A stretch of 58,827 nt of DNA from a virus. This document shows, in pieces, positions 1 through 58,827 of the stretch. The stretch lies in the IMG/VR virus record IMGVR_UViG_3300048088_000132, positions 1-58,827 of that record; one strand, written 5' to 3'. The position numbers and the translations under genes are program-made. Each line of letters starts with the position of its first letter. Within the stretch, counting starts at the first letter, position 1. The notes beneath the pieces are model-generated. The model had not been told where the DNA came from. It saw only the letters and a list, made by a program, of their open reading frames with translations, and ran no database searches.

Positions 1-794
1 ACCTTCCCCTTGTTGGCGTTGATGGACGCCATGAGGTCGGACAGGAGGTCAGGACCGGACGGCTGTGCGTCAAGGACCACCGCAGGCTCGACACCCGCCG
101 CCTTGTTGTCCACGTAGGTCTGGATGGCCTGCGACGTGGTATCGACCAGTACCGGGGCGCTCACGCCCACGCTCTCGATCAGCGCCAGAGCAAGGTCGCT
201 CTCCTGCTTGCTCACGGTCGCCGTGGGCAGATCGATGGGCTGGCGGATGGCGTCGGCCGTGACCACGTACCGGAGGTCCCCGGCGCAGTCCAGGATGGCG
301 TACCGGGCCGGTCCCCGCATGGCGAGCTTCACCAGCGCGACCACCTTGCGCTCCTTCATGGCAGCGAGCAACAGCGTCAGCGCCTTGACACCGGACGGGT
401 CCGACTTGCCCTTCACCCGGCGTGGCCTGATCTGGTACAGGCCTTCCGTGAGGTACTGGCCCAGGTTGCGGGTCTGGATGAACGTCTCGATGACGGCGAT
501 GCCCTTCGGCATGGTTGCGTCAACGATCTCGTCGTCGTCCAGCGTCACCCACGCACCGGACGTTGCCTCAGCACGGCGCACCACGTCAGCGCGATCGATG
601 ATGACACCGGTCGTCTTGTTGGTGAGCGCACGGCCCACCGGCTGCCAGGCGCCCTCAGCGTCCTTGGTGAACTCCTTGCGGGCGATCCGCACTTCCTCGG
701 TGCCGGTGTAGGCCGAGACCGGAATGTTGAGCAGACCCCAGGAGATGGTGAAGGAGGTTGTGGCCCGGTTGGGAGTGGGGGCGATTGCTTTCAT
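1..794 (-). CDS. ku: Ku-like DNA end-binding protein (C-terminus outside window)
   Basis: The frame is open from an ATG at 794 to the window edge, giving 264 visible residues. The start resembles bacterial Ku: an N-terminal segment ending FTISWGLLNIPVSAYTGTEE, then a VTLDDDEI motif where Ku proteins have VVLtdeEl. Near the end, SDLALALIESV followed by AIQTYVDNKAAG matches the Ku core C-terminal helices. Bacterial Ku binds double-strand ends and recruits LigD. Mycobacteriophages Omega and Corndog are known to carry Ku, probably to help join short cohesive ends using host LigD. No ligase gene is visible here. A -10 TAGAAT lies only 6 nt upstream of the ATG, so the transcript is probably leaderless. 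The upstream neighbour is a MoxR-type ATPase read in the same direction. Confidence 0.85.
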   Translation of the reverse strand, partial: MKAIAPTPNRATTSFTISWGLLNIPVSAYTGTEEVRIARKEFTKDAEGAWQPVGRALTNKTTGVIIDRADVVRRAEATSGAWVTLDDDEIVDATMPKGIAVIETFIQTRNLGQYLTEGLYQIRPRRVKGKSDPSGVKALTLLLAAMKERKVVALVKLAMRGPARYAILDCAGDLRYVVTADAIRQPIDLPTATVSKQESDLALALIESVGVSAPVLVDTTSQAIQTYVDNKAAGVEPAVVLDAQPSGPDLLSDLMASINANKGK

Positions 795-800
795 GTCTCT

Positions 801-834
801 ATTCTACTCTTTCCGTTCCTTGTACGTATGGGCC
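801..834 (-). promoter_or_regulatory. Phage-type promoter for the Ku gene
   Basis: On the minus strand GGCCCAT (834-828), then 21 nt, then TAGAAT (806-801), then 6 nt to the ATG. The same arrangement precedes the MoxR, VWA, 137-aa and DUF3987 genes. No canonical TTGACA is present. Confidence 0.6.
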
Positions 835-853
835 GTTCGTACCATTTGGTACC

Positions 854-878
854 GCCCCTCACCCGAATGGTGAGGGGC
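854..878 (-). terminator. Hairpin at the 3' end of the MoxR-type gene
   Basis: Two perfect 10-bp arms (854-863 and 869-878) enclose the loop CGAAT. The hairpin contains the stop codon of the MoxR-type gene. No U-tract follows, so it may be a weak terminator or an mRNA 3'-end structure. Confidence 0.5.
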
Positions 879-1905
879 TGTCGGCGAAGTTGTCGCCAGA
901 GCCAGTGAGCGGGTGCCGGTTGTCGGCAGCGTTCGCGATCAGGCCCTTGAACGACCGGGACTCGACAATCTCATCGAACACCAGTTTCTCGTCGGCCGTG
1001 AACATGGAGCGCAGGACGAACAGCGCCATGTCAACGCCATCCTCGATCACGTCTGAGCAGACCCGCATGAGCGCGCTGGTACCAACTGGCGTCCGGATAT
1101 GGCCGGTGGCCCTCGCCTGGCGCAGAGCGTCACCCAGCGTGCGAACCGCATCGTTAGGGATCAGCCGGTGCTCGACCGTGGGATCGTAGGCCCATTCCAG
1201 GTGCCGGAACCGGTTGGCGAAGGCCTCATTCAGCGCACCCGCGCCCCGGTAGTTGGGGTTCATGGTGCCGACGATCCACAGGTCGGGACTGATGTGCACG
1301 GTCTCAGGCATGAAGCCGTCGCCGGGGACCTTGACGGCCTTGGCCCGGTTGGTGAACGAACGCCGCCAGTCGGCCATGGGATGCAGGGAGGACGTGACCC
1401 GCTCCGGCATCATGTTCACTTCGTCCAGGTAGAAGATGCCGCCGATCCTGGCAGCCATGTCAGCGATGCCGGGGAGCCAGACGATCTGCTCCTGGCCGGT
1501 CTCGGGATTGGTCCAGGCCGTGGGTTGACCGAACATGTCGAAGTCGGTGATGCCGTTGCTGGCCGAGAGGGTGAACACCGGGACCGGGAGCACCTTGCCA
1601 TCACGGTTCAGGCCCATGGCCTCCCCGATGTGGATGGCGAGGACGTTGACGAGCATCGTCTTGCCACCCTGCGTGTCGCCCACCAGCAGGACGTTCTCCC
1701 GGCTGGCCCACTTCGCCAACAGGTACTCGACGTCAGTCTTGCCATTGGGCAGCTTGCGACTCACGTACTCCTGCACCAGCGCCGGATCGGGCCGGAACAT
1801 GTCGAGACGAGGGTCATCGATGGTCAGCGCGACCGATTCCTCGTGCGTCACCGTCAGGTGGCGGGGAGCGGTGCGCTTCATCACTTTGGTGGGCTGCTCG
1901 GTCAC
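859..1905 (-). CDS. MoxR/CbbQ-type AAA+ ATPase
   Basis: 348 residues with a complete AAA+ core: Walker A GDTQGGKT (76-83), Walker B IFYLDEVN (157-164), sensor 1 GTMNPN (213-218) and an arginine-finger-like NRFR (231-234). The order and spacing fit the MoxR/CbbQ/GvpN branch, whose members usually work with a VWA protein to remodel a target. The divergent gene at 2086 encodes exactly such a VWA protein. The start is GTG at 1905, preceded by a GAGAGGAC-like ribosome site, with a promoter at 1936-1969. The N-terminus contains PTKVMKRTAP, one member of a basic terminal motif shared with other phage proteins here. The target is unknown. Confidence 0.85.
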   Translation of the reverse strand: MTEQPTKVMKRTAPRHLTVTHEESVALTIDDPRLDMFRPDPALVQEYVSRKLPNGKTDVEYLLAKWASRENVLLVGDTQGGKTMLVNVLAIHIGEAMGLNRDGKVLPVPVFTLSASNGITDFDMFGQPTAWTNPETGQEQIVWLPGIADMAARIGGIFYLDEVNMMPERVTSSLHPMADWRRSFTNRAKAVKVPGDGFMPETVHISPDLWIVGTMNPNYRGAGALNEAFANRFRHLEWAYDPTVEHRLIPNDAVRTLGDALRQARATGHIRTPVGTSALMRVCSDVIEDGVDMALFVLRSMFTADEKLVFDEIVESRSFKGLIANAADNRHPLTGSGDNFADSPSPFG

Positions 1906-1935
1906 TGTCGTCCTCTCGTCTCAGGTTCGATGCCC

Positions 1936-1969
1936 ATTCTAGCAAGGTCCCGTACCAGGTGCATGGGCC
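1936..1969 (-). promoter_or_regulatory. Phage-type promoter for the MoxR-type gene
   Basis: On the minus strand GGCCCAT (1969-1963), a 21-nt spacer containing CTGGTACGGGACC, then TAGAAT (1941-1936). A 17-bp stretch of the spacer recurs near 5193-5209 without an intact -10. TGASTCAAC copies at 1984 and 2007 lie between this promoter and the divergent one. Confidence 0.6.
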
Positions 1970-2044
1970 GAAAGCACCATTCTGTTGACTCACTACTCTC
2001 TCACGTGTTGACTCACCCACCACCAGAGCCGAAATAGGTCTCCC

Positions 2045-2078
2045 GGCCCATGTAGTGGGTACGGTACCCTGCTAGACT
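2045..2078 (+). promoter_or_regulatory. Phage-type promoter for the VWA gene
   Basis: GGCCCAT (2045-2051), 21 nt containing GGTACGGTACC, then TAGACT (2073-2078). The ATG at 2086 is only 7 nt away, so the message is probably leaderless. The spacer aligns closely with that of the divergent MoxR promoter. Confidence 0.6.
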
Positions 2079-2085
2079 GGTGCTC

Positions 2086-4074
2086 ATGACCGAACCAGAC
2101 GCCACCCGCACGCTGCGGGACGTGAGGCGGCAGCAGGCCAGTGAGCGCCGCCGCCTGAAAGAACAGCAGCAGCGGACCCGAGAGCGGATGGATGCCGTCT
2201 CGGACAAGATGAGCACTGAACAGGCTGAGCGCATCCGCCGCCACAACGCCGTGGTAACGGGCATGGTGCCCCGCATCACCGGGGCCGTGGACTCGTGGGC
2301 AGGCAAGCGCGTGCCCATGAACGTCCAGCACCCGGCCAGCCGGTTCTTCGCCGCTACGGACTTTGAGCGCATCACGCTCATGATCCCCGAGACCGAGACC
2401 ATCGACCTGGACTTTGCGGCTGACCTGCGTGGACTGGCGTATCACGAGGCCGGACACATCTTGAAGTCGGTCCCCTTCGCCACGCTGGTCAACGCCGTCA
2501 TGCCTCTCGATGAGAACGTGGCGAGCCACAGCAACCGCATGCGGAGCCTTTCCAAGATGGTCGATCTGGACCAGGACAAGCTCCACCAGGCGTGGAACGT
2601 GCTGGAAGATCAGCGCATGGAGTCGGCCATGGTGCGGGAGAGCACCAACCTCGGCCGGTACTACAACGTGATCGTCTTGGAGCACGTGCTGCACGGCGGG
2701 GTGTCTGACATTGCCTACATGTGGGTCTACGGGCGCAAGCACGTGGATGCCGACGTGCGGGCGGCGGCTCGCGCCGCCATGGTCGTCCAAGAGGGTGAGG
2801 CAACGGTCCAAGCCGCTGAGCGCCTGATCGACACGTACAAGCAGTCCAACGACCCGCTCGTCATGTGGGAGTCGGTCGTCAAGTTCGGTCAACTCATCGG
2901 GCACTGCTCGAATGGCGGCGACCTGGGCAACGGGGCCATGGATGACCATGAGGAAGCCCGCAACCCCGAACCCAAGCCGTTCGACCTTGATGAGTCAACG
3001 GAGCCGTCACCAGAGCCAGACAGTGAAGGCGAGTGCGACGGCGACGGCGGTGACGGTGAAGATGAGGAAGGCACCGGAGCGCCCGGTGGCGACGGTGACG
3101 ACAACGACAGTGAGGATGACGCTGAGGGTCAAGAGGGTGGTGACACCGCTGACCGCCAGGCTCACGGCGATCCCGATGCCTTCCAAAGCGACACCGGAGC
3201 GTCCAAGAGCGTCAACGATGCCGATTGGAGCCGCCGCCTGGTGACTGACGCTCTCAACAAGGCGAGGGAGTCGCGCAACCGGGACGGGAACGTGCTGGGT
3301 GACGTCAAGGCGTACAACCAAGCCGTGTCCGAGGGCCGGGGGAAACTCCCGGTGGCACGCATCCCCTACACCGTAGAGCCTGACGCCATGGTGACCAGCC
3401 AGGCCGTCAAGCTGAATCAGGCTCTCCGCAACCTCATGGAGCAGGCGCGTGCTGAGTCATCGCCCACGTGGCAGACGCAGCAGCGGGCGGGCGTGCTCGA
3501 CGTGCGGGCGTACATCACCCGCCAGCCTGGCGAGATGGAGTTCTACAAGCGCTACGCCGAGGGCGGCGACATGCACCTGCCGAACATGGCGGTGAGCCTG
3601 TTGCTTGACGGGTCATCCTCCATGGATCACCAGGCCCAGCGCCTAGCCATCGCCGCGTTCGGCGTGAAGTCGGCCTGTGACGTGGTGGGCGTGCCCTGCA
3701 CCGTCACGGTCTACGACACCGATGCGTACCTGTTGTGGGATGACGAGGATCGTCCGATGGACGTGCCGTACAACATCCTCCCCAGCGGTGGTACCGATCC
3801 GAAGCGGGTGCTCGACCTGCTCGACATGCAGAAGTGCGACAAGGCCAACCACCTGGTCATCATCATGACTGACGGTGCCTGGTCACACCAGTGGCAGACG
3901 TCGCTCTCGCTGGCGCACTACGCCGCCGCCGACCGGGACATGGTCCTGTTCTACCTGGACTGTGACCCGGCGTACGGGCCGCAGGGCACCGACACGTGCT
4001 CGCTGGTGCAGCGCATCGATGACCTACAGGAGATTCCCCGGTTCCTGATGCGCTACCTCGTACGGGCGATGTAA
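2086..4074 (+). CDS. HExxH metalloprotease-like protein with acidic linker and C-terminal VWA domain
   Basis: 662 residues from the ATG at 2086; GTG at 2080 is an alternative. Three parts are visible. An N-terminal helical domain carries HEAGH (120-124), a zinc-protease HExxH motif, followed by LEDQRME (173-179), whose acidic residues could be the third ligand. A very acidic Asp/Glu/Gly linker spans roughly residues 285-370. A C-terminal VWA domain has a MIDAS motif DGSSS (508-512), a GGTD threonine and a TDGAW aspartate. VWA proteins of the CobT/ViaA/DUF2201 type pair with MoxR ATPases, and the divergent neighbour is one. The likely role is a remodelling or processing complex. Whether the protease site is active cannot be judged here. 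Confidence 0.8.
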   Translation: MTEPDATRTLRDVRRQQASERRRLKEQQQRTRERMDAVSDKMSTEQAERIRRHNAVVTGMVPRITGAVDSWAGKRVPMNVQHPASRFFAATDFERITLMIPETETIDLDFAADLRGLAYHEAGHILKSVPFATLVNAVMPLDENVASHSNRMRSLSKMVDLDQDKLHQAWNVLEDQRMESAMVRESTNLGRYYNVIVLEHVLHGGVSDIAYMWVYGRKHVDADVRAAARAAMVVQEGEATVQAAERLIDTYKQSNDPLVMWESVVKFGQLIGHCSNGGDLGNGAMDDHEEARNPEPKPFDLDESTEPSPEPDSEGECDGDGGDGEDEEGTGAPGGDGDDNDSEDDAEGQEGGDTADRQAHGDPDAFQSDTGASKSVNDADWSRRLVTDALNKARESRNRDGNVLGDVKAYNQAVSEGRGKLPVARIPYTVEPDAMVTSQAVKLNQALRNLMEQARAESSPTWQTQQRAGVLDVRAYITRQPGEMEFYKRYAEGGDMHLPNMAVSLLLDGSSSMDHQAQRLAIAAFGVKSACDVVGVPCTVTVYDTDAYLLWDDEDRPMDVPYNILPSGGTDPKRVLDLLDMQKCDKANHLVIIMTDGAWSHQWQTSLSLAHYAAADRDMVLFYLDCDPAYGPQGTDTCSLVQRIDDLQEIPRFLMRYLVRAM

Positions 4075-4089
4075 TCGTGACTCAACACC

Positions 4090-4102
4090 CACTGACACTG
4101 AC
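4090..4102 (-). repeat. 13-bp repeat GTCAGTGTCAGTG (minus orientation)
   Basis: This perfect copy lies between the VWA gene and the 137-aa membrane gene. It begins 4 bp after a TGACTCAAC element (4078-4086). Confidence 0.85.
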
Positions 4103-4111
4103 AGGCAGGCC

Positions 4112-4525
4112 ATGAACAGCGACACGGCAGGACTCATCCTCAACGTCTACCTCATCATGCGGCGGCACCAACGGGTACTAGCCGCTACCGGGGACAACCG
4201 TCTGGCGAACAAGGCCGCATGGCACACCTACGGGCTGATCTGGCTAGCCGGGTGGGCGTTCATCGCCCCTCTCGGCTGCCTGTTCCTGGCCCTGTTCTCA
4301 CCGGGCTTCCTGGTGGCCGCAGGCATCCTCGCGCTGCTCATCCCGGTCTGGTTCTACGCCTGGTCGGCTGATCGTCGCTGGGAGGCCACGCTGAGTGCTC
4401 AGGCCATCGAACCGCCGCCGATCCCTGAGCAGTACCCCATGAGTGCCCCTGAGCGCACCATCACCCAGCCGGTGCTCACGGCGTTCTACCGGCCACCGGC
4501 CAAGCAGATCAGGTCGGCTCGATGA
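4112..4525 (+). CDS. Small membrane protein
   Basis: 137 residues with no recognised family. Two long hydrophobic stretches, about residues 40-65 and 67-88, form a probable membrane hairpin. They are followed by a Pro-rich, positively charged tail. The gene starts 37 bp after the VWA gene and is read the same way, with a 13-bp repeat and a TGACTCAAC element in the gap. Co-transcription with the VWA gene could mean it anchors the MoxR/VWA complex at the membrane, but that is inference only. Its last codons overlap the next promoter. Confidence 0.6.
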   Translation: MNSDTAGLILNVYLIMRRHQRVLAATGDNRLANKAAWHTYGLIWLAGWAFIAPLGCLFLALFSPGFLVAAGILALLIPVWFYAWSADRRWEATLSAQAIEPPPIPEQYPMSAPERTITQPVLTAFYRPPAKQIRSAR

Positions 4526-4567
4526 GCCGAATGGCTCTGTCGTGACTCACCAGGAGCCGTGTATACT
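4521..4567 (+). promoter_or_regulatory. Phage-type promoter with inverted-repeat operator
   Basis: An inverted repeat GAGCC-GAAT-GGCTC (within 4521-4537), then 24 nt, then TATACT (4562-4567). The promoter at 5321 has the identical layout and spacing. A TGAGTCAAC element (4567-4575) overlaps the expected transcription start, a classic operator position. Confidence 0.65.
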
Positions 4568-4611
4568 GAGTCAACACAGAACCTCTAGGACAGGATGGAG
4601 CACAAGACGAG

Positions 4612-5025
4612 ATGGCAACGATTCTCAGATCGTATGACTGGTCACAGGTCAGCCGAGCCAACAAGCGGGCCAGGAGCCGGAGCTACCCCTGGGATGACTG
4701 GTTCGATGGCCGCATCTGGCAGCTAGAGCCGAGGGTGGACTTCGATGGTCCTGCCGTCAGCTTGGAGCGGGTCATCCGGACATCGGCCAACCGTCGCGGT
4801 ATCAAGGTCCGCATCCGCATCGATGGCGACGTCGTCGTCGTGCAGCGCCATGAGGACGGCGATCCCTTCCGGACGATCACCAAGTCCCCGAGCTTGAAGT
4901 CGATCAAGGCGGCGAAGGAGGCCGAGACGAACGGCCACAAGCCCGAGCCGGTCAAGGTCTCGGCCACGAAGAAGGTCGCTCCCGCCACGCCTCGTAAGCG
5001 CGTGTTGAAGCGCGTGAGCGTCTAG
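4612..5025 (+). CDS. Small basic protein of unknown function
   Basis: 137 residues, basic overall, with Arg/Lys-rich ends around a short beta-rich middle (for example KVRIRIDGDVVVVQR). No family is recognised. It ends TPRKRVLKRVSV, which closely matches the RecA C-terminus (AKKRTLKRVAS) and the N-termini of several other DNA-metabolism proteins here. It has its own promoter (TATACT at 4562) and an AAGACGAG-like ribosome site before the ATG. A nucleic-acid-binding or accessory replication role is plausible but unproven. Confidence 0.6.
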   Translation: MATILRSYDWSQVSRANKRARSRSYPWDDWFDGRIWQLEPRVDFDGPAVSLERVIRTSANRRGIKVRIRIDGDVVVVQRHEDGDPFRTITKSPSLKSIKAAKEAETNGHKPEPVKVSATKKVAPATPRKRVLKRVSV

Positions 5026-5034
5026 TACCACCCA

Positions 5035-5057
5035 GCCTCCCCTAGTAAGAGGGGGCG
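5035..5057 (+). terminator. Possible terminator after the 137-aa basic protein gene
   Basis: A short GC hairpin, CCCCT (5039-5043) with AGGGG (5050-5054), starts 10 bp after the stop codon. No clear U-tract follows. It could equally end a leftward transcript. Confidence 0.35.
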
Positions 5058-5060
5058 TGT

Positions 5061-5171
5061 AGAAGCCAGGAACCCGCAACCGCATTTGACCCGAAGCACC
5101 GCCCACCGGACTCACAGAGTCCAGGGCACCGCTGGCAGGCACAACCGGGCGCGTAAGTGTTCCTGGCTTCT
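5061..5171. other. Intergenic foldback element 1, possible structured RNA
   Basis: Two perfect 13-bp arms (5061-5073 and 5159-5171) enclose 85 nt containing the inner hairpin GGACTC-ACA-GAGTCC (5108-5122). No convincing ORF overlaps it. It lies in the 387-bp gap 5026-5412, together with a second element of the same plan, a 13-bp repeat and a promoter. The strand is undetermined because the stems are symmetric. Confidence 0.5.
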
Positions 5172-5177
5172 TGCGTT

Positions 5178-5190
5178 GTCAGTGTCAGTG
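5178..5190 (+). repeat. 13-bp repeat GTCAGTGTCAGTG
   Basis: This perfect copy sits between the two foldback elements of the 5026-5412 intergenic region. Confidence 0.85.
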
Positions 5191-5208
5191 CGTGCTATGG
5201 TCCCGTAC

Positions 5209-5295
5209 CAGGTGCAAGGGCTGTCCGATCCCTCCACCAAGGGTCGTGCTCCCCAGCTAAGGACTACCGCCAGTCCGAGACGGCCCTTGCACCTG
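5209..5295. other. Intergenic foldback element 2, possible structured RNA
   Basis: Two perfect 13-bp arms (5209-5221 and 5283-5295) enclose 61 nt with two internal hairpins, CCCT/AGGG (5230-5243) and GGACT/AGTCC (5261-5276). At 87 nt it is tRNA-sized, but a 13-bp closing stem and the lack of a T-arm argue against a tRNA. It repeats the plan of element 1. A TGAGTCAAC element follows at 5310. Confidence 0.5.
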
Positions 5296-5320
5296 CAAGA
5301 GTGGAGCGTTGAGTCAACAA

Positions 5321-5367
5321 GATGGGCCGAATGGCCCATGTCAGGGTGGTACCACCGGGTGTATACT
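5321..5367 (+). promoter_or_regulatory. Phage-type promoter with inverted-repeat operator for the DUF3987 gene
   Basis: An inverted repeat ATGGGCC-GAAT-GGCCCAT (5322-5339) ends in the GGCCCAT element. A 22-nt spacer carrying GGTACC then leads to TATACT (5362-5367). From GATG to TATACT the layout is identical to the promoter at 4521. Confidence 0.65.
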
Positions 5368-5412
5368 GGTCCTTGAACCTGAGGAAACCATCCCCACTGA
5401 AAGGGCCAGCAC

Positions 5413-6756
5413 GTGATTACCGACCACCTTCCCGATTGGATGAGCACCTACGTCAGCGAGACCGCTGCGGAGTTGCAAGTCCCGATCGATGCCGTTGCTC
5501 TGCTGAGCCTCGGCGCTCTGTCCGCTGCCGTGAACGGCGGCGCCACTTCGCTCCCGGTCGATTCCTGGGCCGAGCCGTGCGTGCTCTACACCGTCGCCCT
5601 GCTGGCGTCGGGCGAGGGCAAGTCCCCGGCCTTCACGAAGCTCTTGGAGCCTGTCGTGCGGGCGTTCGAGGAAGTCACTGGCGTGCACCAGGCCACCGAT
5701 GCCAAGACGCAGACGATCCGCAACCGGGTCAATCGCAAGCACATCAAGAAGGTCGAGAGCGATGCGCTGCGGGCCGTGGCCAAGGGTTCGATGAGCCTGG
5801 AAGAGGCCATCGGGGAAATCGCCGCCGCCGAGCGGGCCGTCGCCCTGTTCAACAACACCAACATCCCGCTAAAGGTCGTCACCGACGTGACGCCCGCTGG
5901 TCTGCTCGATGCCTTGCAGGACAACAACGGTCGCGTTGTGATCGCCAGCCCGGAGGCCGAGAGCCTGATGAGCTTCCGGGGAGGGTCCAAGGAGGCCATC
6001 CTTAAGGGCTTCGATGGCGAGACCATGACACAGGGCCGTCGTGGTACCGGTGAGGTCACCATCGCCCGCCCGACCATCACGGCGATGCTGGCGATGCAGC
6101 CAGCCATCCTCGGGTCGCTGGGCGCCGACATGGTCAACCGTGGCGTGATGCCCCGGTTCCTGATCAGCTACCCGGAGTCCATGGTGGGCCACCGTGAGGC
6201 TCGCACCGTCCTGGTCTCGCCTGAGGCTGAGGCTGAGTACGAGGCCGAGATGACCAGGATCGTGACCGCCTACAGCGAGCCACGGCCGAAGCTCATCACC
6301 TGGGACCCCGCTGCCAAGCGTGAGATCGGCACCTGGCGGGTCGAGATCGAGCCGTTGCTGGCGCCGAACGGTCTCTTGGCGTCCATCGCCGCATGGGGTT
6401 CCAAGGTGCGTGGGGCGCACTTCGTTCGCCTGGCGGCGCTCCTGGGGATCGCCAACGGCCGGGACTTCGTCAACGTGGACGATTGCGTCCAGGCCAAGGC
6501 CATCCTGCGCTCGCTCATGATCGACGCGAAGCGGGCGTTCGGGGCCATGGGGGCGTCGTTCTCCGACGATGACGTGGTGCACCTGATGAGCATCGTGGAG
6601 CGCCTTCCGGAGCGCACGTTTGCCAAGCGCATGATCATGCGCCGGTCCAACAGGCTTAAGACGCCCGACCGGGCGGGCCAGGCTCTCGACAAGGCCGTGG
6701 AGGAAGGTCTGCTGACCTACGACGAGGGCACCAAACAGTGGACCTACGTCGAGTAG
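5413..6756 (+). CDS. DUF3987-family protein (primase/helicase-associated)
   Basis: 447 residues from a GTG start. The N-terminal half has the DUF3987 layout: an early PIDAVALLSLGALSAAV helix pair, a WAEPCVLYTVALL strand, then the P-loop-like ASGEGKSP. DUF3987 proteins are common in actinophages and mobile elements and are often fused or adjacent to primases; their activity is poorly defined. The C-terminus is winged-helix-like. The gene has its own promoter, a 5' leader of about 40 nt, and a strong hairpin after the stop. It is the last rightward gene of the early block and converges on the long leftward cassette. A DNA-replication role is inferred from the family only. Confidence 0.75.
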   Translation: MITDHLPDWMSTYVSETAAELQVPIDAVALLSLGALSAAVNGGATSLPVDSWAEPCVLYTVALLASGEGKSPAFTKLLEPVVRAFEEVTGVHQATDAKTQTIRNRVNRKHIKKVESDALRAVAKGSMSLEEAIGEIAAAERAVALFNNTNIPLKVVTDVTPAGLLDALQDNNGRVVIASPEAESLMSFRGGSKEAILKGFDGETMTQGRRGTGEVTIARPTITAMLAMQPAILGSLGADMVNRGVMPRFLISYPESMVGHREARTVLVSPEAEAEYEAEMTRIVTAYSEPRPKLITWDPAAKREIGTWRVEIEPLLAPNGLLASIAAWGSKVRGAHFVRLAALLGIANGRDFVNVDDCVQAKAILRSLMIDAKRAFGAMGASFSDDDVVHLMSIVERLPERTFAKRMIMRRSNRLKTPDRAGQALDKAVEEGLLTYDEGTKQWTYVE

Positions 6757-6762
6757 ATCCGA

Positions 6763-6788
6763 AGGCCCGGGGCAAACGTCCCGGGCCT
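6763..6788 (+). terminator. Terminator hairpin between convergent genes
   Basis: 9-bp arms AGGCCCGGG (6763-6771) and CCCGGGCCT (6780-6788) with an 8-nt loop lie just after the DUF3987 stop. They probably separate it from the leftward HNH gene. The U-tract is absent on both strands. Confidence 0.6.
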
Positions 6789-6794
6789 GCTGCT

Positions 6795-6807
6795 GTCAGT
6801 GTCAGTG
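6795..6807 (+). repeat. 13-bp repeat GTCAGTGTCAGTG
   Basis: This perfect copy overlaps the stop codon of the HNH gene and follows the terminator hairpin, at the end of the longest leftward operon. Confidence 0.85.
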
Positions 6808-7077
6808 CCGGTGCCGACTGGTGTGACACCCACGGCACAGCGGTACCACGTCGTTCTCGTGGCCAGCGTCGTAGCCACGGTGGTGGTGCCACTGATCAGC
6901 AGGTTCCCAGCAGTCAACACAAGCGTGTAGCCGGACCGGAGGCCGACTCCGAGCTACACGCTTGTGGATGGCGTTCCGACGCCTGCGTTCTTGCTCGCTA
7001 CCGGGGCCAGGCTCCTGCTCAGGCCAGTCCTGCCGACCCGTCCAAGAGGGGTCCAGAGGGTGCTCGACTACAGACAC
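6802..7077 (-). CDS. HNH endonuclease
   Basis: 91 residues. The C-terminal half is a compact zinc HNH fold: CVDC, then WHHHRGYDAGHENDVVPLC, then CRGCH. This supplies the two CxxC zinc pairs, the HH of the first strand and the N/H of the second. The N-terminus is short and basic. HNH proteins of this size nick or cut DNA. In many phages they act with the terminase, and elsewhere they are free-standing homing enzymes. It is the last gene of the leftward cassette, 24 bp after the 452-aa gene, and its stop codon lies inside a 13-bp repeat. Confidence 0.8.
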   Translation of the reverse strand: MSVVEHPLDPSWTGRQDWPEQEPGPGSEQERRRRNAIHKRVARSRPPVRLHACVDCWEPADQWHHHRGYDAGHENDVVPLCRGCHTSRHRH

Positions 7078-7101
7078 GTCCGGAACCTACCCCCAACGGA
7101 G

Positions 7102-8460
7102 CTAGTGGCTTGACCATGGGGTTGGTGAGTCATCCGGGCTCAGGGTCCTCAGAACCTCGTCGCTAGAGACCGGGATGGGCAGTGCCCGAGCCGCCGTTCC
7201 AACGCCCTCACCGAACAAACGGGACAGCACCCCACCGTTCGCCTTAGCCTCCATGGAGAACCTGAACGTGGCCGAGTCGTCCAGTATGTCCTTCATCTTC
7301 GCCATCATGGAGAAGAGCCTGTCCATCTCGGCCGAGAGCGCTGCGTCAACACCCTGGCCGTCTAGCTGCTCCCCGTACCGGGCGAAGGCCACACGCTGCA
7401 TCTGCATCTCGATCCCGGCCTGACAGATGGCCTGGATCTGGTCCTTGGTCCGAGCCTCTACGGGGATGTTGAACGCGCACGTCGCATTCAACTGATGGGC
7501 GGGGCAGGTCGCTGCTAGATAGCACGTGTTGCACTGCCTGAACGACGTCCCCAAAGTGATGATCGTCTGCATGGTCTCAGTGCGCTGAACACCGTCGCCA
7601 TCGGTCACCACGCGGTCGTTGTCCACCATCTCCAAGCCGGGGAGGAGGATCTGCGCTCGCCCTCCTCCGGGGCCGGGTTGGTGCCCGGTCGGTTGATCCA
7701 CGAGAGCAAGCCGCCGCTCGCTCGATCCGGTTCCGTCCTGGTCGCTGTAGACCTCGTTGCTTGACAATGGGACCACCGTTCGGGGCGTGTAGCGCTCCTC
7801 CCACTCCTGCCAGGACCGGATCGCCAGCCGCGACGTCTCCACCGGGTCATCCGCCAGCACCTGGCTGTAGTCCACTCCTAGCCGTTCAATGTCAGCCCGG
7901 TGCTTGGGCCGAGCCTCGGCCTTGCGGTTCCCGGCGTAGCGGTGCAGCTTGTTCCCCGCCCACACCTGGGTCTCCCCGAAGCGCTGGGCCATGAGCCAGG
8001 CATAGCTCACCACCATGTCCAAGCGCTCCACGCCCTTGGTTGCTCCAGTGACGGCGCACAGGATGCTGGCCGTGTACTGGTTCATGATGCGCCGCAGCGT
8101 CACAGAGGCCTTCACGGTGTCATCAGTGAGGCCGACGATGGGCCACACGTTCGGCTCGACACCCTCGCTCCAGAACGGTCCAAAGGCCGCTCCAGGCTCG
8201 AAGTGCTTGGCCCACGTGATCGGCCCGAGCACCATGTAGGGCTGCTGCTCGATGAACGGCTCAGCCATCTCCCACGTGGTCTCCAAGTCGGCGTAGACGA
8301 TCCAGAGCGCCCCGTCCGGCAGGTGGCTGTCCACGTCGAAGTTCTTGCTGGCGATCCGGTCCAGGTTGGTGAGGTTGAGCGCGAAGCGCTCGACACCACA
8401 CTCGATCAACAGGTTCCGGTGGCTGGGCTGCTCAGCGCCTGCAAAGAAGAGCTTGGTCAC
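7102..8460 (-). CDS. Conserved-looking phage protein with Cys cluster, function unknown
   Basis: 452 residues from a GTG start (MTKLFFAGAEQ). The N-terminal 300 residues look like a folded alpha/beta domain with many aromatic residues. A Cys-rich segment near residue 330 (CNTCYLAATCPAHQLNATC) resembles a metal-binding or Fe-S ligand set. The C-terminus has a helical stretch rich in Met and Asp, then a flexible tail. No family is recognised with confidence. It is the largest protein of the small-gene cassette and follows a 23-residue membrane peptide gene. Confidence 0.6.
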   Translation of the reverse strand: MTKLFFAGAEQPSHRNLLIECGVERFALNLTNLDRIASKNFDVDSHLPDGALWIVYADLETTWEMAEPFIEQQPYMVLGPITWAKHFEPGAAFGPFWSEGVEPNVWPIVGLTDDTVKASVTLRRIMNQYTASILCAVTGATKGVERLDMVVSYAWLMAQRFGETQVWAGNKLHRYAGNRKAEARPKHRADIERLGVDYSQVLADDPVETSRLAIRSWQEWEERYTPRTVVPLSSNEVYSDQDGTGSSERRLALVDQPTGHQPGPGGGRAQILLPGLEMVDNDRVVTDGDGVQRTETMQTIITLGTSFRQCNTCYLAATCPAHQLNATCAFNIPVEARTKDQIQAICQAGIEMQMQRVAFARYGEQLDGQGVDAALSAEMDRLFSMMAKMKDILDDSATFRFSMEAKANGGVLSRLFGEGVGTAARALPIPVSSDEVLRTLSPDDSPTPWSSH

Positions 8461-8475
8461 ACAACAGAGGCTACG

Positions 8476-8547
8476 TCAGCGCCGCAACAGCAGTACCACG
8501 ACCACGATGACGATGATCAGGATGATGAGACCGCTGCCGATGTACAT
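8476..8547 (-). CDS. 23-residue single-pass membrane peptide
   Basis: The peptide reads MYIGSGLI, then an unbroken Ile/Val/Leu run, then LLLRR and the stop. It is one transmembrane helix ending in positive charges. The ATG overlaps the stop of the upstream gene by one base (TGATG), the coupling used throughout this cassette, which supports real translation. Function is unknown. Such peptides are often lysis or membrane-stress accessories. Confidence 0.55.
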   Translation of the reverse strand: MYIGSGLIILIIVIVVVVLLLRR

Positions 8548-9311
8548 CAGCCGAGCATGGTTCCCTGGTTGGGGTTGAACGATGAACGACGGCCCCGTAC
8601 CGAGCGCGTGGACGGCAGCGGCGCTCCAACACGAGGGATCATGTCCTCCCCCGTGCCGGGAAGCACCGGAGTGGATGAGGCCTCGATGATGGGTCCCTGG
8701 GGCCTGGGCGTGGGTGCTGGGCCACCAGGACGGGCGGTAGCCGGTCCAAGGGCACCGATGGCCTGGTTGCCGGAGTCCAGAGCGGGCGTACGTGCCGGTC
8801 CTAGCTCCGTCATGGGGCCAGCGGGCATCGGGTACCCGGGACCGCTCGTTGAGAAGCCCTGGTAGGCCTGTGGCGCCCCTGCGCCGAGCGCCTTCATGCC
8901 CTGGGGCACCTCCAAGGGCGGTAGGCCCTCTTCCTCGCCTCCACGCCGGGAAGCCATGAAGTTGCTGATCCGCCGCCCACCCTCGCGGAGATCCTTACCC
9001 ACACCGGACCAGTCGCCCGATGAACCGCCCCAGGGCCGCAGGTGGGGCTGCTGCCCGGGCTGCTGTGTGGGGCTGGACACGTGGTGGCCCTGCTTGACCT
9101 TGCCGTAGAGCGAGCCAGCGTCGGTGTAGTTGTGTGACGACGACGGGCCGAACCGAGCGCCCGAGAGCACGCTGTGATGCGAACCGCCACCACCCTGGTA
9201 GCCGTGGAGCGCCATCGTGTCCATCCCGGCGAACTGCCCGAGCGAAGCCAAGTGCCGAGCCTGAGTCGCCCCCGCCCCGTACCCGTAGCCCCGCATCACC
9301 GGGAGTGCCAT
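8547..9311 (-). CDS. Gly/Pro/His-rich disordered protein
   Basis: 254 residues from ATG 9311, 2 bp after the preceding stop. The composition is low complexity: GYGYGAG, GGGGSHHS, many Gly, Pro, Ser and Gln, and a basic NFMASRRGGEEEG patch. No catalytic motif is seen. The neighbours are similar short disordered proteins that appear to be translated as one coupled unit. A minor virion or injected protein is possible but not demonstrated. Confidence 0.6.
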   Translation of the reverse strand: MALPVMRGYGYGAGATQARHLASLGQFAGMDTMALHGYQGGGGSHHSVLSGARFGPSSSHNYTDAGSLYGKVKQGHHVSSPTQQPGQQPHLRPWGGSSGDWSGVGKDLREGGRRISNFMASRRGGEEEGLPPLEVPQGMKALGAGAPQAYQGFSTSGPGYPMPAGPMTELGPARTPALDSGNQAIGALGPATARPGGPAPTPRPQGPIIEASSTPVLPGTGEDMIPRVGAPLPSTRSVRGRRSSFNPNQGTMLG

Positions 9312-9313
9312 GG

Positions 9314-9622
9314 CTAGCCTCCGCTCCGTTGACGCAACATGCGCTGCTTGGCGGCACTGGCGTGACCGTGGGTCGCACCGTGGGAGCCTCGGGTGCCGTG
9401 TGAGCCCTGCGAGCCCGACGACGAGAGGTTCGACCCGGCCACCCTCCAACGAGGTCGTGGGTCGGCGCCCGGTGTTGACATACACACCGCCGTCTTCAAC
9501 GAGCCTCGCGTCAACGCGGGCTTCTCACCCGCACCGCAGATACCACCGCCCCGGACGACCTTGATGCGCTTGCCTCCAACCATCTGGGAGTCATCCTGCT
9601 CATCACGCTTGGCCGGGACCAT
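9314..9622 (-). CDS. Small basic Gly/Ser/His-rich protein
   Basis: 102 residues beginning MVPAKRDEQDDSQMVGGKR and ending in a Ser/Gly/His-rich stretch with a basic C-terminus (AAKQRMLRQRSGG). It resembles no known family. A 98-bp gap separates it from the HAD-like gene upstream, the longest break in this part of the cassette. The ribosome site is weak (GGAG 14 nt upstream), so the start is uncertain. Confidence 0.5.
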   Translation of the reverse strand: MVPAKRDEQDDSQMVGGKRIKVVRGGGICGAGEKPALTRGSLKTAVCMSTPGADPRPRWRVAGSNLSSSGSQGSHGTRGSHGATHGHASAAKQRMLRQRSGG

Positions 9623-9720
9623 GTCAGGTACTGTACTCCGTGCTCAGAGACGTGCTCACTCTTGCCCTCTTGGTGGTGCTGTTCGCCCTGGTAGGGCTGT
9701 GGGTCACCCATGTTGACTGG

Positions 9721-10227
9721 TCAGGCGTCATCAATGGACCAGCCCCCACCACTACGACTACCGACCTCGTCCACCTGGACGCCGTTCGTCCGGTCATGCT
9801 GAGCCTGCTGCAAGGCCACCAGACGCTCCCAGGCTCGTGGTGGACCGTTCGATGGCAGCCAAGCGGGCCGTAGCATGTGATGAGTCAACAGCAGGCTCGA
9901 CACCCCCATGCTGTACACCTGGCGCACCGCGTCAGGGTCCACGTCCAGGTACAGCCCGACCGGCCAACCGGTTCCAAGGGCTTCTCGGACCTGCGAGACC
10001 TTCCAAGAGACATCGGTCAGCACACTGTCGCCCTTGTCCAGCAGAATCTCGTAGCGCACCGTGTTCGAGCGCATGATGCGCTGAGCTTCTTCTCGGGGAC
10101 TGGTCGTGAGCACAACAGTGCGGAACTCCGTCGCCAGGCCCCGGTACATGGCCAGGTGCCGGTCGATCTTGTTGTCCTCGATCGACAGCACCCCCTCCAA
10201 GGCGATCATCAGCGACTCACCCGCCAT
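9721..10227 (-). CDS. Degenerate HAD-like phosphatase-fold protein
   Basis: 168 residues from ATG 10227, TGATG-coupled to the GNAT-like gene. The layout resembles small phage HAD-like hydrolases: a first strand MIALEGVLSIEDNKIDR, a middle VVLTTSPREEAQRI (motif II-like T/S), and LYLDVDPDAVRQV. The catalytic DxDx[TV] aspartates of motif I are missing (ALEG), so phosphatase activity is doubtful. It may instead bind nucleotide or protein. The family assignment is tentative. Confidence 0.45.
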   Translation of the reverse strand: MAGESLMIALEGVLSIEDNKIDRHLAMYRGLATEFRTVVLTTSPREEAQRIMRSNTVRYEILLDKGDSVLTDVSWKVSQVREALGTGWPVGLYLDVDPDAVRQVYSMGVSSLLLTHHMLRPAWLPSNGPPRAWERLVALQQAQHDRTNGVQVDEVGSRSGGGWSIDDA

Positions 10228-10634
10228 CAGATGCGCCTCGGTCGTCGGCCCCCTACGGCCTTGCTCCACGCATCACCTGCGTCAGTGCGCTGCGGCGAAT
10301 GCTTGGGGGCGGGCACCCCTCGGGTCTCACCAGCGATCTCGTGCCCTTGACTCCAAAGGGACGAAGCTACGCCCTGGCGCTGGAACTGCTTTGAGGTGTA
10401 CACGCCGATGATCTCACCGGTCTTGTGGTGCCAAGACATTGACCCCATGGGTCGGTGACCGGGATCAACGTAGGACCCCTCCCACCTCCGTCGTTCCGAT
10501 GGGTGCTCCTGCGCCCATGATGAGTCAGCATGCTCAGGCTCCCATGCCTCGATGGTGTGCACCGAGAGACCACCCATCGACTTGGGGTTGGCCGGATGGA
10601 ACACCGTGGTGAACTGGGTGCCCTTGGTCTGCAT
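10227..10634 (-). CDS. GNAT-like acetyltransferase protein
   Basis: 135 residues. The region around 80-125 has the GNAT acetyl-CoA signature: strand GEIIGVYTS, then QFQRQGVASSLW (the Q/RxxGxG/A loop and helix), then a KHSPQRTDAGDAWSKAVGG end typical of phage GNAT-like proteins. The N-terminus reads MQTKGTQF, a signature shared with three other cassette proteins. The substrate is unknown. It could modify a host or virion protein. It is tightly coupled to its neighbours (one base separates it from the upstream stop). Confidence 0.6.
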   Translation of the reverse strand: MQTKGTQFTTVFHPANPKSMGGLSVHTIEAWEPEHADSSWAQEHPSERRRWEGSYVDPGHRPMGSMSWHHKTGEIIGVYTSKQFQRQGVASSLWSQGHEIAGETRGVPAPKHSPQRTDAGDAWSKAVGGRRPRRI

Positions 10635-10895
10635 CTAGACCTGCCGAAGTCGGTGCACCGGCTCCACAGTGGTACCAGTCGGTCCCGGCCTCCAAGACAC
10701 GTTGACGTGCGTGCCCCCGGAGTGCTGGGCCACCACCTTGCCCACCTTGCCAGTCTCACCGTGCTCGACCATGGTGCCGGTGGGATGCTCCGGCGCTCCC
10801 ATGGTGGTCGAGAAGCGCGCCATCACGGCATCGAACTGCTTGGGGTTCAGGTGACCGGCCTTGCCTAGCTCCCGAAGCGGCTTGAGATTCGGCAT
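10635..10895 (-). CDS. Small unknown cassette protein
   Basis: 86 residues (MPNLKPLRELGKAGHLNPKQ) with a helical N-terminal half and a beta-like C-terminal half containing HSGGTHVNVSW. The later portion looks like a small SH3/KOW-type barrel, but this is only an impression. It is TGATG-coupled to the upstream gene. No family is recognised. Confidence 0.55.
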   Translation of the reverse strand: MPNLKPLRELGKAGHLNPKQFDAVMARFSTTMGAPEHPTGTMVEHGETGKVGKVVAQHSGGTHVNVSWRPGPTGTTVEPVHRLRQV

Positions 10896-11152
10896 CACAC
10901 CACCACCCATGTTGTGCCGTTCCACCACGCGTTGCCATCGGTGAGAGGTACGGCGTTGGTCACTGAGCCCCAGGTCGTGGCCGGACTGGCGGTGATGCCC
11001 GTACCCGTGCCGAACTGGGCTTTGGAGGGCACCACACGACCAGCCGGGGTGAACGTGCCGGGGGTACCCATGGTCGCCCCGGTCGGACGATAGGCCGTGT
11101 CCGTCCACGTGGGAGCGTTCATCCACCCGCCACCTGTGAACGCCGAGACCAT
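10895..11152 (-). CDS. Small Gly/Thr-rich structural-type protein
   Basis: 85 residues rich in Gly, Thr, Pro and Trp, ending GNAWWNGTTWVVV. This resembles the WNGT-type repeats seen in the large tail proteins of this phage (for example TTHWNGTAWV). It is probably a virion surface or fibre-associated protein. It is TGATG-coupled on both sides. Confidence 0.5.
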   Translation of the reverse strand: MVSAFTGGGWMNAPTWTDTAYRPTGATMGTPGTFTPAGRVVPSKAQFGTGTGITASPATTWGSVTNAVPLTDGNAWWNGTTWVVV

Positions 11153-11796
11153 CAGTGCCCGCCTCGTAGCTTCCGGATGGCCTGTTGTTGAGCCAACGCT
11201 TCACGCTGACGCTGGCGCTGCTTCACCTTCAAGCCGTCCTCGTCGTAGTCGCCACGCTTCATCCGGATCTGCGGGATCACGTAGCTGTGCACGAACGGGC
11301 ACAGGTGGCACAGGTACATGCGGTCGTTGGGGGCCATGCCCTTCTGGGACTCGTGGTCTCCAACCATCTTGGACTCGCTGAAGACGTCCATGCACCGGTC
11401 CGTGGGCCGGTGGTGCTCGTTGAAGCACGCCATCGCGTCGTCCTTCAACTGGTCCCGCTCGTCGTACATCAAGCCGTGGGAGTCCTTGAGTCCGGTCTGG
11501 ATCTGCTTGATGATGTCGGTGGCCTCCCACGTGAGCTTGTCGATGAAGGCCAGGTCCCACTTCTCCAAGTCAGGGATGTGGATGTCGTCATGGGCGTGAC
11601 GGCTGACCCAGTCCTCCAAGGCCGGGTCCCACTTGTGCACCATCGTGGGCATGCCCTTGTCGTCGCGGTAGGTCATGTCAACCTCACGCCCGTCCTCCAT
11701 CCAGGCAACACGAGCCGGTACCAAAGGCGCGCTGGCGGGGGGATCAGGAAGGCGGGTGAGCGTCCGGCAGATGTGACAGGTAGCTAGGCGAGGCAT
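11152..11796 (-). CDS. Zinc-finger-like cassette protein
   Basis: 214 residues from ATG 11796. An N-terminal CHIC pair and a later CHLCPFVHS pair could bind a single zinc. Between them is a charged helical region. The C-terminus is strongly basic (VKQRQRQREALAQQQAIRKLRG). This could be a DNA- or RNA-binding protein. The family is unknown. It is coupled to the ADP-ribosyltransferase-like gene upstream by TGATG. Confidence 0.55.
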   Translation of the reverse strand: MPRLATCHICRTLTRLPDPPASAPLVPARVAWMEDGREVDMTYRDDKGMPTMVHKWDPALEDWVSRHAHDDIHIPDLEKWDLAFIDKLTWEATDIIKQIQTGLKDSHGLMYDERDQLKDDAMACFNEHHRPTDRCMDVFSESKMVGDHESQKGMAPNDRMYLCHLCPFVHSYVIPQIRMKRGDYDEDGLKVKQRQRQREALAQQQAIRKLRGGH

Positions 11797-12410
11797 CAAT
11801 CCCACTTCTCCAAGGAGCGCACCTTGTCACGATAGGTGGGTGGTGCGTCAACAGCGTCCGGGTGCGAGAACCGCTCCGTATGTGCTACCACACGGTCCCA
11901 CGGGATCTGACTGCGGGTGCGGGCGTAGGGGTCCACGTTGGACTGGAACCAGTTGTCCCCCTGGTGCACGGCCATCTTGACGATGCGACCCCCGCCGACC
12001 ACACGGCGGGGCATGTAGCTGTGCGCCGTCGCCGCCTCGACTCCGGCGTTGGTGCCCTCCCAGCCTGGCTCGATGGCACCCCGCTCGTCGGACTGGACGT
12101 AGCCCCGGCTCTTGGCCTGTTGGAACTCGTCCTCGCTCATGCCCCGGAACACGTGCGTGACATGCCCCGGCAGCGGCGACTCCTTAGGGCCACTGCCACT
12201 GACGCCCACGTCCCTGATCCCCGGCAGCCATGATGACTCACCAAGCTGCTTGATGAGCCGCTGACGCTTGAGTGAGGAGAACGCATGATCAAGGTCACTC
12301 GCCTGCATGCGAGTGTTCAACCAGTCGGGCGCGTCAGTGTCAACAGGAGTCGAGTGAGGACCCGACTCGATGCCGGGGAAGTCCCGAAGCTGCGTGCCCT
12401 TGGGCTGCAT
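11796..12410 (-). CDS. ADP-ribosyltransferase-like protein
   Basis: 204 residues. The middle resembles an ADP-ribosyltransferase core: HVFRGMSEDEF (Arg89 as the NAD-binding R), a later EGTNAGVEAATAHSY like the STS/GT-and-helix segment, and QIPWDRVV where the final catalytic strand would lie. The catalytic ExE is not clear, so activity is uncertain. The N-terminus is MQPKGTQL, the signature shared with the GNAT-like, ParB-like and 18081 proteins. Phage ADP-ribosyltransferases are known to modify host enzymes or act as injected effectors, which is a possible role here. Confidence 0.45.
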   Translation of the reverse strand: MQPKGTQLRDFPGIESGPHSTPVDTDAPDWLNTRMQASDLDHAFSSLKRQRLIKQLGESSWLPGIRDVGVSGSGPKESPLPGHVTHVFRGMSEDEFQQAKSRGYVQSDERGAIEPGWEGTNAGVEAATAHSYMPRRVVGGGRIVKMAVHQGDNWFQSNVDPYARTRSQIPWDRVVAHTERFSHPDAVDAPPTYRDKVRSLEKWD

Positions 12411-12697
12411 CAGTCATAGCCCTCACGGTTGAGCGTGCGCCCCTCGTTGATGGCGTCGTCGTCCATGTAAGCCCGATAGTTGCCCGCCGCCTTCCGCGCC
12501 GCAAAGCTCGCCTCCAAGCGAGCATGGGTGTCTTTGCTGGCCTGGCTCCTGGGATCAGCAGCGGACTCCCGATCGGCCTGGTTGTGTACGAGCACAGAGC
12601 CGGGACCGAACGGGGTGCCCAAGTCCGAGGGGCGTCCCACCTTGCGGGCCGGATGGTCAGCCTTGTTCTCGGGGGGAGGTGAACCGTGTCCGGCCAT
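12410..12697 (-). CDS. MAGHGS-family small protein, copy 4
   Basis: 95 residues starting MAGHGSPPPENKADHPARKV. It has the same N-terminal signature as the next three genes upstream. The remainder is charged and Ala-rich (ASFAARKAAGNYRAYMDDD) with no recognised domain. It is TGATG-coupled. GTG at 12700 is an alternative start. Confidence 0.6.
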   Translation of the reverse strand: MAGHGSPPPENKADHPARKVGRPSDLGTPFGPGSVLVHNQADRESAADPRSQASKDTHARLEASFAARKAAGNYRAYMDDDAINEGRTLNREGYD

Positions 12698-12933
12698 CAC
12701 TCACTCTGCCCATGCCAAGAGCGCACTGCTCGACGTGGCACTTCCTGCCGAGTGGGGTAGGGAGCCACATCACCAGCCGTGAAGTGCTCCCGAGCCCGTT
12801 CACCAGTGAGATCGCCAGCCCCGGCGATCGCCTTCCAATGAGCGACAGAATCCCTCGTCATCGACGCCTGATCAACCTTGCGGCCAGGGTGGTTGGCCTT
12901 GTCTGGCGCTGGCGGTGATCCGTGTCCGGCCAT
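12697..12933 (-). CDS. MAGHGS-family small protein, copy 3
   Basis: 78 residues starting MAGHGSPPAPDKANHPGRKV. The middle is hydrophilic (DLTGERAREHF) and the end basic. Its first 20 residues align almost without gaps with copies 1 and 4. It is coupled to both neighbours by TGATG. Confidence 0.6.
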   Translation of the reverse strand: MAGHGSPPAPDKANHPGRKVDQASMTRDSVAHWKAIAGAGDLTGERAREHFTAGDVAPYPTRQEVPRRAVRSWHGQSE

Positions 12934-13067
12934 CAGTAGCCAGCCGGTTCTTGAACGGGAGGCTGAGCGTTGCCGCCACCCGTGCTGCCGTCACCTGTGT
13001 CCCGGCCCACCTGCCGCGCAGAGTTGTTGGCCTGGTCCTCAGGCGGGTCCGATCCGTATCCAGCCAT
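12933..13067 (-). CDS. MAGHGS-family small protein, copy 2
   Basis: 44 residues: MAGYGSDPPEDQANNSARQV, then a Gly/Asp/Gln-rich tail ending EPAGY. It is preceded by a strong GGGAGGTAG ribosome site. It consists of little more than the family N-terminus, suggesting that this segment itself is the functional unit. Confidence 0.6.
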   Translation of the reverse strand: MAGYGSDPPEDQANNSARQVGRDTGDGSTGGGNAQPPVQEPAGY

Positions 13068-13069
13068 GG

Positions 13070-13372
13070 CTACCTCCCGGTGTACTTGTCGCGGCCCTCG
13101 CTCAGCCGCTGTCCGGCAACCCGGACGGCTGTACGTGCCCGCTTGAGGGTGCGGACGCTCCCACCACGTCCACCGTTCATGGCACCGCCTGCTACATCCC
13201 AGGCGAAGCGCGTGCCACGATCACTGAGCTTGGAGCCCGAGCCCACCGGAGGCCGGTACTCCCGCACCGCTCCAAGGTCACTCTGCTCCGTCAACATGCC
13301 CGAGTCCCGGTGCACTACACGACTGGTCTCCAAGGCACGGTCGGGGGGAGGAGGCGAGCCATGTCCGGCCAT
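13070..13372 (-). CDS. MAGHGS-family small protein, copy 1
   Basis: 100 residues starting MAGHGSPPPPDRALETSRVV. A Gly-rich middle precedes a basic C-terminus (RTLKRARTAVRVAGQRL). It is coupled to the Lys-rich 38-aa gene upstream by TGATG. No family is recognised beyond the shared N-terminus, which loosely recalls the MAGxGxxPK start of some phage small terminases. Confidence 0.6.
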   Translation of the reverse strand: MAGHGSPPPPDRALETSRVVHRDSGMLTEQSDLGAVREYRPPVGSGSKLSDRGTRFAWDVAGGAMNGGRGGSVRTLKRARTAVRVAGQRLSEGRDKYTGR

Positions 13373-13488
13373 CACTTCTTCTCCTTCTCGTCCTTCGATC
13401 CGAAGGCGGGAGCCTGCTTGCCGCCGAACTTGGTACCACCCTTGGACGCCGCCTTCTTCTTCTCCTTGGGGGCAGGCTGCTTGGCCAT
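13372..13488 (-). CDS. Lys-rich 38-residue protein
   Basis: The product reads MAKQPAPKEKKKAASKGG and onward, about one third Lys, ending in alternating Lys and Glu. A GGAGGG ribosome site lies 4 nt before the ATG, and TGATG overlaps occur at both ends. Its strong positive charge suggests DNA condensation or charge neutralisation, for example in the virion. That is inference. Confidence 0.6.
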   Translation of the reverse strand: MAKQPAPKEKKKAASKGGTKFGGKQAPAFGSKDEKEKK

Positions 13489-13796
13489 CAGCCCTCCATC
13501 ACCCGGGGCGTCGAGCCCTTGTCGGTGAGAGGACGGTCCACGACGTCGCGCCGAGGCAGGTACGCCGAGTACGGCTCGATGGCCTCACCCGCACGGTGGC
13601 GCCGAGCGAAGTCGAAGGGGTCCTGCGGTCGGATCTCGGCGTTGAGGTACTGGAAGGGCATCGTGTTGACTGCACGATCCACCCGCCACTCCATCTCCAC
13701 GATGCCGCCGACGTTCGGAGCGATCTGGATGTAGCTGCTGTCGATGCAGCCCTGGCGGAAGTCATCCGTCATGCTGCGGTCTACTGCGTGGGCCAT
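13488..13796 (-). CDS. Small unknown structural-type protein
   Basis: 102 residues from ATG 13796, with a strong AAGGAG site 5 nt upstream. It contains beta-rich segments (IQIAPNVGGIVEMEWRVDRAV) and Arg/Asp-rich loops, with no catalytic motif. The start overlaps the end of the zinc-ribbon gene in another frame. It is probably a virion component, as inferred from position and lack of enzyme motifs. Confidence 0.6.
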   Translation of the reverse strand: MAHAVDRSMTDDFRQGCIDSSYIQIAPNVGGIVEMEWRVDRAVNTMPFQYLNAEIRPQDPFDFARRHRAGEAIEPYSAYLPRRDVVDRPLTDKGSTPRVMEG

Positions 13797-14004
13797 GACT
13801 TCTCCTTCGCCACCTACTAGGGCGCTCCCACCGTACACCCCAGCCTGCCTTCTGGCAGTTCCAACAGGGCTGGAAGATGCCTGTGGTCAGGTCCAACACG
13901 GCGCTGTTGAGGCGACACACCATGCAAATGCAGTCGTGAGCCGCCCACGGCCCGCCATCGGTGACGATGACGGGCTCGTGGAGTTGCGGCTCCAGGAAGA
14001 TCAG
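13762..14004 (-). CDS. Small zinc-ribbon protein with apparent CTG start
   Basis: 80 residues if read from CTG at 14004, which overlaps the preceding stop as CTGA, exactly like the ATGA/GTGA overlaps around it. The protein holds CICMVC and, about 20 residues later, CWNC, a plausible zinc ribbon. No ATG, GTG or TTG exists upstream in this frame, and the first ATG lies inside the first Cys cluster. Either a rare CTG start is used or the gene is shorter. The tail is basic and overlaps the next gene by 35 bp. Confidence 0.45.
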   Translation of the reverse strand: MIFLEPQLHEPVIVTDGGPWAAHDCICMVCRLNSAVLDLTTGIFQPCWNCQKAGWGVRWERPSRWRRRSHGPRSRPQHDG

Positions 14005-14639
14005 GACTTGCTGCGAGGGTCCACGACGGGCGGCTCCCCGGTGACCGGGATCTCGTTGGGGAGGGTGTTGTCGGGGTGCTCCCCGCCGCCACCGGGCTGC
14101 GGAGGCTGCTCCGTGGCGTCGGGCGGCACCTGGGCCTTCGACACCGGCTCGTCGGCATTGATGACGATCTCGGTCATCTGGCCCGCCACCACATCGATGG
14201 CGATGGACCCGATGAAGTCGCCGGAGCCGTCACGGTTGGTGTCGTTGGTGTAGGTGACGCTGGCCGAGCCGACGACACCGGTCGGGATGGCGAAGCACTC
14301 CGTGGGGTTGGCGCTCTTGTTCTGGAGCACCCGGACGATGGCGTTGTCGCTGGACTGCCACACGGCATCGCCTGTGATGTCCACGGGGTTGCCGTAAGCG
14401 TCGGTGCCCGACACCGACAGGTGAACCATTTGGTCGGCGGTCAGTTGCAAGGTGATCTCACTTTCTTCGGGTACGGAACCCTGTTCTGTTGATGAATCTG
14501 GGAGGGTGAAGCCTGCTGGCTTGAGACCGATGACGAGGTGCCAATGGAGGATGCGGGCCTTGGGATCGGGCTTCGGGATGACCTCTGTGTGAGTCCACAC
14601 ATCCCAGCCGAACGGAGCCTTCCCTTCAACGGGGATCAT
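14001..14639 (-). CDS. Ig-like (Big_2-type) domain protein
   Basis: 212 residues. The region around 65-165 reads as a bacterial Ig-like domain: LTADQMVHLSVSGTDAYGNP, then AVWQSSDNAIVRV, then GSASVTYTNDTN. A Pro/Gly-rich C-terminal linker follows. Ig-like domains on phage virion proteins usually decorate the capsid or tail and bind carbohydrate weakly. The start follows a GGAGGGAG site about 20 nt upstream. It lies upstream of the zinc-ribbon gene in the same operon. Confidence 0.6.
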   Translation of the reverse strand: MIPVEGKAPFGWDVWTHTEVIPKPDPKARILHWHLVIGLKPAGFTLPDSSTEQGSVPEESEITLQLTADQMVHLSVSGTDAYGNPVDITGDAVWQSSDNAIVRVLQNKSANPTECFAIPTGVVGSASVTYTNDTNRDGSGDFIGSIAIDVVAGQMTEIVINADEPVSKAQVPPDATEQPPQPGGGGEHPDNTLPNEIPVTGEPPVVDPRSKS

Positions 14640-14672
14640 CGGTAGCGCGTCTGTGATGGTGTCTCCCTCCTT

Positions 14673-15089
14673 TCAGCCCATGGGATTGACGTTGCCGCTG
14701 GCGTTGCGAACAGAGCCGTCCCACATCTGGTCTTCTTCGTAGGCACGACGCATTGTACGCACTTGGGGAGCTACCCAAGACCGACGCTGCGGAGCCCACA
14801 TCGACGTGTCCAGAATCTCACTGATGGTGGCCGGGTCATGAACGTAGCCGAACTGCGGGGGAAACAACTGCTGTGGTACCGGAGGCCGAGTCTGAAGAAT
14901 CTGCTCCCGAGGCACCTCGGCCCAACGCATCGCCTCATTGGCAACCAGATCATTCTGACCGTAGCCCGGTCGATCTGCCCAGGGAGCACCACGCTGGCCG
15001 TCGTCATACACGATCACCGAGCCCGCTGTCGCCGCCCCGGACATGGGGTCCAGATACTCGTACCCGTCTTCCAGGAAACGAACGGCCAT
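14673..15089 (-). CDS. Unknown virion-type protein
   Basis: 138 residues (MAVRFLEDGYEYLDPMSG). A compact N-terminal beta region with many Gly and Asp precedes a Pro/Gln-rich middle and a helical C-terminus (VAPQVRTMRRAYEEDQMW). No family is recognised. It is flanked upstream by the perfect inverted pair of 13-bp repeats at 15125-15154, which may act as operator or terminator for this part of the cassette. Confidence 0.55.
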   Translation of the reverse strand: MAVRFLEDGYEYLDPMSGAATAGSVIVYDDGQRGAPWADRPGYGQNDLVANEAMRWAEVPREQILQTRPPVPQQLFPPQFGYVHDPATISEILDTSMWAPQRRSWVAPQVRTMRRAYEEDQMWDGSVRNASGNVNPMG

Positions 15090-15124
15090 GAGACGACCCT
15101 ACTCCATCGTTGTGTCATCAGGTG

Positions 15125-15154
15125 CACTGACACTGACAGGTGTCAGTGTCAGTG
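15125..15154. repeat. Perfect palindrome of two 13-bp repeats
   Basis: One minus-orientation and one plus-orientation copy of GTCAGTGTCAGTG form 14-bp arms around a 2-bp centre (GG). It is intergenic, 2 bp after the ParB-like stop codon region and 36 bp before the next start. As RNA it would make a very stable hairpin, and as DNA a cruciform or dimeric protein site. Confidence 0.85.
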
Positions 15155-15156
15155 GC

Positions 15157-16221
15157 TCAGGTGTACGGATACGCCTCGGTCGTAGGCGTCTTGATGTGCA
15201 CGGCGTTATCACCCTTGGACGTGAGCATGACACGACCACCAGGTGCCCTCTTGAACGGCCCCTTGGCCTCGTTGATGTCGGTGTAGTGCAGCACTGGTAC
15301 GAACTGGTGGCTCCAGGTACCACGGGTCTCATGCTCTGACGCTGAAGCCAGGCGATGGTGCCCGCCCGCGAGCATGCGCTTGCCCTCGGTGCCCTTGACG
15401 CCCTCTGCTTGACCGACAGCCTCGCTGAGTCTGATGGGTGACTGAACCCCCTCCTTGCCGATCGACTCGTGCAGAGTGACGCCGGTCTTGGCCTCGATGT
15501 GCTTGTAGTTGGGCTCGTCGTTGGAACCAACGCCTGACTGGTCACTGTCGTAGGTCCAACGCGACGACTGGTGGCCGATCATGTGCCGGTTCCTGATCAC
15601 CTTCGATGGCACACCAATCTGCTGCCCCAACTCAAGATCATCCTCGCTGACGTGACCCTTCGACTCGCTCAGCTTGCGGGCGTACAGCGCCGAGTCCGTC
15701 TCCGGTGCGTCGTGATAGGAACCACCACCTTCCGAGCGCTGGACCCAGTGCTCATGCGGCGCACCTCCTGAGTGCGTGCGCCCGAACTCCTTCCGGTGCC
15801 CCGCTTCTCCGGTGTAGGGCGACGAGCCCGACCAGGTACGCCGGTCCCCCTGGGTGCCTTCTCTGATGGTGCGGTCGTTATCCAGGGGTTGGTACCCGGC
15901 GTGGATCTCGGACGGCGTCATGAACATCTTCAACTGTTCGCCCTTGGATGCAGCGGGAGAGTCAGGCTGGCGGTACTCACCCTTGCGTGACGCCATGCTC
16001 GCTGCGGTGTTGGCAGCCAGCCGCTCCGTGGTCTGCTCCGGGGTCTCGAAGTGCCCTCCAAGGGTCTCCCGGTGCACACCAGGCTGCTCCGGACCCTGGT
16101 TGGCGCGGGCCTCCTTGTAGTCCTGGTGCTCCTCGAAGGCGGCGGCTGCCTCAGCAGGCCTGCCTCGCTGACCCATGCGACGACGCTGGGACATGAACTG
16201 ATCGACACCCCGGGCTTGCAT
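15157..16221 (-). CDS. ParB/Srx-like domain protein
   Basis: 354 residues from ATG 16221 (TGATG-coupled). The C-terminal third has the ParB N-domain signature: GKEGVQSPIRLSEA, then KRMLAGGHHRLASASE, then FVPVLHYTD. This is the GxHR-type nucleotide-binding box of the ParB/sulfiredoxin fold. The N-terminal two thirds are hydrophilic and probably disordered. The N-terminus MQARGVDQF fits the MxPKGxQF signature with one inserted residue. In plasmids this domain spreads on parS DNA using CTP. Its neighbourhood to the repeat palindrome at 15125 is suggestive, but ParB-like domains are also found in phage effectors and nucleases. Confidence 0.6.
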   Translation of the reverse strand: MQARGVDQFMSQRRRMGQRGRPAEAAAAFEEHQDYKEARANQGPEQPGVHRETLGGHFETPEQTTERLAANTAASMASRKGEYRQPDSPAASKGEQLKMFMTPSEIHAGYQPLDNDRTIREGTQGDRRTWSGSSPYTGEAGHRKEFGRTHSGGAPHEHWVQRSEGGGSYHDAPETDSALYARKLSESKGHVSEDDLELGQQIGVPSKVIRNRHMIGHQSSRWTYDSDQSGVGSNDEPNYKHIEAKTGVTLHESIGKEGVQSPIRLSEAVGQAEGVKGTEGKRMLAGGHHRLASASEHETRGTWSHQFVPVLHYTDINEAKGPFKRAPGGRVMLTSKGDNAVHIKTPTTEAYPYT

Positions 16222-16427
16222 CACTGCAACATCAAACCAATGGCGACCAGGCAGAGTCCAGCGTCCACCAGCGCCGGAGTCCAGCCCCAGTACGCCGCTC
16301 GTGGCTCAGGACCAGGGTTGCCCCCGAAGATGTGAGCGAGCGCCGCGATACCGAAGAGGATCGCTGCGATCAGAAAGAGAACATCAGCGGTGCCGGTGTT
16401 CCCTGATGCGATGTCAGCTAGCAACAT
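16221..16427 (-). CDS. Small two-pass membrane protein
   Basis: 68 residues from ATG 16427, preceded by an ideal AGGAGGAACC ribosome site. Two hydrophobic helices (about 14-34 and 49-68) flank a Gly/Pro-rich loop. It could be an accessory holin or an envelope protein. No family is recognised. It lies three genes downstream of the endolysin region in the same operon. Confidence 0.6.
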   Translation of the reverse strand: MLLADIASGNTGTADVLFLIAAILFGIAALAHIFGGNPGPEPRAAYWGWTPALVDAGLCLVAIGLMLQ

Positions 16428-16435
16428 GGTTCCTC

Positions 16436-17350
16436 CTAGTGTCTCTCGTACTTGCGTCCGAGATGGCTGCGCCCCGAAGGGAACACTGCGTCCTGGTGTA
16501 GCTGGCTCTTGGCGGTGAGGCTGGTGTTCCCACCCGTCGCCTCGGCGTGAGCTTGAGCACGGTTCCAAGACCCTCGACCTGGTGCTGGCGAGCCCCAGTT
16601 GTCCCGGTCATCACTGGGATCGTTGGGGTTGATGGGGAAGATCTTGTCGCCCACTGACCAGGGCATGAGCGACAACTGCTCCGGCGTCCGGCCCTTGGGC
16701 TGCGTCACTCGCTCCGTGTTGGTCTGCACCATCGACTTGGGCGTGATCTCCATGGCCGGATCGAACTGCTGTTGACTCAGCGCCACGTCGTGCGGATGCA
16801 CTGCATAACCCTGGCTGTGCGCCTCGGCTACGTCCTGATGCCAGGCCCGGAGGTTCTGCGAGGGCCGTGGTACCAGCGCACTCTTGCTGCCGGTGTCCTC
16901 GAAGGCGTTGGGGTAGGCGACGGGACGGCCAGCGCGCAGGTGCTGGGCGATCTGGGTCACCTCGGGAGCGTCCTTGATACTGGTCGCCATCGCCACGTCG
17001 TGCGGGTGGTACGTCAGCCCCGCCTGGGCGATGTTGAGGTTGGAGTCCGACGTGGTCTGCATGGCCGGGGTCTGGGTCATGCGCCGAGCCCAGATGCGCC
17101 CACCGCTAGGCATGTCACTCTGAGAAGACTTGTCCGTGGGTGACGTGTTGGCTGACACCTGAAGCAGCCGGTCTGAAGCTGCTGTCTGCGTGCCGACGTG
17201 GGCGTACTCCCCCTGCTGCCAGTCGGCACGGTGCGAGGCGTGGAACACGGTGCTGCGGCTCTTGGCCCACTGGTTGAAGGGAAGCTGCCCGGGATGCTCA
17301 GCAGCAGGCGCTGCCTGCCCTCCAAGGTCGAAGGAGAGTTGATCAGCCAT
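16436..17350 (-). CDS. Unknown cassette protein with ADP-ribosyltransferase-like N-terminus
   Basis: 304 residues. An early stretch, STVFHASHRADW followed by YAHVGTQTAASDRL, resembles the start of ADP-ribosyltransferase or toxin folds (a short 'vfHas' strand, then 'hvGt..AA..R'). The remainder is Gln/Thr/His-rich with two HPHDVA repeats (residues about 112 and 193). Near the end lies TQPKGRTPEQL, an internal echo of the MxPKGxQ signature. Catalytic residues cannot be assigned. It is TGATG-coupled at its start. Confidence 0.45.
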   Translation of the reverse strand: MADQLSFDLGGQAAPAAEHPGQLPFNQWAKSRSTVFHASHRADWQQGEYAHVGTQTAASDRLLQVSANTSPTDKSSQSDMPSGGRIWARRMTQTPAMQTTSDSNLNIAQAGLTYHPHDVAMATSIKDAPEVTQIAQHLRAGRPVAYPNAFEDTGSKSALVPRPSQNLRAWHQDVAEAHSQGYAVHPHDVALSQQQFDPAMEITPKSMVQTNTERVTQPKGRTPEQLSLMPWSVGDKIFPINPNDPSDDRDNWGSPAPGRGSWNRAQAHAEATGGNTSLTAKSQLHQDAVFPSGRSHLGRKYERH

Positions 17351-18081
17351 CAGAACAACGTCCCCTGCTCAGGTTGGGGCTGCTCTGGTGCGGGCCGCGA
17401 CCCACGGATCATGTTCCGAGCGGTGCTGCGCCCCTGCATCACCTCTTGGTGACTCAACCTCTCAGCCCCGGTGGGGTCGAACCCGACAGGATCGGTGCGG
17501 AACTGTGTCTGGTTGGTGATGCTAGGCGCGTCCCCTCCAACGATGCCCCGACTCTGGAGATGCCCCACCAGGGCTGCGCTGTGCTGGGACAGGTCGGTGG
17601 AGGGTGTGAGGCTCCGGCCATGCTCTTGAAGGGTCCGGTTCTGTGCGATGCCCAGCATCGTGAGGGTCATCGGCCGAGCTTCCTTGGTACCGATCATGGT
17701 GTGCACCGTGGACGAACCCGGCTTGTACTCCGTCCCGAAGAGCCTCTGCTGCCCACCCTCCAACACCGGCTTCATCAGTTCAGACTCAGCGTCGTTCATC
17801 CCCCCATGCTGAGCACGCTCCGCTACGTAGTCCTGAGGCAGGTCCGAGACGTGCCAACGACCACTGCCCTGACCACCACCGCTGCTCATGGCGTAGGAGT
17901 ATTCGTCAGGCTGATGGAGCACGTTCATCGTCTGATGAGCTTGGAAGCCACGCGGGGTCTGATGAACGTAGCTGTAGGTGTCGAGCCCGAGACCCGAGCT
18001 AGCTGAGAACTCAGACCGAGCGAACACAGCACGCTGCGACCTGGACCCGAAGCTCCCGAACTGTGAGCCCTTGGGGTTCAC
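17350..18081 (-). CDS. Unknown cassette protein with MNPKGSQF start
   Basis: 243 residues from a GTG start overlapping the previous stop (GTGA). The N-terminal signature MNPKGSQF is shared with the GNAT-like, ADP-ribosyltransferase-like and ParB-like proteins. The middle contains a conserved-looking helix block (LTMLGIAQNRTLQEHGRSL, then STDLSQHSAALVGHL). It ends in a Pro/Gln-rich tail. There is no recognised catalytic motif. Confidence 0.55.
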   Translation of the reverse strand: MNPKGSQFGSFGSRSQRAVFARSEFSASSGLGLDTYSYVHQTPRGFQAHQTMNVLHQPDEYSYAMSSGGGQGSGRWHVSDLPQDYVAERAQHGGMNDAESELMKPVLEGGQQRLFGTEYKPGSSTVHTMIGTKEARPMTLTMLGIAQNRTLQEHGRSLTPSTDLSQHSAALVGHLQSRGIVGGDAPSITNQTQFRTDPVGFDPTGAERLSHQEVMQGRSTARNMIRGSRPAPEQPQPEQGTLF

Positions 18082-18278
18082 GTGCCCCGCTTCTTTCTCG
18101 TTGCCGCTGCCTTCTTGGCCATGTCACTCCGGGCCTTCGGTCCCTTCGCCGCCTCGTTGCTGATCGCTGCCGCCTTGCTCTTGTTCGCCTGGGACTCCGG
18201 GTTCTTGCCCTGCTCCTTGATGGCCTCGTACTGGTCCGGCTTCTTGATCGAAGGACCAGGGTCTTTCCCTCCGGGCAT
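18078..18278 (-). CDS. Small Lys/Ala-rich phage protein (DUF7218-like)
   Basis: 66 residues from ATG 18278, with a very strong GGAGGAATCTG ribosome site. The pattern KKPDQYEAIKEQGKNPESQA, then AAAISNEAAKG, then a basic AKKAAATRKKRG end resembles short actinophage proteins of the 'Ye.lk..G.skekAA.IsN' type. Nucleic-acid binding is likely from the charge. The first half overlaps the C-terminus of the membrane gene in a different frame. Confidence 0.65.
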   Translation of the reverse strand: MPGGKDPGPSIKKPDQYEAIKEQGKNPESQANKSKAAAISNEAAKGPKARSDMAKKAAATRKKRGT

Positions 18279-18489
18279 CAGATTCCTCCTTCTCCGTCTC
18301 GGTCCTCTGTTCCATGGACTGGATGTACAACACGAGGAACGCCCCAAGTAGGAGAGCGCCGAGGGTAAGGAGAACGGTGGCCGCACCGAGGTTGCCCTGC
18401 GGTCCGATGTCCGCAACCAACCGCACTCCCGCGATGATGCAGACAGCGGCGACCAAGACGAGGGGCCACCTCCCCAGCGCCTTCCACAT
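18124..18489 (-). CDS. Holin candidate
   Basis: 121 residues beginning 6 bp after the endolysin stop. Two transmembrane helices (about residues 8-26 and 35-58) are followed by a long charged tail (MEQRTETEKEES and onward). Size, topology and position next to the amidase fit a class II holin. The last 155 bp overlap the 66-aa gene in another frame, which is unusual; a shorter product is possible if translation of the tail is not needed. Confidence 0.6.
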   Translation of the reverse strand: MWKALGRWPLVLVAAVCIIAGVRLVADIGPQGNLGAATVLLTLGALLLGAFLVLYIQSMEQRTETEKEESDARRERPWSFDQEAGPVRGHQGAGQEPGVPGEQEQGGSDQQRGGEGTEGPE

Positions 18490-18495
18490 CAGCCA

Positions 18496-19392
18496 TCAAG
18501 CACCCTGATAGAAGTTGTCATCGGTCCAGTCCACCTTGTCACCAGTGGGCTTGGGGCCGACGAGGGTGATGGTGTTCAACTCAGCCTGCTTGCGATGGAT
18601 GACGTCCGTCCCATCGATGCGAGGCGTGACGTTGTCAGGCTGGAAGCCGATCAGCTTGTTGAGTTCGGGTCCCAGGTAACGCATGAAGTGGATGATGCCT
18701 TTGTTGTCAGCGTCCCCGGCGAACCGGGCGTAGGCGTCGTCCACGATGATGAGGGTGTTCACGAGGTCGTTGCCTCCTGGTGTCGGCGTGGGGGTAGGTG
18801 CGGGAACATTCCCGGCCTGGATGATGCTGGGTAGCAACGGATAGAGGACGTTGCCCGGGCACGCCGTGGCACCCACGTCCCGGTGTCCGTACCACCCAGG
18901 CTGCCCACGAGAGATGGCCCGTGCTAGCACGTCATCGGTGAGCCGTCCGCTGCCGACCATCCACGCCAGCCACGCCTGGAAGACAGCTACAGCCTCAGGT
19001 GTCGGCTCGTGGTTGTAAGGAGGGTGGAAGAAGCCGATGAAGCAGATGCCAATAGACGAGCTATTGAACGCCCGTCCCGTCGAGGGATCAGGCGCCACTG
19101 CATGGCAACCCCTGGTGTCACCGAAGCCGCCATGGAGCACGCCAGTGGGGTAGACGAGATAGTTGTACTCGATGGCTGCACCGTCACGACCCTCTCCGTA
19201 GCTCTCGATCTGGCGGCTGAACGCCTCCTCCTGGCCCGCAGGAGGCTGGTTCGAGGCCGAGTGATGCACGACCAGCTTGGTGCACGGCGTGATCGTGGGA
19301 CGCCCGTTGGCAGGGTCGTACCGGGAGGCGAAGCGAGCGCCCCAGTCAACCGGAGGGACAACGAAGGCCGGGGCGTCGGGACACCACGTCAC
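18496..19392 (-). CDS. Endolysin, N-acetylmuramoyl-L-alanine amidase
   Basis: 298 residues from a GTG start (GTGA overlap). This is an Amidase_2/PGRP-type domain: VVHHSAS (His43/44, first zinc ligand) and WYGHRDVGATACPG (His170 and Cys178, the other two ligands), with a GICFIGFF strand between. It cleaves the amide between MurNAc and the stem peptide. After a Pro/Thr linker (PAPTPTPTPGG, about 200-210), the last 90 residues form a separate unknown domain, perhaps for wall binding. A holin candidate follows directly. Confidence 0.9.
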   Translation of the reverse strand: MTWCPDAPAFVVPPVDWGARFASRYDPANGRPTITPCTKLVVHHSASNQPPAGQEEAFSRQIESYGEGRDGAAIEYNYLVYPTGVLHGGFGDTRGCHAVAPDPSTGRAFNSSSIGICFIGFFHPPYNHEPTPEAVAVFQAWLAWMVGSGRLTDDVLARAISRGQPGWYGHRDVGATACPGNVLYPLLPSIIQAGNVPAPTPTPTPGGNDLVNTLIIVDDAYARFAGDADNKGIIHFMRYLGPELNKLIGFQPDNVTPRIDGTDVIHRKQAELNTITLVGPKPTGDKVDWTDDNFYQGA

Positions 19393-19529
19393 TCCTCCTC
19401 CTCCTCGGGGCTCACCTGGCCGTACTCGTCCTCGTCGTACACTTCCAAGGGCACTGACACTGACGGGTCGTCACCCTTGTCAGTGTCAGTGCTCTCTTCA
19501 CGCCGACGCGGTGGCAGTCGTTGACTCAT
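19389..19529 (-). CDS. 46-residue acidic protein carrying two 13-bp repeats
   Basis: The product runs MSQRLPPRRREE, then STDTDKGDDPSVSVPL, then YDEDEYGQVSPEEEEE. It has a basic head and a strongly acidic tail. The TDTD and SVSV parts are encoded by two inverted 13-bp repeats, so the coding sequence contains a long hairpin. The TGATG and GTGA overlaps on both sides support translation, but the gene may exist mainly to host the repeat pair. Confidence 0.5.
   Translation of the reverse strand: MSQRLPPRRREESTDTDKGDDPSVSVPLEVYDEDEYGQVSPEEEEE
19452..19491. repeat. Inverted pair of 13-bp repeats inside a coding region
   Basis: A minus copy (19452-19464) and a plus copy (19479-19491) of GTCAGTGTCAGTG are separated by 14 bp. 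The spacer contains GGGT-CGTC-ACCC, which extends the potential hairpin to about 17 bp. It lies immediately upstream of the endolysin start. Confidence 0.85.
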
Positions 19530-20083
19530 CACATCCTCCCTTGTCCGGCGTACGAGACGCCGACCTGGGCTCGTCCGGTGCTCCACGGTGGAGCCTGTGC
19601 CATCAGCGCACCGCGACGATCGGGATTGATGGGGCTCCACGCCACCGTGCGACCACGTGGGATGCCACGAGGACCCACCGTCTGCTGGTCCCACTTCGCG
19701 TCGCCCGTCACCTCGGCTCCAAGGCCTGGCGGGGCGAACTTCACCCCTGCTGACTCCATCATGAGCCCAGTCATGGGGCCGAACTCGACGGGCCAGAAGT
19801 AGTCCGAACCGTCGATCTTCTCGCCCTTGTGCACACCCCTCGCGTAGGGCCGCTTCTGCGACCGGTCGATGAGGTTCTGCTCCAAGCGATCACGACGCCG
19901 GGACTCCAAGGTGCCCAGGTAGCCGTCCGGATACGTGGCCTCCGGCGTAGCCCGCCACGCCGAGCGCTTCTCATCGAGCACGCTGCGGAAGTACGGCTGC
20001 GGCCCGCCCATCGTGGGCACGTTGAACGGAGCATCACCAGCAGGGTAGGCCCGTGATTCTTGCCACTGAGAGAAGCTAGGCAT
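19529..20083 (-). CDS. Unknown virion-type protein
   Basis: 184 residues (MPSFSQWQESRAYPAGDAPF), rich in Pro, Gly, Arg and aromatic residues, without a catalytic motif. It is the first gene after the tail fibres, separated from them by 77 bp without a gene. That makes it the likely first gene of the small-protein cassette. A promoter in the 20084-20160 gap is possible, but none matches the phage consensus. Confidence 0.55.
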   Translation of the reverse strand: MPSFSQWQESRAYPAGDAPFNVPTMGGPQPYFRSVLDEKRSAWRATPEATYPDGYLGTLESRRRDRLEQNLIDRSQKRPYARGVHKGEKIDGSDYFWPVEFGPMTGLMMESAGVKFAPPGLGAEVTGDAKWDQQTVGPRGIPRGRTVAWSPINPDRRGALMAQAPPWSTGRAQVGVSYAGQGRM

Positions 20084-20160
20084 CTACCAGCACCTTCCCG
20101 CTGGCCCTGTCCGTGATTGTTACGTCATCAAGTGATCCATACTTGCCGCGGGATACTACC

Positions 20161-23100
20161 TCAGGTGCGGATGATGTAGTTGACCGTGAGGTACGGCTGC
20201 ACGTTGTCGCCCGAACCTTGGGCACTGATGCCGTGGAGATGGTCCGGCGCTCCCTGACCAGCGTCGGTCCAGCCGCTCACGCTGTGGGCGTGGTCTGCTG
20301 ACTCAGTTCCAGTAGCAGCACTGACCTCAAAGATGCTGCGAGGTCCAGTGGTCACACCGAGAGTGCCTGCACCACCCTGAGCAAGGAGATTCGTGCTCTG
20401 GTTCCCGGCGTTGTGATAGTGCGCGGCGTTCCGGCCCGCGGTGGCGAAGTTGCTGGAGTGCTGATGAGCGAGCGAGCGGTCAGACGCTCCCGTATAGCCA
20501 CTGTGGTTGTGTGAGGGCATGGTGGCCACGGTGGTACCACCAGCCTGCCCAAGAGCGGCGAAGTACCCGCCGTCCCTACCGACCGGGACCCGTCCGTTCA
20601 GGTTCGGGACGTTGAACGTTGTTGAGCCATCACCGGCGCCGTATGCGGTACCACACACTGCGAACAGAGCAGCGTAAGTAGTGCGGCTCCGAGCAGCACC
20701 GTCACACATCAGGTAGTTCGTCGGGGCTGTGCTCCCAGCGAAGGCCTGGATCACTCCGGTCGGCTGGTCAGGACCAGGAGGACCCACCGGCCCGCCAGGG
20801 TCACCCTTGTCCCCCTTGTCTCCCTTCGCACCACCCACTGGTATGACGGAAGCGAACGAACTCCCCCCACCGAGAGGGATACCCACGGCATTGGCGATGT
20901 TCGCCGTGAACGTGAGGTAGTCACCTATCTGCATGTCGAACTGGCCGACAGCAGTCGCTTCCAGGTAGGTGCTCGCTGGACCTCCCGGCCCGACCACCGT
21001 CGCGATGGCCTGCTGGGTCCCGGCAGCGTTGTAGTGGATGATGCCCGCTCTGGTGTACTGAACCGCTGCGGTGGACCCGTTCCATGCCACCACCAGAGTC
21101 GCCTGGTACCGTCCCTGCGCCTGGGCGACAACCTGCCTGTTGCTACCCGCCAACGTGAACGAAGTGGCACGTGTCGTCGCCCAGTCCAACGTGTATGTCA
21201 CGTCGGTACCAGGAGCAGCAGGCGTGGTCGCCACTGCACCGAACCAGGAACCACCAACGTTGGTGGCACTACCAGGCAGGCCAGGCGCTCCAGGATCACC
21301 CTTCATACTGCTCAGGTCTTCCAGCATGAACCGACTGCCACCATCGGTCCACACCACGCACGTAGTGCTCGACCCGGTTCCTCCTACGCCCAAGGTGTAG
21401 ATGCCATCGACACTGACGGTGATCTCCCACTCCCAGTTGATGGCGCCGTAGGTCTGCCCCGCCTTGAAGTACGCGTCCAGGCTGGCTGTAACGGTGCCCG
21501 GACCGGTGGCTGTTGACATACCAAGGCGCACGTACTGCGCCCAGTCGCCGTTCGTGTGGAAGGCACGGCTGTTGACTGATCCCCGATACCTGACCCCGGC
21601 ACGCAGGAAGACGTTGCTGATCCGGTACATCTCCGTGCCCGGATACGTCGTGGAGAGAGTGAGACCAGCTATCGAGCCGTAGGCGATACCGATGACGCGA
21701 GAGAACTGCTGGGCCTGGGCGCTGCTGAAGATCGACCCCATGTCCACCCAGACCGAGCCGTTCCAGGTCCACAGATGCTGTGAGTCCGAGGCCAACCAGG
21801 TGTCATTGATGTTGGCTGTCAACGGAAGGGTGTTGTAGGTAGTAACGGTACCTTTCACATTGATGCTGGCGCCTTGCGGCCCTGACCCAGCCCGCCAGAT
21901 CGCCATCGCAGGACTAGTCGGATCAGTACCAGTACCTGCTGTGACAGTACCGAGTGTGAAGTTCGACCCGGCCTCGTGATAGAAGGCCAGCGCCACCTGA
22001 TCGCCCTGGTTCAGACGTAGCTGACCGGAGATGGTGATTGACTCGTAGGCATGCTGCCGATTCGCCATGCTCCGAATCGCTACGACGCCGTTCACTCGAA
22101 TGGCGAGGAAGGAACCTGCCGGGAAGACAACACCTGACGTACAGATCCACCCAGTGACGTCATACACACCAGTCGCCGGGATCGATATGCGTGTCGAGGT
22201 ACCGTCAGGGGTGTAGGTGCTACCAAGTGCTACGTCCGTGGTGGGCAGAGCAAGCTCTGTCACCGTCGTGGTGGGGATCACATACGCCGTAGAAGCTCGC
22301 CGTCTGAACCCATCGAACGTGCCACCCGGAGGGCCAGGGTCACCCTTGGTGCCGCCTACTGGTGTGATCTCCAACCAACTTGAGGTGACGTTGATGGTGA
22401 AGGCAGCGTTCGGGTTGACGAAGATCTGGATGATGTCCCCGACAGCACAGTCGAGGATTGTCTCGCCCGTCGCCACCGTCCACATCCCGTTGGCACCCAG
22501 CGGATTGTTCTGCCCTCGCGTCGCCTTGACCGTAGCTGTTGAGTCAAGATGACTTATCTGTGTGGAGATGATGGTTCCCGCACCACCGGAGTACCCACTG
22601 ATCTGTGCTGCTACCCGGTACTTCCCCGCCTGCGTAACAATGATATTGGTACCACTAGCGTTGAAGGTGAAGCCGTTGTTCTGGATGGTGGGGTACAGCC
22701 ACCAGATGACGTTCTGCGTGTTGGCAGACATGGCTGGTGTACTGCTGCTCGCCTGGGCGTAGAAGTAGCTCGACTGAGCCTGCACGACACTGGGACCGAC
22801 GTCACCCTTAGAACCACCGACCGGGATGATCGAGATAGACGTACCCGTAGTACTGATAGTTGCGCCCGCCCCATTCGGCTGCCATGACGCAACGATGTAG
22901 TCACCCACAGACATGCTGAACTGCGCTTCATGGCTGGGGCTAGTCCAGCCAGCCGCCGCCATCTGCGTGCCAACAAGATCATGCTGTGCGATCAACGATC
23001 CGATCGAGTTGAACTGCTCCAACCGAAGCTGGGCGTAGTTCATCGCGATGGAGTTGTTGACACTGGCCTCCACCTGCACCCGGTACCGGCCAGCCTGACT

Positions 23101-23913
23101 GGCGGTGACCCGCTGGTTCGACCCCGCCAGGGTGAAGTTGTTGAGGAAGGAGGCGGGTGGGCTGGCAACCGCCCAAGTGATGATGTTCCAGGCCCCCGAC
23201 GTATTCCCCGCCGACGCCAACGCGAGGTAGGCGTAGCTCGACTGCACCAACGTGACGTCAGGACCCTGCGGTCCCGTCAAACCAGCCGGACCTATCGCTC
23301 CCGACTCAGACGTGACAGTGATCTGGCCTCGATTAACGGCGTACGTTCCCGCCGTGACCTGAGTGAGACGTACTTGCACCGTGATCGTACGATCACTCGG
23401 GCCGCACGAGACGATGCCAGAGCCAGCGAAGGTGGACCACCCGCTTGCTACGGCGCACGTGCCACCGATCTGCAAGCCCGGGATCGTCGTGTTCGGGGCC
23501 TGCATGTCGTAGGACTGAAGATCGGTGGTGCCGTTGAGCGTGCTCGCGGTACCAACCACATCAACGTAGACGTTGTAGTCCGTGAGCGCCTTGCCCGCCC
23601 ATGTCACAGTGCCGATCACGGTGGCGGTGGTACCAATGGCTGCTGAAGGGACCAATGCCTGCTGCGCGACCAGTGTGGTACCTGATGCCCCACTAGCCGG
23701 TGTAGCCCACGTCGTGTCGTAGTCAGTAGCCGAGCCCTTGACCAGCGCCTGACCTACCGTGCCTCCCGGTGGCACAGTGACTCGGCACCACCGCGTGCCG
23801 TCCGAAACGTACACACAGTCGTCAGTCGTGTTGTAGTACGTGTCACCGTTCGGACCTACCGGAGGAGCGGTAGCCCAAGGCGCAGCGTTGGTAGGTCCGT
23901 ACTCTCGGGGCAT
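20161..23913 (-). CDS. Modular tail fibre with collagen-like linkers and C-terminal collar domain
   Basis: 1250 residues from ATG 23913 (TGATG overlap). Several beta-sandwich modules of C1q/TNF-like type each end in VGG[STA]KGD and are joined by collagen-like G-x-y linkers (GGTKGDPGPPGG, then GDKGDKGDPGGPVGPPGP). The last 200 residues are a phage collar domain: GVIQAFAGS, MCDGAARSRTTYAALF, GDGSTTFNVPNLNGRVPVG. This is followed by repeated HxH pairs (SHNHSG, AHQHSS, AHYHNA, DHAHSV, DHLHGI) that probably bind metal, as in T4 gp12. The likely role is host receptor binding. Confidence 0.8.
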   Translation of the reverse strand: MPREYGPTNAAPWATAPPVGPNGDTYYNTTDDCVYVSDGTRWCRVTVPPGGTVGQALVKGSATDYDTTWATPASGASGTTLVAQQALVPSAAIGTTATVIGTVTWAGKALTDYNVYVDVVGTASTLNGTTDLQSYDMQAPNTTIPGLQIGGTCAVASGWSTFAGSGIVSCGPSDRTITVQVRLTQVTAGTYAVNRGQITVTSESGAIGPAGLTGPQGPDVTLVQSSYAYLALASAGNTSGAWNIITWAVASPPASFLNNFTLAGSNQRVTASQAGRYRVQVEASVNNSIAMNYAQLRLEQFNSIGSLIAQHDLVGTQMAAAGWTSPSHEAQFSMSVGDYIVASWQPNGAGATISTTGTSISIIPVGGSKGDVGPSVVQAQSSYFYAQASSSTPAMSANTQNVIWWLYPTIQNNGFTFNASGTNIIVTQAGKYRVAAQISGYSGGAGTIISTQISHLDSTATVKATRGQNNPLGANGMWTVATGETILDCAVGDIIQIFVNPNAAFTINVTSSWLEITPVGGTKGDPGPPGGTFDGFRRRASTAYVIPTTTVTELALPTTDVALGSTYTPDGTSTRISIPATGVYDVTGWICTSGVVFPAGSFLAIRVNGVVAIRSMANRQHAYESITISGQLRLNQGDQVALAFYHEAGSNFTLGTVTAGTGTDPTSPAMAIWRAGSGPQGASINVKGTVTTYNTLPLTANINDTWLASDSQHLWTWNGSVWVDMGSIFSSAQAQQFSRVIGIAYGSIAGLTLSTTYPGTEMYRISNVFLRAGVRYRGSVNSRAFHTNGDWAQYVRLGMSTATGPGTVTASLDAYFKAGQTYGAINWEWEITVSVDGIYTLGVGGTGSSTTCVVWTDGGSRFMLEDLSSMKGDPGAPGLPGSATNVGGSWFGAVATTPAAPGTDVTYTLDWATTRATSFTLAGSNRQVVAQAQGRYQATLVVAWNGSTAAVQYTRAGIIHYNAAGTQQAIATVVGPGGPASTYLEATAVGQFDMQIGDYLTFTANIANAVGIPLGGGSSFASVIPVGGAKGDKGDKGDPGGPVGPPGPDQPTGVIQAFAGSTAPTNYLMCDGAARSRTTYAALFAVCGTAYGAGDGSTTFNVPNLNGRVPVGRDGGYFAALGQAGGTTVATMPSHNHSGYTGASDRSLAHQHSSNFATAGRNAAHYHNAGNQSTNLLAQGGAGTLGVTTGPRSIFEVSAATGTESADHAHSVSGWTDAGQGAPDHLHGISAQGSGDNVQPYLTVNYIIRT

Positions 23914-25832
23914 CAGCCAGCGACCACTACTCGATACCCGGCTCCAAGGTTCGGGTTGTAGCGGATCGTTGCTGTGTTGACAGAGGTGGCATCCCAATCC
24001 ACCGAGACAGCAGTGAACGGAGTGGCACCATTCAGTACCGTCAACTGGATGTCCCTGGTGTTCAGGTTGTGGGTGACCACCTCAGGGCTGGACGTGCCAG
24101 CGAGCGCCGCCGCGAACTTGGTGGCGTACACGGTGGGCGTCACCCACTGCGTGTCGAAGTCCGTAGCCGACTTCTTGGCGAGCACCTGATTGATAGCACC
24201 ACCTGCTACCACCGCATCGAGCTTGACCCACGGTGACCAGAAGCTCGCCCGCTGGCCTCGATACCAGACGCCTTGACTGGTACCACCCGTTCCCTCGCTC
24301 TGCCAGATCTGTGAGCAGTAGGTACCGCCACCGTTAATGGGCTGCGTAACGATCAGCACACCCGAGCTACCGATCGACGTCGGAGGAGCGTTGGTGTTCG
24401 GGGTCGAGATGTTGTAGATGCCGGTCTGCGTGAGCGTGTTGAAGTCCACGTTCCCCGGCTGGAGCGGAGGCCCGAGGACACTGTCCCATCCCACTGCATA
24501 GTTCGTGGCCGACGTCTTGACGAGCGCCTGGGTGATCGTGCCAGCAGTTGGCAGGATGACCGAAGGGTTGACGTGGATCTCGTCGGCGTTGACGACAATG
24601 GTTGAGTCACCAGCGATAACGTTGAGGGTGGCATCAGCCGAGAGCGCACCACCACCGGTCAGACCAGCACCAGCGATGACTTGCCGAGAGGTCGGCACAT
24701 AACTGGCGAGCGAGGCCACCGAGGCAATCACACTCGTGTTCACGTGTAGCTCATCAGCGTTGACGAGGAGACTGGTGTCCCCGGCGATGACGTTGAGCGT
24801 GTTGCCGCTCTGCGTCATACCGGCGCCAGCGGTTACCGTCCCACCGCCTGCGAACTGCGCCCAGAACATGTTGTCGGTGCCCAACACGAAGCCTGGGTTG
24901 TTGGTGCAGACCCAGGCCGTGTCGGCGTAGAGCGTGCCTTCCTCCACGAACACCGCGGCACCTGGTATCTCAGTCGAGGAGTTGGCGTCCTGTGCTCGTG
25001 CCCACGCTCCCACCGCCGCTACGTAGATGCCGTTCTGAGCAGCGTTGACCCCAGTCCAACCCCGAGACAACACCCGATCACCAGCCGCCAACACCACCCC
25101 ATCAAGCGTGCTCAACCCGGTCAGGGTGACAGGGGAGCCAGGAGCATCAGTAGCCCGCACCGCTTGCTTCCAAGACAGCCCCGCCACGGCGTTGTCCACG
25201 TAGCTCTTGTTGGTGGCGTCACCGACGCTGACCGGGGTAGCAACGTTGGTGATCAACTGGTTCTGCATGTTGAGTGCACCATTCACCGCCAGAGCGTTGA
25301 GATGGATAGCACCATGCTCAGTATCACCGTGCGGAGGAGAACCGTGGTTGTGATCCTGTCGGGCGACCACGTTCGATGCACCCTGCGACCCAACAGATCC
25401 AGATGTCGTGAGAGCGGGGATGGCGGTGAACGTGGTCGCCCACGGCGCAGTGCCGTGCACGTGATCAGAACGAGCAACCGTGGTCGAGGCACCCGGAGCA
25501 GTGGAGTTACCAGGCCAAGCCAGAGTGGTGTCAACACCGAAGGCCTCTCGACCATGCTTGTGATCCTCCCGAGCGTAGTTGGTGCCGGTACCAACGACAG
25601 GAGCATCACCGACCGCCTGGGTGGTGACAGTGGCCGCAGGGATGGCTCCTGCTGCCGCCTGCGCCGCGATCCACTGCGAGCCGTTGTACCAGTACAGGAC
25701 GTTGGCGGTGGTGTTGTAGTACACCTGCCCCAGCACTGGAGCCGGAGCGGTGGGCGCGTTCGGGAGGTTCTGGACCCGAGCGTTGCGTAGCTCGTTCTGG
25801 GAGAGATCGATGGCGCCGTAGAACGTGGGCAT
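23913..25832 (-). CDS. Tail fibre protein with repeated beta modules
   Basis: 639 residues. It opens with FYGAIDLSQNELRNARVQNL, typical of a fibre shaft start. Repeated motifs include VLYWYNGSQW, two DHxHG blocks (YAREDHKHG, RSDHVHG), and paired [VL]NADE[LI]HVN repeats (around 375 and 418). The C-terminus has VVTHNLNTRDIQLTVL, the 'tHnLn.r.v.v.v' element seen at fibre tips. It probably forms part of a fibre complex with its two neighbours, which are read the same way with 0-10 bp between genes. Confidence 0.7.
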   Translation of the reverse strand: MPTFYGAIDLSQNELRNARVQNLPNAPTAPAPVLGQVYYNTTANVLYWYNGSQWIAAQAAAGAIPAATVTTQAVGDAPVVGTGTNYAREDHKHGREAFGVDTTLAWPGNSTAPGASTTVARSDHVHGTAPWATTFTAIPALTTSGSVGSQGASNVVARQDHNHGSPPHGDTEHGAIHLNALAVNGALNMQNQLITNVATPVSVGDATNKSYVDNAVAGLSWKQAVRATDAPGSPVTLTGLSTLDGVVLAAGDRVLSRGWTGVNAAQNGIYVAAVGAWARAQDANSSTEIPGAAVFVEEGTLYADTAWVCTNNPGFVLGTDNMFWAQFAGGGTVTAGAGMTQSGNTLNVIAGDTSLLVNADELHVNTSVIASVASLASYVPTSRQVIAGAGLTGGGALSADATLNVIAGDSTIVVNADEIHVNPSVILPTAGTITQALVKTSATNYAVGWDSVLGPPLQPGNVDFNTLTQTGIYNISTPNTNAPPTSIGSSGVLIVTQPINGGGTYCSQIWQSEGTGGTSQGVWYRGQRASFWSPWVKLDAVVAGGAINQVLAKKSATDFDTQWVTPTVYATKFAAALAGTSSPEVVTHNLNTRDIQLTVLNGATPFTAVSVDWDATSVNTATIRYNPNLGAGYRVVVAG

Positions 25833-25842
25833 GGCGGGTCTC

Positions 25843-26715
25843 CTAGCTCAGGTACGCGTCGCCGCCGAAGGCAGCCGAGAAGGTCAGGGTCACAACAGTT
25901 GGACTCGTGTAGGTGATGGCACCAGGGACGACCTCACGCCCGCTGGAGTCCACGACCGACACGTTCGGGAAGAAGGGCAGGTTGTGGATGATGGTCCACG
26001 TCGTGGCCGGTGTCGTCTGATAGTGATGGTAGGAGCCCCCAGGACCACCACCGGCTGGAGCCGTGACGACCCCGGCGCAGTAGATCGGTCCCTCTGGGAG
26101 CGGACCCAGGGAGCGCACGAGGGACACGGAGTAGGTGAAGTACGCCCCGTTGTTGATCGGCGCCGCGAGAACCAGGTACTCCATGCGGGTGTCCGGGTGC
26201 CGCTTGTCGTAGAGGTACCAGTGGAACCCAGCTTGGTAAGTCAACAAGACATCAGTGATGTCCACGCCATGCACCGTCTGAGTGCTCACATAGATCTCAG
26301 TCACCGTCGCCTGGTTGGTGCTGTTCATCCGCAACTCACCGGGCTTCGGGATCAAGGTGGGCACGTCCATCAGTGTGGGTGCATCCACGGAGAACGTCGA
26401 GGTGCCAACAGCAGGAGCACCCAACGTGAACTCGAACGTGCCTCCTGGTGGTCCTGGTGGGCCTGCTGTCGAGGAGTCCTTGGACTCCGAGCCCACCCAC
26501 ACCGGACGCTCAGCCAGGCCGCTCTCGAACATGATCCAGCCGGTGTCCCCAGGGTCAGGCCGTGGCCCCGCGAAGTCGTAGACCACGACGATCTCGGTGG
26601 CGAAGATCTGAGGGATCTGCACCCGAGCCTGGTCAGTCAACAACTCCAAGCACACTGCCTGGTACACGCCACCGTAGCTGACCGAGGTAGCACTGAGCGC
26701 ACCGCTGTCGGTCAT
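25843..26715 (-). CDS. Tail fibre/adaptor protein with collagen-like insert
   Basis: 290 residues. A GPPGPPGG collagen-like stretch follows the first 85 residues, then a beta-rich domain. The end, WTIIHNLPFFPNVSVVDSSG followed by GDAYLS, is a common phage tail-tip pattern. The related HNL motif recurs at the end of the next gene. It is the first of three fibre genes, 3 bp after the SpoVS-like gene, and may connect the fibres to the baseplate. Confidence 0.65.
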   Translation of the reverse strand: MTDSGALSATSVSYGGVYQAVCLELLTDQARVQIPQIFATEIVVVYDFAGPRPDPGDTGWIMFESGLAERPVWVGSESKDSSTAGPPGPPGGTFEFTLGAPAVGTSTFSVDAPTLMDVPTLIPKPGELRMNSTNQATVTEIYVSTQTVHGVDITDVLLTYQAGFHWYLYDKRHPDTRMEYLVLAAPINNGAYFTYSVSLVRSLGPLPEGPIYCAGVVTAPAGGGPGGSYHHYQTTPATTWTIIHNLPFFPNVSVVDSSGREVVPGAITYTSPTVVTLTFSAAFGGDAYLS

Positions 26716-26718
26716 GGC

Positions 26719-27072
26719 CTACCGCCAGAGGGTACGCCACACGACGGCGCTGAGCGTACCGTCACCTCCTGAGTTGGCCACGTTGTCGAAAGCAGGCAGG
26801 TAGACCAGGTCGATCCCCAAGGGGGCAGCGATCCCTCGGGCGATGATCTGCGCCTTCACCGCCTGCCCGACCGCACCGTGACCAATGGCGCGCATGATGG
26901 GGGCTTTCCCCTCCTGGATGGCCCGGACCAGCGCTGTTGCCACAGCATGAGGCGGGCTCGACGCACTCACCTTGAGCAGGTTGTCGTCGTCATCGAAGAA
27001 GGTCGTTGCCTCCCTGCGGTACCCCGCATCGATGTGATCCACGCTGGCCGGATGCGCCACGCTTGGTGACAC
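26719..27072 (-). CDS. SpoVS-like protein
   Basis: 117 residues from a GTG start. Residues about 33-100 match the SpoVS family closely: LLKVSASSPPHAVATAL, then APIMRAIGHGAVGQAVKAQI, then IARGIAAPLGIDLVYLPAF. SpoVS is a small Alba-like-fold protein required for sporulation in Bacillus and found widely in bacteria and some phages. Nucleic-acid binding is proposed but the mechanism is unclear. An extra N-terminus with FFDDDDN precedes the domain. It lies between DNA-metabolism genes and the fibres. Confidence 0.75.
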   Translation of the reverse strand: MSPSVAHPASVDHIDAGYRREATTFFDDDDNLLKVSASSPPHAVATALVRAIQEGKAPIMRAIGHGAVGQAVKAQIIARGIAAPLGIDLVYLPAFDNVANSGGDGTLSAVVWRTLWR

Positions 27073-27085
27073 TACATCAGACCAG

Positions 27086-27346
27086 CTAGTCGCCCTTGTC
27101 TTCCTCCGGGAGCGGGCTCCACGTGAAGGTGGGTGCGTGGTCGGGGACGTCGATGTCCATGGTACCGATGACGCTGGCCCACGACCGAGGGAACACGAGG
27201 TTGATCTGCACAGCGACCTCGTTCGCCGCCAGGCGGATGAGCTTGGAGTTGCCTCTCGGCTTGGCCAAGCGCATCGTCATGTCGCTCTTGATGACGAGGT
27301 ACACCGTCGTCACCGCTTCCGCTGGCGTGCCCGGTCTCGTGGGCAT
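27086..27346 (-). CDS. Small beta-rich protein of unknown function
   Basis: 86 residues from ATG 27346 (TGATG overlap). After a short N-terminus come alternating strands (VTTVYLVIKSDMTMRLAK and NEVAVQINLVF) and an acidic C-terminal PLPEEDKGD. It has no recognised family. Size and strand pattern could suit a small DNA- or RNA-binding barrel. Confidence 0.55.
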   Translation of the reverse strand: MPTRPGTPAEAVTTVYLVIKSDMTMRLAKPRGNSKLIRLAANEVAVQINLVFPRSWASVIGTMDIDVPDHAPTFTWSPLPEEDKGD

Positions 27347-27621
27347 CAGGCGACGACTGCGTAGGCCTCGGGCACATCGGTCTGGATCATGCGCCACTCA
27401 CAGCGTTGACACCAGACCACCCGAGGAAGCTGCCCCTCGTTGAGGGCATGCTTCGGGTCACCGAAGTACCGGTGGCCGTGCTTGCGGCACCGTCGCTTGG
27501 ACGCGCCGCACTCCAAGACGTAGACGGCGATCTCGCCACCCCGACACGCACTGCATCCTGCTCCATCGCAGTGTGCACAGGTGAGAGTGAACCGCTCAGT
27601 CAGTTCGTACTCATCAGCCAT
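27346..27621 (-). CDS. DnaJ-type zinc-ribbon protein
   Basis: 91 residues from ATG 27621. CAHCDGAGCSACRGG is a DnaJ-like CxxCxGxG pair, followed by CGASKRRC and CQRCEW, enough ligands for two zinc sites. There is no J domain. Such small zinc proteins in phage operons often bind nucleic acid or a replication partner. It follows the second resolvase-like gene after a 52-bp gap with no phage-type promoter consensus. Confidence 0.6.
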   Translation of the reverse strand: MADEYELTERFTLTCAHCDGAGCSACRGGEIAVYVLECGASKRRCRKHGHRYFGDPKHALNEGQLPRVVWCQRCEWRMIQTDVPEAYAVVA

Positions 27622-27673
27622 GCCTCTTAGGGTACGGCAACCTAGTGCGGATGAGAATGGGTCAGACGGCCCG

Positions 27674-28063
27674 TCATGCAGGGGACCGCACCAGACGACG
27701 ACGGCGGGGCTGCGGAGGCACATCGATGGCTGCGAGGGCGAGGTCGTTCCAACGATTGACCGTGGTCAGTAGGTAGTACTGACCCACATCTGTCGTCCCT
27801 CGCCGCTTGATGATAACGGCGCCCTGGAAGAACCCAGCGTTCTCACACTGAGCGTCAAGCTCACGGATGTAGGTGCCGATTGTGATCGTCTTCTCATTCT
27901 TGGCTTCGATCATCACCGGCACGCCGTCAGCCAGCCTGATGTCTCCCTCGTCCCTCCTACCCTTTTGGGTGATGCGCCTGGCGTAGGGCCAGCCGTTGAT
28001 CTTCAACCATGAGACGGTGTGGGACTCGTGTTCGGTTCCCCTCTTCTTCCCCGGGTTAGCCAC
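27674..28063 (-). CDS. PD-(D/E)XK resolvase-like nuclease
   Basis: 129 residues from GTG 28063, overlapping the upstream stop; GTG 28084 is possible. It has the Hjc-like layout: KKRGTEHESHTVSWLK (catalytic Glu), RRITQKGRRDEGDI (metal-binding Asp), VPVMIEAKNE (the ExK pair), then GAVIIKRRG. It probably resolves Holliday junctions or other branched DNA before packaging. The C-terminus PPQPRRRRLVRSPA nearly repeats the N-terminus of the 193-aa protein at 48004 (EQPRRRLVRTP), part of the shared basic terminal motif. Confidence 0.75.
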   Translation of the reverse strand: MANPGKKRGTEHESHTVSWLKINGWPYARRITQKGRRDEGDIRLADGVPVMIEAKNEKTITIGTYIRELDAQCENAGFFQGAVIIKRRGTTDVGQYYLLTTVNRWNDLALAAIDVPPQPRRRRLVRSPA

Positions 28064-28295
28064 GCTCAACAGCCGCCTCGACACCCATGACGTGGACCCA
28101 GGCGTCCGTCAGCAGGGCGCTCTGGCGGTAGGTGAACCCGGCATCAGAATCATGACGCTGAAGGCACCAGTACTCGTGGGCCACGAGGTGACCGATGCCG
28201 CCGAGCACCTCCCGCAGGCCGCACTCCCGGTGCATGGGCTGACGGTCAAGGTCGTAAGCCCCCACGAATAGCTCGCCACACAGCACGCAGTTCAT
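28056..28295 (-). CDS. Small zinc-knuckle protein
   Basis: 79 residues starting MNCVLCGELF, with HREC downstream (about 22-25), so a Cys-Cys-His-Cys zinc site is likely. The rest is helical with aromatic residues. ATGA overlap with the upstream gene and an 8-bp overlap with the nuclease gene downstream indicate coupled translation, possibly as its partner. Confidence 0.6.
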   Translation of the reverse strand: MNCVLCGELFVGAYDLDRQPMHRECGLREVLGGIGHLVAHEYWCLQRHDSDAGFTYRQSALLTDAWVHVMGVEAAVERG

Positions 28296-28558
28296 CGTGT
28301 GAACTCCGTGCCCCGGTCGTCCTCATCGAACAGCGTCGGCATCGACTCGATCAGCCTGGCACCCTCCAAGCGACCGAGCACCCGTCCCACCTCGATGGCG
28401 TTGGCGAACCAGCCCACCATCGTGCCCTCTTCCAGGCCGTACGGTCCCGTGCCACCGACCACGAACCCGGCGAAGATGCGACAGAACTCTGAGGCCCACA
28501 CTCGGGCATCAATGGTGCTGTGAAGATCAGGTGCTCCAGCTTGCGGCTCGTCCTTCAA
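28292..28558 (-). CDS. Small unknown protein
   Basis: 88 residues from a TTG at 28558, chosen because AGGAAGGG lies 6 nt upstream. The protein has one amphipathic helix (WASEFCRIFAGFVVGG) and an acidic end (FDEDDRGTEF). There is no recognised family. It overlaps the genes on both sides. Confidence 0.5.
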   Translation of the reverse strand: MKDEPQAGAPDLHSTIDARVWASEFCRIFAGFVVGGTGPYGLEEGTMVGWFANAIEVGRVLGRLEGARLIESMPTLFDEDDRGTEFTR

Positions 28559-29012
28559 CGGGTGCCCTTCCTACTCGTCGGGTCAGTTCACGTGACAGCA
28601 GAGCGGCGCCCCGCTCCATGTTGTTCGACAGCACCGTCAACATCTTCACCCGTGCGTGGATGACGTCGTAGCGTGACTGCGCCGCCAACACCTCCGGGTC
28701 CAGATCCTTCTCCGCTCGCAGCACCGTGACCTTGGCACCAGGGTCCCCTGACGTCATGAACATCGCCGTCAGCACCTTGATCTCAGTCTCGATGGTGGCC
28801 TCCTCGATCTCAGCCTCGACGCGACGCACGTCGATGAAGTTGGCCCACGCGATGTAGGCAGCGAAGATCTCCATGAGCCGCTGGCTGCCAAGGTCCGGGA
28901 GGTTGAGGGGGATCTGAGGGACGCCTCGCTCAGGCCTTCCGGGCAAGGGCACGCCGTCGTAGCTTGGCGTCGGCCTTGATGACAGGCGTTTGAGCGGCCT
29001 CGTGTTTGTCAT
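28527..29012 (-). CDS. Helical protein next to the Cas4-like nuclease
   Basis: 161 residues from ATG 29012 (GGAAG ribosome site); GTG 28952 would avoid the 83-bp overlap with the nuclease gene. The body is largely helical and charged (VRRVEAEIEEATIETEIKVL), ending basic. The N-terminus MTNTRPLKRLSSRP carries a form of the basic terminal motif. No family is recognised. It is perhaps an accessory factor for the adjacent nuclease. Confidence 0.5.
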   Translation of the reverse strand: MTNTRPLKRLSSRPTPSYDGVPLPGRPERGVPQIPLNLPDLGSQRLMEIFAAYIAWANFIDVRRVEAEIEEATIETEIKVLTAMFMTSGDPGAKVTVLRAEKDLDPEVLAAQSRYDVIHARVKMLTVLSNNMERGAALLSRELTRRVGRAPVEGRAASWST

Positions 29013-29994
29013 GGTTCCGTATCTTCCAACATGTGTTGCGGTACTTGCAACCACGGCACGTGGACACCTGCTCGTCGGTGGCCCACGCTGGCCGTGGTGG
29101 AGGGCGCAGCGTTTCGAGCGCCTTGGTCACCAGGTGAGCACCTTCCAAGGCCCGCTCCACCAGACGGTCGTTGAGCTTGACCCGGAACTCCTTGACGTCC
29201 TGGTTGGGCTTCCACTCGTAGAGGAAGATCATCTCCGTGGGCACCGGTACCTCAGCCACCCCGAGCGAGGCCATGTACAGGTACAGCGCGCCCTGGCGCA
29301 CGTGCACAGGGAAGGGCCGCTGGATGTCCATCCAGATCTTGTCCAGCGTCTCGTTGTTGAGGTAACGCTCGTACAACTCGGGCGCGTCGAAGCGGAGGCT
29401 GTTGATCCCGATGGACTTCACCTCCAGCAGACGGAAGGGCTCGCTGTCATCGAACCAGAGCCCACCGTCAGCGTGACCCCCGAGATGGAGGTGCGGTGCG
29501 GTGAGTGGTACCTCCTTGTACCGAAGGAACTCAACAACAGCACCGCAGTAGAAGCACTCCTTCGGTGCGCGGTCCCACCAACGGCACTGACACTGACGGC
29601 ACTCGAACACGCCGTAGAGCACACCCATCTCCCACAACCACGTCTGCCACTTGCGGTGGATGGTGTGGCCCTCGATCCACACGTTCTCCAACCGGAAGCT
29701 GGGGCTGGCGCTCTTGGTGCCGTCGATGGGGATACCAGCCAGCCGGTAGTAGTCAGCCCGGTAGCACCAGTCCGGCTTGCACATCTCCGAGGGGTGCAAC
29801 AAAGTCTGGTCCCGCTCTTCGTCGGGGATCACAGCCTGTCTGAGCACGTGTTTCTTGAGGTCGTCCAGGATGATGTTGCGGTTGCCCACCGACAGGTCCC
29901 GCATCTCCCGGAGCACCCGGTGAGAGATGCTACGTTCAACCGGACGACCCTCGCTCATGTCCATTCCATCTGTCGAGGACCCACGCCGCGGCAC
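28930..29994 (-). CDS. Cas4/RecB-like PD-(D/E)XK exonuclease
   Basis: 354 residues from a GTG start. The nuclease core has GGHADGG (Asp176), LLEVKSI (Glu191-x-Lys193) and VRQGALYLYM (the motif QxxxY). A Cys set, MCKPDWC early (72, 77) and CRGCKYRNTC near the end, resembles the Fe-S ligands of Cas4/AddB-type enzymes. An insertion at 132-150 (CRQCQC and CFYC) adds a second zinc-ribbon-like cluster; its codons hold a 13-bp repeat. Cas4-like nucleases are common in actinophage recombination modules with RecA and resolvases, as here. Confidence 0.8.
   Translation of the reverse strand: MPRRGSSTDGMDMSEGRPVERSISHRVLREMRDLSVGNRNIILDDLKKHVLRQAVIPDEERDQTLLHPSEMCKPDWCYRADYYRLAGIPIDGTKSASPSFRLENVWIEGHTIHRKWQTWLWEMGVLYGVFECRQCQCRWWDRAPKECFYCGAVVEFLRYKEVPLTAPHLHLGGHADGGLWFDDSEPFRLLEVKSIGINSLRFDAPELYERYLNNETLDKIWMDIQRPFPVHVRQGALYLYMASLGVAEVPVPTEMIFLYEWKPNQDVKEFRVKLNDRLVERALEGAHLVTKALETLRPPPRPAWATDEQVSTCRGCKYRNTCWKIRNHDKHEAAQTPVIKADAKLRRRALARKA
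29585..29597 (-). repeat. 13-bp repeat GTCAGTGTCAGTG (minus orientation)
   Basis: This perfect copy lies inside the Cas4-like gene, in the codons of the zinc-ribbon insertion (CRQCQCRW). The reading frame tolerates the exact sequence. Confidence 0.85.
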
Positions 29995-30000
29995 GGAAGC

Positions 30001-30315
30001 TCATGCAATGCGAGGGTCGTCATCGAAGTAGTCCTCCTCGCGCAGCACCACGTACCGGCGTGTTCCACCCTTCTCCTTGAACTCGATGCAGAAGACGGGT
30101 GTCCGGTTGTCGATGAGAGCATTGTGCTCTAGCTGACGCAACTCGGCCAGCTTGAGGACGAAGGACTTGTGGGAGGTCCACTTGGCTTCGATCAATCTTC
30201 CCAGGGAGCGCACGTCGTGTTTCCGTACCCATCCGTTGCCCGATCCAGGCGAGCGGGTACCGCCTGTGAGGTTGGCGAGCCGTGACTCCTGCTTCTCCCA
30301 CGGCTTACGAGGCAA
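30001..30315 (-). CDS. Small PD-(D/E)XK nuclease
   Basis: 104 residues. WVRKHDVRS (Asp34), LIEAKWT (Glu43-x-Lys45) and HKSFVLKLAELRQL form a minimal resolvase-type restriction fold, often seen in phages as a Holliday-junction or structure-specific nuclease. It overlaps the RecA gene by 11 bp and precedes the Cas4-like gene, so it belongs to the recombination operon. The phage thus has two small resolvase-like enzymes. Confidence 0.7.
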   Translation of the reverse strand: MPRKPWEKQESRLANLTGGTRSPGSGNGWVRKHDVRSLGRLIEAKWTSHKSFVLKLAELRQLEHNALIDNRTPVFCIEFKEKGGTRRYVVLREEDYFDDDPRIA

Positions 30316-31375
30316 CGCGCTTCAGCGTACGCTTCTTGGCTGGCATGGGGCGCACGTTGTCAGTGTCAGTGCGCCCGAGCAGCCGGTGTCGTACCTCACC
30401 ATCGAGCGCTGACACCAGGGCAGGCTCGTTCTCGATCGCAGCGAACAGAGCCTCCTTGCCCCGCCAGGAGCGACCGGCGTACTTGTAGACGCTGGAACGC
30501 TGCTCAATGATGTCCAGGTCCAAGGCGATGTTGCCGACCTGCTTGCCGAGGTCGTAGCTCCCGGCCCGATGGTTGGGGGTGTCCTCCCAGTAGAAGTCCA
30601 TGGCTGCGGAGCGCTGCGGGGGACTCGTCTTGTTCTTGCTGATGCGGACCTTGAACCCGAGCCCCGTGCGGTGCTTGTCGGTGCCCAGCCACTCGTCGCG
30701 ACGCACCTCCATGCGGACCATGTAGAAGAACTCCTTGGCCCGACCGTACGGCGTGACTCGGTTGTCGCCGTAGGTGTAGCCCACCTTCTCCCGCCACTGG
30801 CTGATGATGATCCCGAGGCAGGCCCGGTCTGGTGTGGTGAGGCTGCGGCGCTGGGCGCTGCTCGACTTCCGCATGAACTTGCCCGTGATGCGGGCACCGA
30901 GGGCCACCTGGACCTGGTCCATGGCCTTCTCGTCCTCCTCAGTGGGAGTGAGGCTGGAGAGACTGTCGATGACGACAGCGTCAACCAGGCGGTCATCGAT
31001 CATCTCGATGGCGATTTGGAAGGCGTCCTCCATGACCTGGGTGGAGGCCACGATCATGCGGTTCATGTCAACGCCGCAGGTGATGGCCCACGGCACGACG
31101 AAGGGCTCGCTCGCTATCCACAGGCAGTGGAAATCCCTGTTGATAACTTGGTTGGCGGCGATGGTCTTGAGAGCGATTACCGATTTACCGTTGGATGGTT
31201 CACCCTCGATGGAGCACCAGCAGTTCATGGGAAAGCCGCCGCCCAGCGCCAGGTCCAGGGACAACGACCCTGTCGTGATGCGTGGGATCTCGTGGCCGAT
31301 CATGTCAGAGCCGAGCAGGAGGGTGCCCTCACCCAGGTTCTTGTTCACGCGTGCTACCACGCTGGTGATGGACAT
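30305..31375 (-). CDS. recA: RecA/UvsX-like recombinase
   Basis: 356 residues. ITTGSLSLDLALGGG is the RecA N-core start, Walker A is GEPSNGKS (58-65), Walker B is VVIDSL (134-139), and RAKEFFYMVRMEVRR is typical of phage RecA. It forms filaments on ssDNA and drives strand exchange. The C-terminus is unusual: GRTDTDNVRP, coded by a 13-bp repeat, then AKKRTLKRVAS, a basic tail nearly identical to that of the 137-aa protein at 4612. Cellular RecA usually ends acidic, so this tail is likely a phage-specific tether or regulator. Confidence 0.85.
   Translation of the reverse strand: MSITSVVARVNKNLGEGTLLLGSDMIGHEIPRITTGSLSLDLALGGGFPMNCWCSIEGEPSNGKSVIALKTIAANQVINRDFHCLWIASEPFVVPWAITCGVDMNRMIVASTQVMEDAFQIAIEMIDDRLVDAVVIDSLSSLTPTEEDEKAMDQVQVALGARITGKFMRKSSSAQRRSLTTPDRACLGIIISQWREKVGYTYGDNRVTPYGRAKEFFYMVRMEVRRDEWLGTDKHRTGLGFKVRISKNKTSPPQRSAAMDFYWEDTPNHRAGSYDLGKQVGNIALDLDIIEQRSSVYKYAGRSWRGKEALFAAIENEPALVSALDGEVRHRLLGRTDTDNVRPMPAKKRTLKRVAS
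30359..30371 (+). repeat. 13-bp repeat GTCAGTGTCAGTG
   Basis: This perfect copy lies in the recA coding region, in the TDTD codons between the core domain and the basic tail. Confidence 0.85.
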
Positions 31376-31410
31376 GTACGGAGACTAGACCACCTACAAG
31401 TGATCGTGGG

Positions 31411-31872
31411 TCATGCGCTGTGAGCGAACTCGCCTTGCTCCCACAGGCCGTTCCACCCGCAGTCGGTGCACATGGGTGCCGCCTCGCGCTGACCCTCGAA
31501 GCGACGGAACAGCACACCGTCACACCGAGGGCAGTGCTGCGCTTCCTTCTGTCCCTTACCGCCGCGCCAGAACGCAGCGAGCGTCAGGAAGTTGTCCGGG
31601 TTGATGGCACCCCTCGGGATGCGAGATGTGTCAACAGGAGGGGGTGGCACCGGAGCCCACGGATCACGGTGGCCCGGGGTCCCGATACCGAGCGCTGCCA
31701 GTTGCTCCTGGGTGTTGTCGTAGGCAGGCGGCGCGCCCTGCTGTTGATAGTACGCCTGGGGCGGGGGCTGAGCCTGCGGGTAGTAGTACGGGCTGCCCTG
31801 AGCCGGGGGCTGCGGTGCCCGCCCAGCCAGGCCACCGAAGTGACGCTGGTACCAACTCGCACTGTCACTCAT
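31411..31872 (-). CDS. Pro/Gln-rich zinc-ribbon protein
   Basis: 153 residues. The first 80 are low complexity (Pro, Gln, Tyr, Ala; YYYPQAQPPPQAYYQQQ). The C-terminus is a zinc ribbon, CPRCDG and CTDCGW. The combination suggests a flexible adaptor that binds nucleic acid or a replisome protein. It overlaps the 101-aa gene by 8 bp and precedes recA by 35 bp. Confidence 0.6.
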   Translation of the reverse strand: MSDSASWYQRHFGGLAGRAPQPPAQGSPYYYPQAQPPPQAYYQQQGAPPAYDNTQEQLAALGIGTPGHRDPWAPVPPPPVDTSRIPRGAINPDNFLTLAAFWRGGKGQKEAQHCPRCDGVLFRRFEGQREAAPMCTDCGWNGLWEQGEFAHSA

Positions 31873-32170
31873 ACCGCATCCACCCCTCCAACATCGTGAT
31901 CACAGCCATAGCGTAGGTGGTCAACCACGCAGTGCGCTCATCGTGACCATCCACGAGCGCCAACACCTGGGCAGCATCCTCGGCTGCGCTCGTGAGCAGA
32001 GTCAACAGAGCCTCGTCGGAGGCCAGCCGCTCCATACGGGCCTCGGAGTCCAGCTTCTCAGCCGTCCGTACCTCCGGGGACGCATCGATGAGCCCGAACA
32101 TGTGACACAGCAGGTCAGACGACACCGGCCATGCCATGTCCAGGAGGAACCGGCGCCGCAGCGCGGTCAT
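31865..32170 (-). CDS. Small helical protein coupled to DNA polymerase
   Basis: 101 residues from ATG 32170, which overlaps the polymerase stop (ATGA). It is mainly helical and acidic (SEARMERLASDEALLTLL) with an aromatic C-terminus. There is no recognised family. Tight coupling to the polymerase gene hints at an accessory role. Confidence 0.55.
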   Translation of the reverse strand: MTALRRRFLLDMAWPVSSDLLCHMFGLIDASPEVRTAEKLDSEARMERLASDEALLTLLTSAAEDAAQVLALVDGHDERTAWLTTYAMAVITMLEGWMRYE

Positions 32171-34173
32171 CACTTCGCTTCGTTCCAGGCTCTCGCTATT
32201 CCGCACGACACCACCAGGGGTACATCGATGATCGGCCGGTTCCCCCGCATGATACCGCCCATCGCCTGCACCATGATGTCCCGGCATTCCTCAGCCTTGT
32301 CCTCAGGAGCCACGGCAATAAGCTCGTCGTGAACAGTCAACAGCAACTTGAACGGCTGGCCAGGCAGGGCTTGGAAGGCCCGGTCCACCCGGAGCATGGC
32401 GATCTTCATGATCTCTGCCGCAGTACCCTGGATGCGATGGTTCCATGCCTGGCGCTCAGCCCGGGTCCTCAACTCGTTGTCGCTGAAGGCGTACAGATCA
32501 GGAAGCCGCCGCCGTCGCCCCAGTAGAGTGGTGACGTAGGGAGGGGTTCTCTTGGGGTCCTTGCGGTCCCCCCTCCGGTCGGCTTCCAAGAGAACCGCCC
32601 TGCGCCACGGCTTGATGGTGGCGAAGCGGGCGTAGTACTTGTCCATGAACACCCGAGCTACGTCCTCCGGGATGCCTGCGGCCATGAGTCGGCCCAGGCC
32701 AGCGCCGTAGGAGATGGCGAAGTTGATGGTCTTGCCCGCTGTGTTGCGCTCCTCGTGACTCAACTTGCTGGCTGGCTTGCCGAGGATGAACGCTGCCGTC
32801 TCAGCGTGGATGTCGAGCCCTTCGAGGAAGATGCCCATCATCACCGGGTCCTGGAGGAAGTGCGCGAAGACCCGTAGCTCGATCTGGTCGTAGTCACACA
32901 CCACCAGGAGGCAACCTGGCGGGGCGATGAACATCTCACGAATGTTCGCCCCGCTGCCCTCCCGAGGGATGTTCTGGAGGTTTGGCTCCGTGGAACTCAG
33001 ACGACCCGTGACCGTGCGGTGCTGCGTCAACTGAGTGTGGATGTACGTGATCCCGTCCGTCGCAGTGGCAGCCCTCGCCTTGAGCCCGATGATGTAGGTG
33101 GAGTGGAGCTTCTTGAGTTCAGCGTGATGCAGGAAGCAGTCGCACAGGTCGTTGTTGGGCGCGTACTCCTCCATCGTGTACTGATCGAGTACCGGAGTGT
33201 GCGTCTTCGGCGTGTACTTGAGCGGCTTGAGCCCCTGCCCCTTCGGCTTGTCACCGAACAACAGGTCCCGCTTCTTGTTGGTGTTGGTCAACTCGAAGGG
33301 CTCACCCGTGATGGTCCAGGCCCGCTCCTCCCACTGCTCGATCTCCTCGGCCAGGTACTTCTCGACCTGGTCCAGCTTTGTTAGATCAACAGCGATGCCG
33401 TTGGTCTGCGTACGCATCAACGTGGGGTAGAGATCCATCTCCAGCTTGAGCAGGGACAGGAGATCTTCGCGCTCCATCCGAGCCCGGGTCTCCTTCCAGT
33501 ACAGCCAGAGCAGGTAGGCATCCTTGGCCAGGTACCGAGCCACGTCATCGATGGGCTCCGTCTGGATCGTCTTGCCGAGCTTGGGGTAGTACGTCTTGCG
33601 CCGCACCTTGTCCGTGATGCGGAGCCAGTCGAGGATGACCTCCTTCAACTCGTAGTTGCGCCGGTTCTCATCACAGATGTGCGTCATGATCATCGGGTCC
33701 TCGTAGGGACCAGTTGGTACCGCACCGCCGTAGTACTTGGCGATGGTCATGAGATCGAACCGTGCGTTCCAGGCCACCTTGATCTGGTCCCCGAACAACA
33801 GCGGCTCCAGTTCCTTGAAGACGACGGCCGGGTCTAGCTGTGGTGGTGGAGGCGCGTAGACAGGCGGCACCTTGCGGACGACCTTGGCCTGAGAGAGCTT
33901 GCCACTCAGGAGGACGCGCCGGTTCTCCTCAGGCGGGAGCACCTTCTCCTCGGTGCCTGGCGTGAGCATGCGCCCTCGCTGGTGGCCCATTGGTACCAAG
34001 TACACCTGCCCGTAGCTGGCGAGGCCGATCCAGGTGACCCAGTTCGAGAAGACATCGAGCCCGTTCGTCTCGACGTCAAAGGAGAAGGCGGGCTGCTCAC
34101 CCAGCATGGAGACGGCGTACTTCAGTTCACTACGGGTGGTGATCAGATGCGGGAGTATCACTGACACTGACAC
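32170..34173 (-). CDS. polA: Family A DNA polymerase with 3'-5' exonuclease domain
   Basis: About 667 residues. The N-terminal proofreading domain has FDVETNG and a later NARFDLM. The polymerase motifs are A DYDQIELRV, B RNTAGKTINFAISYGAG and C TVHDELI. There is no 5' nuclease domain, as in T7-like and other phage Pol A enzymes. It replicates the phage genome with the DnaB, primase and DnaC-like proteins at 41-44 kb. The start is uncertain: TTG 34185, or GTG 34173, 34167 or 34161, the last three within a 13-bp repeat. No ribosome site is clear. A strong hairpin lies upstream. Confidence 0.9.
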   Translation of the reverse strand: MSVSVILPHLITTRSELKYAVSMLGEQPAFSFDVETNGLDVFSNWVTWIGLASYGQVYLVPMGHQRGRMLTPGTEEKVLPPEENRRVLLSGKLSQAKVVRKVPPVYAPPPPQLDPAVVFKELEPLLFGDQIKVAWNARFDLMTIAKYYGGAVPTGPYEDPMIMTHICDENRRNYELKEVILDWLRITDKVRRKTYYPKLGKTIQTEPIDDVARYLAKDAYLLWLYWKETRARMEREDLLSLLKLEMDLYPTLMRTQTNGIAVDLTKLDQVEKYLAEEIEQWEERAWTITGEPFELTNTNKKRDLLFGDKPKGQGLKPLKYTPKTHTPVLDQYTMEEYAPNNDLCDCFLHHAELKKLHSTYIIGLKARAATATDGITYIHTQLTQHRTVTGRLSSTEPNLQNIPREGSGANIREMFIAPPGCLLVVCDYDQIELRVFAHFLQDPVMMGIFLEGLDIHAETAAFILGKPASKLSHEERNTAGKTINFAISYGAGLGRLMAAGIPEDVARVFMDKYYARFATIKPWRRAVLLEADRRGDRKDPKRTPPYVTTLLGRRRRLPDLYAFSDNELRTRAERQAWNHRIQGTAAEIMKIAMLRVDRAFQALPGQPFKLLLTVHDELIAVAPEDKAEECRDIMVQAMGGIMRGNRPIIDVPLVVSCGIARAWNEAK
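34159..34171 (-). repeat. 13-bp repeat GTCAGTGTCAGTG (minus orientation)
   Basis: This perfect copy overlaps the candidate start codons of the polymerase gene, where a bound protein could control its initiation. Confidence 0.85.
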
Positions 34174-34191
34174 ATCGTGCCACAACGAGAA

Positions 34192-34232
34192 GAGGGTGGT
34201 GATCAGCCCCCCAAAGTCCGATCACCACCCTC
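34192..34232 (-). terminator. Strong hairpin between ssDNA-binding and polymerase genes
   Basis: Perfect 13-bp arms (34192-34204 and 34220-34232) with a 15-nt loop. On the minus strand CTTCTCGTT follows the stem. It probably ends or attenuates the upstream operon. Confidence 0.65.
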
Positions 34233-34285
34233 ATTCCCTGTGCCCGAGGTACAGCTTGTAGCCCTAACGGTAACTTGTCAAGCTG

Positions 34286-35086
34286 TCAAGACCCCCAGGA
34301 CTTCTCGCTGGTGTCCTCACCGGTCATCTCGGCGGCGACTTCCTCCAGTTCACGGCGGGTATTCATGGTGATGATCTCAGCCGTGTAGCTCTTCTCCTTG
34401 AGCTTGGCTAGCTGGGCGTCATCGAGCGGTGGCGTGCTCCAGTCCTCCAAGAGGTCCCGACCCCGGACGGGGTTCACCATGGTCGTCTTCTGCTGCCGCT
34501 GGGAGGCCTCGCTCATGCTCACGGCGAAGTACAACTCCCGCTTGTCGAGCGGGCCGATCTTGGGGTCGGTGTGGTAGGTCTTCAACTGCTGACTCAACTT
34601 GACGCCGCAGTCCCACGTCTTGTTCTGCGCCACGCCGTCGTCACTGAGGACGGCGAGGTTGAACGCCGTCACCGCACCGGGCTTGTCCCCGATGTCACAG
34701 AGAGGGCACTCCTTCCCCACGGACTGGAAGCACACGTAGGCCCGCTTGCCGATACCCACGCGATCGATCCAGTGACGCCGGAAGCTGGCGTACGGGGTGG
34801 CCTCCAAGATCTTGACGATCTGAGTGTCCTTCGTGGGCCGGAACGCCTGGGCGTACTGGCTTGTTGAGTCAATGGTCTCCTGGCTGGCTCCCCAGCCACT
34901 GCGGATCGCTCCATCACTGTCTAGATCAGGAGGCCCGCCACCGTTGCTACCCGACCCCATGGTGGGGCGCTCGTCGTAGTCGTACTCGGGGTCCGCAGCA
35001 CGTGGTGTTGCTGCGGGACGCTTGGACACTGGCGCACTCGGCTTCGCCGGGGCGCGCTTCATGACGCGCTTCGCTGGCTCTGGCAT
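34286..35086 (-). CDS. Single-stranded DNA-binding protein candidate (gp32-like)
   Basis: 266 residues. A zinc-type segment RAYVCFQSVGKECPLCDIGD followed by AFNLAVL matches the layout of T4 gp32-like ssDNA-binding proteins in large phages. The C-terminal region is acidic (EEVAAEMTGEDTSE), the usual protein-interaction tail. The N-terminus PEPAKRVMKRAPAKP carries the basic terminal motif, closely matching the MoxR-type ATPase N-terminus. It lies between an HTH gene and the polymerase. Confidence 0.6.
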   Translation of the reverse strand: MPEPAKRVMKRAPAKPSAPVSKRPAATPRAADPEYDYDERPTMGSGSNGGGPPDLDSDGAIRSGWGASQETIDSTSQYAQAFRPTKDTQIVKILEATPYASFRRHWIDRVGIGKRAYVCFQSVGKECPLCDIGDKPGAVTAFNLAVLSDDGVAQNKTWDCGVKLSQQLKTYHTDPKIGPLDKRELYFAVSMSEASQRQQKTTMVNPVRGRDLLEDWSTPPLDDAQLAKLKEKSYTAEIITMNTRRELEEVAAEMTGEDTSEKSWGS

Positions 35087-35110
35087 GGTGTTCCTTTGGT
35101 GTGTTCCGGT

Positions 35111-35572
35111 CTAGGTGTTCCTGCTGGTGTGTTTCTGTAGTGCCAAGAAGGCCTGTACGAGCTTCGCCGTGAACCGAGGTCCAGGTGGAAGCCCGTCGAG
35201 GATGTGTTCCTCTCTGGCAATCCGCACCATAGCCTCCACCTGCGGCCGGGTCCAGAGCCTGTCCCCCACATGTTTGAGGGTGCTGGTCTTCGGCTTGGTG
35301 GACCGGAACGTGGCCGGGGGGATGACCTCCCGCCGCTCCCACGTTCGGATGGTACGGACACTGCGGTGCAGCGCTAGAGCAACGTGGCGGATGGTGAAGA
35401 ACTCCGTTGACACACCATTGTGCATGAGCATCCGAGGGTGATCGTCCCACTCCTCCAAGGGCTGCGGGCCAGCAGGAGCCTTGGCCTCCTGTTGACGCAG
35501 CAAAGGCACCCGCTTGCCGGGGAAGTCCCTCAGATCCTCGAAGAGCTTGTCAACCCTGTCGTCACTCATCAT
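35111..35572 (-). CDS. MerR-like helix-turn-helix DNA-binding protein
   Basis: 153 residues. FFTIRHVALALHRSVRTIRTWERREVIPPATF is a winged HTH of the MerR/excisionase type: a short helix, turn, recognition helix, then wing with WTRPQVEAM. It probably binds DNA as a regulator or accessory factor. Two tandem ATGs occur at 35572 and 35569. It is the only clear transcription-factor-like protein in the window and so a candidate to read the TGASTCAAC or 13-bp elements. Confidence 0.7.
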   Translation of the reverse strand: MMSDDRVDKLFEDLRDFPGKRVPLLRQQEAKAPAGPQPLEEWDDHPRMLMHNGVSTEFFTIRHVALALHRSVRTIRTWERREVIPPATFRSTKPKTSTLKHVGDRLWTRPQVEAMVRIAREEHILDGLPPGPRFTAKLVQAFLALQKHTSRNT

Positions 35573-35578
35573 CCTCGT

Positions 35579-36031
35579 TCACAGCTTGACCCGCTGTGGC
35601 ACGAAGGCGTACGTCTCGCTCACCACGTACAGCGACTCCAGGTCGGCATCGCTGATCTTGCCGGTGAAGTTGAGGCCGAGGATCTTGTCCTCGTCCAGCG
35701 CCACGATGGTCTGCGTGCACTGGTTGTAGAGCTTGCGGGCCGTCAGGTACTCCTCGGCCGCTTCGATGTCGAGCGTGCGGGACACCCGGCGCTCTGCCTT
35801 GATGCCCTTGATGCGACCCTCGACCGGATCATCAGGCCAGTTGATCCAGTAGTGCCCAGCCTCGTCCCGAGTGCCGGACTCCTCCAGGATGGCGAGCAGT
35901 TCCTGACGCCGGTCTTCCTTGTCCTTGCCGAACTGCTTGACGGCGTCGTCAGCGTGCAGCCAGTGCTTCGCCGCGATGCGAGGGTCGAGCTTCACTCGCC
36001 GGGTGCTGCGCTTCAGCGTCTTCGTAGGCAT
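35579..36031 (-). CDS. First gene of the leftward recombination operon, unknown
   Basis: 150 residues from ATG 36031; the ATG at 36058 lies upstream of the -10 and is unlikely. The N-terminus MPTKTLKRSTRRVKLD carries the basic terminal motif. The body is charged and helical with a WINWPDDP core and a beta end. It has no recognised family. The promoter -10 is 6 nt from the ATG, so the message is probably leaderless. Confidence 0.6.
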   Translation of the reverse strand: MPTKTLKRSTRRVKLDPRIAAKHWLHADDAVKQFGKDKEDRRQELLAILEESGTRDEAGHYWINWPDDPVEGRIKGIKAERRVSRTLDIEAAEEYLTARKLYNQCTQTIVALDEDKILGLNFTGKISDADLESLYVVSETYAFVPQRVKL

Positions 36032-36037
36032 GGTCAC

Positions 36038-36065
36038 ATTATAACATGGCTTGACCATTCACCAA
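36038..36065 (-). promoter_or_regulatory. Sigma70-like leaderless promoter for the recombination operon
   Basis: On the minus strand TTGGTG (36065-36060), 16 nt, TATAAT (36043-36038), then 6 nt to the ATG at 36031. It is of the host sigma type, unlike the phage GGCCCAT promoters. Confidence 0.65.
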
Positions 36066-36105
36066 TGAGTCATACGAACTATGTTCCCCAGGTCAGAGGC
36101 CATCC

Positions 36106-36117
36106 TAGTGTGACGGC
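36106..36117 (+). promoter_or_regulatory. -10 element of a leaderless promoter for the secreted protein gene
   Basis: TAGTGT (36106-36111) then 6 nt to the ATG, the same leaderless spacing as the divergent gene. No clear -35 is seen. A TGAGTCA core occurs at 36065-36071. Confidence 0.4.
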
Positions 36118-39117
36118 ATGATCAGGAGACTAGTCACAGTCGCCCTGCTCGCCATGGGGTTGGCGATGGTACCACTTGCCACCTCAGCGAGCGCGGCGCC
36201 ACCATCCGTACCCGTTGGGTTCAAGGCCATCCAGTACGACGCTGGCATGTTCGAGTACGACCTCACGAACTTCATCGAGATCCCCGGGACCAACACCCTC
36301 ATAGCCACCGGCAAGTCCGGCCGCATGACCCGTGTTGACATAACGGGTGACGGCATGGACCCCAGTGACGCCAACGTCACAGTGTTCCCTCAGGGCATGC
36401 CGACCTACTACCAGGGTGACCGTGGACTCCTGGGCATCACCCTGGCGAGCGACTACGCCACGTCCAAGCACGTGTTCCTGCTGTGGGACTACTGCCAACA
36501 GCAGCCTGGTCACCCGGTGGCGTCAGACGACCAGCAGTGCATCCCCGATGGAGGCCTACCCACTGGTCGGCTCTCCCGCATGACGCTGACCGGCACCGCC
36601 ACTGCTCCCACCGGGCTCGACTTCACCAGCGAAGTCGTGCTGATGGACAACCTGCCCTCGTGGTCACCCACACCTGGCGCGCCGTGCACCGACAGCCACA
36701 CCATCGGCTCCGTCATCTCAGACGGCGGGGGTGGTCTGTTCGTCGGCAACGGCGACGGCTCCGGCTACTGCGGTGTCGGGGATGCCGCGTCACTAGCCGC
36801 GCAGGACATCTTCTCGCCCCGAGGCAAGATCTTCCACATCAACGAAGACGGCACGCCCGTCGCCAACAACCCGTTCCTCACCGCCAAGATCGACGGTACC
36901 AACGACTACCCGATCCGGGATGAGTATTGGGCGCAGCGGGTGTACGCCTACGGCTTCCGCAACCCGTTCCGCTTCTCGACGGCCCAACTCGATAGCCACG
37001 TTCCTGAGTTGGTCGTGGGTGACGTGGGCTGGAACACCACCGAAGAGGTGGACACCGTCACCGCTTTCGACGGCACCACCACTGGCGAGAACTTCGGGTG
37101 GCCCTGCCTGGAAGGCACTGGACCTGGCCCCTTCGCTGGCAACGCCAAGTGCGGTACCAACCTCGTAGCACCTAGTACCACGTGGGATCACAACAACCAG
37201 CAGTCAGCCGTCGTCGGCGGCGTAGTCGCACCGCGAGGGTGGGGCAGCCAAGCATTCATCTTCGGGGACTACGCCCGTGGTGACCTGTTCATCGGTGATC
37301 ACTCCCATCCGTTTGGCGCGCTGGGCCAGTGGGGCTCGATCACCAGCATCCAGAAGTGCTTCCCCAACTCGGGCAGCATCGATGGTGACGTGTGCGTGTC
37401 CGACATCGGCAAGCCTGGTACCGGCCCCGGCAAGATCACCCGCATCCATGCCACCGGTACCACCAACGCCAACCCGACCGTCAGCATCTCGGGCGCTCCA
37501 CTCATCGGCCAAGCCCCAGTGAACGTGCAGTGGGCCACGCCCAACGCCATCGACCCGGACGGCAACATCGCCTCGTACTCGTGGAGCTTCGGGGACGGCA
37601 CGCCACCGCTGACTGGTACCGGGCAGCCCACCGGCCTGAGCCACGTGTACACAACGCCAGGCTCCTACGTCGCCGTGCTCACGGTCACCGACAACGGCAA
37701 CGCCACCGCCTCGGCTACACAGACGGTAACGGTTGGCAACAACCCACCGGTCCTGACGGTGACCGGCCCGCCGAACAACACCTTCTTCAAGATCGGTGAT
37801 CCGATCCACGTCATCGCATCAGCGACCGACAAGGACGGTGACGTGGTGGGCATCACGTACCAGCCGGTCATCCACCACTGCCCCACGCCTGGTGACTGCC
37901 ACGTGCACCCCCAGGCCATCCAGGACAGCCCGAACCTGACGTTCCCGAGCCATGGTGACGACAGCCCGGACTACTACCTGGAAGTGGTGGTGCGAGCCAC
38001 GGACGCTCGTGGTGCCGTGGTGCAGCAGTCGGTGAACTACCTCCTGTCGGCTGCCACGCCGCCTGAGGTGCCGCCTGTCGAGCCGCCGATCGTGCCGCCC
38101 ACTCAGACGCTCAGGTTCAATCCTCAGCCGCCTCAGCGGCTCGTGGACACCCGTACCGAATCCGCACCGATGCAAGCCGGTGCGGTCGAGTCGGTCAACC
38201 TCGGTGGCCACAAGGCAGCGATGCTGACGGTCACCGCCACCCAGCCAGTAGCACCGGGCTACCTCACGGTGTACCCATGTGGTACCAACCCTGGCACCTC
38301 CACGGTGAACTACGACACCGGGCAGAACGTCAGCAACGTGGCCATCGTGAGCATCCCCGCCGATGGGTGGGTGTGCTTCGTGAGCAACCAGCAGACGGAC
38401 ATGGTGGTGGACCTGTCGGGGTACTTCGACCCGACCGGCCTGGGCTACCAGCCCATCAACCCGGTGCGGGTGTTCGACTCCCGGCCCAACGCCTTCGCGG
38501 CAGGGCATCAGATCGTGTTCAACCAGGCCGGAGTGCCTGAGGGCACCGCCGCCATGATGATGAACCTCACGGTGACGGAACCTCAGGCCGCTGGCTACCT
38601 ACGGGCCTACCCCTGTGCCGCCGAGGACGGCACGTCCAACGTGAACTACGCAGCGGGCCAGACGATCGCCAACTTCGCGGCGGTGCAGTCACCGGGAGGC
38701 ACGTTCTGCTTCCGGAGCTACGCCAACACACAGGTGGTCGATGACCTGGCCGGGTACTTCCTCAACCAGGGCGGCAACAACCTCACGTCGGTCACCCCGA
38801 CACGGCTGTTCGACACCCGCTCATCCGAGGGCTTCACCCGCCTGGCCGCAGGTCAGGAGCTTGCGGTGAACCTGGGCCTACCCACCGGCTCGACGGCTGC
38901 GGTGCTCAACATCACCGTCGCTGACCCGAGCGCCGATGGCTACGTGCAGGTGTACCCCTGCGGGGTGAACCCCACCACCAGTTCAGTCAACTACGTAGCC
39001 CACCAGGTGAGCGCCGCCAACATGACGGTGGTCAAGATCCCGGCGAACGGTCAGGTGTGCTTCAAGAGCTTCGCCAACACCGATCTGATCGTTGACCTGT
39101 CAGGGTGGTTCAAGTAG
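36118..39117 (+). CDS. Secreted glucose/sorbosone dehydrogenase-like protein with PKD domain and three surface repeats
   Basis: 999 residues. A Sec signal peptide (RRLVTVALLAMGLAMV, cleavage near ASA) leads to a beta-propeller of the PQQ-dependent sugar dehydrogenase type (about 30-445): VYAYGFRNPFRFS, ELVVGDVGWNTTEEVDTV, GENFGWP. A PKD domain follows (about 455-540; SYSWSFGDGTPP). Three ~110-residue repeats (about 670-999) each contain [LF][VF]D[TS]R, a YPCG or YPCA, SxVNY, and VVDLSGYF-like ends, as found in secreted actinobacterial proteins. The gene stands alone, rightward between two leftward operons, with its own promoter and terminator. It is most likely a moron that alters the infected cell surface; quinone-dependent activity is not proven. 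Confidence 0.8.
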   Translation: MIRRLVTVALLAMGLAMVPLATSASAAPPSVPVGFKAIQYDAGMFEYDLTNFIEIPGTNTLIATGKSGRMTRVDITGDGMDPSDANVTVFPQGMPTYYQGDRGLLGITLASDYATSKHVFLLWDYCQQQPGHPVASDDQQCIPDGGLPTGRLSRMTLTGTATAPTGLDFTSEVVLMDNLPSWSPTPGAPCTDSHTIGSVISDGGGGLFVGNGDGSGYCGVGDAASLAAQDIFSPRGKIFHINEDGTPVANNPFLTAKIDGTNDYPIRDEYWAQRVYAYGFRNPFRFSTAQLDSHVPELVVGDVGWNTTEEVDTVTAFDGTTTGENFGWPCLEGTGPGPFAGNAKCGTNLVAPSTTWDHNNQQSAVVGGVVAPRGWGSQAFIFGDYARGDLFIGDHSHPFGALGQWGSITSIQKCFPNSGSIDGDVCVSDIGKPGTGPGKITRIHATGTTNANPTVSISGAPLIGQAPVNVQWATPNAIDPDGNIASYSWSFGDGTPPLTGTGQPTGLSHVYTTPGSYVAVLTVTDNGNATASATQTVTVGNNPPVLTVTGPPNNTFFKIGDPIHVIASATDKDGDVVGITYQPVIHHCPTPGDCHVHPQAIQDSPNLTFPSHGDDSPDYYLEVVVRATDARGAVVQQSVNYLLSAATPPEVPPVEPPIVPPTQTLRFNPQPPQRLVDTRTESAPMQAGAVESVNLGGHKAAMLTVTATQPVAPGYLTVYPCGTNPGTSTVNYDTGQNVSNVAIVSIPADGWVCFVSNQQTDMVVDLSGYFDPTGLGYQPINPVRVFDSRPNAFAAGHQIVFNQAGVPEGTAAMMMNLTVTEPQAAGYLRAYPCAAEDGTSNVNYAAGQTIANFAAVQSPGGTFCFRSYANTQVVDDLAGYFLNQGGNNLTSVTPTRLFDTRSSEGFTRLAAGQELAVNLGLPTGSTAAVLNITVADPSADGYVQVYPCGVNPTTSSVNYVAHQVSAANMTVVKIPANGQVCFKSFANTDLIVDLSGWFK

Positions 39118-39152
39118 GATCACCCGCAGGTGAGTGGTCAACTGTTGCGGTA

Positions 39153-39180
39153 GAAGAGCCCCCCGGAAGGGGGGCTCTTC
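39153..39180 (+). terminator. Strong bidirectional terminator hairpin
   Basis: 12-bp perfect arms (39153-39164 and 39169-39180) with a GGAA loop lie between the convergent secreted-protein gene and the acidic 95-aa gene. It isolates the moron. Confidence 0.8.
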
Positions 39181-39185
39181 ACATT

Positions 39186-39473
39186 TCAGGCGACGTCCTC
39201 GCCGCTTTCCAGCGCCTTCTTGTCGTCCTCGGTCGCGTAGGGCTGGCCCGTGATGGGGTCCAGTTCCCCCGCTGCCACACCCGCGGCCTGCTCGTTGAGA
39301 GCAGCGGTGGCTTCCTCCCCCGTAGGGGTCTCCTCGCCCTCGTGCTCCACGATCTTGGTCCCGTTCATGGGATCGTTCCACGGGTAGATGGGCACACCTG
39401 CGGGATACACGGCCCGGACACCGTCCGGCTCGTACTCCTCTTCGGTGGCGGGCTCAGTCTCGATGTCTGACAT
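39186..39473 (-). CDS. Small acidic protein
   Basis: 95 residues, strongly acidic (SDIETEPATEEEYEPDG start; DDKKALESGEDVA end) with a short PITGQPYATED motif. There is no recognised family. The AAGGAAGGACATCCC ribosome region is good. It is the last gene of the replication operon. It could be a DNA mimic or assembly chaperone, but nothing proves it. Confidence 0.55.
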   Translation of the reverse strand: MSDIETEPATEEEYEPDGVRAVYPAGVPIYPWNDPMNGTKIVEHEGEETPTGEEATAALNEQAAGVAAGELDPITGQPYATEDDKKALESGEDVA

Positions 39474-39513
39474 GGGATGTCCTTCCTTGGGGTGGACCTG
39501 CGTCGCGCAGATA

Positions 39514-41091
39514 CTACGCCGCCTCCAGGAACGACCGTAGGCTCCCCAGTGTCAGTGTCAGTGCACCCTTGGCATCGATGTGCTGGCCGTCGATCCAGGC
39601 CTCGCTCACCATGCGCTTCTGAGTCAACATCTCTAGCTGCCGTTCCTCGATGGTGTTCTTGCCCAACATGGTGAGCACGTTGACCTGGCCCCACTGGCTG
39701 GACGTGCGGTCGATACGGGCCACACGCTGGGCAAACGCACCCGCCGACCACGGCAGATCATAGGAGATGAGGTAGTTCACCTGGGGCAGGTCGATGCCGT
39801 ACTGACCGGCGTCCGACGACAGCAGAACCCTCGTCTGGTGCTGGAACCGGTCCAGGCTCTCGGCGCGCTGACGGGCGCTCATGTCCCCGATCAGGAAGGT
39901 GCTGTGGATGCCGTGGTGAGCCAACGCCTTGGCAATCATCCGCAGCATGGGCTTGAAGTAGGCGAACAGCACCACCCGGTTGCTCCGGTCCTCCGTCAGG
40001 ATCTCCTCGATCAACTCGACCGCCGTGTCCAGCTTAGTTGAGTCAACTACTCCGTCCAACCACCCCTCGGCCTTGAGCCATGATGCGTACTTGGAACCTG
40101 TAGAAGTGTCGGTGTCATCGAAGTCGTCAGCACTCATCGCCAGGAGGCCCGGGTGATCACAGAGGAGACGCATGCAGGTCAGGCGGCTCATGATCTCGCC
40201 CTTACCCTTGCCGCCAGCCTCTTTCTCGGCGCGACCATACGCGGCCAGTACGTTCCACCCGCCCATGCCACCGGCAGCGATAATGGCGTCGATGACGTCC
40301 AGGATGTCGGTGCGGATGAAGTCGTAGAGGTCCATGACCTGCTTCGACAACTGAACCGGTACCTCCATGCTGTTGATCCGTGGGAGGTACGCCTCGACAT
40401 CCTTGCGGGAACGCCGGAACATGACCGGCTCCATTGCGCGCTGGAGTACATCCATGTTGCGGTACTTGGTTGGCCGTCCGAAGTGGTCGCGCACGATGAA
40501 GGTGCGATCGAACTTGGGGAACGAGGGAAGCACGGTGCGGTCAACGAACTCCATGATCGAGAACAGTTCCTCGGGACGGTTCTCGATCGGCTGGCCCGTC
40601 AGTGCGAAGCGGTAGGGACTGTGCTGCGACCACGCCTTGAGGACCCGGGACCGCTTGGCCCGGAATGACTTGATCATCGTGGCCTCGTCAGCGATGACGA
40701 ACTGGGGCACCGGTATCCAGTGCCGGATCATCTCCAGGTCGTTGCGGAGGACGTCGTAGTTAGCCACGTTGTACCGGAATCGAAAGCTGTTCTGGTACTG
40801 AAAGCGCCGCTGAGCACGGTCCCCGTCGATGACCTGCACGTTGGGTCCCACGTGCTTTCGTATCTCACCCATCCACTGGAACTTGATGGAGTTGGGGCAG
40901 AGGACGAACCCGGACGTGACCTCTCCCTGCGCTGCCAGTAGTTCAACTGCGGCCAGGGCCGTAACGGTCTTGCCTGCGCCCATCGTGAGGGCAAGGAGTT
41001 GGTTGCCCCTCTCGACCATGCGTGCGAGGGCTTCCGTCTGATAAGGGCGCGGCTCAAGGTTCAGAGACCATAGAGTCGAGTCCGCTTCCAT
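39514..41091 (-). CDS. SNF2-type superfamily 2 helicase
   Basis: 525 residues from ATG 41091; the longer ORF reads into the primase. Motif Q-like PRPYQTEALARM, Walker A TMGAGKT, DEAT (motif II), SRVLKAW then LTGQPIENRPEELF (motif III region), ADDFDDTD insert, and motif VI QRVARIDRTSSQ are seen. The layout is SNF2/Rad54-like, common in actinophages for replication fork remodelling or branch migration. The 3' end holds a 13-bp repeat encoding LTLTLG. It overlaps the primase by 31 bp. Confidence 0.85.
   Translation of the reverse strand: MEADSTLWSLNLEPRPYQTEALARMVERGNQLLALTMGAGKTVTALAAVELLAAQGEVTSGFVLCPNSIKFQWMGEIRKHVGPNVQVIDGDRAQRRFQYQNSFRFRYNVANYDVLRNDLEMIRHWIPVPQFVIADEATMIKSFRAKRSRVLKAWSQHSPYRFALTGQPIENRPEELFSIMEFVDRTVLPSFPKFDRTFIVRDHFGRPTKYRNMDVLQRAMEPVMFRRSRKDVEAYLPRINSMEVPVQLSKQVMDLYDFIRTDILDVIDAIIAAGGMGGWNVLAAYGRAEKEAGGKGKGEIMSRLTCMRLLCDHPGLLAMSADDFDDTDTSTGSKYASWLKAEGWLDGVVDSTKLDTAVELIEEILTEDRSNRVVLFAYFKPMLRMIAKALAHHGIHSTFLIGDMSARQRAESLDRFQHQTRVLLSSDAGQYGIDLPQVNYLISYDLPWSAGAFAQRVARIDRTSSQWGQVNVLTMLGKNTIEERQLEMLTQKRMVSEAWIDGQHIDAKGALTLTLGSLRSFLEAA
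39551..39563 (+). repeat. 13-bp repeat GTCAGTGTCAGTG
   Basis: This perfect copy, extended upstream to CAGT-GTCAGT-GTCAGT-G, lies in the helicase C-terminal codons (GALTLTLG). Confidence 0.85.
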
Positions 41092-41987
41092 GCGTCGATG
41101 ATCTCCTGGTCTGTCGAGTAGTCGCCGGGGTCCTTGACACGTCCCTCGTAGCGCCATGGTACTGCGCCGACGCGCTTCCGTAGTTGGAATAGAACCCTGT
41201 CAGTGGCCTTGGCCCCGGCTGGGTCGATCGCCGGGTTGTCGAGCGCCACGATGACCTCGGTGCAGTTGCGAGCCAGGATCTCGATCTGCTTGTTGGACAC
41301 CTCGGCACCGAAGCTGGCTACTGCCTCGATGCCGCACTGCCTGAGCCGTACCGCATCCAGTGGTGACTCAACTAACACCAGGCGGTCCCCCTCCACCAGG
41401 TGCATCCCGAACAGGGTCTCGGACTTCACCATGCCCTTGGGGTAGTTGAACACCGCTCCCTTCTGGCGCTGCTGCCAGCCGAGCAGCTTGCCCCGAGGCG
41501 TACGGATGGGGAGTATCCAGCACCGGTTGACCTTGTCGTAGCGCACGCCGAAGAGCGCCGCCATGTCGGCCGAGAGCTTGCGGAAGGCCAGCAGTGCCGC
41601 TGGCATGGGTGGGAACTGGTTGTACTGCCACTCCAAGATGCGCCGGTCATCAATGGCGTCGCGCTTGGCCTTGCCCAGGGCGCTGACCCCCGAGGCCAGT
41701 GACACGGCCTTGGCCTCCGTCACGATGTCCTGATCGACCGGCCCACCCGTGAGGTAGCTGGCGAGGACTTCGAGCGAGGGCACCCGCCAGTCACAGGAGT
41801 AGCAGTGGCCGACCAGCTTGGCCTGGTTGAAGTAGAAGGACGGCTTGCGGTCCTCAGAGCCCGTCCGTTCGGCGTGCGCTGGGCACCACGCCTGGATCTC
41901 GGCCCCGGCTACGCGGTTGATGCGGAGTCCGATGCCCTCCAGGTAGGGGGTCAGATCAATAAGGGGAGTAGGTGTCGATGTCGTCAT
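41061..41987 (-). CDS. DnaG-type primase
   Basis: 308 residues from ATG 41987, inside the end of the DnaB gene. The zinc finger is Cys35, His38, Cys62 and Cys65 (CPAH ... CYSC). The Toprim core has LVLVESPLDAVRL (Glu207), VASFGAEVSNKQIEIL, then VIVALDNPAIDPAG (Asp250, Asp255). The DxD is spaced wider than in cellular DnaG. It makes primers with the adjacent DnaB-like helicase. The three replication genes overlap each other, implying stoichiometric synthesis. Confidence 0.8.
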   Translation of the reverse strand: MTTSTPTPLIDLTPYLEGIGLRINRVAGAEIQAWCPAHAERTGSEDRKPSFYFNQAKLVGHCYSCDWRVPSLEVLASYLTGGPVDQDIVTEAKAVSLASGVSALGKAKRDAIDDRRILEWQYNQFPPMPAALLAFRKLSADMAALFGVRYDKVNRCWILPIRTPRGKLLGWQQRQKGAVFNYPKGMVKSETLFGMHLVEGDRLVLVESPLDAVRLRQCGIEAVASFGAEVSNKQIEILARNCTEVIVALDNPAIDPAGAKATDRVLFQLRKRVGAVPWRYEGRVKDPGDYSTDQEIIDAWKRTRLYGL

Positions 41988-43227
41988 AGTCTGCGTGGTC
42001 CTCCTCACCCACGACGACCTCCTCAACTAGCCCCGTCTCCAGGTTCCATGTGATGTCGAACTCCGAGCCTTGGGGGCCGCTGCGGTTGCCGTGGATTCGC
42101 ATGGTTGCGATCGTTGGTTTGTCTTCTGTTGCCTCAACACCGATCAGCACCGATGCGTCCTGGCCGAACGCTGATGTGTAGCCGATGCCGTAAAGGCTGG
42201 TTCTGCCCTTCGACGTCTTGCCGTACAACTGCTGGGTCGAGCCCACTACGGCGATCTTCTGTCCCTTGGCCAGGCGCTTGAGCCCCCGGCTGATGTTGGT
42301 CAGCGGCTTGGTGTCAGTGCCGCCGATCTCCCCGGTGATGTCATCGGTCATGAGATATACACCATCGATGAACAGCACCGCTGGCTTCACGTCTTGCACT
42401 AGCGCCTGGAGGCTGGTCACAGTAGAGTGCCCCGCCGCATCCTCGACGCCGACGAAGTTGGGCAGCGTCTCCCGGAGGTTCAACTGCCGCCGCATGGATA
42501 GCTCATGGGCAGGCGTGAGCCCCATCTTGTCGCGCACCATGGTGTAGGGCAGCTTGCCCCACAGTGTGGCCAGACGTTCAGTCAACTCATCGTTGGACAT
42601 CTCGAACGTCACGAACGCCACCGGGTAGCCAGCAGCATGCACGTTCGATGCCATGTGGAGCATGGTCCACGTCTTGCGGCTCTTGGCCAGACCCGAGAGC
42701 ACGATGAACTGCTCCGGCCTGATACCACCTGTTGCTGAATCGAGCGACGGGATGCCGTAGCTGATGGACGGTGTCCCGGTGCCGTTCATCCACTCCGGGA
42801 AGCTGCGCTGGATCTTGTTCACGAAGTTGACGTGCTTGACGCCCGACGTCTCGAAGTGGGCCTGGAGCACCGCCGTGCTCATGACCTGGAAGGCCTGGCC
42901 CCCTCGGTCTGGCCCTTCTTCGTTCAGCGTCGTCACGATCTCCTGCGCGGCATTGACCGCCAGTGCGTCGCGCCGACGCTGCGCCAACCCCTCGATCATG
43001 ACGCTCAGGGGCTGCCCGTAGTCATCGATGGGGTAGCTGGGGTAGCTCGACCACAAGATGTCAGCCGTGGGGCAGACGTGGTGGGTCTGGTAGTGCTTGA
43101 GGGTCCAGTCCCAGATCTGCTGGTCCCGTTCCTCGGTGAAGAAGTCCCGCCTGACCCCGGCCTCGATCGCCTCACCCAGGTTCCCCGTGGTGAACACGGT
43201 GGAGAGCAGCCCGTTGCCGTAGTCCAT
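41956..43227 (-). CDS. DnaB-like replicative helicase
   Basis: 423 residues from ATG 43227 (TGATG overlap). An N-terminal helical domain precedes the RecA-like motor: GIPSLDSATGGIRPEQFIVL, a P-loop GLAKSRKT that lacks the usual Gly before Lys, FEMSNDELTERL, Walker B AVLFIDGVYLM, and VVGSTQQLYGK. It unwinds the fork. The P-loop variant is seen in other phage DnaB relatives. The DnaC-like loader lies three genes upstream. Confidence 0.85.
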   Translation of the reverse strand: MDYGNGLLSTVFTTGNLGEAIEAGVRRDFFTEERDQQIWDWTLKHYQTHHVCPTADILWSSYPSYPIDDYGQPLSVMIEGLAQRRRDALAVNAAQEIVTTLNEEGPDRGGQAFQVMSTAVLQAHFETSGVKHVNFVNKIQRSFPEWMNGTGTPSISYGIPSLDSATGGIRPEQFIVLSGLAKSRKTWTMLHMASNVHAAGYPVAFVTFEMSNDELTERLATLWGKLPYTMVRDKMGLTPAHELSMRRQLNLRETLPNFVGVEDAAGHSTVTSLQALVQDVKPAVLFIDGVYLMTDDITGEIGGTDTKPLTNISRGLKRLAKGQKIAVVGSTQQLYGKTSKGRTSLYGIGYTSAFGQDASVLIGVEATEDKPTIATMRIHGNRSGPQGSEFDITWNLETGLVEEVVVGEEDHADYDDIDTYSPY

Positions 43228-43505
43228 CAGAGCGGGCGCCAGACCAGGTAGGTGGTCAGCCTGTCGATAAGACGGTCTGAGTGGTGCCACTTCGGGTCCA
43301 GGCTGTTGACCGGCGCCCCCGTGAAGTCCGCTCTGTTCAGCAGACGCCCGAGACGCCTCTCCACACAGCCGATGCAGAGCATGCCCCCGTTGCGTTTCAT
43401 GCCGATCGCTTCCCACAGATCGTTGTGCAGGTTGTAGTACTCGCACGGGCCATCGAAGGGCACGGTGTCAACGCCGCAGTCTCGACAGTCGAAGCGCACC
43501 GCCAT
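43227..43505 (-). CDS. Small double-CxxC zinc protein
   Basis: 92 residues from ATG 43505 (TGATG overlap). CRDC near the start and CIGC (about 45-48) form one four-Cys zinc site. A helical RRLGRLLNRADF and an aromatic end follow. It is probably a nucleic-acid or replisome adaptor. No family is recognised. Confidence 0.6.
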   Translation of the reverse strand: MAVRFDCRDCGVDTVPFDGPCEYYNLHNDLWEAIGMKRNGGMLCIGCVERRLGRLLNRADFTGAPVNSLDPKWHHSDRLIDRLTTYLVWRPL

Positions 43506-43927
43506 CAGAACTCCCCATCGAACTGGATCTGTTGACCCAACTGGCCGTAGTACAGCAGGCGCTCCGGGTCGGTGTCGATCACCCGGTGGATACCGTTGCG
43601 CCTCCACACCAGGGAGCGCTGGAACTGCACCAGATCGAAGTAGTGGACACCCGCTACCTCCACGTCGAAGTCGTTGAACCACTTGGCTGCTAGCTCAGCC
43701 ACTTCCTCGCTGATGTAGGTGATGACCTCAACTGGTACCGAGTTGTAGCTGTAGCGCATGATGGTCTTCACGGTGGTGATGCCCCACTCCCACCCGGCAG
43801 CATCATCTGGTACCCATACCCGCTTGATGCCCTTGCGGTGGTACTGGCCGGTAACACGAGCCAGACAGTCCTCCAGTACCAACATGATCCTGGGCTTGTC
43901 CCAGGTGCCGAGATCACCATCTTCCAT
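43505..43927 (-). CDS. Unknown replication-operon protein
   Basis: 140 residues from ATG 43927 (GGAG 9 nt upstream), overlapping the loader gene by 14 bp; ATG 43990 would overlap by 77 bp. The alpha/beta pattern, with VWVPDDAAGWEWG, VEVITYISEEVAEL and GVHYFDLVQF, resembles small nucleotide-handling proteins, but no motif is diagnostic. Confidence 0.5.
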   Translation of the reverse strand: MEDGDLGTWDKPRIMLVLEDCLARVTGQYHRKGIKRVWVPDDAAGWEWGITTVKTIMRYSYNSVPVEVITYISEEVAELAAKWFNDFDVEVAGVHYFDLVQFQRSLVWRRNGIHRVIDTDPERLLYYGQLGQQIQFDGEF

Positions 43928-44510
43928 GATCCGGCTCCAGTGGAGAGACGCGACGATCGATTCCGACGAGAGTGATGTACGTGAACTCATGAAGGAAGGA
44001 CTCCAACGTGGCTGAGATGGGGACAGAGACGTTCATGGTGATGATCGTGGGCTTGGCCTCGTCCATGCGGTAGCGCAGGAAGGGCTCGATGATCTCCGGT
44101 GCCTCAGGAGTGCGGCCCAGATCGTCCAGCACCACACAGGCAGCGCGCTGGAGGTAACTCAACGTGTCCAGGTCTTCCTCAGTGGGGTACCTCACGCGCA
44201 GCATGCGAGCCAGGTCACCATCACGCACGAAGGCCGTCGAGAAGCCCTTGTCGTGGAGGTAGTTCAACATGGACGCAGCAAGCATCGTCTTGCCGGTGCC
44301 CGTCTCACCCACCAAGGCGAGACCGTGACCCCGCAGCGCCGTGTCGGTCGAGTCGATGAGGTAGCGACGGAACCCAGCGACCCACCCCTTGGCGATGTGC
44401 CACTCCTCGGGGTAGTCACGAGCGCCCACCTGAGCCCATACGGCTGGTGTGCAGGTTCCGAACCTTGCAGGAACAGGCCAGATCTTGTGTGCGTATGTCA
44501 GGTCGTACAC
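43914..44510 (-). CDS. DnaC/IstB-like helicase loader ATPase
   Basis: 198 residues from a GTG start. Walker A is GETGTGKT (68-75), Walker B ACVVLDDLG, sensor 1 TIITMN. The size and simple AAA+ core match DnaC/IstB-type loaders. It probably loads the DnaB-like helicase encoded 700 bp downstream. It is near the candidate origin at 45.1-45.6 kb. Confidence 0.85.
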   Translation of the reverse strand: MYDLTYAHKIWPVPARFGTCTPAVWAQVGARDYPEEWHIAKGWVAGFRRYLIDSTDTALRGHGLALVGETGTGKTMLAASMLNYLHDKGFSTAFVRDGDLARMLRVRYPTEEDLDTLSYLQRAACVVLDDLGRTPEAPEIIEPFLRYRMDEAKPTIITMNVSVPISATLESFLHEFTYITLVGIDRRVSPLEPDHGRW

Positions 44511-44535
44511 CAGGCCTCCCTCCGGGGCCGAGAGA

Positions 44536-45054
44536 CTAGCTCACCTGGTCGTCTTCGCCAGTGATGTCGTCAGTGTCAGTGGCGTCCCCAGGCGAACGGC
44601 CCTGGAAGCGACGGTTATCCACAACGATGTCCCCAGACATACGCACAGCCTGTCCCGCCCGCCGTCCTTCCATGGCCCGCTCTGCTGAGCGAAGGTACGA
44701 GCCGCGACGACGGAAGTACGCGTCCCAGCACGCGTTGTCCGGCCCGAGGTTGAGCGATGGGCTCTCGGAGCGGAAGAACATGAACGACGCCTTGATCACC
44801 TCCTCGCTGTGGGTGCCGAGGATGAACGTGATGTTCTTGTTCATGCGTGGTCGGTTGCTCCATCGTGGGACCGACAGCGGGATGGTGTCGCACTCCCGCC
44901 AGAACGTCTCTGCGATGCGAGTGACCAGACCAGAGTGTTGGGGAGCCCCGGGCTCACGCTTGGGCTTGGTCGAGTCCTCTCCCAGAGCGGGCTCGCTCCA
45001 TGCACCTCGATCCCACGGGTCACCCTGTTGTCGCTTGGAGGGCTTCTTGGGCAC
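44536..45054 (-). CDS. Unknown protein adjoining the candidate origin
   Basis: 172 residues from a GTG start. The N-terminus is basic (MPKKPSKRQQGDPWDRG); the middle has ITFILGTHSEEVIKASFMFF; the end is acidic (TDTDDITGEDDQVS), its TDTD part encoded by a 13-bp repeat. No family is recognised. As the first gene downstream of the non-coding region it may be an origin- or helicase-associated factor. Confidence 0.55.
   Translation of the reverse strand: MPKKPSKRQQGDPWDRGAWSEPALGEDSTKPKREPGAPQHSGLVTRIAETFWRECDTIPLSVPRWSNRPRMNKNITFILGTHSEEVIKASFMFFRSESPSLNLGPDNACWDAYFRRRGSYLRSAERAMEGRRAGQAVRMSGDIVVDNRRFQGRSPGDATDTDDITGEDDQVS
44569..44581 (+). repeat. 13-bp repeat GTCAGTGTCAGTG
   Basis: This perfect copy lies in the acidic C-terminal codons of the 172-aa gene. 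Confidence 0.85.
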
Positions 45055-45276
45055 GGTGACAGGGTACCGAACATGCAGGAGGGGGCGGGGCCTCCTCAGA
45101 CACCCGCCCCCTCCACCTCCTTGCCTTCACACGAGGAGGGACTGGCATCTTGACAGGCTCCCGAGACAGGTGCAACATCCTGACCCGTAACTGCCTACTC
45201 TCCCGGAGGACCCAGGGCCAACATCAGTCCTAGTCGGTTGGTACCAAGTCGGGCCGGAGCAAGCCATGGGTGGACA

Positions 45277-45530
45277 CCTAGTAGTAATAAAGCAATAGAA
45301 CCTCTTCCTAGTACTCATACTGAAACAAGCATCGCCAGCCCGGCCCTTCCTCTCCCTCCCACTCAGGGCAGGCCTGCTCCTCGCCGGGAACAGGAACCTT
45401 CGAGTGTGGACAGAGAGGGAGCCTCGACCGACCGCTCAGGTCTGTAGTTGTAGTGCGGCTCCCTCCAGGGGGCGCCGAACAGGACGGCACCCACACAGGA
45501 ACGCCTCAACAGGAACACTCACACAGGAAC
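45277..45530. other. Candidate replication origin region with iterons
   Basis: The 557-bp gap 45055-45611 has no convincing gene. It holds the most AT-rich stretch noticed (45277-45330, about 36% GC by hand) and a 9-bp inverted repeat GAGGGAGCC/GGCTCCCTC (45415-45465). There are four ACAGGAAC words, at 45390 and at 45495, 45509 and 45523, the last three exactly 14 bp apart as iterons. A plus-strand terminator and a 13-bp repeat close the region. It lies beside the DnaC/DnaB/primase genes. Confidence 0.45.
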
Positions 45531-45561
45531 ACGCTGGAGTAGTAGGGGTCTTCTCAGCAAG

Positions 45562-45587
45562 GGCCAGGGGTCACACCCTGGCCTTTT
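45562..45587 (+). terminator. Rho-independent terminator, rightward
   Basis: 8-bp arms GGCCAGGG and CCCTGGCC with a 6-nt loop, followed by TTTT. It faces rightward although both flanking genes are leftward, so a rightward transcript must cross the gap. Confidence 0.7.
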
Positions 45588-45596
45588 GTTGTAGGC

Positions 45597-45609
45597 CACT
45601 GACACTGAC
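45597..45609 (-). repeat. 13-bp repeat GTCAGTGTCAGTG (minus orientation)
   Basis: This perfect copy lies 2 bp after the methyltransferase stop codon, at the edge of the candidate origin region. Confidence 0.85.
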
Positions 45610-45611
45610 AG

Positions 45612-46511
45612 CTACCGGGTGATACTGGATCTACGGAGGGTCTTGACGTTCTGGCTCACGAAGAGGACGTCCTCGGTACGGCGCGAGTTGCTATCACCTG
45701 CGTAGCCGTTGGGTGCTTTCCAGTGCACGACGTCCCAACCGGCGTCCAGCAGGGGCTCGTACTCGTCTTTGTAGCCAGCTAGTACCACCTTGGCATGGCG
45801 CCGTTGGTGCAGGCACCAGTCGATCACGGCCTTGTTCAGGGGCTCGTCCTCGGCGTAGAGACCCTTGGCCCGCCGTGTGGTGGTCGTGGTGGCGTAGGGC
45901 GGGTCCAGGAAGACACCCACGGTGCTGCGCTTCCAGCGGTTGATGATGGCCGGGGTGCAGGCCCGCTCCCAGGCTTCCATCCCACCGGTCCAGTCACCCC
46001 GGAGGAACTGCACGGTACTGATGCGCGCTGCTACCGCAGCGATACGTTCATCGGTCAGGCCGACCGCCCAGGCGCCCTTGAGGGAACGATCGATGTGGGG
46101 GCGCTGCCGTGCAGGCTTCCAGCCGTAACCCTTGCCGATCCACGAACTGATGCCCTGCCACCACCATGCTGCTAGCTCAGGATCGCAGTAACGAGGGTCG
46201 TCCAGCTTCTCGTTGAGCACCGTGCGGGCATCGAGGAGGGCAGCGTGGCGAGCATGGATGTCCTTCTCGAACTGCGGTCCACCCAGGTAGCTGGCCACGA
46301 CTTCCCAGTCGGTCTGCAACGCCCGCCAGAAGTTGAGCAACAGACCATCAAGATCTACAGCGATCTCGTTCTTGGGCGCGCTGGGTCGGGCCAGTAGTAC
46401 CGCGAGGCTCCCAGCGAAGGGCTCGATGTACAGGTCTGGCGCGCCAAGGTGCCGCCACACTGCTGTGGCGGCACCGGTCTTACCCCCGAAGTACGGGAAC
46501 AACGTGTTCAT
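45612..46511 (-). CDS. D12-class N6-adenine DNA methyltransferase
   Basis: 299 residues. FPYFGGKTG (5-13) is the SAM-binding FxGGK motif, IEPFAGSLAVLLARP follows, and the catalytic DPPY is at 203-206 (FLDPPYATTT). This is the Dam/D12 layout, which usually methylates GATC or short palindromes. No cognate restriction enzyme is visible, so it may protect phage DNA or regulate the origin. GGTACC, which is unusually frequent in this window, is a possible but untested target. Confidence 0.85.
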   Translation of the reverse strand: MNTLFPYFGGKTGAATAVWRHLGAPDLYIEPFAGSLAVLLARPSAPKNEIAVDLDGLLLNFWRALQTDWEVVASYLGGPQFEKDIHARHAALLDARTVLNEKLDDPRYCDPELAAWWWQGISSWIGKGYGWKPARQRPHIDRSLKGAWAVGLTDERIAAVAARISTVQFLRGDWTGGMEAWERACTPAIINRWKRSTVGVFLDPPYATTTTTRRAKGLYAEDEPLNKAVIDWCLHQRRHAKVVLAGYKDEYEPLLDAGWDVVHWKAPNGYAGDSNSRRTEDVLFVSQNVKTLRRSSITR

Positions 46512-46515
46512 GGTC

Positions 46516-46722
46516 TCATTGTGACAGAGCCTCCGTGATGCGTTCCTTGTGCGGGTTGCAGGCCACGTCCATTAGCTCGCCATCGAAGACCACGGCCCAC
46601 GCTGCCTGCCTCGTGGGGTGCGAGGGGATGGGGTCCTTGACAAAGTCCGGCATCGAGCACGTCATGTTGACGTAGTCCTCCCCGAACCACTCATTGATGT
46701 TCACGAAGACGATGTCATCCAT
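46516..46722 (-). CDS. Small unknown protein under a palindrome
   Basis: 68 residues (MDDIVFVNINEWFGEDYVNM), acidic with an amphipathic middle and a basic end. There is no recognised family. Its start codon lies inside a perfect 11-bp inverted repeat (46721-46750), so expression may be controlled by a dimeric repressor or RNA fold. Confidence 0.55.
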   Translation of the reverse strand: MDDIVFVNINEWFGEDYVNMTCSMPDFVKDPIPSHPTRQAAWAVVFDGELMDVACNPHKERITEALSQ

Positions 46723-46750
46723 GTGTACATGGTACCGCTCATGTACACAT
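46721..46750. promoter_or_regulatory. 11-bp inverted repeat, operator-like
   Basis: ATGTGTACATG (46721-46731) and CATGTACACAT (46740-46750) are perfect arms around an 8-bp spacer. They overlap both the stop of the upstream gene and the start of the 68-aa gene. Confidence 0.55.
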
Positions 46751-47106
46751 CAGTCATACCAGCCCTGGATGAACCTAAGGGCCACACTCTTGTGGAGGAG
46801 GATGGTCCCACGGATCTTGGTAGGACGCCCATGGGCATCAACACGCACATAGGGCACCTGGTTCTTCGTGCGACCAACGATCCTGTCTCGGGTGGTTCCG
46901 CTGTTCTTCTCCCCGACCCACATCACGATCTGTTCGAGGCACACCCAGTCCGAGTCTGTGCTCACCATCCCGTAGTGATCGTCTCTATCGTTTCCGTTCT
47001 GGAACAGTTGCCTTCGGGTAACTCGCTGACCAGGTGGTATAGAGGGGCCAGAGGGCAACGGTGGATCACCGGGCCAACCTGACTGGATCACGTGGAGGTC
47101 CACCAC
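46750..47106 (-). CDS. Unknown small protein
   Basis: 118 residues from a GTG start. There is no recognised family. It contains basic and aromatic beta segments (QIVMWVGEKNSG; VPYVRVDAHGRPTKIRG) and ends RFIQGWYD. It overlaps the upstream gene by 19 bp. Confidence 0.5.
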   Translation of the reverse strand: MVDLHVIQSGWPGDPPLPSGPSIPPGQRVTRRQLFQNGNDRDDHYGMVSTDSDWVCLEQIVMWVGEKNSGTTRDRIVGRTKNQVPYVRVDAHGRPTKIRGTILLHKSVALRFIQGWYD

Positions 47107-47426
47107 GCTTTCTGCTCGTTGAGCACGTACCGGAGACGAGACGTGATGTCGTCAGCCGTACTCCACGCTTCACGCAGAAGATCGGTCTCCACCATGTCCT
47201 CGATGGACATCTGCGCGCACGCCGCCAGGAGGGCCACAAGCGGGATCGGTGCTGGAGCTACCTCCCCCGCTTCGATGCGCTGCACAGCGTCAGCCACGAA
47301 GGCCGCAGTTTGGGTACCCAGGCGACGACGATGCGGTTCAGACAAGTACTCACACACCCGCAGGATGTACGCCTGCGGGGTCTCATCGTCACGGGGTTCG
47401 GGAGCGTCCTCTCTTGTTGTTGTCAC
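47088..47426 (-). CDS. Unknown helical acidic protein
   Basis: 112 residues from a GTG start overlapping the previous stop (GTGA). The content is helical (QAYILRVCEYLSEPHRRRLG; SIEDMVETDLLREAWSTADD). There is no recognised family. Confidence 0.5.
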   Translation of the reverse strand: MTTTREDAPEPRDDETPQAYILRVCEYLSEPHRRRLGTQTAAFVADAVQRIEAGEVAPAPIPLVALLAACAQMSIEDMVETDLLREAWSTADDITSRLRYVLNEQKAWWTST

Positions 47427-48004
47427 AACTTGATGGACTCCGGCTTCCAGGACCGGCGCTTGATGCTGCCTCCCGTCTTGGTACCCCTACCCGACTTGCC
47501 CCGGATCGTGGCCCCCGACCGATACCCCTTCTTTTGATAGGGAGCAACGATCGTGACCGTGCCCAACACACTGTCCAGCTTGTCAGGAAGTTGCAGAGCT
47601 ATCTTCTTGAGGCCCCTCTTCATGCCCTTCTCAGCAGTCGGTGACTGAGCGTTACCATCAAGCTCAGCCACCAGGTTGGCCGAGGCAGATGTCAACTGCC
47701 CCCGGTACCAGACGTCTGGGTCGGCCCACGGGTGGATCTTCGGGTCCAACCGCATGCAGACGTAGGACTTGGACACACCTCGACGGCCAAGCTCCACGAT
47801 GCCATTGGTGCTAGCTGTCGCGGTCATGCCGTTGGCAACCGTGCAGTGGTGCACATCGAGACAGATTGCCTCGATACGGTTCCTGTACGTGTAGTGGAAG
47901 CTGATCTTGACCCCATCAGGGATGTCAACGTACTCATTGGTGTCGTACGGGTGGACGGTGGACTGCGGCGTACGCACCAGGCGGCGCCGAGGCTGCTCAG
48001 GCAT
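47423..48004 (-). CDS. Unknown basic protein with N-terminal terminal-motif
   Basis: 193 residues from ATG 48004, with an AGAAGGGAG ribosome site. The N-terminus MPEQPRRRLVRTPQS almost duplicates the C-terminus of the nuclease at 27674 (PQPRRRRLVRSP). The middle is beta-rich; the end is very basic and Gly-rich (IRGKSGRGTKTGGSIKRRSW), suggesting nucleic-acid binding. There is no recognised family. Confidence 0.55.
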   Translation of the reverse strand: MPEQPRRRLVRTPQSTVHPYDTNEYVDIPDGVKISFHYTYRNRIEAICLDVHHCTVANGMTATASTNGIVELGRRGVSKSYVCMRLDPKIHPWADPDVWYRGQLTSASANLVAELDGNAQSPTAEKGMKRGLKKIALQLPDKLDSVLGTVTIVAPYQKKGYRSGATIRGKSGRGTKTGGSIKRRSWKPESIKL

Positions 48005-48072
48005 GCCATGCTCCCTTCTGATTCGGTGTCCTCACACCTGGGCCGAGCAGCGTACCGCGTTCTGGGACGGCC

Positions 48073-48085
48073 GTCAGTGTCAGTG
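48073..48085 (+). repeat. 13-bp repeat GTCAGTGTCAGTG
   Basis: This perfect copy is intergenic in the 166-bp gap 48005-48170, between a terminator and the 193-aa gene's promoter region. Confidence 0.85.
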
Positions 48086-48112
48086 GTTCGTAGGGCACTG
48101 TACCTGAGAAAC

Positions 48113-48148
48113 GAGGCACCCCCTGGGTCCGAGCCCAGGGGGTGCCTC
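48113..48148 (-). terminator. Strong terminator hairpin
   Basis: Perfect 15-bp arms (48113-48127 and 48134-48148) with a 6-nt loop lie just after the 294-aa gene. CGTTTCTC follows on the minus strand. Confidence 0.75.
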
Positions 48149-48170
48149 TTCGCCCGCTACAACAGGGACT

Positions 48171-49055
48171 CTACTGCGCGATGAAGGCCAGCGCATCAGC
48201 CTCGGGGATCATGCGGGTGACCACGGCGTGGTTGAAGTGGACGACCACCAACACACCCTGGCCATCACCGTTGGTAAGGGCCACCGTCTCCGGGGGCCGC
48301 AGCTTGGACTCGATGACCTCGATCAACTCCTTCTTGCTCGCACCCTTGGAGTCGATGCCCTGCGAGCGAGCAACGGCGCCAAGCTCAGCCATCGTCATCT
48401 TCGCCAGTTCGGCAGGGGTGTAGACCACCACCTCGTCAGCCTCGGGCTCACCCTCCTCAAGTTCCTCGACCGCCTCGATGATCTCGTCCACCGTGGCTGA
48501 CGCCGCGGCCTTCTTTGCGGCCTTCTTGACGGGTCCCGGCGCCTTCGCCGCCGCCGCTTTCTTGGTGGCCGATTTGGCAGGCACCGGCTCCGGCTCCGGC
48601 TCGACTTCGCCTTCGTCCTCACCCTCCAGCGTGATCTTGTACATCTGACCGTTCAACTGGAACACCGGGGTGTCTCCGTCGATGGCCGTCTCCATGAAAC
48701 GCTGAAGGTCATCGTCGGGGTTGTCGTCGTCCAGCAGCACGAGCAGCGTTGCATCTTCGCTCTCAGCCACGCGCTCCTGGATGCGCTCCAGCATCGAGCC
48801 GAAGACGTCATCGGTGGCGATGGTCTCCTGAGCGCCGTCCACCGTGGTACCAGTGGCGGTGTAGATCTCGAACCAGATCTCGTTGGCCGTCAGCCACTTG
48901 ACGATGGCGTTGTCCGTGGCCGTGGGCTCGTCCTTGCCCTCCATGATCGTCCAGAAGTCCACGTCCTCCTGGGTGGCTTTGTCCCGCAGATCCTTGAGGG
49001 CTGCGGTGATCTCCTTCACTGGGCCGGTACCGTTCCCGGCTATCGCGTACAACAT
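48171..49055 (-). CDS. Nucleoid-like protein with Lys/Ala linker and SAP-like helices
   Basis: 294 residues. The N-terminus is acidic and folded; the central KSATKKAAAAKAPGPVKKAA is a histone-H1-like basic linker; the region around 235-265 (MAELGAVARSQGIDSKGASK) resembles a SAP/Rho-N helix pair; the end is a short beta domain. The mix suggests binding to DNA or RNA plus protein contacts. It is transcribed alone between the membrane gene and a strong terminator. Confidence 0.6.
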   Translation of the reverse strand: MLYAIAGNGTGPVKEITAALKDLRDKATQEDVDFWTIMEGKDEPTATDNAIVKWLTANEIWFEIYTATGTTVDGAQETIATDDVFGSMLERIQERVAESEDATLLVLLDDDNPDDDLQRFMETAIDGDTPVFQLNGQMYKITLEGEDEGEVEPEPEPVPAKSATKKAAAAKAPGPVKKAAKKAAASATVDEIIEAVEELEEGEPEADEVVVYTPAELAKMTMAELGAVARSQGIDSKGASKKELIEVIESKLRPPETVALTNGDGQGVLVVVHFNHAVVTRMIPEADALAFIAQ

Positions 49056-49100
49056 GCCGTCTCCTGTTCCATGTCTCTTGGTCCATGCACAAAGTGGGTG

Positions 49101-49364
49101 CTACCTGCGGATGGTCCGCGTCACCGACGCCACCTTAATCCAGTCCCGGATGTGCCCTAGCACCTGGTCCAAGCGGTACCAGATGTGAGCAAACCCGGCT
49201 GCTGCTGGCCCCCATGCTGCTGACTCACCAGCCCACCAGCATCCCAGACAGCCCAGGCCGATGGCCAGCACCATGAAGAACCAGTCCGGGGCCATGATGA
49301 GGTCGTGAACCGGGCGGATCACAACGAAGACACCCAGGCCTACCAGCACAAACGTCAGTACCAT
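49101..49364 (-). CDS. Small membrane protein
   Basis: 87 residues. Two hydrophobic helices (MVLTFVLVGLGVFVVI and MVLAIGLGCLGCWWAG) are followed by a basic C-terminus (DWIKVASVTRTIRR). It could be a holin or antiholin, or a phage envelope factor. It lies between the tail module and the 294-aa gene. Confidence 0.6.
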   Translation of the reverse strand: MVLTFVLVGLGVFVVIRPVHDLIMAPDWFFMVLAIGLGCLGCWWAGESAAWGPAAAGFAHIWYRLDQVLGHIRDWIKVASVTRTIRR

Positions 49365-49376
49365 AGGTTCGGTACC

Positions 49377-50654
49377 CTACGGCATGACGCGTGAACCCCA
49401 GTCCTCCAAGGGGTGCTTCGTGTCGTTGGCGTTCAGCACGTCCCAGTGAGTGTTGAGCGTCTGCCCCGAGGGCACCCAGTCGCTCACCATGGCAGGCAGG
49501 GTGACCTGGCCTTCCTTGTACTCACCGAAGAGCCTCGCCGCCGTGATGTGCCGGTTGGTGTAGTAGAAGCTGTAGCTCTGGGCCACCTGGCCCTGCCAGG
49601 TGAAGTCCCCGGGCATGCCGGTGAGGCTAGCGCCGTCCCAGTAGTCGTTGAGGGCGTAGGAGTCCTCCAGCAGGCACATGTCCAGATCGAAGGCGCCGTC
49701 CGACTCGAAGTGTGGTACCACAGCCACCACGTCATCCATGGGCTGGAAGATGCAGTCGATGCGGCTCCACGTGCTGTACAGGAACCATTCATCACCCACA
49801 TGGCGCGCCCACTGCGTGGCCACGGTGTTGTAGCCCGTGTCGAGCGCCACGAGCGCGATGTTGATCTTGAGCCCGGTGACCGACCGGACGTAGCACGACA
49901 GTCGCCACGCACTCTGGTTGGGGATGGGGATCGACTCGAACTTCTTGCCGGTCGTGCGCCCGAAGAACCGACCGTCGAGCGCCCCGGCCACACGGGTAAG
50001 GGTGCCGTCTGAGCGCCAGCCGAAGTTGCCGGTGTCCTCGAAAGACGGATTGGGCATCCAGTTGACCCGCTGTGGTACCAGATAGATGTGCTGAGTGCGG
50101 GCCGACTGCCAGTCGAGCGAGCCCGGGGCCTGCACCGTGGGCTCAGGATTGATGGGCGTGGCAACGCCGCCCGTGACCGAGTAGTCGAACAGGTGGTGGG
50201 TGGCGTTGGTGATCTTGGCCCCTGGTGCCACGACGTTGCCGAAGGGACCGTCATCGATCAGCACCCACGGCCGCGTCACCCCCGCTACCGCTGTGCCGTC
50301 ATCGATATACCAGACGGCAGCGTCTACGTAGACCGCCCGGTCATTGGTACCAATCGGGATCGGCACCCAGTCGGCGGTGTAGCTCACCGTGTGGATGCCA
50401 GGCCGGTTGGTGGCGTCCAGGATGGCGTCACCCAACGTCTGCGCTGTGGGACGAGCGTAGGTGGGGCTCCCGCCGACTGTTGCCGTCGAGATCTCCTGGA
50501 AGCCGATGGCAGCGATGAGCCCGACGATGTCGTTGGGCGTGCTGACACTCACATCAACCGAGTGCGCGAGCAACGCCATCGTCATGGTCTTCCCGGCGAA
50601 GCTGTAGCCCCCGGCGATTTGCGTCAGCATGAACGGGTTGTAGGTGACGGTCAC
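49377..50654 (-). CDS. Minor tail protein with carbohydrate-binding-like domain
   Basis: 425 residues from GTG 50654, overlapping the upstream stop (GTGA). The N-terminal half is beta-rich. At about 220, VNWMPNPSFEDTGNFGW is the start pattern of a CBM-like or virion carbohydrate-binding jelly roll (W.pNPSFE...). A glycan-contact role at the tail tip is likely. No catalytic residues are seen. Confidence 0.65.
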   Translation of the reverse strand: MTVTYNPFMLTQIAGGYSFAGKTMTMALLAHSVDVSVSTPNDIVGLIAAIGFQEISTATVGGSPTYARPTAQTLGDAILDATNRPGIHTVSYTADWVPIPIGTNDRAVYVDAAVWYIDDGTAVAGVTRPWVLIDDGPFGNVVAPGAKITNATHHLFDYSVTGGVATPINPEPTVQAPGSLDWQSARTQHIYLVPQRVNWMPNPSFEDTGNFGWRSDGTLTRVAGALDGRFFGRTTGKKFESIPIPNQSAWRLSCYVRSVTGLKINIALVALDTGYNTVATQWARHVGDEWFLYSTWSRIDCIFQPMDDVVAVVPHFESDGAFDLDMCLLEDSYALNDYWDGASLTGMPGDFTWQGQVAQSYSFYYTNRHITAARLFGEYKEGQVTLPAMVSDWVPSGQTLNTHWDVLNANDTKHPLEDWGSRVMP

Positions 50655-51100
50655 AGTGGTGCTCCCTCGAACGTCGCAAGGGCGCTGAGTCCCACTGACA
50701 CTGACGCGCCCACCGACGTGATCTGAGCGACCTGAGCGGAGGCTATGTGTCTCCCCTGGAGCGCCGTGGCTGCATGCCACCAGATGGCCGGGAAGACGTA
50801 CAGGTCCCCGGTGAACTGTTGCTGGAAGGCATAGCGTTGCCAGGCGGTACTATCGGTGAGCAGACCCCCGGCGCCCGGGTTGTACGTCTGCCGGTAGGCA
50901 CCCTTGTTGTCGTAGGTGACGAAGGAGCCCACCACCGTGGCGTTGGGAGCGCCCAGCAGGTGGCAGCACTGGAACTGGAACTCCCAGACCTCGCCGTTAT
51001 GCACAGGGATGCCGAAGTGCTGCCAGTCGGTCTCCTTGGCCCCGTCGAAGCCGCCGTCAGCGGTGAGGCCACAGACCACGGTCATGTCTACATAGGGCAT
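50651..51100 (-). CDS. Small tail-associated protein
   Basis: 149 residues from ATG 51100 (TGATG overlap). Beta-rich with many Gly and aromatics (WEFQFQCCHLLGAPNATVVG). Its SVSV codons hold a 13-bp repeat. It is probably a baseplate or fibre accessory, from position. Confidence 0.55.
   Translation of the reverse strand: MPYVDMTVVCGLTADGGFDGAKETDWQHFGIPVHNGEVWEFQFQCCHLLGAPNATVVGSFVTYDNKGAYRQTYNPGAGGLLTDSTAWQRYAFQQQFTGDLYVFPAIWWHAATALQGRHIASAQVAQITSVGASVSVGLSALATFEGAPL
50693..50705 (-). repeat. 13-bp repeat GTCAGTGTCAGTG (minus orientation)
   Basis: This perfect copy lies in the C-terminal codons (GASVSVG) of the 149-aa tail gene. Confidence 0.85.
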
Positions 51101-54100
51101 CAGACCACCTCCCAGCGAGCCAGCACGAGTCCCGGTGAGTAGGTGAGGTTAGAGAGGCGCTGCGTGACCGAAACGATGTAGTTCCGCTGGAGCGCCACGT
51201 AGACGATGTCGTTCACGGCGATGTCAGTGTCAGTGGTGATCCGACACAGTTCACCGTTGTCGTTGTTGAGGTAACCACTGGCAATCGTCAACCGGTTCTT
51301 CATCACCCAGAAGGGCTGCATCCCGGTGTAGTCGGCTGTGCTCGGGGTCAGTATGGCCGAGATGCTGAAGTGACCGGCCACCGTGGACTTCCACACCCCC
51401 GAGGTGGCAGGGATAGCGACAGACTGCGCGATCCGCCAGAACGGGTAGGTGGCGTACGAGTATGTCGGGGTCGTGGTCGTGTAGAAGTCCTGGCTAGACG
51501 GGCACCAGATGCGGATCTCACACACCTGACCCGCCAACACACTGGCGTTGGTGAGATGCGCGAGGATGGGATGGATGCCATCCGCCGTCGAGCGACTGTG
51601 CTCCACGCCGCCGATGAACAACGCGATGATCGTGCCCGCCAGCACCGGAGTATTCGCCGCGATACCACCGATGAACATCACGTTGAACTCAGCCAGCGTT
51701 ACGTTGCTGGCGGGTTGCCAACCGATACCATCTCCGGCCACGTTGGTCCACGCCACGCCCGAAGGTGCGAAGACATCCGCTGGCCAGGAGGTACGGTTCC
51801 ATCCAGCAGGCAACGTAATCGTGCCGCCTGGTGAGCTACTGGCGGCTGCCACGTGCGAACCCAGCATCTTGTTGGTAGCCGTCGCCCCTGCCGCGATCGC
51901 ACCCGCATCGACCCACGCCGTGCCGGTACCACCGGTCGGCGCTGACCGCTGCGTATTGATATTGACGACGTCCCTGGTGGTCAGGTACGTACCGGTACCA
52001 CCTGGTGGACCGAAGAACTGCCCGACCCACGACACTCGGGTGCTGTCGTAGAGATACAGCATCTCGTAGCTCTGCGCCGGGTTCCACGGCCGGTCCGGTA
52101 TGTTCGACTGCGCCCGACCGGTGATCATGGGCACCGTGGAGCGCAACGTCGTGAGGTCAGGCGGTGCGATGGCCGGAGAGCCATCAGCCACCTGCCACTT
52201 AGGGTTGTAACCCGAGATGGGTCCCAGGGCACCCATCGTGGCCGGGATGGTCAACGTCGCTATACCAGCGACCCAGAACAGCCCCGGGTGTCCACCCACT
52301 GTCTGGTACTCTAGATGCCAGGTGGTACCGTCCTGTAGCTGTACGTAGTCACCGGACTTCCACGCCACCGGAGGATGCACGTTGCTGATGCTGGGGCCAC
52401 CAGTGTTGAGCGCCGCGATGTTGGCAGGGGGCAACGCACCCATGGGGAACATCCAGGCCGGAGCCCCGGCGTTGACATAGCCCAGCGTGGGACGCGTCAC
52501 TGTGCCTGGCCCTGCTACCCACGCGGTGCCGTTCCAGTGCGTCGTCTCGGCGTTCGGCAAGGTGTACATGTCACCAGCCCACCAGCCCGCCGTGTTGACC
52601 GGGTAGTAGTTGGGCACGACCCCAGCCACCACCGGAGGTACCGCCGCGAGGAGCCCAGCGAAGGTCTGCGGGTAGAAGCTGACAGGCCCGGTGATGTTGC
52701 TCACCGCCCCGTAGAGCCCCGGGAAGATGGTCACCAGGATCTCGATGATCTCCATGACACCACGGCCCATCTCGGGCGGCAGTTGCGGCAGTGTGAGAGT
52801 GGTGGCAAAGCCCGTGGAGTTGTACGTGCCCGCGTACTTGCGAAGCTGGAGGTAGGTGTACAGGTCATTGGGCGGGTGCGTGGGGCCGATGGGGTTCGTC
52901 ATGTCCAGCACGTGAGGATTCGTGTACGGCAGCCAGTGGCCCACGCCGTTGACGAACTCAGCGTCATCAGGCGAGAGCACTGCGTTGTAGCCCTGGATCA
53001 CGATGGCCTGGTAGTTACTGGCGGCGTAGATCATCTCCTGGAGCCCCAGGAGCGTCCCTCGCATGCCCTCAAGCTCCCACAACCGCCCTACCAGCGAGCG
53101 GTACCGGGCTCCCCCCAGGGCAGACTCCGGGGGGAGCCCGAGGTTGGCCCCCACTTGTTGAGTGAACTGTAGCGGAGCCAGGTCGTTGTCGTAGATGTTC
53201 AGGATGCCGTCGAGCAGTGTCCGGTTGTAGTCGGCGTCGTAGCCCAGCACGGCCAGGAAGCGCCGCAGTTGCCCGTTCTGCCCGTCCCCTGCGGCCTGAT
53301 TGTCCACCCCCTGATAGAAAGGCGGGATCATGCCGAACAGCTTGTCGGCATGACCGTACATCTTTGGTACCAGCACCTTCTCAGTAGCAGCAGCCATCCA
53401 GAGCGCAGGCTGTGGGTACGGCTGGCTGGTGACGTTGACGAAGAGCGTGTAATAGTACCAACGGCCCTCGGTGAGGGGCTTGTCCCACGCCTGTTGATTG
53501 AACTGAGCGGTCACCGGGAGCGCCAGGTTGTCCGGATTGTAGAACACGGGCTCGCCGTCGAGGGGCGTGGTGGGGTAGCCGAAGCCACCCCGCACCAGTA
53601 CCATCTCGCCCCGGTTGGGCACCGAGGCAGGCACCTGGATACGCATTAGCACAGCGTCGTACCCGTACGGCGTGCCGGTGAGCGTGGTGCCCTTGACGAC
53701 GTCGAAGACGTAGTCCTGCGGGCCGTAGCGCAGCGGTGACTGGATGCCCGCCGTGATCGAGTCGGGCCATGGCGTGGCCCAGTACGTCCGCATGTCGTTG
53801 TAGACCTGATAATGCGCGCTCAGGTCGTTACTCACGAAGCCGAAGGACTGCTCCCGCGTACCACCCGAGGGCCGGTCGATCACGGTGAACCACAGGATCG
53901 GCCCCATGCGTGACCGGATGCTGGCCATGCAACCACCCGGCATGATGGTGGCGAAGACGTTGTGCGCCCGGTTGGACTGCTCAGCCTGGCTGATGGGTAC
54001 CGACCGTGGCGCACCGGTCTCGGTGGTCCAGAGCTTGAGGTTCCGGCCCGGTGCGTAGTTGTCCAGGATGGTGAGCACGGCCTGTGCCGACACCAGGTTC

Positions 54101-56400
54101 ATACCGGGCCAGCCACCCAGGTCGGTACAGGGCAGGTCCGTATCAAGGTACGGATGCCAGGCCACCGCGTCACAGTTGGCGTAGACGCCAAGCTGACCCC
54201 AGCGCTCGAAGGTGCTGAGCGCTCCCTTGCCGGGAGGGTTCGGTGTGCCCAGCGTCTGGAACACCGTGTCTGCTGTTGACAAACCACCAGTGATGACCGT
54301 CATGCCCGGTACGGCAGCCTTGATGGCCGGATACACCGCCGCCATCATGTTGGCGAAGGCCACCCGGTAGTTGGCGTCAGTCACCGAAGCCACGTTCCAG
54401 AACGTCGCCAGGTTCGGCTCGTTCCAGATCTCTACCTGGTGCACGCCGAGGCTCCAGAGGTGCACACAGGCCGTAGCACACCAGTTGGCGAAGGTCGTGT
54501 TGCTAGTTGGTGGCGTCTTGTCGTTGGTCGAGCCGTTCATCCACTGCGGCAGGATGTACAGCACCGGCAGGGGCGTGATCCCCTTGCTCAGGTCAGCCAA
54601 GATCCACTTGTCAGCCACCGAGTAGTTGAACGTGCCCGCCGTGGGGCTGATCTGTGACACCGGGTAGTCACTGCGGTGCCAACCCACGCCGAGGTCTTGC
54701 ATGAGGCTCGACTGTTGACTGATCAACAGGTCACTGGCGTAGGCACCCTGCTCCTGGGGCGTGGAGAACCCGGAGTTCACCTTGCCCTGGGAGAGGCTGA
54801 ACCCCGCCGAACGAAGGACATCGCCCCCGGTGTTGCGCCGCAGTGTGAACGGCTGCCACCCACTGGTGGGAGCAGCAGGCGCAGCAGGAGGAGCCACCTG
54901 GCCAGCAAGCGTCCCCGAGCCAGCGCCAAGCCCTGCTGACGAGCCCGCCAGTGCCACCATTGTGCTGAGCGCGCCAGTGACCGTGCCGACGCCGTCTGAC
55001 TGACCTGAGAGGGCCACTGGACCCGCAGGGGACACGTTGATGCTGTCCACGAACATGTCCGGGCCGACCGAACCACCGCACGAGACGTTAAGCGCCCAGA
55101 GGTCCGTGGAGAAGGCGTACGTCGTGGAGGCGAAGGCGTTCCAGGTGCGCCCGTTCGGGCTCGTCTCCCAGAACAGCGTGGTACCAGAGTGCCGGATGCG
55201 GAGCCACGCGTGAGCCACCGGATCGTAGGGCACGCTGTTGAGATCAGCACCAGGTGACGTGGTGGCGATCAGGTTGAGGCCGTAGACGATGAAGCTGATG
55301 ACCTGAGCACGGCTAGGGGTCTGGAGATCGAAGTGGGACTCCCGTCCCACTGCGGGTGTGGACGGCGTCCACTTGCAGTAGATGCTGCTGTTCTGGATGG
55401 TGTAGAAGGGGTTGGCGAAGTCCGTGCCCAGTGTGTAGAAGCTGCCCGTGCACTGGATGCCCACCCGCTGGTTGGCGCTGTCGTAGTAGGTACCGGGAGC
55501 GCCGCTGGTTGATACCCACTTGACCCGGTCCAGCGTGGTATCGAAGCTGTCGATGAGTTGACTGAACGGCAGGTACCGAGAGTTGAGGACCCGCACCGAC
55601 TGGCGGTAGTTGAGCAACGGGGCTGTCGGCTGGGTCGGCGCTTGGCTGAGCACCCGTACCAACTGCCGAAAGTTCTCGACCGGTGACGTAGTCCCTAGAA
55701 GACCCACCCGAATCGAGTGTCGAGCATCACGCACGATGTCGGTGGCCGGACCCGCACCTTGGAGGCCCACCCGAGCCGACTGCCGAGCATCAGCCGCCGC
55801 CGAGAGCGGAGTTAGCGTCTGCGAGCCACGGAAGCTCTCACCGCCGCCCATGGCCACATACATGTCGTCGTAGAGCGTCGTGGTGCTGGTCGAGCCGTTG
55901 ATTTGTACCGTGTCGAACACGGTCTTGGTACCCGCCTGCTTCGTGTCCTGAGCGGTGAGTGCCAGACGTTGGGTGCCGTTGAGGTTGATGGTGACGACAC
56001 CCACGGTGTCACTGAGCACTGCCTGGACTTCGACGTAGTACCAGGTGTTGATGGCGATGAGGCCAGTGGCCGTCGTGCCGATGACCGTGCCTGCGGAGTT
56101 GCCACGGCGCACCTGGATGGAGCCGTCAGTGAGCACAGTGAACGTGAGGTGCGCCGTGGCCCCGGTGTCCGAGTAGAGGCCGAGCAACTGACGAGGCGCC
56201 GACAGACTCGACACCTGCCAGGCGAAGCCGAGCGTGATGGTGGCCGACTCCAGCGTGGACGGGACCCGATACTGGTTGAAGCCTTGGAGGTTGAGATTCT
56301 GGGCGCAGTTTCCTGTGCGCCCCGCCACGATCGACCAGGGTGCCGAGTTGACACTCCAGTTGAAGAAGCTCTCGAACGGCTCCAGCAGCGCTGTTGTCAC
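51100..56400 (-). CDS. Baseplate protein with lectin-like, glycoside hydrolase and tail-protein-I domains
   Basis: 1766 residues from a GTG start. In order: an LamG/ConA-like domain (1-190) related to the next two genes; four ~20-residue [QH]S.RVG repeats (about 203-275); a second beta-sandwich (285-460); a Gly/Ser/Ala linker; a GH-A clan hydrolase (about 520-880) with IWNEPN (acid/base Glu661) and TTETG (nucleophile Glu794); a phage tail-protein-I (TIGR02242-like) domain (about 1030-1170; LRRFLAVLGY, RGTLLGLQEM); and a long fibre-like C-terminus. It probably degrades host surface glycan while anchoring to the baseplate. Confidence 0.75.
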   Translation of the reverse strand: MTTALLEPFESFFNWSVNSAPWSIVAGRTGNCAQNLNLQGFNQYRVPSTLESATITLGFAWQVSSLSAPRQLLGLYSDTGATAHLTFTVLTDGSIQVRRGNSAGTVIGTTATGLIAINTWYYVEVQAVLSDTVGVVTINLNGTQRLALTAQDTKQAGTKTVFDTVQINGSTSTTTLYDDMYVAMGGGESFRGSQTLTPLSAAADARQSARVGLQGAGPATDIVRDARHSIRVGLLGTTSPVENFRQLVRVLSQAPTQPTAPLLNYRQSVRVLNSRYLPFSQLIDSFDTTLDRVKWVSTSGAPGTYYDSANQRVGIQCTGSFYTLGTDFANPFYTIQNSSIYCKWTPSTPAVGRESHFDLQTPSRAQVISFIVYGLNLIATTSPGADLNSVPYDPVAHAWLRIRHSGTTLFWETSPNGRTWNAFASTTYAFSTDLWALNVSCGGSVGPDMFVDSINVSPAGPVALSGQSDGVGTVTGALSTMVALAGSSAGLGAGSGTLAGQVAPPAAPAAPTSGWQPFTLRRNTGGDVLRSAGFSLSQGKVNSGFSTPQEQGAYASDLLISQQSSLMQDLGVGWHRSDYPVSQISPTAGTFNYSVADKWILADLSKGITPLPVLYILPQWMNGSTNDKTPPTSNTTFANWCATACVHLWSLGVHQVEIWNEPNLATFWNVASVTDANYRVAFANMMAAVYPAIKAAVPGMTVITGGLSTADTVFQTLGTPNPPGKGALSTFERWGQLGVYANCDAVAWHPYLDTDLPCTDLGGWPGMNLVSAQAVLTILDNYAPGRNLKLWTTETGAPRSVPISQAEQSNRAHNVFATIMPGGCMASIRSRMGPILWFTVIDRPSGGTREQSFGFVSNDLSAHYQVYNDMRTYWATPWPDSITAGIQSPLRYGPQDYVFDVVKGTTLTGTPYGYDAVLMRIQVPASVPNRGEMVLVRGGFGYPTTPLDGEPVFYNPDNLALPVTAQFNQQAWDKPLTEGRWYYYTLFVNVTSQPYPQPALWMAAATEKVLVPKMYGHADKLFGMIPPFYQGVDNQAAGDGQNGQLRRFLAVLGYDADYNRTLLDGILNIYDNDLAPLQFTQQVGANLGLPPESALGGARYRSLVGRLWELEGMRGTLLGLQEMIYAASNYQAIVIQGYNAVLSPDDAEFVNGVGHWLPYTNPHVLDMTNPIGPTHPPNDLYTYLQLRKYAGTYNSTGFATTLTLPQLPPEMGRGVMEIIEILVTIFPGLYGAVSNITGPVSFYPQTFAGLLAAVPPVVAGVVPNYYPVNTAGWWAGDMYTLPNAETTHWNGTAWVAGPGTVTRPTLGYVNAGAPAWMFPMGALPPANIAALNTGGPSISNVHPPVAWKSGDYVQLQDGTTWHLEYQTVGGHPGLFWVAGIATLTIPATMGALGPISGYNPKWQVADGSPAIAPPDLTTLRSTVPMITGRAQSNIPDRPWNPAQSYEMLYLYDSTRVSWVGQFFGPPGGTGTYLTTRDVVNINTQRSAPTGGTGTAWVDAGAIAAGATATNKMLGSHVAAASSSPGGTITLPAGWNRTSWPADVFAPSGVAWTNVAGDGIGWQPASNVTLAEFNVMFIGGIAANTPVLAGTIIALFIGGVEHSRSTADGIHPILAHLTNASVLAGQVCEIRIWCPSSQDFYTTTTPTYSYATYPFWRIAQSVAIPATSGVWKSTVAGHFSISAILTPSTADYTGMQPFWVMKNRLTIASGYLNNDNGELCRITTDTDIAVNDIVYVALQRNYIVSVTQRLSNLTYSPGLVLARWEVV
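51223..51235 (+). repeat. 13-bp repeat GTCAGTGTCAGTG
   Basis: This perfect copy lies in the C-terminal codons (TDTDIAVND) of the 1766-aa protein. Confidence 0.85.
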
Positions 56401-57398
56401 ACCACTTCAACCCCTGATTGAAGCGCGTTGACGTTGGCGATCGTCCAGGCCGCTGACGTCTCCGGGTCGGTGGGCAGCATGTACTGGAACGCAACGTAAG
56501 TCGTAGCGAGCGTCAGTGCGGCAGTCTTGTTGTCAGCCGCACGTCGGTTCACGATCCTGACCTGACGAAGGTTCACCGCGTCAGTCTTGGCCAGGTACGC
56601 CGAATGGCACACACCTACTATCGTCCCTGTTGAGTGAACAAGATCCGTGAGTGTGTACATGTCCTGATGACCTGACACCGAATCAGCCACGTAGTCAGTG
56701 GTGTCAGGAACACCCACCTCGTCAACCAGCAGATAGTTGTTCACGGAATCAGCATCCGAACCAACCCACTGATTGGCGTTGCCGTTGCCGTTCGGGTACA
56801 GCGTCTCGATCACGATGTCACCAAGGAACGTGTCCCCAGTGCCGGACATGAGGTAGAGGTCATTGAAGTACGGAGTGGTGGCTGAGCCAACCCTGAGCGA
56901 TATGGAATCGAACGTGGTCTTGGTCCCATTGTTCTTGGTATCCAGGTTCGATAGCGGACCAATGACCGTCACACCGTTCACCCGCACGATCGCGGTGCCT
57001 ACGGTGTCGGACAACTTGGCCTGAAGCTCGACGTAGTACCAGACGCCAATGTTGAGGAGACCGGCCACGCTGGAACCGAGGATAGCGAAGCCAGCGCTGC
57101 TGCTACGGCCCACGTCGATGGAGCCGGTTGACGTGAGCCGCAACGAGACGTGGGCCGTGGCCGTGGCGTCGGAAGTCAAGGCGAAGAAGTCACTCGTTGA
57201 CGCTGGCAGCGAACCGAACTTAACAGCAAACCCAACGGTGAAGGTGTCCGCTTCCTGAGCGGCGGGGACCGTGTAGTAGCTGTTGTTGATGGTCCCGGCG
57301 AACTGGAAGCAGTTGCCGTTGCGCCCAGCGCCGATGGTGGGGATGTAGGCGGTCCAACACGTCAGGTCTTCACAGCCGTCGAGCAGAATCAATGCCAT
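56397..57398 (-). CDS. LamG/ConA-like tail protein, copy 2
   Basis: 333 residues. Lectin-type beta sandwich; WYYVELQAKLSDTVG and ETLYPNGNGNANQWVGSDAD match the upstream paralogue (copy 1) almost residue for residue, and the first half matches the N-terminus of the 1766-aa protein. It probably binds host glycans. TAG and ATG are directly adjacent at the upstream boundary. Confidence 0.7.
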   Translation of the reverse strand: MALILLDGCEDLTCWTAYIPTIGAGRNGNCFQFAGTINNSYYTVPAAQEADTFTVGFAVKFGSLPASTSDFFALTSDATATAHVSLRLTSTGSIDVGRSSSAGFAILGSSVAGLLNIGVWYYVELQAKLSDTVGTAIVRVNGVTVIGPLSNLDTKNNGTKTTFDSISLRVGSATTPYFNDLYLMSGTGDTFLGDIVIETLYPNGNGNANQWVGSDADSVNNYLLVDEVGVPDTTDYVADSVSGHQDMYTLTDLVHSTGTIVGVCHSAYLAKTDAVNLRQVRIVNRRAADNKTAALTLATTYVAFQYMLPTDPETSAAWTIANVNALQSGVEVV

Positions 57399-58382
57399 CT
57401 AGCTCACCTCCACACCACTCTGGAGCGAGTCCAGGTTCGAGTACGTCCATGCCGCGCCGGTCTCAGGATCTGTTGTCAAGCACCAGTGGTATGCCGCCAA
57501 CGTGGGCTGCAACGTCTGCGTGACCTTGGTATCCGAGTTGCGACGGTTCACTTGCTTGAACGATGTCAGGTTCGTGGAGGTACCAACGACCGACTGATGA
57601 CACACCCCCAGAACCAAGCCCGTCCGGAGCGTGGGGTTGCCCGTGGCGTACATGTCCTGCTGCCCGCTGGTGGAGCCACCTGTGTAGTCACTGATGCTAG
57701 GAGGATTCTCGGACACGAGCAGGTAGTTGTTTGTTGAGTCACCATCACTGCCCACCCAGGCGTTGGCGTTGCCGTTGCCGTTCGGGTACAGCGTCTCCAC
57801 TAGGCAGTCACCGAGGAACGAGTCCCCCGTGCCGGTCATCAGGTAGAGATCATCGAAGCTGATAGTCAGGCCGCTACCGTTGCCCAGCTTGATCGTGTCA
57901 GTCGTCGTCTTGGTACCAGCGGCCTTGGTATCAAGGCCCGTCAGTGGTCCGAGCACCGTCACGCCGTTGACCCGTATCGTGCCCGTGCCGAGGGTGTCGT
58001 GCATCCTCGTTTGCAACTCGACGTAGTACCACGTGTTCACGGCAGCGATCACGCCCACCCCAGTGGTACCGAGCGTGTTCCCGCCCCGAGTGAACGTCAA
58101 CGACCCGTTGGCGTTCAACCGGACCGACTGATGAAACGTCACCCCAGCGTCTGAGTAGAGGCTGACAACGTCAACGGTCCCGCTAAACGCCGAAATCTTA
58201 AATGCCACGCCCAACGTGACAGTGTCAGACTCCTGGGCCGAGGGGATAGTGAAGCTCATGCTGGCCGAGATACTAGGAGTGCTCACTCCGTTAGCGGTTC
58301 GACCAGCACCGATCGTCCACCCCCCCAAGCCGACGACCCAGGCGAACAGATCCTCGAAGCCGTCTACCAGGATGAGTGACAT
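57399..58382 (-). CDS. LamG/ConA-like tail protein, copy 1
   Basis: 327 residues, a tandem paralogue of the next gene (WYYVELQTRMHDTLG; ETLYPNGNGNANAWVGSDGD). Differences cluster in surface loops, consistent with receptor-driven diversification. It is TGATG-coupled to the baseplate-J-like gene. Confidence 0.7.
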   Translation of the reverse strand: MSLILVDGFEDLFAWVVGLGGWTIGAGRTANGVSTPSISASMSFTIPSAQESDTVTLGVAFKISAFSGTVDVVSLYSDAGVTFHQSVRLNANGSLTFTRGGNTLGTTGVGVIAAVNTWYYVELQTRMHDTLGTGTIRVNGVTVLGPLTGLDTKAAGTKTTTDTIKLGNGSGLTISFDDLYLMTGTGDSFLGDCLVETLYPNGNGNANAWVGSDGDSTNNYLLVSENPPSISDYTGGSTSGQQDMYATGNPTLRTGLVLGVCHQSVVGTSTNLTSFKQVNRRNSDTKVTQTLQPTLAAYHWCLTTDPETGAAWTYSNLDSLQSGVEVS

Positions 58383-58827
58383 CAGACAAGACCTCCTGAG
58401 CCCGTGACGGTGATGTGCCCCGCCGCAGCGTCAGACACAGGGATGCGCGTCGGCCCCGCCTGAATGTCCTGCACGGCGGCGGTACCGATGGGGTTACCGG
58501 GCACGCTGTCATCGAGTGGTACCAACGTGGTCAACTCGATCCAGTCCACACCAGACACGTTGAGCGCCGCGTGGTACACCTCACCCCGGCTCACCAGAGC
58601 CCCGAAGTCGATCTCGGGGTTGTCGAAGGAGAAGACGTTGATGATGGCCTGTGTCACGGCGTTCACCACCGTCAACTGGCCGTACTGCGGGAGCACATGC
58701 ACCGTCAGGGCCACCCGCACGTAGGTGTAGATGTAGTCCGTGGTACTAAATGGGTGCATCTCCAGGGTCACACCCACCAGCGAGCGATCCTGGAGATACT
58801 GGGACACCGCCCGCATCAGGTCAGCGT
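58382..58827 (-). CDS. Baseplate-J-like protein, C-terminal part
   Basis: The frame is open to the window edge, giving 148 visible residues. The pattern LQDRSLVGVTLEMHPF, then TYVRVALTVHVLPQYGQLT, then IDFGALVSRGEVYHAALNV, then GVDWIEL is that of the C-terminus of baseplate J-like (gpJ/gp6-type) proteins, found in contractile tails. Most of the protein lies beyond the window. The ATG at 58816 is internal to the frame. Confidence 0.65.
   Translation of the reverse strand, partial: ADLMRAVSQYLQDRSLVGVTLEMHPFSTTDYIYTYVRVALTVHVLPQYGQLTVVNAVTQAIINVFSFDNPEIDFGALVSRGEVYHAALNVSGVDWIELTTLVPLDDSVPGNPIGTAAVQDIQAGPTRIPVSDAAAGHITVTGSGGLV

Follow-up and report, generated by a model that had tools for sequence, protein, structure and literature searches.

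The open reading frame at positions 36,118–39,117 of a 58,827-nucleotide viral contig from IMG/VR (hereafter the window) is, as judged from its sequence and genomic setting, a genuine phage-resident cargo gene (moron), with a 999-residue product that combines a glucose/sorbosone dehydrogenase (GSDH) propeller, a PKD domain, an Ig-like domain and three C-terminal surface repeats. The carrier is probably a lytic myovirus of ~118 kb, and our preferred reading, tentative and held at somewhat less than even confidence, is that the protein is exported and tethered to the surface of the infected cell, where the GSDH moiety would alter or mask the envelope. The gene suggests that a virus remodels or guards the exterior of the cell whilst multiplying inside it.

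The reading frame opens with ATG, and since an in-frame stop codon lies 12 bp upstream, no longer start is possible. It is not a chance ORF, because a full-length orthologue, 67% identical over 1011 residues, occupies the same site in a second phage (G004/L093) and dN/dS is ~0.37; the gene is thus not a one-off. A preliminary description of this DNA had proposed a PQQ-type (sugar-dehydrogenase) propeller, a PKD domain and three repeats within 999 residues encoded in the opposite orientation to the neighbouring genes. Pfam matches and repeat comparison bear out the whole of this architecture, and the strands of the ORFs the orientation, but the Ig-like domain had been missed. The propeller scores 60.6 bits against PF07995 (gathering threshold 25; 77.6 bits for the L093 copy), and a Pro-rich linker separates the Ig-like domain from the repeats (Table 1). 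The protein is acidic (pI 4.5) with an all-beta multidomain build, its whole-length AlphaFold model has a mean pLDDT of 75.9, and no PHROGs family matches it.

Table 1. Features of the cargo gene and its surroundings (positions in the window)
Feature	Positions	Strand	Evidence
Cargo gene; exported GSDH-PKD-Ig-3xRVxDTR protein, 999 aa	36118..39117	+	PF07995/PKD matches; 67% orthologue; dN/dS 0.37
Predicted Sec signal peptide, aa 1-27, AxA cleavage near aa 26	36118..36198	+	n/h/c regions read from sequence
Six-bladed GSDH beta-propeller, aa 32-446	36211..37455	+	PF07995 2e-16; AlphaFold model; VIA-align
H194, equivalent of sGDH catalytic base His144	36697..36699	+	invariant in 53/53 alignment rows
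R281-N282, equivalent of sGDH Arg228-Asn229	36958..36963	+	R in 53/53, N in 48/53 rows; alignment to 1c9u
PKD domain, aa 450-539	37465..37734	+	PKD_4 PF18911 3e-16; PF00801 6e-13
Ig-like domain, aa 540-643	37735..38046	+	Big_7 E 0.006, sub-threshold; segment aligned with cellular GSDH-PKD homologues
RVxDTR surface repeat 1, Cys721/Cys753	38110..38436	+	repeat model pLDDT 92.7
RVxDTR surface repeat 2, Cys833/Cys864	38437..38781	+	repeat comparison, Cys pairing
RVxDTR surface repeat 3, Cys948/Cys981	38782..39114	+	best-conserved domain of the phage pair, 79%
Candidate leaderless -10 TAGTGT, 6 nt before ATG	36106..36111	+	TAnnnT-N5-8-start arrangement
-10 TATAAT, 6 nt before likely start 36031 of divergent gene 35579-36058	36038..36043	-	sequence
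GC-rich hairpin between convergent genes, bidirectional terminator-like	39153..39180	.	12-bp perfect stem
Conserved hypothetical gene, adjoins helicase in cargo-less relatives	35579..36058	-	synteny; pSt2308 homologue E 6e-4
Small ORF between helicase and hairpin	39186..39473	-	similarly placed 114-aa ORF in L093, homology by eye only
DNA helicase flanking insertion	39514..41157	-	PHROG 62, 6e-87; synteny

Single-sequence patterns retrieved no close relatives of the whole protein from IMG/VR; an alignment query recovered three near-identical contigs (L092–L094), in which the orthologue is likewise reversed and lies between the helicase and the conserved hypothetical gene. Among 80 helicase loci examined, some of them short, these three contigs are the only ones with a GSDH gene. 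In at least ten relatives (L015, L018, L019, L020, L021, L022, L027, L032, L042 and L064 included) the two flanking genes stand 0–230 bp apart, and in Streptomyces phage pSt2308 the helicase is followed, with no cargo gene between, by a weak homologue of the conserved hypothetical gene, so the site is empty in all of these genomes. The assignment as a moron made in the preliminary description is therefore upheld by an extra, reversed gene in a conserved operon, with a hairpin, an empty site in relatives and domains of cellular origin. In L023, L024, L025, L027, L029 and L030, other extra genes of 1–4 kb occupy this gap or one next to it by the helicase, suggesting a cargo hot spot. L021, from another phage of the clade, encodes a 421-residue protein with a CARDB domain (8474–9739) in the interval from primase to helicase; it may be a surface cargo of another kind.

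The dN/dS of the cargo gene (NG86, one pairwise comparison) is like that of the helicase, with most neighbouring replication genes at 0.35–0.44, and its GC3 matches that of its neighbours. By these sequence measures the gene is under purifying selection and has been kept long-term; most likely its acquisition preceded the split between the two phages, and constraint has acted on it ever since. Recent transfer was considered and is ruled out by the GC3 and by a divergence between orthologues about equal to that of the replication genes. It is very improbable that the gene is a mere passenger, captured from a host and of no benefit to the phage: relatives do manage without it, but the full length has been kept across ~33% protein divergence with catalytic residues and cysteines intact, and the purifying selection argues against such a reading.

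The gene had also been credited with its own promoter and a bidirectional terminator. A promoter scan found no sigma-70-type site upstream of the start codon, and what stands of the first claim is the leaderless-type TAGTGT candidate, with which a promoter of its own is plausible. TAnnnT hexamers lie 5–8 nt before the start at 6 of the 41 genes of the window (background 0.0015 per position), and their arrangement suggests that they are leaderless promoters. The second claim fares better: the G+C-rich hairpin sits between the converging stop codons, has a predicted stability of roughly -27 to -28 kcal/mol whichever strand is folded, and has an unrelated strong hairpin as its positional counterpart in L093 (about 13095–13137). 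Its T-tract is weak, and a generic terminator scanner did not call it.

The N-terminal signal sequence (MIRRLVTVALLAMGLAMVPLATSASA) is laid out as MIRR, LVTVALLAMGLAMVPLA and SASA, and this start of the protein is conserved in the L093 orthologue. No other ORF in the non-overlapping set of the window passes a simple signal-peptide plus AxA filter, which is consistent with the predicted Sec secretion. There are 16 cysteines, with seven pairs at corresponding places in the orthologue; taken together, the Sec signal and the paired cysteines predict an exported protein with extracytoplasmic disulfides. A search of the protein for a cell-wall anchor motif and for a C-terminal membrane helix found neither, so the predicted retention at the surface would depend solely on the repeats. 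The C-terminus of the orthologue (L093:9911–13069) carries an Excalibur-like DxDxDG-x2-CE motif (18.1 bits; Pfam cut-off 22) that is absent from the window copy.

The predicted propeller superposes on the PQQ sugar dehydrogenase structure 3a9g with a VIA-align Z of 39.9 (rmsd 2.3 over 323 residues) and on 3das with a Z of 37.8, within a range of 31–40 for solved PQQ sugar dehydrogenases. In sGDH, His144 is the catalytic base, and Arg228 and Asn229 sit together next to the ketones of PQQ (PMC6881810); the phage protein has equivalents of all three. By the same mapping, which is a profile alignment and not a comparison of coordinates, G304 keeps Gly247 of the sGDH Ca2+ loop. Several of the other PQQ/Ca2+ contact residues of sGDH, namely Q231, Q246, P248, K377, R406 and R408, are not kept: Q231 is replaced by F284, Q246 by V303 and P248, next to Gly247, by W305, and equivalents of K377, R406 and R408 were not identified in the phage protein by sequence alignment. 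The preliminary description, which called the propeller a PQQ-type dehydrogenase and proposed to look for the catalytic His and the PQQ site in a predicted structure, thus holds for the fold but only in part for PQQ-type activity, the His/Arg/Asn equivalents being kept and other contacts replaced. The same fold is found in HHIP (Z 28–32), which to our knowledge is not an enzyme, so loss of activity is possible in such propellers. A catalytic role is plausible from the conserved residues; the replaced contacts make activity uncertain, and the propeller may be a non-enzymatic binder, although PQQ may be bound in another way elsewhere in the class.

These features bear on the possibility of a secreted auxiliary metabolic enzyme, i.e. 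an active PQQ/Ca2+-dependent aldose dehydrogenase whose extracytoplasmic sugar oxidation feeds electrons to the respiratory chain. Such a role is consistent with a fold and a catalytic triad shared with PQQ sugar dehydrogenases, amongst them the PQQ-bound Streptomyces Adh (3das). It is also consistent with a list of auxiliary CAZymes encoded by viruses of mangrove soil, in which AA12 genes appear (PMC6460857); this was the only relevant find in our literature searches on viral sorbosone dehydrogenase or AA12. With several PQQ contacts replaced, and with three surface repeats for which a soluble oxidase would have no need, we regard this reading as unlikely.

The repeats, of ~110 residues each and of the type RVxDTR...SxVNY...VxDxxGYF, are 43–50% identical to the first and contain one Cys pair apiece. 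A single repeat is predicted with high confidence as a beta-sandwich; among solved structures the model best matches the Bdellovibrio Bd2133 fibre, at its C-terminal domain (Z 10.2, rmsd 2.4 over 100 residues), followed by carbohydrate-binding domains (Z ~8), and from this modelled fold it may reasonably be supposed that the repeats adhere to envelope glycans. The repeats occur in no other ORF of the window and were not found in other viral contigs, but are present in 15 of 296 sampled Actinomycetota genomes, mostly in many copies each; two of these genomes (G036 and G118) encode proteins of 838 and 794 residues composed of a signal, a GSDH domain and three RVxDTR repeats. Together with the GSDH tree described below, this survey supports the earlier view that repeats and propeller are of secreted actinobacterial character.

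The likeness of the repeats to an adhesin fibre domain and to carbohydrate-binding modules, the partial loss of PQQ contacts, the fold shared with HHIP, and the acidic, all-beta build would each suit a non-catalytic adhesin, in which the propeller has, as in HHIP, been turned into a binding module, so that the protein bridges cells, attaches to glycans or serves as a receptor decoy. A pure binder would have no need of a catalytic His invariant in every aligned row or of a nearly invariant Arg-Asn pair, and we judge this reading unlikely.

The preliminary description had further held that such a protein is characteristic of secreted proteins and not of virions. The fold is no safe basis for that conclusion: the rule that a propeller excludes a virion role fails in general, because marine myophages carry GSDH propellers in baseplate-type proteins. 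For the present protein, other features argue against a virion role. A tail or fibre component binding the host surface, to which the baseplate-wedge-type virion proteins of marine myophages would be a precedent, is improbable given the Sec signal, the even number of paired cysteines, the lack of any virion domain, the reversed placement of the gene within the replication module, and a GSDH lineage that differs from that of the marine proteins.

The window is colinear with about half of the 118-kb G004, which encodes a terminase, a portal and a tail sheath and is thus a myovirus. By DNA polymerase and helicase the closest sequenced phages are the Streptomyces phages pSt2308, GiJojo, Alone3, LuckySocke and BRock (31–36%). 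The repeats and the GSDH tree point to actinobacteria, which are probably the hosts. Neither the window nor G004, two records that may be incomplete, has a match to tyrosine or serine integrases (PF00589, PF00239); the phage is therefore probably lytic, although other modes of integration exist, and lysogenic conversion, also considered, is unlikely. No tRNAs were found in the window. The endolysin (Amidase_2; window 18496–19392) is 90% identical over 178 residues to that of G004, most other shared genes being 45–70% identical. The window also has a queuine tRNA-ribosyltransferase-like gene (7102–8460; PHROG 887, 5e-27), another possible auxiliary gene, and three neighbouring ORFs (51100–56400, 56397–57398 and 57399–58382) matching PHROG 2448, whose function is not assigned in PHROGs; G004 has a second PHROG-62 helicase-like gene (L195:9541–11100).

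In our preferred reading, the host Sec system would export the protein during infection, and disulfides would form outside the membrane and stabilise it. The three adhesin/CBM-like beta-sandwich repeats would then hold it on the envelope with the GSDH propeller displayed outside, where the propeller may bind or oxidise envelope or extracellular sugars and so change the exterior of the infected cell. The likeliest gain to the phage would be that phage receptors are masked or altered, leading to superinfection exclusion or to less re-adsorption, because this best fits a surface-held protein of a phage that is probably lytic; extra oxidation of sugars in the course of infection and adhesion alone come close behind as rivals. 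Blocked superinfection and changed carbohydrate metabolism, both raised in the preliminary description, are conjectural. A more specific version, in which a sugar oxidase of host type, bound at the cell surface, edits the envelope glycans and excludes other phages by destroying their receptors through oxidation, appears quite unlikely, and a limited literature search did not find this mode of superinfection exclusion described for phages. Where phage morons have the host surface as their target, their products are typically small membrane proteins or glycosyl-modifying enzymes. For a phage that is probably lytic, a Sec-exported protein of 100 kDa, with several domains and host-style surface repeats and kept by selection, would be an unusual investment, and through it phage control of the actinobacterial envelope would become directly testable.

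The best cellular relatives, taken from 80 loci of GTDB genomes, are 28–35% identical to the phage protein. In a quick GSDH tree the two phage proteins group with those of an Actinomycetes MAG (L112), Amycolatopsis acididurans and Granulicoccus phenolivorans (SH-aLRT 99) on a long stem (1.04). On this evidence the propeller is derived from actinobacterial secreted GSDH-PKD proteins and was captured long ago. These sister proteins have the same GSDH-PKD(-Ig) module, but are only ~30–35% identical to the phage protein, and RVxDTR repeats were not detected in them. The G036 and G118 proteins share the signal, the GSDH domain and the three C-terminal repeats, yet have neither PKD nor Ig domain, their repeats have no Cys pair, and their GSDH falls in a different clade from the phage pair, so the fusion of GSDH with three repeats has more than one origin or has undergone reshuffling. 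The only match in a phage collection, MT837751.1 (L009, ‘Bacteriophage sp.’), was set aside as it looks like a piece of bacterial DNA (deaminase, ROK regulator, sugar ABC transporter, GSDH).

With the PQQ aldose and glucose dehydrogenases (3a9g, 2g8s, 3das and A. calcoaceticus sGDH; PF07995; CAZy AA12 in fungi) the protein has in common the six-bladed propeller and the His144/Arg228/Asn229 equivalents, but it is phage-encoded, has other PQQ contacts replaced, and adds the PKD, Ig and repeat domains. The related Streptomyces phages of 112–116 kb (pSt2308, BRock and relatives) have a similar replication module, with DNA polymerase 31–32% and helicase 33–36% identical, but are without the GSDH gene, the next operon gene following directly after the helicase. 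A 484-residue stand-alone GSDH without signal peptide is encoded at L095. Amongst viruses, AA12/GSDH genes are already known, including the GSDH fold in Pithovirus LCPAC and Marseillevirus LCMAC, which are giant viruses of eukaryotes. In the marine myophages identified in the present analysis (L096–L111), the phage-encoded propeller belongs to a separate clade and is embedded in baseplate-wedge-type proteins of 2,400–2,860 residues without signal peptide. What is new among the viral GSDHs found is a phage protein with a predicted signal peptide and host-type surface repeats, an unusual product for a moron; GSDH propellers were captured separately in two phage contexts, as predicted exported cargo here and as virion baseplate proteins in the marine myophages.
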